Positions 1-41,031 of a DNA stretch of 41,031 nt are shown here, piece by piece (within the stretch, counting starts at the first letter, position 1; the number at the start of each line of letters is the position of its first letter). The notes below the pieces were generated by a model. The model did not search any database and had not been told where the DNA came from. It saw only the letters and a list, made by a program, of their open reading frames with translations. This DNA comes from Bacteroidales bacterium. GTDB lineage: Bacteria > Bacteroidota > Bacteroidia > Bacteroidales > UBA1715. The position numbers and the translations under genes were made by a program. The DNA lies in the NCBI GenBank assembly GCA_012519815.1, contig JAAYPM010000028.1, positions 1-41,031 of the forward strand, written 5' to 3'.

Positions 1-189
1 GAGGCTATTACTCCAGTAAAAACAGCATTTGACAATGTTGAAATTAAAAAGGACAAAGTAGAGGTGATTACAAATGAAGAAACTAAAAAAGTAAATTTAA
101 AATCAGCTCAAAAAATCGAAATAACTCAAGCACAGTACGATAAATTAAAATCTGCTGCTTTAGAATTAAGAAACTCAATTATACAATAA
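1..189 (+). CDS. C-terminal fragment of an unidentified protein (start lies outside the window)
   Basis: Frame 1 is open from base 1 to the TAA at 187-189 (EAITPVKTAFDNVEIKKDK...ELRNSIIQ*), directly upstream of the next CDS. Confidence 0.6.
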   Translation, partial: EAITPVKTAFDNVEIKKDKVEVITNEETKKVNLKSAQKIEITQAQYDKLKSAALELRNSIIQ

Positions 190-207
190 TTTAAAGCGTA
201 TTACAAG

Positions 208-651
208 ATGAAAAAAATTTGGTCAATTATAGGCGTAGTAATTACTTTAACATTAGTAAGTTCAGTAAGTTACGGGCAATGTAGATCTTTTGCAAGAAAT
301 GAGTGCAGACCTGATTTAGAACCGTTTGTTCATGATGGTATCTTTAACGCCACAGAATTATCTGAAGGTGAATCGGCTGAGTTGTACAAAACATTCTATT
401 CTAATCAAGAGTACCGAATTGCTATTTGTGGTGCGGCAACACTCCCAACTATTAAATTCCAAATTATGGATGCTGATAGAAATGTTTTATTCACAAACCA
501 AGATAAAAATTTTGCTCGTATCTGGGATTTCAAACTCGAAGCAAGTCAGCAATTAATTATTTCTATCGAGGTGCAAACAGATGACGAACGCTTATCTGAC
601 ACATTCGCCCGCGGTTGTATAGCGGTGCTTATTGGATTTAATGCCGACTAA
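208..651 (+). CDS. Small secreted protein of unknown function
   Basis: 147 aa ORF with an N-terminal signal peptide (MKKIWSIIGVVITLTLVSSVSYGQ) and paired cysteines; followed by a hairpin terminator. Confidence 0.75.
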   Translation: MKKIWSIIGVVITLTLVSSVSYGQCRSFARNECRPDLEPFVHDGIFNATELSEGESAELYKTFYSNQEYRIAICGAATLPTIKFQIMDADRNVLFTNQDKNFARIWDFKLEASQQLIISIEVQTDDERLSDTFARGCIAVLIGFNAD

Positions 652-700
652 TACAGTAGGAAAATATTTTTACGTAGATAACAAACTTATTTATAATAAG

Positions 701-731
701 GGCTGTCAATGTTTATTTGACAGCCTTTTTT
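701..731 (+). terminator. Rho-independent terminator
   Basis: GGCTGTCAA-tgtttat-TTGACAGCC perfect 9-bp stem followed by a T-run. Confidence 0.85.
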
Positions 732-831
732 ATTATAATAGTATTGATTTTTAAGAATTTATTTCTTTAAAAAAAACTACTATCAACAAAATAATAATAG
801 TGATGCTTAGATGTGAAAAACGAAGAAAAAT

Positions 832-1176
832 ATGGAAAACGAAAAATTTATAACAGTTTTAACAGTTACTTTTCCATACGAAATTGTAGTAATTCGAAGC
901 AGATTGGAAGCGGAAGGTATCAGTTGTTTTGTAAAAGATGAATTAACTGTGCAAGTCAATCCTTTTTATTCGAATGCTATTGGCGGGGTAAAACTTCAAG
1001 TTTTGGAAAGAGACTTGAATCAAGCTATTGAAATCTTAAAAGAAATGGAATATATAAAGGAGGAAAACTCGCAAACCTCTGAAAAATTACCGCATATAAA
1101 TGAACATTCAAATAACCAAAACAAAAAAAGAAATTGGTATAATTTGTTCTGTTCATGGTTCAGAAAAAATTGTTAA
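832..1176 (+). CDS. DUF2007-like putative signal-transducing protein
   Basis: 114 aa; the pattern FITVLTVTFPYEIVVIRSRLEAEGISCFVKDE...GGVKLQVLERDLNQAIEILKE resembles the DUF2007 family. Confidence 0.7.
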   Translation: MENEKFITVLTVTFPYEIVVIRSRLEAEGISCFVKDELTVQVNPFYSNAIGGVKLQVLERDLNQAIEILKEMEYIKEENSQTSEKLPHINEHSNNQNKKRNWYNLFCSWFRKNC

Positions 1177-1212
1177 AGCTCAAAAAACAAGCTGATTATT
1201 TCTGCTTATCTC

Positions 1213-1237
1213 ATTGTGATAAAAATCATATCACAAT
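1213..1237. terminator. Hairpin between convergent genes, possible terminator
   Basis: ATTGTGAT-aaaaatcat-ATCACAAT perfect 8-bp inverted repeat between the DUF2007-like gene and sdpI-like gene; no strong T-tract. Confidence 0.35.
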
Positions 1238-1265
1238 CAGGTAACATTGTATTCTGCCTGAATAG

Positions 1266-1916
1266 TTACGCTTTTTTGATTTTTTTAAACTCAATATAAG
1301 AATACAGCACAGGTACAACTACCATAAAAGAGAGTATAAGAACAAATAAAATTGTAAATATAATTTTGTAGGTAACAAAAAATGCAAGTATGGCAATACT
1401 CACTCCACCAACCAACCAAATTCGTCCCCCTAAACGATGCGTTTTCTTCCAAACCTGCTCATTTTCAAGAGTCCAAGGAGTGCGAATGCCAATAAAATAA
1501 TTTGGTCGTACGGTTTGAAAATAATTACCAAACATGGCAAAGAAAACGCCAATTATAACAAATAAAATAGCAGGATTATTAAGAGTTTCCTCCTTGCTCA
1601 CATATAATAAAAACAGTGTTAGAAGCGAAAAGAAAAAAGTTAACATAAAACGCAAAACATAATACTTTCCTTCCATCTGTTGGATTTTCTTTTTAGGGTC
1701 AAGAAATGGAATAATAAGCATTAGCAAGTACATTCCTACTCCCAATGCTGCTGGAATATATAACAGAGTTTGCTTTTTTGACCAACCATCAGCAACACCT
1801 TCTAAATTAAAGTGAGTTGGCACAATTTCGGGCAATTCATTCCAAATTTTTGCAAGATACACGTAAGGCAACGCAATAAAAATCCATAATACTAATTCTT
1901 TAAAATACTTGTTCAT
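1266..1916 (-). CDS. sdpI: SdpI/DUF1648-family integral membrane protein (immunity-like)
   Basis: Start placed at the internal Met (MNKYFKELVLWIF...) so that it lies just after the sdpR-like stop; IVPTHFNLEGVADGWSKK motif, then several TM segments and an SdpI-like C-terminus (GNYFQTVRPNYFIGIRTPWTLENEQVWKKTHRLGGRIW). Confidence 0.85.
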   Translation of the reverse strand: MNKYFKELVLWIFIALPYVYLAKIWNELPEIVPTHFNLEGVADGWSKKQTLLYIPAALGVGMYLLMLIIPFLDPKKKIQQMEGKYYVLRFMLTFFFSLLTLFLLYVSKEETLNNPAILFVIIGVFFAMFGNYFQTVRPNYFIGIRTPWTLENEQVWKKTHRLGGRIWLVGGVSIAILAFFVTYKIIFTILFVLILSFMVVVPVLYSYIEFKKIKKA

Positions 1917-1920
1917 ACTG

Positions 1921-2175
1921 TTATTTTTTAAAGGTAAGAATATATTGAAGCAGATCATCAACAATTGTGGTATTAATTGAGTAGAGCACAAACTGTCCTT
2001 GTTTTACAGTTGTTACCAATCCTGCTCGTTTTAATTTATCAAGATGATGCGAAATGCTTGGTGCAGTCATTTGAAACTGTGCACCAATATCACCCGCAGT
2101 CATATCCTGATTCCGCAACATTTTCAGTATCTCTCTATGCGTAGGGTCATTAAGTGCTTTAAATACATCATTCAT
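1921..2175 (-). CDS. sdpR: ArsR-family winged-helix autorepressor (SdpR-like)
   Basis: 84 aa MNDVFKALNDPTHREILKMLRNQDMTAGDIGAQFQMTAPSISHHLDKLKRAGLVTTVKQGQFVLYSIN, a typical ArsR/SdpR pattern; immediately upstream of the sdpI-like gene. Confidence 0.9.
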   Translation of the reverse strand: MNDVFKALNDPTHREILKMLRNQDMTAGDIGAQFQMTAPSISHHLDKLKRAGLVTTVKQGQFVLYSINTTIVDDLLQYILTFKK

Positions 2176-2201
2176 ATCATCTTTTTTACTCGCAAATTAA
2201 G

Positions 2202-2228
2202 TATTTAGACAAGTATCTAAATATTTAG
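2202..2228. promoter_or_regulatory. Candidate SdpR-like operator (overlapping palindromes)
   Basis: TATTTAGA-caagta-TCTAAATA (2202-2223) is a perfect 8-bp inverted repeat and overlaps the perfect palindrome CTAAATATTTAG (2217-2228), about 27-53 nt upstream of the sdpR-like start. Confidence 0.6.
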
Positions 2229-2267
2229 GTACAAATCCAAATAATTGCATGCTATTTTTCATGTATT

Positions 2268-2780
2268 TTACATATTTTTAATACAAGCCAATAATTCTTC
2301 GGGTGCGTCTATAATGTGATTTGGTTGTGCGCTTGTTAAAATTTGTTTATTGTTTAATCCCCATGTAACAGCAATTACCGGTATTCCTGCTTTTTTAGAC
2401 GCCTCAACATCTCGCGTTTCATCTCCTACATAAATAACGTTTTGTTTCGAAATTTTTTCGTGCATAAGCAATCTTTTAAGAGCTGTTTTTTTTCCAAAAA
2501 TATTTTTTTCACTATAAATAAAGTCAAACACATCGGTTAAATCATTGCTTTCCAAAAAAGTTTTAACATTATCTCGTGAATTTGACGTTAACACCCCTAA
2601 TCGAAATCCCAAATTATGAATTTCTTTAAAAGCATTGTGAATACCTGGCACCATTTTCATCTGCAAAATTGAATGGCTCATTTCTTTTCTTAATCGAAGC
2701 ACGATTGAAGTCAATTGAAATCCTGTTACTCCAAATGATTTCAGCAATTCCTGCGGTCTTTTTGAGCGAATCAACATTAA
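2268..2780 (-). pseudogene. HAD-family hydrolase (Gph-like), N-terminally truncated
   Basis: RPQELLKSFGVTGFQLTSIVLRLRKEM...VPGIHNAFKEIHNLGFRLGVLTSNSRDNVKTFLESN...KNVIYVGDETRDVEASKKAGIPVIAVTWG carries the HAD cap/core motifs II-IV, but no DxDGT motif I exists upstream in this frame. Confidence 0.7.
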
Positions 2781-3102
2781 TAAGATATTTATTTCTTTTT
2801 TTATATGTAACCGAATCATTATCAATAACAATTATATCTGGTGTTAAAACAGCACCACCTCTTGTAATAGCAGATTTAAACGTGTGTGTTTCATACGTAT
2901 CATGTTTCTCAGTTTCAGAATTATCGGAATAATTATTTTCAGAAAAGTCTAACAATTCCATTTTAATAAGCAAATCAACAGTCTGTTTATCAAATCCAAG
3001 CTCCTCTCCTTTTTCCAATAATATTTTATATTCCGACGAAGTTATTTCTCCATCTTTTGACATTTGGATAATTAACTCTTTGTAGATTCTTTCTTTTGAC
3101 AT
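2626..3102 (-). pseudogene. N-terminal part of an unidentified protein (TerB-like helical start, PH-like segment), running out of frame into the HAD remnant
   Basis: MSKERIYKELIIQMSKDGEITSSEYKILLEKGEELGFD...ITRGGAVLTPDIIVIDNDSVTYKKRNKYLINVDS is plausible protein; after about nt 2780 the frame reads the HAD gene in the wrong frame. Confidence 0.55.
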
Positions 3103-3183
3103 TGATTATACGTTTTATACAAAAAAACATTGCTATTCTCTTTACACAAAGATAGCATTTATTCCAAATATGTATCAAACAAA

Positions 3184-3312
3184 AGTTAAAACCAATTCCT
3201 ATTGATTTTAAATTGGAACGGGTTTTAACCCGTTCCTATTCAATTTGAATTGCCTCCTGCTTCAGCAGGAGGACTACTAAATAAATCCAAAACCATTATT
3301 GGCTTTAGCCAA
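3184..3312. repeat. REP-like multi-hairpin repeat array, left of the RAYT gene
   Basis: GGAACGGGTT-TT-AACCCGTTCC (3215-3236), CCTCCTGC-TTCA-GCAGGAGG (3253-3272), TTGGC-TTTA-GCCAA (3299-3312). Confidence 0.8.
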
Positions 3313-3313
3313 A

Positions 3314-3784
3314 CTATTTGTCTTTGTATAATTCAAATCCATATTTGCTAATAAATTCATCATATTCTTGTTGAAATGTTTTTTTGCTGTGGTGTTCCTC
3401 TTGTTTTTTGATATAATTTCTGACTGTTTCAATCATTGATTCGGAAACTGAAACTGCAAAATATTCATCTTGCCATTCAAATTTTTCTTTTCCTCCATCT
3501 AAAGGAAGAGGCAGCTCAGCAAGGAGACCTTGCTTATTTATCCAAAAAGAAGACTCTCCTTTTATCAACTGCATTACTTTTTGAATGGTTTGATCAACAC
3601 CAAGCGATACCAAACAATGACAATGGTCAGTGTATCCATTTATAAAATCAATGAATATTCCCTTTTCTTTGGCGTTTTCTCTGATGTGTTGCCACACTTT
3701 TTGTCGGATTTCTTTTGTTTTCAAATAGGGAAATCTGTTTTTGGTACTCCAAACAAAATGAATATAAACTTTTATGAATGACAT
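3314..3784 (-). CDS. REP-associated tyrosine transposase (RAYT; IS200-like Y1/HUH family)
   Basis: MSFIKVYIHFVWSTKNRFPYL...DHCHCLVSLGVDQTIQKVMQLIKGESSFWIN...QDEYFAVSVSESMIETVRNYIKKQEEHHSKKTFQQEYDEFISKYGFE: HxH metal-binding motif and the YIKKQEEHH catalytic-Tyr region. Start moved to the internal Met at 3784 because the longer ORF start reads through a REP repeat. Confidence 0.9.
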   Translation of the reverse strand: MSFIKVYIHFVWSTKNRFPYLKTKEIRQKVWQHIRENAKEKGIFIDFINGYTDHCHCLVSLGVDQTIQKVMQLIKGESSFWINKQGLLAELPLPLDGGKEKFEWQDEYFAVSVSESMIETVRNYIKKQEEHHSKKTFQQEYDEFISKYGFELYKDK

Positions 3785-3834
3785 GTTTTTTATATTTACT
3801 TTGGGATAAATCCCATTTAATTTTATTTTTTCCA

Positions 3835-3899
3835 TTTGGAACGGGTTAAAACCCATTCCTATTCAATTTTGAATTTCCTCCTACTGAAGCAGGAGACAA
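3835..3899. repeat. REP-like repeat, right of the RAYT gene (degenerate copy)
   Basis: ttggaacgggttaaaacccattcctattcaattttgaatttcctcctactgaagcaggag; same unit order as 3184-3312. Confidence 0.75.
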
Positions 3900-3984
3900 T
3901 TTAATATTAATAATTAACAAATAAGGCTTTAACACTCTATCTTTTTATCAGAAATAAATCAAATAGTCAAATGAATCAAATAAA

Positions 3985-5097
3985 TTAATCCCTTACACAA
4001 CGCACAGAAAAACCATAATTTTTACTGCAGTCGAACCTGAAGACAAGGCTGCCATTGTCGCCAATGTCACGAAGCCATGCATAATTGGGATCGTACTCAG
4101 TAGCACTCCACCAGCTACCGAAGCTACCAATGCCGTAGAAACCACCATCGTAGTCACGGTTGCCACAAGGAAGGGCTGTAAAACCACTCTTATTGCGATA
4201 CTCAGGATAATCTGTATTGCCCACAGTTCCTTCAGATGTAGAACTCTCCCAACCGCTATCACTCGCTAAAGCCTTGGCAATGTTTTCTCCACCACCTATA
4301 CTAATAACATCATAGCGGTAGCCATTATTTGCTAAATAATTCTCTAACTCTGTCCACTCATCATCGGTAGGTACGTGCCAGCCAGTTGGGCAAAGTTTGC
4401 CTGTATGTACAGCATACCAGTTATACAACGCACCGTAGGTAGTGCCATTGTTTATATTATTTTTATACCAGCAATAAGCAGCCGAAGATAGATTTTCCCA
4501 CTCATTATCATCAGTAACATTAGGTATAGCTGTTCCATCATTGTATTTTGTAGTTTTTAGGTTTTCTGCCATCCATGTTTGTGCACCTATTACTACTGTT
4601 TTATAGGTATTGCCTTCTATATCATTCACTGAACCATAGGTAATATTTGGATTAAATGCAATAGCTCCATTGCTGTCTTCAAGCGTAGTAAATGAGATTA
4701 TGCTTCCATACCCCGTTCCCTTGCTATTGGTAGCATACGCTCGTAGATAATATGTTGTGTTTGCTGTTAAATCTGTAATAGAACTTATAAAAGTACCAGC
4801 CCCTACACCATCTAAAGTTTTATTGTCAGCAATAGTTGGGTTTTCGCTTGTACTCCAGCAAACACCTCGCTCTGTTACTAAAGCACCACCATCAGAACTT
4901 ATTACACCACCACTAATTGCGATGGTTTGGGTTATTTCGGTTACTTCGGTTGTGGTTAATACCGGAATTGTTGTGTTAGTATCACCATCATCTTTTGGAA
5001 TATCTGTTTCTTTCTCACAATTTGTTAGTAATAATACCGATAATACGGCTATCATACTTGCCTTAATGCATACTTTAATTGTTGCTTTTTTGTTCAT
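3985..5097 (-). CDS. FISUMP-domain (Fibrobacter succinogenes major paralogous domain) lipoprotein
   Basis: Lipoprotein signal (SVLLLTNCEKETD); IGAQTWMAENLKTTKYNDGTAIPNVTDDNEW...YCWYKNN...YGALYNWYAVHTGKLCPTGWHVPTDDEWTELE...SGFTALPCGNRDYDGGFYGIGSFGSWWSATEYD...SVRCVRD. Confidence 0.9.
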   Translation of the reverse strand: MNKKATIKVCIKASMIAVLSVLLLTNCEKETDIPKDDGDTNTTIPVLTTTEVTEITQTIAISGGVISSDGGALVTERGVCWSTSENPTIADNKTLDGVGAGTFISSITDLTANTTYYLRAYATNSKGTGYGSIISFTTLEDSNGAIAFNPNITYGSVNDIEGNTYKTVVIGAQTWMAENLKTTKYNDGTAIPNVTDDNEWENLSSAAYCWYKNNINNGTTYGALYNWYAVHTGKLCPTGWHVPTDDEWTELENYLANNGYRYDVISIGGGENIAKALASDSGWESSTSEGTVGNTDYPEYRNKSGFTALPCGNRDYDGGFYGIGSFGSWWSATEYDPNYAWLRDIGDNGSLVFRFDCSKNYGFSVRCVRD

Positions 5098-5280
5098 GAT
5101 TTTTGTAATTTTAAATAATATAATAACTCATTTTGTTTAATTCTTTATAAAAAAGAATCTTGTCAAAATTTAATTTTTGCAATATTGATATGTGTGTTTT
5201 AAGATGGTTTTTACTACAAATTAAAAATTTTTACGAAAATAGAATTTTTAAACAAGTACAATTAATAATTTATTTTATTG

Positions 5281-5446
5281 TTAAAACCCATTCCTATTCA
5301 ATTTTAAGGAACGGGTTAAAACCCATTCCTATTGATTTTAAATTGGAACGGGTTAAAACTCATTCCTATTCAATTTGAATTGCCTCCTGCTTCAGCAGGA
5401 GAACTACTAAATAAATCCAAAGCCATTATTGGCTTTAGCCGAAAAC
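5281..5446. repeat. REP-like multi-hairpin repeat array (third, expanded copy)
   Basis: Three gttaaaac(c/t)cattcctatt units followed by CCTCCTGCTTCAGCAGGAG and ccattattggctttagcc; matches 3184-3312. Confidence 0.8.
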
Positions 5447-5561
5447 ACAAATCAAATAATGTATTAACACACAAATAAACACACTACAATCCAACAGCTA
5501 TAAGTCTTTTAACATAATGTTAATCATTCATTTACAACAAAGTCAAAAATAATTATAACAA

Positions 5562-5594
5562 TTGTGCTTTTTGTTATTTTTTTTTGTACTTTTA
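5562..5594 (+). promoter_or_regulatory. Possible Bacteroidota-type promoter for the GH9 gene
   Basis: TTG (5562-5564) and TACTTTTA (5587-5594), one mismatch to TAnnTTTG, with 22-nt spacing, 31 nt before the likely ATG. Confidence 0.35.
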
Positions 5595-5625
5595 CACTCT
5601 TAACATCCTAAATAATACAAAAAAA

Positions 5626-8600
5626 ATGAAAATCTCACATGTAATAGCATTGCTTATTTCAATGACTCTTTTGTTGAATACTCAAGCACAAATTTCTCAT
5701 CAAGATTATGTAAAAGCTGGCTGGATGACAGCACGAATGTATGGCGGAAATCGCTCTGGACATGGTCCTAACTGGCTTATAATGACGTATAATTCGGGGC
5801 GGGATTTTATAAAAGACGCTGACGGATCGCACAATTTAGTTGGTGGTTGGCACGACTGTGGCGACCATGTAAAATTTGGACAAACACAATTTTATGCTAC
5901 CTATATGCTTCTACTTGGATATTCTGCATTCCCTGAAGGATATGACGATTTTTATTCATTTGATTACCGTGGCTACAAAGCGGCAAATGATTTCTCTTTT
6001 GAAGGAAAAAAAGGAACACCAAATGGAATTCCTGATATTTTAGATGAAGTGAAATATGCAACCGATTATTTTATAAAATGTATCCCAAATGGAACAACGT
6101 TTTATAGCCAAGTGGGAAATGGTAATTATGATCACAAAAATTGGGTAACTTCGGTAACAATGGCTACATATAGCAACGATCAAGGTGGCGAAGCAGGAGG
6201 AGCACGTCAAATTAAAAAAAATCCAAATGATGGCTCTATGGTTTCATTTTGCGGTGCAACATTAGCTCTTATGTCGCGAATGTATAGGCACTTTGATGCT
6301 GCCTATGCCGACCAATGTTTACAACATGCGTTACATGCATATCAATACGCATCTGCTCATAAAACTAACACAGGTGGAACTACTATTACAGGCTCTTTTT
6401 ATGGCAAAGACAACAAATGGCAAGATAATTATGTGTGTTTGCTTGCTGAATTATATTGGGCAACTGGCGATGAAGCGTATAAAACAGAAGCTCTCTCCTA
6501 TGCAGCAAATATTAGCGACCATGGGTGGGTGTTAGATTACGAAAATAGTGATGATTTGGCAGCATACGCACTTGCAAAACTTGGCAACGCTCGTGGTGTT
6601 TCTGAATTAAATAAAATGTGTACTCGATACAAAAATGCGGCAAATTCAAGTAATGTAATGGAAGTTGGAAGTACTTGGGGACGACTGCGATACACCGCAA
6701 GTGCTGCCTTTGTACTTGCTTTGCAACATGCCTTAAATAATGATGGTACCATTCATACTGCTCTTAAAGGTTCTATTGATTATATACTCGGGCAAAATTC
6801 AGCAAATCAATCATTTATTGTAGGTTTTGGTTCAAAATCGCCGCAGCGCCCGCATCATAGAAATGTGTTTATGAACGATAGCAAGAATTATACAATTCCT
6901 ACTAAAAATAAGCAACACGGGTATCTTGTAGGTGGCACATTCACACCAGGCAGTTTTCCTGATAATATTGATGATTACGCAACCAGTGAAGGGGGAATTG
7001 ACTATAATGCAGGATTAGTAGGTGCTTTGGGGTATATAAATTCAATATACTCTCCTGTAGATCAATCAAAATTTGGTTTTAAAAATTGTAACAGTCCTAA
7101 TTTAGGAGCAGATGTGAGTTTATGTGGAATTGGAAGTGTTACCTTAAATGCTCAATTGCCTTCGTCTGGACGAACATTTAGCTGGCAAAGAAATGGCACT
7201 ACAATAGCTGGAACGTCAAATACACTTACGGTTTCTACAGCAGGAACATACAAAGTAATTGCTGATTCGGCTGGTTGCATTACAACTGATGAGATTGTTG
7301 TAAGTGCAGAAATTCCAAATGTAAATCTTGGAGATGATAAAGTACTTTCAGGTTCTATTACATTAGACGCGGGCGTTTCTGGTAGTGGACTTGCCTACAC
7401 ATGGAAACGAAATGGTGTTCAATTATCACAAACAACAAAAACAATCACCGTGTCTGATGAAGGAACATATTCTGTTACTGTAAGTGGCAGCGGATGTACA
7501 AGTAAGTCCGACGAAGTTGTTATTACTCGTCCACCAGCATTAGTTAAAACCACTACAGCTATTACAATTGATGGTGTAAAAGATGCATCGTACCCTGCAT
7601 CTACACCAATCACAAAAGCACTCGTAGGAACACCTTCGGCAACAAACTTATCAGCTTCATGGTCTGGGCTTTGGGACAATACAAATATATATTTATTTGT
7701 TTCTGTAACCGATAATGATTTGAGAAATGATTCTAACAATTCGTGGTGGGACGATGATGGTGTTGAAATTTTTATTGCTGGAAAAAACAACAAAGGTACT
7801 TCGTATGGTGCAAATGATTTTCAATGGGGATTTGTATGGAACAGAACCAGCGTAATAGCTGGAAGTAATAATCCTGCCAACTCAACTACTGGGCTTTCAT
7901 TTAAAATAGTGCAAGTTACAGGAGGATATAATATAGAAATACTAATACCATGGAGCAGAATTGGTGTTACTCCAAGTGTTGGACATGTTATAGGATTTGA
8001 CGTAGCGGTAAATGATGACGATGGCGGAGGAACACGAGATAATAAAATAGCATGGCATGCTACTGAGGACGAAGGGTGGCAGGACCCACGTGTATTTGGA
8101 GAATTAGAATTAATTGATGCTCCTGTTATTGCCCCTCCTGCAATTATTACCGCTGGAGGTTCAACAACATTCTGTGATGGCGAATCGGTTACTCTTTCGG
8201 CAAATACAGCTGCAGGATATACCTATCAATGGAAACGAAATGGAACAAACATTACAGCAGCAACCTCATCTACATACACCGCAAATCAAGCAGGAGCATA
8301 TACTGTTGTTGTTACGGCTAATGGAATTTCTACAACCTCTGATGCAACAACAGTAACTGTTAAAGCAAAACCAACAACACCAAGTCCAACAGCTAATAGC
8401 CCACTATGTGCAGGTGCTACTTTAAATTTAAACACAACATTTGTTGCAAATGCAACATATACATGGAGCGGTCCTAATGGATACACCGCAAACACTCGCA
8501 TGCCTTCTCGTACAAATGTTACCACAAACATGTCTGGTACATATAGTGTTACCACAACAGTAAATGGATGTGTAAGTAATGCTGGTTCAATTGCAATAAC

Positions 8601-9312
8601 GGTGAATGCAATTCCTTCGGCACCAATAGTAACAAGTCCTGTAAATTATGAGCAACATCAAACCGCACAGCCATTAACAGCAAATGGAACTAATCTTACA
8701 TGGTACACTGTTGCAACTAATGGCACAGGCTCTACAACTGCTCCAACACCTGTAACTGCAACAATAGGAACGATTAATCATTACGTTTCACAAACAGTAA
8801 ATTCTTGTGAAAGTAGTAGAGCAACTATTGCGGTAATTGTAAATCCTGCAAAACAAACTATTACACTAGCACAAGGTTGGAATTTGATTTCGATTAATGT
8901 TTCTCCAACTCATAATACTGTAGAACAAGTATTTGCAAATGTGAATGTGGATATTGTAAAAAACAATGATGGATTTTATAAGCCATCACAAAATGCAGTT
9001 TTTAACAGTCTCAAAACAATTGAGCTTGGAAAAGCATATTTAGTATATGCAAATACTGCAAGTACTCTTGAAATAGAAGGAAGTAGAAACACTGGAATAC
9101 AAACACCTCTTGCTCAAGGATGGAATATGATTGGAGTTCCCCGTACAAGTAATGTTGCTATTTCAACAACAATATCAGGAACTCCTGCACAAGTAATTAA
9201 AAACTTTGACGGATTTTATCAAGTTGGTGGAAATACCAATAGTATTACTAATTTTATTCCCGGACAAGGCTATTATATTTATGCTACAGCAGCAGGAATA
9301 ATATCATGGTAA
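5626..9312 (+). CDS. Glycoside hydrolase family 9 endoglucanase with Ig-like, CBM9-like and C-terminal duplicated GWN-type domains
   Basis: Signal peptide MKISHVIALLISMTLLLNTQAQ; GH9 motifs VGGWHDCGDHVKFG, SPQRPHHRN, SEGGIDYNAGLVGAL; a CBM9-like segment (ITIDGVKDASYPASTPITKAL...DDGVEIFIAGKNN) and several Ig-like segments. Confidence 0.92.
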   Translation: MKISHVIALLISMTLLLNTQAQISHQDYVKAGWMTARMYGGNRSGHGPNWLIMTYNSGRDFIKDADGSHNLVGGWHDCGDHVKFGQTQFYATYMLLLGYSAFPEGYDDFYSFDYRGYKAANDFSFEGKKGTPNGIPDILDEVKYATDYFIKCIPNGTTFYSQVGNGNYDHKNWVTSVTMATYSNDQGGEAGGARQIKKNPNDGSMVSFCGATLALMSRMYRHFDAAYADQCLQHALHAYQYASAHKTNTGGTTITGSFYGKDNKWQDNYVCLLAELYWATGDEAYKTEALSYAANISDHGWVLDYENSDDLAAYALAKLGNARGVSELNKMCTRYKNAANSSNVMEVGSTWGRLRYTASAAFVLALQHALNNDGTIHTALKGSIDYILGQNSANQSFIVGFGSKSPQRPHHRNVFMNDSKNYTIPTKNKQHGYLVGGTFTPGSFPDNIDDYATSEGGIDYNAGLVGALGYINSIYSPVDQSKFGFKNCNSPNLGADVSLCGIGSVTLNAQLPSSGRTFSWQRNGTTIAGTSNTLTVSTAGTYKVIADSAGCITTDEIVVSAEIPNVNLGDDKVLSGSITLDAGVSGSGLAYTWKRNGVQLSQTTKTITVSDEGTYSVTVSGSGCTSKSDEVVITRPPALVKTTTAITIDGVKDASYPASTPITKALVGTPSATNLSASWSGLWDNTNIYLFVSVTDNDLRNDSNNSWWDDDGVEIFIAGKNNKGTSYGANDFQWGFVWNRTSVIAGSNNPANSTTGLSFKIVQVTGGYNIEILIPWSRIGVTPSVGHVIGFDVAVNDDDGGGTRDNKIAWHATEDEGWQDPRVFGELELIDAPVIAPPAIITAGGSTTFCDGESVTLSANTAAGYTYQWKRNGTNITAATSSTYTANQAGAYTVVVTANGISTTSDATTVTVKAKPTTPSPTANSPLCAGATLNLNTTFVANATYTWSGPNGYTANTRMPSRTNVTTNMSGTYSVTTTVNGCVSNAGSIAITVNAIPSAPIVTSPVNYEQHQTAQPLTANGTNLTWYTVATNGTGSTTAPTPVTATIGTINHYVSQTVNSCESSRATIAVIVNPAKQTITLAQGWNLISINVSPTHNTVEQVFANVNVDIVKNNDGFYKPSQNAVFNSLKTIELGKAYLVYANTASTLEIEGSRNTGIQTPLAQGWNMIGVPRTSNVAISTTISGTPAQVIKNFDGFYQVGGNTNSITNFIPGQGYYIYATAAGIISW

Positions 9313-9349
9313 ATAATACAATATCAGTTGTGATATGCCAAAAAAAAGA

Positions 9350-9386
9350 GGCTAACCGATAAAATTACATGCTTTATCGGTTAACC
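9350..9386. terminator. Bidirectional hairpin terminator between convergent genes
   Basis: GGCTAACCGATAAA-attacatgc-TTTATCGGTTAACC (one mismatch), preceded by an A-tract, between the GH9 gene and the minus-strand operon. Confidence 0.75.
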
Positions 9387-9416
9387 TTCTTAAAATCTAC
9401 GATTTTATGGTTATTT

Positions 9417-10541
9417 TTAAATTTTTAATCCTATTCCGTAAGCAGCTATAATTTTCGCATTTTCATCATCTTCTACTGCAAAATACATCATCATTTCGCC
9501 AGGTAAAAGTATGAAATAAATTTCTGTTTCCCACTTGCTCTCATCTTCCAACTCAACTTCTGTTATTACTTTAAACACATTATTGAGTGTAGGTACCCGT
9601 TCAAATAATTTTACTGTAGAACCATCAGCATCAAAATACTCCTCTCCTGTATTCATTCTTTCATAATATGTAAGTTTAGTTCCTGCGTTTGATATTTCAT
9701 AATATCCAATAGATGTACCCGAATAGGTTGTGATACTCAACATTTTATACACACCATCTAATGTGCTAACATCTACTGGCGATGCAGGATAATGAGTTGC
9801 TATAGAAAATCCATTTCCTGGACCATTATCCATAAGCATTAATTTACCTGGCAAAACACTTCCAACAGCCTCTAATCCAGCAGATTCTTCAAATGCCACA
9901 CGCGAATTATTCTCATTTATAAATTCCAATTTACCCACATCACCTCCCGTAAAAGCAATTTGACTTATTTGTTCATCACCCATAGACCAACTATAATTGC
10001 CATTTGCATCTAAGCGACAACCTCCCCAAAATCCATCGGGCGATTTTTCCGTATCATCAACATTCATAAAGATATAATCACCGGTCAAATCAGACATAGT
10101 CAATTGTTGTTCATCATAAATATCAGACGAAATTCCTACACAAATTTTATTTGCAGTGTTTCCCATTGGCATAGAACTTATCATAGCTATTCCGGGTAAT
10201 TCCACAGTATATTGCGACATTCCATTCACCCTTGTTTCATATACTCCACTCAATTTAGGATTCGTTGATAATTGAAATGTACCCGAACCTTTTTCGCCAG
10301 TAGTTTCATTATTAAAACTATATTGAAGCGATTTTTCATTAATTTCCATACTAATAACATCACCATAACTTGCCGACATAAAATATTTTCGAACTACTTG
10401 GGAATTATTCGTTGTTGTATCATTAGGTTGTGGATTAACATCGGGTTGTGGAGACGAAGGCTCATCTTTGCACTGTGTGAATCCTATCATTCCCACACTT
10501 GCAACACACATAAGGTATAAAATTTCTTTTTCATAATACAT
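9417..10541 (-). CDS. Lipoprotein of unknown function
   Basis: 374 aa with a lipobox-like N-terminus (MIGFTQCKDEPSSPQPD) and a Pro/Thr/Asn-rich linker; last gene of the minus-strand operon. Confidence 0.75.
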   Translation of the reverse strand: MYYEKEILYLMCVASVGMIGFTQCKDEPSSPQPDVNPQPNDTTTNNSQVVRKYFMSASYGDVISMEINEKSLQYSFNNETTGEKGSGTFQLSTNPKLSGVYETRVNGMSQYTVELPGIAMISSMPMGNTANKICVGISSDIYDEQQLTMSDLTGDYIFMNVDDTEKSPDGFWGGCRLDANGNYSWSMGDEQISQIAFTGGDVGKLEFINENNSRVAFEESAGLEAVGSVLPGKLMLMDNGPGNGFSIATHYPASPVDVSTLDGVYKMLSITTYSGTSIGYYEISNAGTKLTYYERMNTGEEYFDADGSTVKLFERVPTLNNVFKVITEVELEDESKWETEIYFILLPGEMMMYFAVEDDENAKIIAAYGIGLKI

Positions 10542-10563
10542 AATTTTTTAATGATTACTTATT

Positions 10564-13344
10564 TTATTTAACTATTATTTTTATTGTGTTTTTATTAGTA
10601 TCAACATACAGTAACAACACATACACTCCTTGTGTTACTTGCATATCTATATATAATTGTTGAGTTGTTTTTGCGTGATTTTTATACACAATAGCTCCGT
10701 GCATATCAGTAATTTCATAGGATATTTCATCATACATTTTTCCTAAATCCACTACAAATTTTCCATCATTTGGATTTGGATACACGGTAATATTATCCAA
10801 CAGATTATGAGAAATTCCAACAGTTACAACCTCATAACATTCTGAAGTAGCAACACAACCATTTTTGGATACTTCAACTACATATTGTCCATTAGCAGTT
10901 GCTACAAATATTTGTTCTTGTGCATTTTCAAGTGCTACAAAAGTGTCATCACAATATTTCCATTGATAAATTGCATCAGATTCAGCCACAGTCAATATAT
11001 TTCTATCAACCACCACCTCAATATGTGGCGATTTGTTTATGGTCAAATCTAAAGTTACAATGCTATCACAACCCGCAACATTCGTTAATACAAACTCTGC
11101 ACTGTTATTACTTTCGGTATATGTAATGCCGTCTATCCATGTGTAAGAATCACAGGCAGTTATTACATCTGTTGAAGAAGAACTATACTGTATAGTCAAA
11201 TCTAAAGTTACAATGCTATCGCAACCTGCCACATTCGGTAATACAAACTTTGCACTATTGTTACTTTCGGTATATGTAATGCCGTCTATCCATGTGTAAG
11301 AATTACAAGCGATAATTTCATCAGTTCCATAACTCAATTCATTAACTTTAAAATCGAGCATTACCAAACTATCGCATCCAAACGTTGTTTTAAACATTTC
11401 CGTGTACACACCCGATTTTGTTAACAATTGATTACCAAACTGATACGGCAAATCGGTTTCGCACACTTCATGCATTACTTCTACAGTAGAATTTGTATGC
11501 AAAGCAGGCAAAAATAATTTTACATCATCATACAAACTATGCGAATTTGAGCTTAATTCTATAGACAATGGTTCAACACCTTCTATAATAGGAAATTCTT
11601 CATACTCCACTCCCCCGTTTGTACCAATCTGCTGAACTTCATCTAAGAAAACTTTATAGGTGAGCGTTTCAAAATCAAATTCCAAACGCACAGTGTGCCA
11701 TACATTAGGCTCTACAATATCAAACGTATAAACAGCTCCCGCACCATTTTTATAATTAGTAGCTATGAATGTGCCATTATTATATTGCACGCCACCCAAA
11801 AATGCTCCCCATGTACCAAATGTAGGATTACCAATTCGGATATCCCCCATTCCTTGTGCAAAAAATCGCGTTTCGAGAGCAAATTGTTGTGGAAACTCAT
11901 CAATATAACGAGATAAATTTGCTGCCCAACCCGAAGTTCCTGATAAAGAAAATATCTTATTATCTTCATTTTCAGGGTCGGTGATAATCTTTTGGTCTTC
12001 TGTTTTAGTACCATTATAGCGTATTACCCAACCCGCAGGTAACGTATCAATCGCAGCATGTTCAAAATCATCATAATACAGCACAGTTTCTGTAATTCCA
12101 TAATTAGGATGAATTGTAATCGTAGTTTCTCGTTCAATTTCCGTATCGCTATCTTCGTGCCGCAAAATAGCCGAAACCGTATATTCTCCAGCGTGCTTAT
12201 ATGTATGTGCAACTCGACTTTGAGGAGCACGCACCACCATAGGCGAACCATCGCCAAAATTCCAATGCACAACGTCAATATCAACAGCATCTGTATAAAA
12301 TTGAGCTAATTCATTACCACACATACTATTATTTTCAGCATAAATATTTCCTCGTGGATCTAAATTCTTCTCAAAAACATGCTCCAAAGGTGCGCTCCAA
12401 TAACCACTATTATATTTAAATTGAACAAACATTGTACGTTCTCCACCCCACATATACTCTGGCATTGGCAAATCCTCTATCCAATTAAATATCTCTGCAG
12501 GTTCATCTACAGTAATAGTAAACATAGTATCAGTATCATCGTCAAACCAATAACGATAGGTTGTTATAGTACGGTCAATAACGACTGTTTGCGTTGGCAT
12601 TTTATAAAAACTTGTAGTTTTAATGCTACTCCAATACCCATTACTATCTTTAAAACGCACATGAAACTGATGTAAACCGTTTTTTAATTCTGCCATTGAC
12701 AATAATTCATCAATCTGAATAAGTTCCTGATTTTGAGCAACAGAAATTGCATGTTCAAAATCATTATCTATCCAATACTGAAATTCTGAAATAGTAGATG
12801 ACTCTGTACTTGCAGTAATAATAGGAAGTTTATAAAAACTTGTAGTTTTAATGCTACTCCAATACCCATTACTATCTTTAAAACGCACATGAAACTGATG
12901 TAAACCGTTTTTTAATTCAGCCATTGACAATAATTCATCAATCTGAATAAGCTCCTGATTTTGAGCAACAGAAATTGCATGTTCAAAATCATTATCTATC
13001 CAATATTGAAACTCTGAAATAGTAGATGACTCTGTACTTGCAGTAATAACAGGAAGTTTATAAAACGAACGTTTCACAATACTACTCCACACCCCATCGC
13101 TGTCAACAAAACGAATATTAAATTGATGTAAACCTGTAGGTAATTCTTCGGTAGAAACATTTTGTTCAAAAATGAATGTTTCCGAAGGCGTTATTGAGGC
13201 TACAGTTTTCTCGCTATTATTAAACCAATATTCATAGCCTACAATATTATTTTGAGCCACAGCAAGGTTCAAAGAAAAAATGGATAGAAATATTATTATA
13301 CTATATCTCATTTCAAAATAGGTTTTACGTTTAATCTTGTTCAT
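10564..13344 (-). CDS. Large surface protein with internal repeats, a PKD-like domain and a T9SS type A C-terminal sorting domain (start may be 13311)
   Basis: Signal peptide MRYSIIIFLSIFSLNLAVAQ; PKD-like VVHWNFGDGSPMVVRAPQSRVAHTYKHAGEYTVSA; C-terminal VYPNPNDGKFVVDLGK...YEITDMHGAIVYKN...QGVYVLLLYVDTNKNTIKIIVK. Confidence 0.9.
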   Translation of the reverse strand: MNKIKRKTYFEMRYSIIIFLSIFSLNLAVAQNNIVGYEYWFNNSEKTVASITPSETFIFEQNVSTEELPTGLHQFNIRFVDSDGVWSSIVKRSFYKLPVITASTESSTISEFQYWIDNDFEHAISVAQNQELIQIDELLSMAELKNGLHQFHVRFKDSNGYWSSIKTTSFYKLPIITASTESSTISEFQYWIDNDFEHAISVAQNQELIQIDELLSMAELKNGLHQFHVRFKDSNGYWSSIKTTSFYKMPTQTVVIDRTITTYRYWFDDDTDTMFTITVDEPAEIFNWIEDLPMPEYMWGGERTMFVQFKYNSGYWSAPLEHVFEKNLDPRGNIYAENNSMCGNELAQFYTDAVDIDVVHWNFGDGSPMVVRAPQSRVAHTYKHAGEYTVSAILRHEDSDTEIERETTITIHPNYGITETVLYYDDFEHAAIDTLPAGWVIRYNGTKTEDQKIITDPENEDNKIFSLSGTSGWAANLSRYIDEFPQQFALETRFFAQGMGDIRIGNPTFGTWGAFLGGVQYNNGTFIATNYKNGAGAVYTFDIVEPNVWHTVRLEFDFETLTYKVFLDEVQQIGTNGGVEYEEFPIIEGVEPLSIELSSNSHSLYDDVKLFLPALHTNSTVEVMHEVCETDLPYQFGNQLLTKSGVYTEMFKTTFGCDSLVMLDFKVNELSYGTDEIIACNSYTWIDGITYTESNNSAKFVLPNVAGCDSIVTLDLTIQYSSSSTDVITACDSYTWIDGITYTESNNSAEFVLTNVAGCDSIVTLDLTINKSPHIEVVVDRNILTVAESDAIYQWKYCDDTFVALENAQEQIFVATANGQYVVEVSKNGCVATSECYEVVTVGISHNLLDNITVYPNPNDGKFVVDLGKMYDEISYEITDMHGAIVYKNHAKTTQQLYIDMQVTQGVYVLLLYVDTNKNTIKIIVK
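11042..11320 (-). repeat. Tandem internal repeat, period 153 nt (51 aa), two copies
   Basis: gtcaaatctaaagttacaatgctatc...ccgtctatccatgtgtaagaat begins at 11042 and again at 11195; encodes ITACDSYTWIDGITYTESNNSAEFVLTNVAGCDSIVTLDLTI. Confidence 0.85.
12601..13062 (-). repeat. Near-identical tandem direct repeat, period 228 nt (76 aa), two copies
   Basis: cttgtagttttaatgctactccaatacccattactatc... begins at 12611 and 12839; encodes TASTESSTISEFQYWIDNDFEHAISVAQNQELIQIDELLSMAELKNGLHQFHVRFKDSNGYWSSIKTTSFYK twice. Confidence 0.92.
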
Positions 13345-14347
13345 TCTGAGCTTTTACCGTAATTTTCACAGGCAAATTACCGTTTTCATCAACTTTATGC
13401 GGAATATCAACCGACTCAATATATGGAATAACAGGAATGGCATCTACTTTATACGGATACATTCCACCATAAATTCCAACTTGTGTACCATCTTCGCCTA
13501 TATAAACTTCAGGCTCTTGTAAATGCAAATCATCTGCGAGATTATAACTAACTCCATTTTTACTTACAAAAAAATCCTGCATTTCTACGCTATACCAATC
13601 ATTTTGAACATCACTATTAGTTCCACAATCAGCCGAAGAATGTGAAAAGACATTATTATAACAAACATTTCCATTTCCAGAGCAAATATAATGTTTATCG
13701 TATCTATTATTCCTTGCAAAATAATTATTTAATATCATATTATTAGATCCAACAATAGTATAACTACTAAAGTCTGAAAAGAAAATATTATTTTTTATGA
13801 TATTTTCAATTGTATTGTGTATTTGAGCAATAATAATATTATTACTTATAAGTGTACGCACTGTGTTTTGCACATTAATTGTTGCGTGAATTACAGAACC
13901 TACGAGTAAAAAATCTTCTGTAGGATGTTCAGTTCCAGTAAACGTGATACTACCTCTAATGTTACAACGTTTAACCGTTAAATTTTTAACAGATTTATTA
14001 TTTTCTACAGATAAATTTCCAAAATCTATTCCCTCAATAAGGAAATTATCAGCACCTTGCTTTAAAGCAAAGTTTCCATTTACATACGTTTTTCCTGTGG
14101 CAGTTGTAACTTCCTCCAAATGTCCAACACCATAAATTTTTAATGATTTGTCAAAACTTGCAGGAGCAGTAAAATTATGTCCAGAAAGATAGAGCGTGTC
14201 GCCATCTTGAGCAGCATTATTAGCATCTACAAAGGAATTTATACCTTTAAAAATTTGTGTTTCTCCGTTACGATGTAATGCAACAGTTTGAGCCATTGCT
14301 GCAAAAGAGAAAGATACCAAAAGACTTACTATTACATGTTTTTTCAT
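13331..14347 (-). CDS. Secreted beta-helix-like repeat protein, paralog 3 of 3
   Basis: Signal peptide MKKHVIVSLLVSFSFAAMAQ; GDTLYLSGHNFTAPASFDKSLKIYGVGHLEE shared with the next two genes; NNxI/NN-rich repeats suggest a parallel beta-helix. Confidence 0.8.
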   Translation of the reverse strand: MKKHVIVSLLVSFSFAAMAQTVALHRNGETQIFKGINSFVDANNAAQDGDTLYLSGHNFTAPASFDKSLKIYGVGHLEEVTTATGKTYVNGNFALKQGADNFLIEGIDFGNLSVENNKSVKNLTVKRCNIRGSITFTGTEHPTEDFLLVGSVIHATINVQNTVRTLISNNIIIAQIHNTIENIIKNNIFFSDFSSYTIVGSNNMILNNYFARNNRYDKHYICSGNGNVCYNNVFSHSSADCGTNSDVQNDWYSVEMQDFFVSKNGVSYNLADDLHLQEPEVYIGEDGTQVGIYGGMYPYKVDAIPVIPYIESVDIPHKVDENGNLPVKITVKAQNEQD

Positions 14348-14376
14348 ACTATATAATTTTTTAGATTTATAAAAGC

Positions 14377-15408
14377 TTAATCATTTTCTTTTTGTACGCT
14401 TACTTTAATTTTCACAGGTAATTCACCTTGTTCAGTAGTTGTGTTTGAAATATCCATTTCTATAACATGTGGATTTTTAGGCACAGCACCTTCTTTATAT
14501 GGAAAAGCTCCGCCATAAATACCAACTTGTTTACCGTCATTTCCTACATAGAGAGTTTCATCTTGCAAATGATAATTGTGAGCATAATCAAACGCTGAAC
14601 CTGCTTGATTGATAAATAAATCAGAAAGAGTGGCTCCAGTTATATTGTTTGACAAAGTTGAATTAGTTCCCATACTTGGTTCAGCATGAGTAAACACATT
14701 ATTACTCAACACGTTGCCCTCTCCACTCACAATATAATTAAGATAACTTCCTTCTCTTTGAATTATATTATTTGAGATAATATTATTATTACAAGCACTA
14801 AATACGTGCGTTGAAAATGAGGTGTTTGAGAATAAAATTATATTGTTGGTAAAACTATTTCCATAGCTATACACAAAACGTCCGTTTGAAATAATACAAT
14901 TACTCACAAGTACATTTTCAGCATTTTCAAAATTTCCACCTCCAAACACCGCCCCTATAATAGCAATATTGGTAGAAACATTTGTTTTGTTTCCAATAAT
15001 AGAAATTTCGTCAGTAATGAAACACCTTTTTATAGTTAAATTCGTAATAGATTCATTGCCTATAATTTCAAATCTACCAGAAATTGCAAATCCTTCTATA
15101 TGAAAATTATCTGCTCCCTGCGATAGTTTAAAATTACCACTCATAATAGTTCTTCCTGTAGCTGCAGAGGAATCTTGATAATGCCCTGCACCAAAAAGAG
15201 TAAGTTCCTTATTTAAAGATGCTGGCGGAAAAAATGTTCCACCCGAAAAATACAAAGTATCACCACTTAACGTTGCTTCATACGCTTGTGCAAAAGCAGT
15301 GTTACCGTTAAAAATTTGTGTTTCGCCATCTCTACATAAAGCTATAGACTGAGCACAAAGTGTTAAAGAGAAAAATAAACTCACACTAATTATTAAAATC
15401 CTTTTCAT
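14377..15408 (-). CDS. Secreted beta-helix-like repeat protein, paralog 2 of 3
   Basis: Signal peptide MKRILIISVSLFFSLTLCAQ; GDTLYFSGGTFFPPASLNKELTLFGAGHYQDS; C-terminus GELPVKIKVSVQKEND. Confidence 0.82.
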   Translation of the reverse strand: MKRILIISVSLFFSLTLCAQSIALCRDGETQIFNGNTAFAQAYEATLSGDTLYFSGGTFFPPASLNKELTLFGAGHYQDSSAATGRTIMSGNFKLSQGADNFHIEGFAISGRFEIIGNESITNLTIKRCFITDEISIIGNKTNVSTNIAIIGAVFGGGNFENAENVLVSNCIISNGRFVYSYGNSFTNNIILFSNTSFSTHVFSACNNNIISNNIIQREGSYLNYIVSGEGNVLSNNVFTHAEPSMGTNSTLSNNITGATLSDLFINQAGSAFDYAHNYHLQDETLYVGNDGKQVGIYGGAFPYKEGAVPKNPHVIEMDISNTTTEQGELPVKIKVSVQKEND

Positions 15409-15441
15409 AATATTATAATTTTAGTTTTAAACAAAGTATAA

Positions 15442-16485
15442 TTAATCTTGGTCTTTTTGAGTACTAACTTTAATTTTCACAGGCAGTTCGCCTTCTTCAT
15501 TAGTTGTGTCTGAAATATTCATTTCCATAATGTGCGGATTTTTAGGCACAGCACCTTCTTTATATGGGAAAATGCCACCATAAATTCCAACTTGTGTGAC
15601 ATCATATCCAACATACAATGTTTCATCTTGCAGATGATAATTATGAGCATAATCAAAGTTTGTTCCTGTTTGATTTACAAATAAGTCTTCTAAAGCAACT
15701 CCAAAGTAATTATTTGATAGTATTGGGTTTGTTCCAAGTTGCGGCGAACTGTGAGTAAACAAATTATATTTCAGCACATTATCGTATCCGTTTATAATAT
15801 AAGCCGGATATCCACCAGCTCTATGAATGATATTATTTGCAATAGTATTATTATGACAATCAGCAAAAACAAAATGGTAATCACCGGCATAGAAAATAAT
15901 ATTGTTCATAAAACTATTTCCAGAGCTATTAAAAAAACCTCCATCAGAAATAATAGAATTACTCACAAGCACATTTTCAGCATTTTCAAAATTTCCACCT
16001 CTAAACACCGAGCCTATAACCACAATATTAGACGACATAGTAGTTTTGTTACCAGGTATTACTATATCGTTAGTTATAAAGCATCTTTTAATAGTTACAC
16101 CAGTTACCGCTTCATTGTTCGCAATTTCAAATTTACCTGAAATCGAAATTCCTTCAATATAAAAGTTATTGGCAGTCTGTGATAATTTTACAGTACCATT
16201 AAAAAAAGTTTTGCCAGTCACCTCGGTAGAATCTTGATAATGCCCTGCACCAAAAAGGGTAAGTTCTTTACTCAAAGTTGCTGGCGGAAAAAACGTTCCA
16301 CCCGAAAAATACAAGGTATCTCCATCTTGCGATGCTTCATACGCTTGTGCAAAAGCTGTGCTTCCTTTAAAAAGGAGACTATTACCTTCGTGATGCAATG
16401 TAATAAACTGCGCATAAGAAGTATAGACGAACATCATGCTCAAACAAAGAATGTAAAATTTTTTCATGTTTTTATACGTAAACAC
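15442..16485 (-). CDS. Secreted beta-helix-like repeat protein, paralog 1 of 3 (start may be 16467)
   Basis: Signal peptide MKKFYILCLSMMFVYTSYAQ; GDTLYFSGGTFFPPATLSKELTLFGAGHYQDS; C-terminus GELPVKIKVSTQKDQD; very similar to paralog 2. Confidence 0.82.
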   Translation of the reverse strand: MFTYKNMKKFYILCLSMMFVYTSYAQFITLHHEGNSLLFKGSTAFAQAYEASQDGDTLYFSGGTFFPPATLSKELTLFGAGHYQDSTEVTGKTFFNGTVKLSQTANNFYIEGISISGKFEIANNEAVTGVTIKRCFITNDIVIPGNKTTMSSNIVVIGSVFRGGNFENAENVLVSNSIISDGGFFNSSGNSFMNNIIFYAGDYHFVFADCHNNTIANNIIHRAGGYPAYIINGYDNVLKYNLFTHSSPQLGTNPILSNNYFGVALEDLFVNQTGTNFDYAHNYHLQDETLYVGYDVTQVGIYGGIFPYKEGAVPKNPHIMEMNISDTTNEEGELPVKIKVSTQKDQD

Positions 16486-16805
16486 TGAGATTAAATAACT
16501 GTGATTTTTATTTTGTATGTTTTTATCTACTTTTCAGAAGCAAACTATCAAAGATAATAAAAGCAAAAACAAAAAACCAATAAAATTAAATAAAACATTC
16601 AGCAAAAACACAAAAAATATGAACACAAAAAAACACGTATAACATTCTTATTTTCAACTCTGTAATTTTACATATCAACAAAAAAACGCATACAAATAGA
16701 TATCTTTATTTATATGTTGCCCTACAAAACTACATTTCTCAACTAACAACAACTAATAATTTAAAAAATACATGTATATTTGAAAAAATCTCTAAACATA
16801 TTCTT

Positions 16806-18797
16806 ATGAGTATTCCAAAACTTGTTGAAAACGACCCATGGCTCAATCAGTTTAAAGATGCCATTATAGGACGATTAGAATATTCTAAACAACGTGAAAA
16901 ACAACTTACAAAAGGAAGTGGTTCTCTTATTGATTTTGCAAATGGGCATCTTTTTTTTGGTTGTCATAAAACAAAAACCCATTGGATATTTCGAGAATGG
17001 GCACCAAACGCCACAAATATTTGTTTAGTTGGTGATTTTACCGATTGGAAAGAACGGGTTGAATTTGTGTTTGATAATAAAGACACCTATTGGGAACTTC
17101 AAATTCCTTTAGAAAAAATTTCTCATGGCGATTTATATAAATTATCGGTATATTGGAAAGGTGGGCATGGCGATAGAATTTCAGCATGGTCAACACGAGT
17201 GGTACAAGATGAAGACACAAAATTGTTCAGCTCTCAAATTTGGGACACTAAACCATACGTTTGGAAACATAAAGTTCCCACAAAACCTATAACACCATTA
17301 ATTTACGAAGCTCATGTGGGCATGGCAACAGAAGAATATAAAGTGGGCACGTATTCGGAATTCACACAAAAAATTCTTCCTATTATTAAAAAAGCTGGAT
17401 ACAATACGGTGCAATTAATGGCAATTCAAGAGCACCCATATTATGGTTCGTTTGGGTATCATGTTTCAAGTTTTTTTGCAGCCTCATCACGATTTGGAAC
17501 GCCAGAAGAACTCAAAACACTTATTGATACAGCACACGGCATGGGACTTAGAGTAATTATGGATATTGTTCATTCTCATGCGGTTAAAAATGAAGTTGAA
17601 GGATTAGGTTGTTACGATGGAACAGATTATCAATTTTTTCATAAAGGACCAAAAGGAAACCATGATGCATGGGATTCAAAATGTTTTGATTATGGAAAAG
17701 ATGATGTGGTACATTTTCTTCTTTCTAACTGTAAATACTGGCTTACAGAATATAAATTCGACGGATTTCGCTTTGATGGAGTAACAAGCATGCTATATTG
17801 GGATCACGGTTTAGGGCGTTCTTTTGACACTTACGAACGATATTTTGATGGTGGACAAGATGGTGATGCAATTTGTTATTTGATGCTGGCAAACAAATTA
17901 ATTCACGAATGCAATCCGCATGCAATTACCATTGCCGAAGACGTAAGCGGCATGCCAGGACTCGCTTCTCCGTATGATTACGGGGGATATGGATTCGATT
18001 ATAGATTATCTATGGGAGTTCCTGATTTCTGGATAAAATTATTAAAAGAAAAACGCGATGAAGATTGGCATGTTGGTCAAATTTTTCATGAACTTACACA
18101 AGCTCGTTTTGATGAAAAAGTAATATCATACGCAGAATCTCACGACCAAGCACTTGTTGGCGATAAAACTATTGCATTTCGATTAATGGATAAAGAAATG
18201 TATTTTAATATGCATGTTGCCTACCCAAGTTTAGTTATTGACAGGGGTTTAGCTTTACATAAATTAATTCGATTAATAACCCTTACTACCTCTCAAAACG
18301 GGTATTTGAATTTTATGGGTAATGAATTCGGACACCCCGAATGGGTTGATTTTCCTCGTTCGGGCAATAATTGGTCATATCATTATGCACGCAGACAATG
18401 GTCGTTACGAAATGACGAAAATCTTCGATATAAGTTTCTTGCAGATTTTGATGCTGATATGATTAGTTTAGTTACAAAAAAATCTGATTTTTTCTCTCAA
18501 AAAGCTAACTTTATTTCTGAAAACATTCAAGACCAAGTTCTTATATATGAGCGTTCTGAATATATTTTTATTTTTTCATTTAATCCTACCACTTCATTTC
18601 CCGATTATGGATTTGCAACAAAAAAAGGAAAATATAAAGTAATGCTCACTATTGATTCCGCAAAATACGGGGGATTACAACGCATTGACGAACAAATGAT
18701 TTACACTACAACTTCTGCATCTGACAAAAAATTTAGCGAACATTTTTTACGTATCTATATTCCTACTCAAACAGCAATAGTATTAAAAAGAGTGTAA
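16806..18797 (+). CDS. glgB: 1,4-alpha-glucan branching enzyme, GH13, eukaryote-like type
   Basis: FREWAPNATNICLVGDFTDWKE (CBM48), YEAHVGMATEEYKVGTYSEF, GLRVIMDIVHSHA, FDGFRFDGVTSMLY, ITIAEDVSGMP, YAESHDQALVGDKT, LNFMGNEFGHPEWVDFPR. Confidence 0.95.
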   Translation: MSIPKLVENDPWLNQFKDAIIGRLEYSKQREKQLTKGSGSLIDFANGHLFFGCHKTKTHWIFREWAPNATNICLVGDFTDWKERVEFVFDNKDTYWELQIPLEKISHGDLYKLSVYWKGGHGDRISAWSTRVVQDEDTKLFSSQIWDTKPYVWKHKVPTKPITPLIYEAHVGMATEEYKVGTYSEFTQKILPIIKKAGYNTVQLMAIQEHPYYGSFGYHVSSFFAASSRFGTPEELKTLIDTAHGMGLRVIMDIVHSHAVKNEVEGLGCYDGTDYQFFHKGPKGNHDAWDSKCFDYGKDDVVHFLLSNCKYWLTEYKFDGFRFDGVTSMLYWDHGLGRSFDTYERYFDGGQDGDAICYLMLANKLIHECNPHAITIAEDVSGMPGLASPYDYGGYGFDYRLSMGVPDFWIKLLKEKRDEDWHVGQIFHELTQARFDEKVISYAESHDQALVGDKTIAFRLMDKEMYFNMHVAYPSLVIDRGLALHKLIRLITLTTSQNGYLNFMGNEFGHPEWVDFPRSGNNWSYHYARRQWSLRNDENLRYKFLADFDADMISLVTKKSDFFSQKANFISENIQDQVLIYERSEYIFIFSFNPTTSFPDYGFATKKGKYKVMLTIDSAKYGGLQRIDEQMIYTTTSASDKKFSEHFLRIYIPTQTAIVLKRV

Positions 18798-18889
18798 AGA
18801 GTTATATTACGTTATTTATTATGAGCAATATCATATTCTTTATATAAACTTTTATTGGAAAAATCAGTAGTAATTCTTGAATTTATTCC

Positions 18890-18897
18890 TACTTTTG
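18890..18897 (+). promoter_or_regulatory. Possible Bacteroidota -7 element (TAnnTTTG) upstream of the debranching enzyme gene
   Basis: TACTTTTG at 18890-18897, 25 nt before the ATG, in the only sizeable gap (125 nt) of the glycogen cluster; no well-spaced -33 TTG. Confidence 0.35.
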
Positions 18898-18922
18898 TGG
18901 CATACGAAAAAATTTTCTACAC

Positions 18923-20881
18923 ATGAGCTACTTAGAGTTTCAAAAACAGGAAGTTACAAACCTTAGCGTGTCGTTAAAACAAGAATTTATACGCACCAAC
19001 AGATTGGGAGCATATGCATGTTCTACAATCATTTATTGTAATACTCGAAAATATCATGGCTTACTTATTAGTCCTATAAAAGAACTAAACAATGAACTTT
19101 TTGTGCTTCTTTCATCACTTGACGAAACGGTAATACAGCATAACACACCTTTTCATCTTGCAATTCATAAATATATAAACGACTATAACCCTTTAGGGCA
19201 TAAATATATAGAATCATATAAAAACGAACCAACCCCTACCCTTACCTACAGAGTTGGGGGCGTATTGCTTCAAAAAGAAATTCTTCTTGTAGAAGAAGAA
19301 GACCGTATTCTTATAAAATACACGCTTCTTAAAGCAAATTCAAAAACAACCCTGCAATTACGTCCATTTCTTGCGTTTCGAAATATTCATGAACTTACAC
19401 ACGCAAATATGGAGGCAAAAACAAAATACACCTCTATAGAAAACGGTATTTCAACGCAATTATATCAAGATTTTCCACATCTTGCAATGCAACTTTCTAA
19501 AAAGAACGAATACATTTCAGCACCCGATTGGTACAATAATTTTGAATATACAAAAGAAAAAGAGCGAGGATTTGCATGTATAGAAGATTTGTTAACACCC
19601 GGTTATTTTGAAGTGCCTATAGAAACAGGAGAATCTATAGTATTTTCGGCAGGATTGACACCTATAAAAACAAATTCATTACAAAAACTGTTTGATTCCG
19701 AAATTAAAAAAAATGCACCCATTACTAATTTTGAGAATTTTTTACGAAAAGCTTCGCAACAGTTTTTCTCTCGAAAAAATAATAAAACCGAAATTATTGC
19801 AAGTTTTCCTTGGCCCGGAAAATGGGGACGAGACAGCATGATTGCCTTACCGGGATTAACCTTAGCGTTAGATGACCTACAAACCTGCCAAGATGTTTTA
19901 GATACAATAACCGAAGAAATACACGGATACATGTATAAAAATGTGGGAAATATAGAACATTCAAATGTTGAATCTATAGACACTGCATTATGGTATGTGC
20001 GTGCCGTTCAACATTTTGCGAAACACTCTTCTATAACAAATGTAAAAAAACGATACGCAAAAAAAATTCAAGAAATAATTACTGCCTTTAAATCAAACCA
20101 AAGTGATATTATTACTATGCACGAAAATGGTTTGTTGTATTTGAATCACGCAGACAAAGCTCTTACATGGGCTGATGCAAAAATTCAAGGAAAACCCGTA
20201 GTTCCTCGTTGGGGCTATGTTGTTGAAATAAATGTATTGTGGTATAATGCTATAAAATTTGCACTTGAAATAATATCAGATAAAAAATTTCAAGCAGAAT
20301 GGCTGCCTATACCCGAAAACATTGAAAATTCATTTACAGAAATCTTTTGGGACGATTCACGTAACTACTTAGCAGACTATGTAACAGAAAATTACAAAGA
20401 TTTTTCGGTGCGTCCAAGTCAAGTGTTTGCAGCATCACTGCCCTATTCACCTCTTAAAGATAAAATGCAGAAACATGCTATTTTAGAAATAATAAAAAAA
20501 GAATTACTTACTCCTCGCGGAATTAGAACTCTTTCGCCCAAAAATCCATTATATAAAGGAGAGTGTAAAGGAACTATCCAAGAACGAGATATTGCATACC
20601 ACCAAGGCTCTGTGCTTTTATGGCTGCTTGCTCCCTATGCCGAAGCATATTTAGAACTTCATGGAAAATCAGGAGTTACTGAAATTAAACGTATATACAA
20701 TGGTCTTGAAGAGGCTCTTTTTACACACGGAATAGGAACATTTTCAGAGCTTTACGACGGAAACCCTCCTCATGAAGGACGAGGAGCAATATCGCAAGCA
20801 TGGAGCGTCGCTGCTGCTTTACGTATAAAAAAACTCATTGACAATTTCGAACACATTGAATTAACAAAAGAGAAAAAATGA
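18923..20881 (+). CDS. Amylo-alpha-1,6-glucosidase / glycogen debranching enzyme (GH133-like)
   Basis: EFIRTNRLGAYACSTIIYCNTRKYHGLLISP (GDE_N-like); FPWPGKWGRDSMIALPGLTLAL; NVESIDTALWYVRAVQHF; FSELYDGNPPHEGRGAISQAWSVAA. Confidence 0.92.
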   Translation: MSYLEFQKQEVTNLSVSLKQEFIRTNRLGAYACSTIIYCNTRKYHGLLISPIKELNNELFVLLSSLDETVIQHNTPFHLAIHKYINDYNPLGHKYIESYKNEPTPTLTYRVGGVLLQKEILLVEEEDRILIKYTLLKANSKTTLQLRPFLAFRNIHELTHANMEAKTKYTSIENGISTQLYQDFPHLAMQLSKKNEYISAPDWYNNFEYTKEKERGFACIEDLLTPGYFEVPIETGESIVFSAGLTPIKTNSLQKLFDSEIKKNAPITNFENFLRKASQQFFSRKNNKTEIIASFPWPGKWGRDSMIALPGLTLALDDLQTCQDVLDTITEEIHGYMYKNVGNIEHSNVESIDTALWYVRAVQHFAKHSSITNVKKRYAKKIQEIITAFKSNQSDIITMHENGLLYLNHADKALTWADAKIQGKPVVPRWGYVVEINVLWYNAIKFALEIISDKKFQAEWLPIPENIENSFTEIFWDDSRNYLADYVTENYKDFSVRPSQVFAASLPYSPLKDKMQKHAILEIIKKELLTPRGIRTLSPKNPLYKGECKGTIQERDIAYHQGSVLLWLLAPYAEAYLELHGKSGVTEIKRIYNGLEEALFTHGIGTFSELYDGNPPHEGRGAISQAWSVAAALRIKKLIDNFEHIELTKEKK

Positions 20882-22188
20882 AAATACTTATGTTTGGGTG
20901 GGAATTTCCACCTCACATTTCAGGAGGACTTGGTACGGCATGTTATGGTTTAACAAAAGCCATGACAAAACAAGATTTGGAAATTATTTTTATTGTTCCA
21001 AAAGCTTGGGGTGATGAAGATCAAAGTCTTGTAAAACTTGTGGGGGCAAATAATATTCCTGTACGAATAAAAAAATACAGTTTTCGTGATGAGTCTATAA
21101 AAAAAGCTCACAATGTACAATATGTTGAAATTGGTTCAGATTTAATTCCCTATGTGTCAACCGAAGAATATTATAATATTATAAACAATAGAGTAAATAC
21201 GACAAAACAACTTAAACAATACACTCATACACAAGAACTTGACACCATTACATTTGAAGGAGGATACGGAGGAAGCCTTATTCATGAAGTAGGAGCATAT
21301 GCACGGGTTGCACGACAAATTGCTCAAGAATTTGATTTCGATATTATTCACGCTCATGATTGGCTTACATATGATGCTGGTATTGCAGCAAAAGAGGTGT
21401 CTGGAAAACCACTCGTAATACATGTTCATGCAACAGAATTTGACCGAAGTGGCATGCATGTAAATCAATTTGTGTACGATATTGAACGCAGAGGGATGCA
21501 CGCTGCTGATGCAATAATTACAGTTAGTAATTTAACCAAAAGTACTGTTGTAAATAATTACGGAGTTTCTGAATCAAAAGTAACAACAGCATATAATGGT
21601 GTTGACGATGTGCAACTATCAACACCGCAAAAATTTAAAAAAAATGTTGACGATAAAATAGTTACATTTCTTGGAAGAATTACCTTTCAAAAAGGACCAG
21701 AATATTTTTTAGAAGCAGCTGCAAAAGTATTGCAACGCAAAAAAAATGTTAAATTTGTAATGGCTGGAAGCGGTGATATGTTTGAAAAAATGATGTGGAG
21801 AGCTGCAGAACTTGGAATTTCTGAAAATTTTTATTTTACAGGCTTTTTGCGTGGCGATGATGTTATTCACATGCTTTCAATTAGTGATGTGTATGTAATG
21901 CCATCAGTTTCAGAGCCTTTCGGCATATCGCCTCTCGAAGCAATGCGTTCAAATGTTCCTGTAATTATTTCAAAACAATCAGGGGTTTCGGAAATCTTAA
22001 AACATGCTATAAAAATCGATTTCTGGGATGTGGACTCTATGGCAGATGCAATCTATGGCATTGTGAGTTATAATGGTCTCGACAATATGTTTAAAACGTA
22101 CGGAAAAGTAGAAGTTGACAATTTGAAATGGGACTCGGCAGCAAAAACAATAAAATCTATCTATCAAAACACCTTATCAAACGCATAA
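20878..22188 (+). CDS. Glycosyltransferase family 4, glycogen synthase-like
   Basis: MKILMFGWEFPPHISGGLGTACYGLTKAM; DIIHAHDWLTYDAGIAAK; VTFLGRITFQKGPEYFLEAAAKV; MPSVSEPFGISPLEAM. Overlaps the upstream stop by 4 nt. Confidence 0.9.
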   Translation: MKILMFGWEFPPHISGGLGTACYGLTKAMTKQDLEIIFIVPKAWGDEDQSLVKLVGANNIPVRIKKYSFRDESIKKAHNVQYVEIGSDLIPYVSTEEYYNIINNRVNTTKQLKQYTHTQELDTITFEGGYGGSLIHEVGAYARVARQIAQEFDFDIIHAHDWLTYDAGIAAKEVSGKPLVIHVHATEFDRSGMHVNQFVYDIERRGMHAADAIITVSNLTKSTVVNNYGVSESKVTTAYNGVDDVQLSTPQKFKKNVDDKIVTFLGRITFQKGPEYFLEAAAKVLQRKKNVKFVMAGSGDMFEKMMWRAAELGISENFYFTGFLRGDDVIHMLSISDVYVMPSVSEPFGISPLEAMRSNVPVIISKQSGVSEILKHAIKIDFWDVDSMADAIYGIVSYNGLDNMFKTYGKVEVDNLKWDSAAKTIKSIYQNTLSNA

Positions 22189-22190
22189 AC

Positions 22191-23492
22191 ATGAAAAATA
22201 TTTGCTTACATTTTCAAGTTCATCTACCTTTCAAATTACGTACATATCGTTTTTTTGACATAGGTACAGATCATTATTATTATGATGATTTTCTTAATAA
22301 ATCTACCTTGCTACGAGTAGCTAAAAGTTCATATATCCCTATGAATACACTTTTGCTTGACCTTATAAAAAAACATAAGGGAAAATTTAAAGTGAATTTT
22401 TCAATAAGTGGAAGTGCTATTGAACAATTTGAAAAATATACGCCCGAGGTAATTGAAAGTTTTCAAGAGCTTGCAAAAACTGGAAAGGTTGAGTTTTTAG
22501 CACAACCATACAACTACTCATTGGCATCTATTAAATCCGAAGAGGAGTTTCGTAAACAAGTTGAAATGCATAGCAATAAAATACGTGAAGTATTCAACAA
22601 AACACCAAAAGTGTTTCATAATGCACATTATATTTATTCTGATTATATTGGCGACATGGTGCTCAATATGGGATATAAAGGTATTCTCATTGAAGGTGCG
22701 AGACATATTTTAGGTTGGAAAAGTCCTAATTTCCTCTATTGTAGTGCCAATAATCCAAAACTAAAAATTCTTCTTCGTAATTATAAAATGAGCGACGATA
22801 TTGCACTACGTTTTTCAAATCAAGCTTGGGATCAATGGCCCCTAACAGCTGATAAAATGGCTGGGTGGATTAAAAATTTACCACAAGACGAAGAAATTCT
22901 TAATCTGTGTATGGACTATGAAACATTTGGTGAATATCAACATAAATCAACAGGAATTTTTGATTTTATGAAAACACTACCTGACGCAATTCTTAATCAT
23001 ACAGATTTTTCGTTTACAACATTTTCAGAAATAATTAAAGACGGACAACCTGTTTCAGTGCTAAGTGTGCCAAACACTACATCTTGTGCCGACGAAGAAC
23101 GAGATATATCACCATGGCTTGGAAATAATTTGCAAAGAGAAGCTTTTGATGCATTATACAAACATGTTGATACTATGCACGCTATAACAGATGAGTATAT
23201 TTTACAAGATTGGAAATATTTGCAAAACTCAGATAATTTTTATTATATGAGTACCAAATTTTTTGCTGATGGAAATACGCCTTTAAAAGCAAACCCGTAT
23301 CCTACTCCATACGAGGCATTTATTAATTTTATGAATGTTATAGGTGATTTTAATGAACGGGTTAAAAAAGCACCAAAAACACATGAGCAAATTCAATTTT
23401 CAAAAGAAGAACTCGATCAAGAAATAGCAAAACATACAGCGGCTCTTGAGCAACTGATTGAACTAAAAACAAAAGGTAATATAAAAAAGTAA
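22191..23492 (+). CDS. Glycoside hydrolase family 57 (alpha-amylase-like)
   Basis: MKNICLHFQVHLPFKLRTYRFFDIGTDHYYYDD; VNFSISGSAIEQFEKYTPEVIESFQELAKTGKVEFLAQPYNYSLASI; LNLCMDYETFGEYQHKSTGIFDFMKTLP. Starts 2 nt after the GT4 stop. Confidence 0.9.
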   Translation: MKNICLHFQVHLPFKLRTYRFFDIGTDHYYYDDFLNKSTLLRVAKSSYIPMNTLLLDLIKKHKGKFKVNFSISGSAIEQFEKYTPEVIESFQELAKTGKVEFLAQPYNYSLASIKSEEEFRKQVEMHSNKIREVFNKTPKVFHNAHYIYSDYIGDMVLNMGYKGILIEGARHILGWKSPNFLYCSANNPKLKILLRNYKMSDDIALRFSNQAWDQWPLTADKMAGWIKNLPQDEEILNLCMDYETFGEYQHKSTGIFDFMKTLPDAILNHTDFSFTTFSEIIKDGQPVSVLSVPNTTSCADEERDISPWLGNNLQREAFDALYKHVDTMHAITDEYILQDWKYLQNSDNFYYMSTKFFADGNTPLKANPYPTPYEAFINFMNVIGDFNERVKKAPKTHEQIQFSKEELDQEIAKHTAALEQLIELKTKGNIKK

Positions 23493-23522
23493 ATAATTAA
23501 TTTTTAAATAGTAAATAAACAA

Positions 23523-26087
23523 ATGGGAGCAAACTTAAATCAAAGCAAACATAATACTCCATTATGGAAGGGAATGGTTGTGCAATCAAGTTTTCCGCAA
23601 GAACTTAAGGAACTTAACACTCTTGCGACAAACTTATGGTGGACGTGGAATTATGAGGTAAAAGATTTATTCCAAGAAATCGATTCGGTTTTATGGAAAA
23701 AAAGTCTTAATCCGATTCAAGTTCTTAAAGAAATTAGTTATGACCGTCTGGTTGAATTAACTAAAAACGATTCTTTTATGCAACAATACAAAGCTGTGTT
23801 GCAAAAATATAATGATTACATGGCGGTAAAACCTGCCGAAGAAAATGCCAGAATCGGATATTTTAGTATGGAATACGGATTAGACGACTCGTTAAAAGTA
23901 TTTTCAGGTGGTTTAGGTATTTTAGCAGGCGACTACTTAAAAGAAGCAAGTGATACAAATACCAATATGGTGGCGGTTGGATTTTTATATAAATTTGGCT
24001 ATTTCCAACAAAAACTATCGTTAGATGGTGACCAAATGGCGGTATATACTCCGCAAAACCCTTCTGAACTTCCTGTGCATCTTGTAACCGACAGTAATAA
24101 TAACCCTATTACTGTGCAAGTTGGATTGCCAGGTAGAATTATTAACGCTCAAATATGGCTCGTACATGTAGGGCGAATTAAACTCTACCTTTTAGATACC
24201 GATATTTCAGATAATAACGAAGAAGACCGTGCTATTTCACATGCTTTATATGGAGGAAATAACGAACATCGTTTAAAACAAGAAATGCTTCTTGGAATTG
24301 GTGGTGTTCGTACACTTGAAGCTGTAGGCGAAAAAATTGATATATTTCATTGCAACGAAGGGCATGCTGCATTCATCAACCTCGAACGCCTTCGTAAGCT
24401 TATTAAACATAAAAATTTCTCCTTCCAAAAAGCTCTTGAGGTTGTTCGTTCTTCAACACTTTATACAACCCACACTCCTGTTCCTGCGGGACACGACTCT
24501 TTTCCTGAGGATTTAATGATGACATACTTAGGACAATTTCCAGAACGATTACAATTAAGCTGGAACGATTTTATGAACTTAGGACGAATGTATCCTGACA
24601 ATCATGGAGAAAATTTTTCAATGAGTAATCTTGCTATTTGCACCTCACAAGAAGTAAATGGCGTAAGTCGCCTTCATGGTGATGTGTCTAAAAAAATGTT
24701 TAATGATTTATGGCAAGGATATCAAGTTGAAGAATCACACATTGGCTATGTTACAAATGGTGTTCACTACGGAACATGGATATCAAAAGATTGGCAAAAC
24801 TTACACAATAAAACATTTGGTGCCGGTTTTCTAAATAATCTATCTGATAGTTCATACTGGTCAAAAATTTATGATGTAAATGATGAAGTGCTCTGGAATA
24901 TTAAAGAAAAGCATAGAGAAAAATTAATTAGCTATGTAAAAGAAAAACTTCATGAAAATTGGACGCAAAGATTTGAAGACCCTAAACGATTAGTAAAAAT
25001 AACACAATATATTAGCAGCAAAACACTTACTATTGGTTTTGCGCGACGATTTGCAACATATAAACGTGCATATTTATTATTTAGCAACTTAGAGCGTTTA
25101 AGTAAAATTGTAAATAATCCTGAGCGTCCTATTCAATTTATTTTTGCTGGAAAAGCGCATCCTAACGACAAGCCTGGACAAGCAATGATAAAAGAAATTG
25201 TACGTATTTCGAAACTTTCCGAATTTGTTGGAAAAATTATTTTCATGGAAAATTACGACATGAATTTAGCAAGACAACTTGTACAAGGAGTAGATATTTG
25301 GTTAAACACTCCTACTCGTCCTCTTGAGGCATCAGGAACAAGTGGTATGAAAGCTGTTATGAATGGTGCTATGAATTTTAGTGTATTAGACGGCTGGTGG
25401 TGCGAAGGATATAAAGAAGGTGCAGGCTGGGCTTTACCTGAAAAACGCACATACGACGACCAAGAATTTCAAAATAAATTAGATGCGGAAACAATTTATA
25501 GCATGTTAGAAAATGAAATTGCTCCTTTATATTATAATAGAGATAAAGACGGCATTCCGCATCAATGGATACAATACATGAAAAAATGTATTGCAGAAAT
25601 TGCTCCTGAATTTACCACAAAACGAATGATTGATGATTATCATGAGCGATACTATTCTAAATTGGCAGATAGAAAAAAACAAATGACTGCTAATAATTAT
25701 GAATTAGCAGATGAAATTACAGAATGGAAGAAAAAAATCTCTGAAAAATGGGATGATATTTATGTGATTTCTACCGATATTGAAAAATCTGCTGATACAT
25801 TAACTCTTGGAAAATCATACGAAGGAGAAGTAAAACTTGATTTAAAAGGTCTTTCTCCAGATGAAATAGGAGTTGAATTAGTGTTAACAGAACAAGATTC
25901 AAGTGGAGAATTTATTGTTATTGAAAAAACACCGTTTAAATTTTTAGAAAACGATGAACATATTTCAATATTCTCTATTTCTATTACGCCAAAAAAATCA
26001 GGGGTGTTTAATTATGGTATTCGCATGTATCCAAAGCATCATGCAATTCCCCACCGTCAAGATTTTGCATACGTACGATGGTTATAG
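23523..26087 (+). CDS. glgP: Alpha-glucan (glycogen) phosphorylase, GT35, with DUF3417-like N-terminus
   Basis: LKELNTLATNLWWTWNYEVKDLFQEID (DUF3417-like); IGYFSMEYGLDDSLKVFSGGLGILAGDYLKEASD; TTHTPVPAGHDSFP; EASGTSGMKAVMNGAMNFSVLDGWWCEGY. Confidence 0.95.
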   Translation: MGANLNQSKHNTPLWKGMVVQSSFPQELKELNTLATNLWWTWNYEVKDLFQEIDSVLWKKSLNPIQVLKEISYDRLVELTKNDSFMQQYKAVLQKYNDYMAVKPAEENARIGYFSMEYGLDDSLKVFSGGLGILAGDYLKEASDTNTNMVAVGFLYKFGYFQQKLSLDGDQMAVYTPQNPSELPVHLVTDSNNNPITVQVGLPGRIINAQIWLVHVGRIKLYLLDTDISDNNEEDRAISHALYGGNNEHRLKQEMLLGIGGVRTLEAVGEKIDIFHCNEGHAAFINLERLRKLIKHKNFSFQKALEVVRSSTLYTTHTPVPAGHDSFPEDLMMTYLGQFPERLQLSWNDFMNLGRMYPDNHGENFSMSNLAICTSQEVNGVSRLHGDVSKKMFNDLWQGYQVEESHIGYVTNGVHYGTWISKDWQNLHNKTFGAGFLNNLSDSSYWSKIYDVNDEVLWNIKEKHREKLISYVKEKLHENWTQRFEDPKRLVKITQYISSKTLTIGFARRFATYKRAYLLFSNLERLSKIVNNPERPIQFIFAGKAHPNDKPGQAMIKEIVRISKLSEFVGKIIFMENYDMNLARQLVQGVDIWLNTPTRPLEASGTSGMKAVMNGAMNFSVLDGWWCEGYKEGAGWALPEKRTYDDQEFQNKLDAETIYSMLENEIAPLYYNRDKDGIPHQWIQYMKKCIAEIAPEFTTKRMIDDYHERYYSKLADRKKQMTANNYELADEITEWKKKISEKWDDIYVISTDIEKSADTLTLGKSYEGEVKLDLKGLSPDEIGVELVLTEQDSSGEFIVIEKTPFKFLENDEHISIFSISITPKKSGVFNYGIRMYPKHHAIPHRQDFAYVRWL

Positions 26088-26106
26088 ATTATAATACCTA
26101 TATAAT

Positions 26107-26141
26107 AAAAAAAAGCCAGCTTTTATGCTGGCTTTTTTTTT
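26107..26141. terminator. Bidirectional rho-independent terminator
   Basis: AAAAAAAAGCCAGC-ttttat-GCTGGCTTTTTTTT between convergent glgP and the CBM48 gene. Confidence 0.92.
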
Positions 26142-26155
26142 AAATTGTTATGATG

Positions 26156-26458
26156 TTATTTTGTACAATCTACAATTGAATTTGCATCACCAAATTCATT
26201 TGAAATATAACTATCAGCTTGAGGGTCATTTTCCCATCGTTCACCATCAATTACAAATTTATACTGATACGAACGTCCTGACTCTAAAACCACACTCACA
26301 CTTGCAACGCCTTTAATTATTCTTGCAGGGTTTGCATTCACATCCCAGCCATTAAATTCGCCAGCAATTGATGCTTTTTTAGAACCTGCAAGTATTTCTG
26401 CAGGAATTTGAAATGTAACTTTACATTCGGGCTTTGTTTTTGAAAATTGTTTTTTCAT
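26156..26458 (-). CDS. Stand-alone CBM48 / AMPK-beta-like glycogen-binding domain protein
   Basis: 100 aa: CKVTFQIPAEILAGSKKASIAGEFNGWDVNANPARIIKGVASVSVVLESGRSYQYKFVIDGERWENDPQADSYISNEFGDANSIVDC. Confidence 0.92.
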   Translation of the reverse strand: MKKQFSKTKPECKVTFQIPAEILAGSKKASIAGEFNGWDVNANPARIIKGVASVSVVLESGRSYQYKFVIDGERWENDPQADSYISNEFGDANSIVDCTK

Positions 26459-26607
26459 TTGTTATTTATAGAATTGATTATTATACTTCAAATATACATT
26501 TTTTTTCATATAAAAAATTATTTTATTTATTTAATCATTCTTTTTTATAGAACATTTAACAACATGCACTGACTACAACAAGTCAGCAAAAATGTATATG
26601 TTTCTTA

Positions 26608-27870
26608 TTATTTACCACGTATAGCAGCAATACCCGGAAGAACTTTTCCTTCCATATATTCAAGCATTGCACCACCACCCGTAGAAACATAACTCACCTT
26701 GTTTGCTAAATTATTTTTATTAATAGCTGCAACAGAATCACCACCTCCAACAAGCGTAAAAGCTCCATTTTGCGAAGCTTTTGCAAGTGCCTGAGCAATT
26801 GCCGAAGTTCCTTTTGAAAATTTATCCATTTCAAACACTCCCATTGGACCATTCCACAATATTACTTTTGATTGTGCAATAACATCAGAAAACTGTGCAA
26901 TTGTTTCATCTGCAATATCAAGCCCCATCATGTTATCAGGAGTTTCATTTGTTTTTGAAACCGACGTATTTGCATCAGGAGCAAATGCATCTGCATTTAC
27001 TGCATCAACAGGTAAATACACTTTTACATTATGTTCTTTTGCTTTTGCAAGAATATCAAGTGCTAAATCTAATTTATCAGTTTCGCACAATGAATTTCCG
27101 ATTGCTCCGCCTTGTGCTTTTATAAACGTATAGGTCATTCCTCCACCAATAATTAAATTATCAATAGTTGGTAATAATCGAGAAATAATTTGAATTTTAT
27201 CAGAAACTTTTGCTCCTCCCATAATTGCAGTTTTAGGAGTATCGTTTGATTGTATAACTTTATCCATAGCACGCAATTCGCTATTAATTAAAAAGCCAAA
27301 CATTTTGCTTTTTTCATCAAACAAATCTGCAATAAGTGCTGTTGATGCGTGTGCTCTATGTGCAGTACCAAATGCATCGTTTACATACACGTCAGCATAT
27401 GAAGCCAAGGTTTTAACAAATTCTTTTTGTGATTCTTTTACACGTTTTTTTGCAGCTGCTATTTGCTCTTCACTTGCATTTTCCACTCCACGTGGTTTTC
27501 CTTCTTCTTCTTCGTAAAACCGAAGATTTTCAAGTAATAAAACCTCTCCCATTTTAAGATTATCTGCTTGTTGTTTTGCTTTCATACAATCATCAGCAAA
27601 CAAAATTGTTTTTCCTTCTAAATTTTCTGAAAGTTTAGAAATAATTTGTTTCAAAGAAAATTTCGGGTCAGGATTTACTTTTGGTCGTCCCATATGCGAC
27701 ATAAGAATTACCGCACCACCATCTTGTAAGATTTTATTAATTGTTGGTAAAGCCCCGCGAATACGAGTATCATCAGTTACCACTCCTGTTTCTTTGTGCA
27801 ATGGCACATTAAAATCAACTCGAACTATTGCTTTTTTTCCAGCAAAATCATAATTATCAATCAATTGCAT
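26608..27870 (-). CDS. pgk: Phosphoglycerate kinase
   Basis: [106 protein letters not shown]. Confidence 0.97.
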
Positions 27871-28030
27871 TATAAAATATTTAAAAATTACATACTCGTT
27901 TTAATTAGTTCAAATATACATAAAAATAAGAATTCATAAATTCTTTCAGAATAAAAAACACATTAAAATTGTGTAATCAAACTCCACCTCTTTATTTTTA
28001 TGTATGTTTTTACATATTTACGCATACACG

Positions 28031-30625
28031 CTACTCTCCACTATCAGAAAACATATGAAAAAAACCAGCAAGCGTACGTGGTTGTAATGTGCAATCAGCC
28101 CAATATTCATATACATCACACACATAATAGAACACCCCATCGGGCATTTTTTTATGCGTAGTATAATGCGTTCCATCCCATAAAATTTCAGGATCTTCTG
28201 TTTCAAACACTAAATCGCCCCAACTTGAATATATTTTTAAATCAATTTTTTGCACATATCTATTGTGTGCAGGTTTATACAGCTCATTTTCGCCATCGGC
28301 ATTGGGAGTAAAAATAGTAGGTAAAACATACACTGGGCAGGTATATAAACAGGTATCGGGCGAAGGATTGCTTTCATTACCAGCAGCATCAAGCGTGGTT
28401 ATATAATAACATGCCGACATGGTGCTATTAAATTCTGTAAATTGGTGAATATATTGTTTTTTTGAAGCATCAAATGTTCCAAGAACAACATCATCGGTTA
28501 TATCATCGCAAGATTTTACATATATTCTTACCTTTTCAATATCAGGATCGCACTCATCCCACTGTATTGTATGTGTGTAGGTTTCACAATTTTGAAGAAC
28601 CGTAAAATCAATTAATTCAGGAGGTATAGTATCAATAGGTTGTGAACAAAGTATTTGAGAATTATTATACACACGTTGTGGCATTTTCGCATGTTGAAAA
28701 TGGCTACTTGTTATCACATAATAACAGTAATCCTGTAAATTTTCTAATCCTGTATCTACAAATTCATTATTTTGAAAAATTCCAACAGAATCGAACGCCA
28801 GAGTTGTTTCATTTTGTTTGTACACAAAAATAGTATCATGAATCCAACTTACGTGAGAATCTAAAGTAAGACGTATTTGTTTGTTTGATGAATGAATTTT
28901 AACAAACGGCGATGATGAAATTGGTGAAGAACCGATTAACAATGGTTTTCCATCGGCATCAGAATATAAGTCAACTCTATATGAATACGACATGTTTTGT
29001 GTACACAAAGCTGTATCAACAAAAGAAGTGTCGGTAAGATTTGTAAACTGGGCAATTTCAGTGAAATTCAATACAGAAAATCCATCAGTTCTCAGTAATG
29101 AATATCTATAGGGAGGTTTATATATAGTAGTGTCTATATCAAACGGCATTGTCCACGAAACAAACATTTTACCATTATCACAAGCAGTGTGTTCAACACT
29201 TACATTTGTAAGTACCGAAACCGCTGGTGTAACCTCAACGCACACTTCTTGAGACACATAACTTGGCGAATTATAAGCGTAATCAGAAACAAGTCTATAA
29301 CAATAGGTAGTTCCGGGTGTTAATCCCCAGCCCTCGTCATTATCAATAAATTCTAAGGATTCATGTGAAAGCGTAGCAATTTTATCATACTGTAGAGCAA
29401 GAACATTTGGAAAATCAGTTTCGCAATATTCAGGAGTATATGCATGAGGATTTCTACTTCGATAGAGAAAAAATTGCGTAACCGCATCTTCTGCATTATT
29501 CCACTGCACATGCACCGATGATGCTTGTGCTTGTGCCGTAACAGTTTGTGGAGGATGTCCTACAACCGTAATATTAAGATATTGCAAAGCAGTTAAAGAA
29601 ATATCAGCACCCGAATCAACCGCCTTAAAAACAACAGTATATGGCTGCGTACGCACCTCATGTGAAGAAGGAACCCACACAAAATCTGAAGAAACAGTCC
29701 CCACCCCCATTTTTGAAGCAAAAGTAGCTTTTACACTTGTTTCTTCAAGCGGACCACCACGTGCACTCAAAAAAATAGTATTTCCATCAACATCGTTTGC
29801 TGTAATTGTAATTGCAACCGAATCTCCTGCACGCACACAAATGTCTTGTATTGGTTCAAACACAGGCACATTATTATTAGTTTCATACACCTCAATTTGA
29901 ATATCACGTGCAACATATCCTATTTTTACTCCATCACGCCATTCTTCTATATGCATTGCCACATTATAGCTTCCAACTTCTATAGGTGCATCCCAAATTA
30001 AATCACCATTTATAGAATCTACACGAAATTCTTTACTTGAAGCAGGGAAAGAATATCCTTGAATTTCTTCACCATTTTCGCCACGGCACACCGCCAAAGA
30101 ATACGAAAGGCTATCACCATCAATATCATAGGCAGCAGGATTATGCACAAAACGTTGTCCTTTTGCCGCTTTATCTAAAGGAGGATTTAGTAAAATAGGC
30201 GTATTATTTCCTCCTAAAATAGGGTCAATTTTTAAAGTGGTTGAAATAGAAAACGGAATATTAACCGAATCAAAAATATTTTTAATGCCCAAATTTCTAT
30301 TTGGGTCTTCCATCACAATTTTATACACGCCCGGACCAGGATATGTATGTTGTGCAACATAAGTGTTTTTACTATAATTATCGGGCAAATTAATTTCTTC
30401 AACACGCTGTACATACGACATGGTGCCGTCGCCCCAATCAATGGGCAATTGTCCACGATACTCATTGGCAGCACTTGGTGTGTATGTATAGGTAACAATG
30501 GTTATTTCATACGTATTTGCAGAAATTTGTCGATAGGTAATTTCACCCGCCCTATTGTGTGTAGCAAATACAGCCTGCATAAAACTGAAAGAGAGAATAA
30601 TACTTATTACGATTCGAGCAATCAT
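28031..30625 (-). CDS. Secreted multidomain protein with gliding motility-associated (T9SS type B) C-terminal domain
   Basis: Signal peptide MIARIVISIILSFSFMQAVFATHNRAGEITYRQI; PKD/Ig-like and FN3-like segments; C-terminal VLPTIFTPNADGENELYKPAHNRYVQKIDLKIYSSWGDLVFETEDPEILWDGTHYTTHKKMPDGVFYYVCDV. Start moved from 30673 to 30625 to avoid overlap with the upstream gene. Confidence 0.9.
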   Translation of the reverse strand: MIARIVISIILSFSFMQAVFATHNRAGEITYRQISANTYEITIVTYTYTPSAANEYRGQLPIDWGDGTMSYVQRVEEINLPDNYSKNTYVAQHTYPGPGVYKIVMEDPNRNLGIKNIFDSVNIPFSISTTLKIDPILGGNNTPILLNPPLDKAAKGQRFVHNPAAYDIDGDSLSYSLAVCRGENGEEIQGYSFPASSKEFRVDSINGDLIWDAPIEVGSYNVAMHIEEWRDGVKIGYVARDIQIEVYETNNNVPVFEPIQDICVRAGDSVAITITANDVDGNTIFLSARGGPLEETSVKATFASKMGVGTVSSDFVWVPSSHEVRTQPYTVVFKAVDSGADISLTALQYLNITVVGHPPQTVTAQAQASSVHVQWNNAEDAVTQFFLYRSRNPHAYTPEYCETDFPNVLALQYDKIATLSHESLEFIDNDEGWGLTPGTTYCYRLVSDYAYNSPSYVSQEVCVEVTPAVSVLTNVSVEHTACDNGKMFVSWTMPFDIDTTIYKPPYRYSLLRTDGFSVLNFTEIAQFTNLTDTSFVDTALCTQNMSYSYRVDLYSDADGKPLLIGSSPISSSPFVKIHSSNKQIRLTLDSHVSWIHDTIFVYKQNETTLAFDSVGIFQNNEFVDTGLENLQDYCYYVITSSHFQHAKMPQRVYNNSQILCSQPIDTIPPELIDFTVLQNCETYTHTIQWDECDPDIEKVRIYVKSCDDITDDVVLGTFDASKKQYIHQFTEFNSTMSACYYITTLDAAGNESNPSPDTCLYTCPVYVLPTIFTPNADGENELYKPAHNRYVQKIDLKIYSSWGDLVFETEDPEILWDGTHYTTHKKMPDGVFYYVCDVYEYWADCTLQPRTLAGFFHMFSDSGE

Positions 30626-30641
30626 GTATGATTTATGTTTA

Positions 30642-31121
30642 TTACAAAGTAACATGTATTTTTTTATTTTCACAATCTAAAATATATCCTTCTTCTTTTT
30701 TTCCATACGAAACCACGCATAAATTTTTTTGGTCTTCAAACAAATTACACATAATTTGATTTGAAATTGAAATCACTGTTGGCTTTTTAGGCAATTCTGC
30801 ATATACATACACCCAATACATTTCGTCATAAACAGTTATTGAATCTACAGAAAAATCAACATTTACACCATTAATGCTCACAGAAAATTGATTAAAAAAC
30901 CGTACTTTCAAAGAATCTGTATAAGATACATTTGTTTTTGGTACATCATACAAAATATAATCAAAATCGTGTTCATACATTTTTGATAAAACAATAATTG
31001 CAGAATCGCTGATATGAATTCGCGAATAAGAAATATGTACTTCGTGTGCCATAGACGATATATAAGTACAAAAAGCAGCACATACACACAGTATTTTTGC
31101 AGCTTTTTTAATCATCGCCAA
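30642..31121 (-). CDS. DUF6702-like small exported protein
   Basis: 159 aa with signal peptide ending SSMAHEVHISYSRIHI; C-terminal ISNQIMCNLFEDQKNLCVVSYGKKEEGYILDCENKK pattern. Confidence 0.65.
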   Translation of the reverse strand: MAMIKKAAKILCVCAAFCTYISSMAHEVHISYSRIHISDSAIIVLSKMYEHDFDYILYDVPKTNVSYTDSLKVRFFNQFSVSINGVNVDFSVDSITVYDEMYWVYVYAELPKKPTVISISNQIMCNLFEDQKNLCVVSYGKKEEGYILDCENKKIHVTL

Positions 31122-31938
31122 ATGAATCTAAATAAAATCCAATAACCGACGATTCTTCTACAACATTAGGATATATCCACTGATTGTTGCTATTTTGATA
31201 CGAAGAAAATTTATAATTATCTAATCCTATACGAACATACACCGAATCTTTTTCAGAAAAACCATGTGATCGTAATTTATAAATTGCCATTTGCATAGTA
31301 TATGTATGCGGTTTATTAAGATTTCCAAAACTTGCACCCGAAAGATATGCGTACATGTGATTTAACACACTCACCTGTGGCGTTGTGTCAAAAAAATACC
31401 AAGTGGCAACCGGGTAATCTTCTGAATAATTATACAAAAAAGAAATGGTACGTGATACATATAATAAGTTTTGAGCATATCGAATCGAATCGAATATAAC
31501 ATGTGCTAAAGGTGATTTTGCAAGCGTAAACGTTGATAAAGTATCGGAACGAACCGTATCATACCAATGGTTATAGCGTGAATACTCTCCAAAACCATCT
31601 TTTAAAGCAGTGATAGAATAATATCCAGCTGGGCAATTTTCAAAAGACCACAAGCCTTCTTCATTTGTGTAGATAGTTAAAATTGTATCAAAAATATCTG
31701 TTGCATTTCCAGAAGAATCTTTCATAAGCGTATCTACACAATGTGCTACAATTTGGACATCTGACGCATCTGATAGTAATGTTCCATATTCTGAATACAG
31801 TGCTACAGAGCCAAAAATGCCACGGCTATCGCTTTGGTCTTCATCTGTTGGGAAGGTAGTTTTTTTACACGAAAACAGATTCAATACAATGAATAAGAAA
31901 AAAAAACAGTGGGTAATTATTGAATACATTATTTTCAT
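31108..31938 (-). CDS. Lipoprotein with carboxypeptidase-regulatory-like (beta-sandwich) domain
   Basis: Lipobox FIVLNLFSCKKT; GIFGSVALYSEYGTLLSDASDVQIVAHC...TNEEGLWSFENCPAGYYSITALKDGFGEYSR. Confidence 0.75.
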   Translation of the reverse strand: MKIMYSIITHCFFFLFIVLNLFSCKKTTFPTDEDQSDSRGIFGSVALYSEYGTLLSDASDVQIVAHCVDTLMKDSSGNATDIFDTILTIYTNEEGLWSFENCPAGYYSITALKDGFGEYSRYNHWYDTVRSDTLSTFTLAKSPLAHVIFDSIRYAQNLLYVSRTISFLYNYSEDYPVATWYFFDTTPQVSVLNHMYAYLSGASFGNLNKPHTYTMQMAIYKLRSHGFSEKDSVYVRIGLDNYKFSSYQNSNNQWIYPNVVEESSVIGFYLDSFGDD

Positions 31939-32136
31939 TACATTGCATTATAAATAAAAAATCAACTACAAAAATACAAATTCTCGCAACGTAAAAGTAG
32001 TGTTGTACAAAAAATAATTTTTTTAAATATCATTCCATTAGTAATGGAAAAAATAGAAGGTATATTTAGACATAAATTGCTTTTTTTTGTTCAAATTTGC
32101 GTATTAATATATTGTTGATTAACAAAAACACATATC

Positions 32137-33696
32137 GTGAAAATCATTACTGATTATCTTGTTATTGGGTCAGGATTAGCTGGCTTAAGTTTTGCGTTAC
32201 AAGCAGCTGAAACTGGTACAGTTACTGTTCTCACAAAATACACACTCGAAGAAAACAACACCTCTCACGCACAAGGAGGCATTGCAGCTGTACTTTCATC
32301 ACCCGATAGTTTTGCAAAGCATATTAAAGACACAAACATTGCCGGAGCGGGATTGTGTAATCAAGAAGTAGTAACAAAAGTTGTACAGTATGCTCCAAAT
32401 GTTATTCAAAATTTATTAAACTGGGGCACTCGTTTTGACACAGAAAAAGATGGAGCATATAATTTAGCAAAAGAAGGCGGACATAGTGAACATAGAATCC
32501 TTCATCATAAAGATAATACTGGATATGAAATCCAACGTGCATTATGCAACAAGGTTCGTTCTCATAAAAACATTACCGTTTTAGAGCATTTTTTTGCAGT
32601 TGATTTAATTACGCAACACCATCAAGGAGAATTAGTAAAACGACATCAACAAGATGTTTCATGCTTTGGTGCATACGCACTTGATATTGCATCGAATAAA
32701 GTATATACAATCTTAGCAAAAACAACCATGCTTGCCACAGGAGGTGCGGGACAAGTATATTCAACCACAACAAATCCAACCATTGCTACTGGTGATGGAT
32801 TTGCCATGGTACATAGAGCAAAGGGTGTGCTTGATAATATGGAATTTGTACAATTTCATCCAACAGCATTATATAATCCAAGTGATTCTCCCGCTTTTCT
32901 TATTTCAGAAGCCTTACGAGGTTTTGGAGGCATTTTACGAAATAAAAAAGGCGAAGAGTTGATGAAACATTATGATGTTCGTGGTAATCTTGCTCCACGA
33001 GATATTGTTGCCCGTGCTATTGATAATGAAATGAAAACAAGTGGAAGCGATTTTGTGTTTTTAGATTGCACACATATCGACAAGAAAAAACTTCAAAATC
33101 ATTTTCCAAACATTTATAAAAAATGCAGTAGTATTGGTATTGATATTTCTAAAGATATGATTCCTGTTACTCCCGCAGCACATTATTTTTGTGGAGGAGT
33201 AAAAGTAGATGCATTTGGAAGAACTTCAATTAAACATTTATATGCAGCAGGTGAAGTAAGTTGTACGGGACTACATGGGGCAAACCGACTTGCGTCTAAT
33301 AGTTTGCTCGAAGCAATTGCTTTTGCTGATTTTGCAATATCTGTAGCAAAACACGAAAAAGAAACAAATCCTATTCAATCAAATATTCCAGACTGGGACT
33401 ATGAAGGAACTTCGTTTCCCGAAGAAATGATTTTAATAACGCAAAGTTTAAAAGAAGTGCAGCAAATACTCAGCAATTACGTAGGAATTGTACGAAGTCA
33501 AGAACGACTAAAACGTGCATTTAATAGATTATGGACATTGTATTCTGAAACAGAAGATTTATATAAAAAAACCACACTTTCACCAAAATTATGTGAATTG
33601 CGTAATCTTATTCTTGTAGGATATTTAGTTATTAAAAGTGCAAAAGCTCGCAAAAAAAGTATTGGTCTTCATTATATGGTTGATTATTCAGAATGA
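32137..33696 (+). CDS. nadB: L-aspartate oxidase
   Basis: DYLVIGSGLAGLSFALQAAETGTVTVLTK; NTSHAQGGIAAVL; EGGHSEHRILHHKDNTGYEI; MLATGGAGQVYSTTTNP; MEFVQFHPTALY; CGGVKVDAFGRTSIKHLYAAGEVSCTGLHGANRLASNSLLEA. Confidence 0.96.
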   Translation: MKIITDYLVIGSGLAGLSFALQAAETGTVTVLTKYTLEENNTSHAQGGIAAVLSSPDSFAKHIKDTNIAGAGLCNQEVVTKVVQYAPNVIQNLLNWGTRFDTEKDGAYNLAKEGGHSEHRILHHKDNTGYEIQRALCNKVRSHKNITVLEHFFAVDLITQHHQGELVKRHQQDVSCFGAYALDIASNKVYTILAKTTMLATGGAGQVYSTTTNPTIATGDGFAMVHRAKGVLDNMEFVQFHPTALYNPSDSPAFLISEALRGFGGILRNKKGEELMKHYDVRGNLAPRDIVARAIDNEMKTSGSDFVFLDCTHIDKKKLQNHFPNIYKKCSSIGIDISKDMIPVTPAAHYFCGGVKVDAFGRTSIKHLYAAGEVSCTGLHGANRLASNSLLEAIAFADFAISVAKHEKETNPIQSNIPDWDYEGTSFPEEMILITQSLKEVQQILSNYVGIVRSQERLKRAFNRLWTLYSETEDLYKKTTLSPKLCELRNLILVGYLVIKSAKARKKSIGLHYMVDYSE

Positions 33697-33833
33697 TTTG
33701 TGATAAATGGGAAAGCCATTAAGCATTAAAAACCCTACATTAAGCACTAAAAGACATGTTTTTTGCAACAATAATGCTACTTAATGGTACTTTTCTACTA
33801 TACAAATATGTGTATTTACGTATATTTGTTATA

Positions 33834-36800
33834 ATGTTAAAAACTCATAAAAAATCTGAAAGTAAACAAGTGAAAAATATTTTTATTTTTCTCATAATTT
33901 GTAGTGTTGCTTTTATATCTCATACACAAGGGCAAACAACCTCATTAAATTCAGATTTTGAATTAGGTGATTTTACTGGTTGGAGTGCTTCTAACGGAAG
34001 AATTGATAGAAGAACTGGACAAATAACATTTACGAACAACACAATAACCACAAATAGACAAACTATAATTTCAAATTTATATTACGACCGCTATACATGT
34101 GGTGAACTTCCGAGTATACCACCCGACGGAGGAAATTATGTTGCTAAATTAGGTAATAATATAAAAGGAGCCGAAGTAGAACAATTACGTTATCAATTAA
34201 AAGTTACAGAAGAAAACTCGTTATTTTTATATAAATACGCTGTAGTATTTGAAGATCCAGGGCACGAACCACATGAGCAGCCATTTTTTGATGTGGCAGT
34301 ACGCGATAATAATGGTAGAATAATTGATTCTTTATGTGGATATGATCATATAGTGTCAGGTGAGGGAATTCAAGGATTCTATACATGTGAAGTGCATAAA
34401 GATCCTCGTAATCCAAGACGAGATACAATAGTTCGTTGGAAACCATGGACATCCATAGCACTTGATTTAACTCCATATATAGGGCAAATAGTAACTCTTG
34501 AATTTACCAACGCCGATTGCCGGCTTGGAGGACACTGGAGTTATGCATATATGGAAGTCATAACTGGCTCCATGAGAATACAAGTTAAAGCCTGTGAATC
34601 TGACAGTACTGCAACATTAAAAGCACCAGATGGATTTAGTTCATACGTATGGAGTAACGGAGAAACCACACAAGAGATTCATGTTCCTCTCATAGAAGGA
34701 GAATCTTATTCGTGCCAAATGATGAGTATAACTGATTGTTATGTAACCTTATTTGCCGATATTTTAATTGAACGATTATCAATACCCCCAACTAACGAAA
34801 CTATATGCAAAGGACAAGGTACTACTATTTCTGCAGAGGGAGCCGATTACTACGAATGGGATAATAATTTAGGAGTTGGAGCTCAAAAAACTGTATATCC
34901 ATTAGAAACCACTACCTATACGGTAACTGGAATTACAGAAAATGGTTGTGTTGCTCAAGGAACATCAACCGTAAATGTTATAGATTTACCCACAGTTTCA
35001 CTTCAAGCAAATGTACCATGTAGCGGTGGCGATTTGTTATTACAAGCGGAATCTGATAAAGATATAGTATCATACAATTGGGCAGGACCACTTTCGTTTA
35101 CCTCTCATGAACAAAATCCTATAATTAATGCTGTAACTTATGAACATACTGGAAACTACACTTTAACGGTAGAAGACGCCAATGGGTGTAAAAATAATGC
35201 TTCACTTAAAGCTTCCATAAATCCTTCGCCAGAAATTACTACTACACATTCTAATGCATGTGAAGGCGGCGATGTTGTATTGAGAGTTTTTCCTGCAAAC
35301 TTACAGTATGAATGGACAGGCGGTAACAATTTTTCATCAACAAATCAATTCAACACCCTCTCGAATATAAATAATTCTATGGCGGGGACTTACAAGGTGG
35401 TTGCTACTAACGAATTTAATTGTACCGACACCGCTACTATTAATTTAGACGTGTATCCATCTCCTAAAGCTCAGTTTTCTCACACCACTCCTTGCTTAGG
35501 TACTGCTATGGTATTTACCAATGAATCAGTAGGTGCTACCGAATATAATTGGAGTTTTGGAAATGGAAGATTCTCATATAACCGACAACCATCGCCTGTA
35601 GAATATAGCACCGCTCAAGAATATACCGTCAGTTTACAAGTATTTAACGAACATTCTTGCTCCGATAGCATTTCTATGAAAGTAAAATCTCATGCAGTGC
35701 CAGTTGCTCATTTTTCTACAGATAAAGCATGTGTGGGTGATACATACACTATACAAAACACATCGTATGTAGAACATGATGCCATAACAAGCTGGCAATG
35801 GACAATACGCGAAACAAACATAGAAAATGAATACAATCCTACTGTAGAATTAATTAATGAAGAACCTATACCTGTTACATTAATTGTTCGTACAGATTAT
35901 TGTTCAGATACACTTACAAAAGAAATTCTCTCTTATCCTAAACCCGTTTTATCTCCTTTTCAATCAAATGGCTGTGCTCCTTTAGAAGTACAGTTTCCTA
36001 CAATCGTACAAGAGAGAGTATTTCATGCGTGGGACTTTGACGATGGGGAAACATCTCAATCATCAAGCCCTACGCATTATTTTTTTAACACAAGTAATAA
36101 ACCAATAATATATCACGTAAAACACAAAGCGACATCAGAATATGGCTGCGTAGATTCAATCATATATCCTATAGAAGTGTTTTCGCAACCAAAAACTAAT
36201 TTCACACTTTCTCGCACCTCTATTTGCAGCGGACAATCATTAGAAGTTACTAACACTACCGAATTTGCCAATTTTTTTGAATGGGAATTAGAAGATGGAG
36301 AAAGACATTCTCAAGAATCATTTACCGTGTCATACACAAATTCTGGAAATAATGTAAAATATGTACCAATAACATTGCATACCAACAATTCTTCTATGTG
36401 TTTTGATTCACTTGTAAAATTTGTAGCAGTATATCCTTTCCCCGATAAAGGTATAGATTTAAGTGATTCATTAGGATGTAGCCCTTTAATAGTAAATTTA
36501 TCTACCGAATCGCTTGCTCCAAATTATGAGTGGAAATATGGCGATGGAACTGAAGAAATTGGGGGAAATACTGTAGAACATATTTTTATAAATAGAACTG
36601 CAGACGTAATTGAATATCCAATTACATTAAAAGTATCAACAAATCAAGGTTGCGAAGCAGAATTTTATTCACGTGTTACTGTATATCCAAGTCCCGATGC
36701 CTCGTTTGTGATAGATACAAATTACGGTTGTTCTCCATTTAGCACTACAATAGAAAATACTACAAAAGGTGCTACTCATACATATTGGGAATTTGATGAA

Positions 36801-39761
36801 GACACATTATTTCATCATGGCGAACAAAGTTTTCCCCATACATTTACTAATAACACACAAGATCAACAATCTCATAGACTTACAATATACGCTCGCAATC
36901 AATATGATTGTAAAGACAAGCACTCCCTTTCGTTACTTGTATTTCCAGAAGTAAAAGCAAATTTTACAGTATCCCCCACTAAAGGATGCAGTCCACTCAA
37001 TTCGCATTTCACAAATTACTCTACAGGAGCAACATCATATAATTGGATATTTAATGATGGCACGTTTTCAAGTAATGTACATACAGGACATACCTATATA
37101 AACACATCACAAAACACTCTTATACGAGAAGCTCAATTAGTAGCAATATCTGATTTTGGGTGCGTAGATACGTCCGATGCACAAACTATAGAAATTTTTC
37201 CTCAGCCTCAAGCACAATTTACTACAGATAACGTATCGGGCTGTAGTCCGCTCCATATACATATTGAAGATAATTCTATAGGAGCAGAAGAATATACATG
37301 GGTATATGGCAATGGAGAAGAATCGAATCAATTAAATTCCACACAATTATATGAAAATAAAGACGGAGATGTACGTCAAGATGAAATAAAGCTTTTTGTA
37401 AAAAATCAGTATGAATGTAAAGATACTGCCACACAAACTATTACGGTATATCCGCAAGTAATAGCAGATTTTTCTCCTGAAATATCTGGTTGCAGTCCCC
37501 TTTTAGTTCAATTTTCTAATCATTCGCAATATGGTGAATCATATAGTTGGGATTTTGGCGATGAAAAAGTTTCTACAGATAAAAATCCATATAATACGTT
37601 TCTTAATAATTCTGTAAGCGACACCATATATACCGTAAGACTTATTGGAAACAATCATTTTAAATGCAGCGATACTGCTTACAAAACCATACGCGTATAT
37701 CCAAGCATTACAGCTTCTTTTGTAGCCGACACGCTTATAGGTTGCTCGCCTATGAGTACAAAATTACTCTCAACCACGCAAGGGGCTTCGCATATAGAAT
37801 GGATAATAGACAATCAATTACCACAAAATGTGCAAGAAGAAATGCTTTTATTTGAATCATCTAATTCTTCTCATTTACCACAAGTCCACACCGTGGAGCT
37901 ACGTGTAAGAAATGAATATTCTTGTGCAAGTTCATATATACAAGCTATTCAGGTATATCCAGAAGTAATAGCTGATTTTTCGCCTTCTCATTATTCAGGT
38001 TGCAGTCCACTTGATATAAATTTCTTCAATAATTCTTCGGGAGCAAATACATATTTTTGGGATTTTGGAGATAATTCTAGTGCTACAAATACTAATCCTG
38101 GACATAGTTATTTAAACTACAATTCCACAGAAAAATTATATAACATAAGCCTTGTGGCTCAATCTACATACGGGTGCAAAGCGTATTCAGACACAACTAC
38201 CATTACAGTTTACCCGCAGCCTATGGCTCAATTTCATATAGAAAAAAATTCAGGTTGTTCACCTTTAACTACAAAAATTTATGATGAATCCGATGGTGCC
38301 ACCCGTGCTGTATGGAACATAAATAATGAAACATTTATTAATGAAGAAATAGATAGCTATACATACACAAATAATTCTCACGAGCCTATTCGCTCATACA
38401 TATCACTTATTGTATCCAATGAATACTCTTGTGAAGACTCTGCAAATGAACCAATTACAATATATCCAGAAGTAATAGCTGGTTTTATAAAACCCGAAAA
38501 TATTTGTAGCCCAGCTCCTGTGCAATTTGAAAATATATCAGAACATGCCCATTCATACGAATGGAACTTTGGCGATGGTAATAAATCGCAGGAAAAAAAT
38601 CCTATATATGTGTATGAAAATGTGAATGTTGTCGATACAAATTACACTATTACTCTCAAAACACACAGTTCTTATGGTTGTAAAGATTCTACAAAACATA
38701 CCGTTACCGTGTATCCTACACCAAAAGCAGCATTTACACCAAACAGTTCGCAATTTACCTTACCCGATGCAGTATTAACATTGCAAAACAGAACAAAAGG
38801 AGAATGGAATTATGAATGGAAAATAGACGGATATAATATAAGTAATACTACAACACCAGAACCTGTACTCCTTACCAATACTGGAGTTATGGCTATAGAA
38901 CTTATTGCATATAGTCAATATTGTATAGATACAAGTTTGCAGCATATTAGAATTTACGGACCTCCCATTGTGGCAGATTATGATTCCTCGTTTGCTGGTT
39001 GCAGCCCACTTACAGTAACATTTACCAACAAATCGCTCAATGCCATAGAATATGAATGGGATTTTGGTGATGGAACTACATCAACAGAAATACACCCTAC
39101 ACACACATTTTTAACACCCGGTACATATGTAATACAACTTACAGCCCGCAATGGAGATTTAGAAGATATTACTCGTGCACATGCAGTTACAGTGTATAAA
39201 AACCCTAAAGCTGACTTTTCTGTAGCTCCATTGGTTGTATATCTACCCGAAGCAGAAATATCGCTATATAATTCCTCTATTGATGCAGAAGAAGTACGTT
39301 GGTATGTTGAAAACACTTTAGTATCAGAAGAATATCAACCAAGCCACACGTTTACTTCAGAAGGTAATTTTAACATTAGTCTAAGCGTATCCTCTCGCCA
39401 TGGGTGTATAGATTCTGTGAGTTCCAATCAACCTATAAAAGTGTTATATGATTGCGATATTAAGTTTCCTAATATTTTCACTCCTACAACTCAAAATTCA
39501 GATGGGTATTATGACAGCACAATTCCAGAAACAGAAAATGATATTTTTCATCCTATATTTTTAAATATAGTAGATTATAATCTACAAATCTTTAATCGTT
39601 GGGGTGAAATTGTGTTTGAAAGTAACGAATTAGAACGAGGATGGAATGGTTGGTATCGTGATGAATTATCAAAATCAGATGTATATATATGGAAATGCGA
39701 TGCTCAATGCTTAGGAGGAAAACGCATTCAACAAGTAGGTAATGTTACGCTTTTACGATAG
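33834..39761 (+). CDS. Giant PKD-repeat surface protein with gliding motility-associated (T9SS type B) C-terminal domain
   Basis: Signal-like N-terminus IFIFLIICSVAFISHTQGQ; roughly a dozen PKD-like repeats with GCSPL...YxWxFGDG; C-terminal CDIKFPNIFTPTTQNSDGYYDSTI...YNLQIFNRWGEIVFESNELERGWNGWYRDELSKSDVYIWKCDAQ. Confidence 0.93.
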   Translation: MLKTHKKSESKQVKNIFIFLIICSVAFISHTQGQTTSLNSDFELGDFTGWSASNGRIDRRTGQITFTNNTITTNRQTIISNLYYDRYTCGELPSIPPDGGNYVAKLGNNIKGAEVEQLRYQLKVTEENSLFLYKYAVVFEDPGHEPHEQPFFDVAVRDNNGRIIDSLCGYDHIVSGEGIQGFYTCEVHKDPRNPRRDTIVRWKPWTSIALDLTPYIGQIVTLEFTNADCRLGGHWSYAYMEVITGSMRIQVKACESDSTATLKAPDGFSSYVWSNGETTQEIHVPLIEGESYSCQMMSITDCYVTLFADILIERLSIPPTNETICKGQGTTISAEGADYYEWDNNLGVGAQKTVYPLETTTYTVTGITENGCVAQGTSTVNVIDLPTVSLQANVPCSGGDLLLQAESDKDIVSYNWAGPLSFTSHEQNPIINAVTYEHTGNYTLTVEDANGCKNNASLKASINPSPEITTTHSNACEGGDVVLRVFPANLQYEWTGGNNFSSTNQFNTLSNINNSMAGTYKVVATNEFNCTDTATINLDVYPSPKAQFSHTTPCLGTAMVFTNESVGATEYNWSFGNGRFSYNRQPSPVEYSTAQEYTVSLQVFNEHSCSDSISMKVKSHAVPVAHFSTDKACVGDTYTIQNTSYVEHDAITSWQWTIRETNIENEYNPTVELINEEPIPVTLIVRTDYCSDTLTKEILSYPKPVLSPFQSNGCAPLEVQFPTIVQERVFHAWDFDDGETSQSSSPTHYFFNTSNKPIIYHVKHKATSEYGCVDSIIYPIEVFSQPKTNFTLSRTSICSGQSLEVTNTTEFANFFEWELEDGERHSQESFTVSYTNSGNNVKYVPITLHTNNSSMCFDSLVKFVAVYPFPDKGIDLSDSLGCSPLIVNLSTESLAPNYEWKYGDGTEEIGGNTVEHIFINRTADVIEYPITLKVSTNQGCEAEFYSRVTVYPSPDASFVIDTNYGCSPFSTTIENTTKGATHTYWEFDEDTLFHHGEQSFPHTFTNNTQDQQSHRLTIYARNQYDCKDKHSLSLLVFPEVKANFTVSPTKGCSPLNSHFTNYSTGATSYNWIFNDGTFSSNVHTGHTYINTSQNTLIREAQLVAISDFGCVDTSDAQTIEIFPQPQAQFTTDNVSGCSPLHIHIEDNSIGAEEYTWVYGNGEESNQLNSTQLYENKDGDVRQDEIKLFVKNQYECKDTATQTITVYPQVIADFSPEISGCSPLLVQFSNHSQYGESYSWDFGDEKVSTDKNPYNTFLNNSVSDTIYTVRLIGNNHFKCSDTAYKTIRVYPSITASFVADTLIGCSPMSTKLLSTTQGASHIEWIIDNQLPQNVQEEMLLFESSNSSHLPQVHTVELRVRNEYSCASSYIQAIQVYPEVIADFSPSHYSGCSPLDINFFNNSSGANTYFWDFGDNSSATNTNPGHSYLNYNSTEKLYNISLVAQSTYGCKAYSDTTTITVYPQPMAQFHIEKNSGCSPLTTKIYDESDGATRAVWNINNETFINEEIDSYTYTNNSHEPIRSYISLIVSNEYSCEDSANEPITIYPEVIAGFIKPENICSPAPVQFENISEHAHSYEWNFGDGNKSQEKNPIYVYENVNVVDTNYTITLKTHSSYGCKDSTKHTVTVYPTPKAAFTPNSSQFTLPDAVLTLQNRTKGEWNYEWKIDGYNISNTTTPEPVLLTNTGVMAIELIAYSQYCIDTSLQHIRIYGPPIVADYDSSFAGCSPLTVTFTNKSLNAIEYEWDFGDGTTSTEIHPTHTFLTPGTYVIQLTARNGDLEDITRAHAVTVYKNPKADFSVAPLVVYLPEAEISLYNSSIDAEEVRWYVENTLVSEEYQPSHTFTSEGNFNISLSVSSRHGCIDSVSSNQPIKVLYDCDIKFPNIFTPTTQNSDGYYDSTIPETENDIFHPIFLNIVDYNLQIFNRWGEIVFESNELERGWNGWYRDELSKSDVYIWKCDAQCLGGKRIQQVGNVTLLR

Positions 39762-39765
39762 AATT

Positions 39766-40812
39766 ATGAGAAAAATTATATATATATTATTAGCTTTATT
39801 AAGCTTTTCACATACTAAAGCACAAGATCCGCATCACTCTCATTTTTATGCAGTTCCACTCCTTATGGGACCATCTTTTGCTGGTTCAACAGGCGGTACT
39901 CGTGTGGCAATAAATGCACGAAATCAATGGACTGCTATACCTCAACAATATAATACAGCTTCTATTATGTTTGACCACTACTTCTATGGTACTCGTCATG
40001 GTTTAGGAGCAGTGCTACATCGTGATCAGGCAGGAGCTGGAAAACTTGCTACTACATATTTGCAAGCCCAATATGCATATTCTATAAATGCAAGTAAAAA
40101 CATTGCATTTCGTCCGGGCATGCAAGTTTCTTTTGTAAATAGGCATATAGATTATTCTAAAACAGTATTTGGCGATCAATTAGATTTTATAGAAAATAGA
40201 CCAAATAGCATAGAACCAGCATTAGAAGAGAACAATAATTATTTAGATTTTGGAGCCTCTTTATTGGGAATTTATAAGAGTTTTTGGTTTGGCGGCACAC
40301 TCGATCACCTTATACAACCAAATCAGAGTCTAAATAATGAAAATTCTATAGTTCCTCTAAAAATATCGTTTTATACTGGTATGCGTTTTAATATACAAAC
40401 AAAATTTAACAACAAACGACAACGTGATAATATGTATGTCATGATGCATTTTAACAAACAAGACACATTTAAACAAATGCTCTATGGTGCCTATTGGGAA
40501 CGGCAAAAAACCTTAATGGGCATATGGTATAGAGGAATGCCGTATCTTAAAGCATATCAATCGTATATGAATACCGATGCATTAATTCTCATGTTTGGTT
40601 ACACATTCAGGCAGTTTTTATTTTTATATAGCTATGATTTAACACTTTCTAAACTCACAGCAAATTCGGCAGGTTCGCACGAAATTACTATAGTGTGGCA
40701 ACGTCCAGCAAGTGCTAATGAACAAAAACATAAAAATCGTTTTAAAATAGTCCCCTGCCCTATGCAAGATAATTATAAAAGCGGAAGACAGCATAATCAA
40801 CACAATATGTAA
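39766..40812 (+). CDS. PorP/SprF family type IX secretion system membrane protein
   Basis: MRKIIYILLALLSFSHTKAQDPHHSHFYAVPLLMGPSFAGSTGGTRVAINARNQWTAIPQQYNTASIMFDHYF...GLGAVLHRDQAGAGKLATTYLQAQYAYSINASKNIAFRPGMQVSFVNR. Confidence 0.92.
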   Translation: MRKIIYILLALLSFSHTKAQDPHHSHFYAVPLLMGPSFAGSTGGTRVAINARNQWTAIPQQYNTASIMFDHYFYGTRHGLGAVLHRDQAGAGKLATTYLQAQYAYSINASKNIAFRPGMQVSFVNRHIDYSKTVFGDQLDFIENRPNSIEPALEENNNYLDFGASLLGIYKSFWFGGTLDHLIQPNQSLNNENSIVPLKISFYTGMRFNIQTKFNNKRQRDNMYVMMHFNKQDTFKQMLYGAYWERQKTLMGIWYRGMPYLKAYQSYMNTDALILMFGYTFRQFLFLYSYDLTLSKLTANSAGSHEITIVWQRPASANEQKHKNRFKIVPCPMQDNYKSGRQHNQHNM

Positions 40813-40872
40813 AAAATGATGAGTGATGAATGCTGAATACTTAGTGATGAATGAAAAATGCTGAGGATTTAA

Positions 40873-40899
40873 GGGTTTAGAGGTTTAGGGGTTTAGAGG
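40873..40899. repeat. Short G-rich degenerate tandem repeat
   Basis: gggtttagaggtttaggggtttagagg; adjacent to gatgaatgctgaatacttagtgatgaatg-like repeats. Confidence 0.6.
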
Positions 40900-40938
40900 T
40901 GAATGAAAAAAATGCCAATCTATATTCATCATTAAAAC

Positions 40939-41012
40939 GCAATCCGTTAGGATTGCATCGCTCGGTAGAAATGTAATATGCCCCTTTTTTCTCACATTCC
41001 GTTAGGAATGTG
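40939..41012. repeat. Second REP-like palindrome family (two hairpins sharing a GTTA loop)
   Basis: GCAATCC-GTTA-GGATTGC (40939-40956) followed by ggtagaaatgtaatatgcccc and CACATTCC-GTTA-GGAATGTG (40993-41012). Confidence 0.7.
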
Positions 41013-41031
41013 TCCTTGTTTTAGGGTTCCA

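Follow-up and report, generated by a model that had tools for sequence, protein, structure and literature searches.

Five closely spaced genes lie on the minus strand of the window (the whole 41,031-nt stretch analyzed here), as the initial annotation had described, with gaps of 33, 29, and 22 nt and one overlap of 14 nt. The first three, b1 (15442..16467), b2 (14377..15408), and b3 (13331..14347), encode secreted beta-helix proteins; b1 is 341 aa long and probably begins at ATG 16467 rather than at GTG 16485. The fourth (10564..13344) encodes a protein, here called R, with a signal peptide, four EYWFD repeats, a PKD domain, and a T9SS type A C-terminal sorting domain (CTD); its overlap with b3 becomes a 19-nt gap if R starts at ATG 13311, the likely start and the one with the better signal peptide. 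The fifth gene, in the same transcription unit, encodes a putative lipoprotein (9417..10541; ...GFTQ-CKDE). Beyond it lies an intrinsic terminator hairpin (9349..9387) of −21.5 kcal/mol (z −6.2), equaled by none of 200 shuffles. This hairpin had been called bidirectional; it is indeed strong, but its clean T-run serves the minus strand only. Scans of the window for sigma-70 and TAnnTTTG promoters gave matches not above chance, although TATCTTTG is present at 16549-16556 upstream of b1. No tRNA and no Rfam RNA was found in the window.

Convergent with the five genes is a gene for a GH9-CBM9 multidomain cellulase (5584-9312, plus strand), whose C terminus has a "GWNLIS"-type repeat and on which no T9SS sorting domain was detected. 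Divergent from them is a probable glycogen/alpha-glucan cluster (16806-26087, plus strand) with branching-enzyme-like, glycosyltransferase, GH57, and phosphorylase genes. Farther away are a protein with a Fib_succ_major domain (3985-5097, minus strand), an 880-aa protein matched in Pfam by a CHU_C T9SS domain and nothing else (28031-30673, minus strand), and a 2001-aa protein with PKD repeats and a type B (CHU_C) T9SS domain (33756-40812, plus strand), the gene for which overlaps a PorP/SprF gene in an SprB-like arrangement. The host genome, a 2.26-Mb assembly, has SprA and 31 CTD matches; the only members of the two families in it are b1 to b3 and R.

The three tandem paralogues have the N- and C-terminal motifs reported for them and are 65% (b1/b2) and 41% (b1/b3) identical. 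Their beta-helix-like character was borne out in two ways: PF13229 matches b1 (30.3 bits, cutoff 25.9; b2 and b3 score below it), and the AlphaFold2 model of a relative, the natural beta-helix-R fusion L132 (the same protein as L042), has a regular helix of strands over residues 22 to 245. Domain profile scans confirmed that none of the three has a T9SS CTD. The signal peptide of b1 ends ...SYA^Q, and a Q directly follows the signal peptide in b1, b2, b3, and R alike, in agreement with the Bacteroidetes Q-rule (PMC10653852).

Such a fold raises the possibility of a glycan-degrading pair, in which polysaccharide lyases or epimerases (the beta-helix proteins) work with a carbohydrate-binding carrier (R). 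Foldseek with the full L132 fusion does match the helix part, with weak E-values, to alginate epimerases/lyases (8jaz, 5lw3) as well as to phage tail-fiber beta-helices, and the GH9-CBM9 gene is next door. Yet the residues conserved across the family are mainly glycine, proline, and asparagine in turns and ladders, together with an N-terminal D50/K67; no acid/His/Arg cluster is among them, and, weak Pect-lyase/NosD matches to a few members aside, no CAZyme profile fits the family. Because the conserved residues look structural, we favor a binding or structural role over catalysis and consider a glycan-degrading pair improbable, although it is compatible with the docking model developed below.

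R is a T9SS type A cargo by its signal peptide and its C-terminal TIGR04183/PF18962 (Por_Secre_tail) domain (10567..10785), in a host with SprA/Sov. Its PKD domain (PF18911 and PF00801; residues 343-410, at 12115..12318) is preceded by four tandem EYWFD repeats of about 66 residues each. R1 (13051..13248) starts right at the mature N terminus and is followed by R2 (12823..13023), R3 (12595..12795), and a divergent last repeat, R4 (12361..12570). R3 duplicates R2 in tandem over 228 bp, with 97% DNA identity (12596-13051), which to judge from sequence is a recent change in repeat number. Among the R proteins scanned, 50 of 70 have a type A and 7 of 70 a type B T9SS domain; no T9SS CTD was found on the beta-helix family members (0/72). 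In three Cyclobacteriaceae-type loci, a PorP/SprF-like gene begins 3 nt after R. Apart from weak Y_Y_Y matches, neither the repeat nor the C-terminal tail of the beta-helix proteins matched an NCBIfam family, a named Pfam family along its full length, or a solved structure by sequence.

The initial annotation took all five genes as one unit. A co-occurrence search did not uphold this and instead shows a two-part unit of one or more beta-helix genes and one repeat protein. With a profile built from b1 to b3, relatives were found in 12 of the 60 genomes searched (the host included), and in nearly all 12 an EYWFD-repeat gene comes directly after. A broader search by profile had matches in 87 of 295 genomes from the order, a figure that includes weak hits on other beta-helix proteins. 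The neighborhoods of about 70 strong matches gave 75 loci, this window included, picked by the beta-helix profile alone and never by R. They hold 91 profile-matched genes. For 71 of these the gene that comes next is R, and for 12 it is a further beta-helix gene from the same set; R fusions account for 3, contig ends for 2, and the remaining 3 depart from the pattern (one is a broken gene, and two are in loci ordered beta-helix, X, beta-helix, R). The gap between beta-helix gene and R has a median of 12 nt and is at most 60 nt in 66 of 71 cases. Across 98 genomes, 11 have both families, none the beta-helix family only, 3 R only, and 84 neither (Fisher 3e-12). Distances among beta-helix proteins mirror those among their R partners (correlation 0.68, reached in none of 300 permutations; 0.93 for 20 paralogous pairs within genomes), and thus the two are inherited together as a unit.

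The lipoprotein was tried as a member of this module and rejected. Among 59 related genomes a single homologue turned up, on a contig that lacks the pair; the pair neighborhoods first examined had none, and we regard the lipoprotein as a local addition outside the conserved module. The multisubunit surface structure proposed for the operon accordingly keeps its support for the beta-helix genes and R, from the conserved pairing, the fusions, and the split Ig-like domain described below, but the lipoprotein is not part of it. In its own right, the lipoprotein has the sequence C-K-D-E, with K-(D/E)2 at +2 after the Cys and a noncanonical lipobox with Q before C; the LES surface export signal is K-(D/E)2 after the lipidated Cys, in the form C-X-K-(D/E)2, for which C. 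canimorsus prefers +3 (PMC5080379).

Pairing with R goes with the tail of the beta-helix protein. In a sample across the phylum, R adjoins the beta-helix gene or tandem in every locus with a tail-bearing beta-helix gene, and the single tail-less beta-helix gene in the sample was without R. As a control, 15 beta-helix genes were inspected in which the match to the profile stops short of the tail; none of the 15 is followed by R, and no R gene lies anywhere in their loci. Several of these tail-less proteins end in what, judged by eye, is CTD-like sequence. Conversely, six R loci lack a classic beta-helix partner. Five of them have a divergent beta-helix-like protein upstream (L273, L274, L276, L277, and L278), and the sixth is cut by a contig end. 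The tails of these divergent proteins are worded differently yet are similarly strand-like (e.g., ...RLIKLTLSNRFVRQGETITIQAQGIAR), and the five loci are a second lineage of the same module. Tandem beta-helix paralogues recur elsewhere in 2 to 4 copies; the largest expansion seen (L074:5161-18437) has four tandem beta-helix genes and a 1782-aa R, followed by another beta-helix and R pair. In L039 (1759-3018), L043, and L201, a secreted protein stands between two beta-helix genes before R; it is about 420 aa long in L039 and has no Pfam match.

A scan for the R motif gave 80 loci, in Bacteroidales, Flavobacteriales, Cytophagales, Chitinophagia, Saprospiraceae, and a few MAGs labeled as other phyla; this set was kept out of the pairing statistics because it was seeded on R and on a fusion. 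The pair occurs in all five of the groups named here, and cultured Rufibacter, Mariniflexile, and Aestuariivivens strains are among its carriers.

What joins the two proteins is suggested by natural fusions. In L042 (=L132), L084, L096, and L192, the tail runs straight into R1 with no signal peptide between them. The first three are from three different genomes of the order; L192 (1099-7263) is labeled Candidatus Neomarinimicrobiota, outside Bacteroidota if the bin is right, and in it eight R repeats follow the fused beta-helix, while another beta-helix gene with a tail lies upstream. A rule of a single repeat in each fused protein was considered; three fusions obey it, and L192 breaks it. With eight repeats in that fusion, one tail per repeat is no rule either, and beta-helix genes and repeats are not equal in number.

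The tail-plus-R1 fragment of L132 is predicted by AlphaFold2 to form a single eight-strand Ig/FN3-like sandwich (pLDDT 92.2, pTM 0.82), from an alignment in which only two aligned rows cover the tail. The tail contributes strands A, A', and B (13-19, 23-25, and 30-37), and R1 contributes strands C to G (44-51 to 105-112). This composite fold is predicted for a fusion only, where covalent linkage forces proximity. Foldseek aligned 108 to 126 columns of the fragment with FN3/Ig-like domains, and Pfam profiles gave no match across the tail-R junction. In the model of the whole L132 fusion, the confident C-terminal domain already includes the last strand of the tail, with strand A at low confidence. 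The fragment was folded apart because alignment A6 had misplaced beta-helix rows over the tail; large mixed alignments in general misplaced rows, and smaller ones were used instead.

The ends of the separate proteins fit the same division. Split beta-helix proteins end 0 to 3 residues past the profile end, just after strand B, in 168 of 174 cases, and in 130 of 151 R proteins, the Q after the signal peptide, the predicted mature N terminus, is 5 to 8 residues before the E of strand C. Linkers between R repeats are short (median, 12 aa; at most 20 aa in 488 of 524). Since only about 12 residues join the repeats, too few for two more strands, the repeats would be without A and B. Because the ends fit and the linkers are short, the split proteins resemble a single Ig domain divided at the B-C loop, the second half of which is tandemly repeated. 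In the present locus, the proposed A and B strands are the C-terminal tails of b1 (P311-D341; 15445..15537), b2 (14380..14472), and b3 (13334..13426), and each of R1 to R4 would provide strands C to G. The shared LPVKI(K/T)V tail pointed out by the initial annotation, which saw the tail and not its identity, thus seems, from the model, to be part of a split Ig-like domain.

Two other readings of the tail deserve consideration. It may be a mere C-terminal cap or linker of the beta-helix in a surface operon pair, with R repeats that self-fold and fusions that reflect gene adjacency. Neighboring genes do fuse by chance, and tail-specific coevolution with R1 was looked for and not seen, the tail-R1 covariation being no higher than that of other stretches of the beta-helix protein. 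A simple cap does not, however, readily account for the fact that most of more than 150 proteins, on either side of the split, are divided exactly between strands B and C, for a tail and R1 that are predicted to fold as one sandwich, or for tail-less beta-helix genes that never adjoin R, and we think this reading unlikely. The tail might also be a new short secretion or anchoring signal, for the T9SS or an outer membrane receptor, with R as unrelated cargo. That tail-bearing proteins lack a CTD while several tail-less ones end CTD-like (again, by eye) would fit such a signal, but the four fusions have the tail inside the chain, leading into R1, CTD profiles do not match it, and the constant adjacency of R is left unexplained; we give this idea very little credence.

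The interpretation that we favor, and consider probable, is a two-component surface assembly in which a split Ig-like domain docks CTD-less subunits on a T9SS-exported R. We propose that each beta-helix protein enters the periplasm via Sec and that its tail of about 31 residues provides the first strands (A, A', and B) for an Ig/FN3-like sandwich, where the chain stops. R, also exported by Sec, would begin at strand C, and each of its repeats would supply strands C to G. The tail could then dock noncovalently into a repeat and complete the fold, as in donor-strand complementation or cohesin-dockerin docking. Because R alone bears the T9SS signal, the docked beta-helix subunits would reach the surface, or stay there, together with R. 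If every repeat were occupied, the R of this locus could display up to four subunits drawn from b1 to b3, as a binding or structural beta-helix layer on the cell.

One can envision a broader version, which we put forward tentatively and as somewhat short of an even prospect: a phylum-wide and undescribed arrangement in which proteins without a T9SS signal complete the half-built Ig repeats of a T9SS-exported scaffold and so hitch a ride through or onto the outer membrane, yielding a polyvalent beta-helix array. A literature search on the motifs, on hitchhiking or piggyback T9SS cargo, and on split domains returned nothing matching. If right, the docking model would account for the link of many CTD-less secreted proteins to the T9SS and would add a trans-docking module to T9SS biology. 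It would also provide a natural split Ig domain, possibly of use as a display or bioconjugation tag.

Several known systems offer partial parallels. Two-partner secretion and autotransporter adhesins (T5SS) likewise place a beta-helix passenger on the surface, as we suppose for the beta-helix proteins here. In this case, though, no T5SS domain matches and a beta-barrel partner is lacking (an Omp85-type gene is absent from the neighbors), a Sec signal peptide is present on each partner, and the CTD sits on the other protein. Among T9SS type A cargo (TIGR04183), R is a regular member and b1 to b3, without a CTD, are not; what would set R apart is that it appears to carry separate CTD-less proteins along, which was not found for T9SS cargo in the literature searched. 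The cellulosome resembles the proposed assembly in having a multirepeat scaffold that displays several copies or kinds of subunit with a short C-terminal docking module. Cohesin and dockerin families gave no match; a dockerin binds a finished domain, whereas the docking element proposed here would complete the fold of its receptor. In that respect the likeness would be to donor-strand complementation in chaperone-usher pili and in the type V pili of Bacteroidales (e.g., Mfa4, PMC4789730), in which an Ig-like fold lacking strands is completed by a strand of another subunit, the composite fold here being predicted in a fusion. No chaperone, usher, or Mfa/FimA-type pilin domain was found in b1 to b3, R, the lipoprotein, or the other window proteins scanned. 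Unlike in those fimbriae, an A-B strand pair at the C terminus of a beta-helix protein would complete the repeats of another protein, and export would be tied to the T9SS CTD on that partner.
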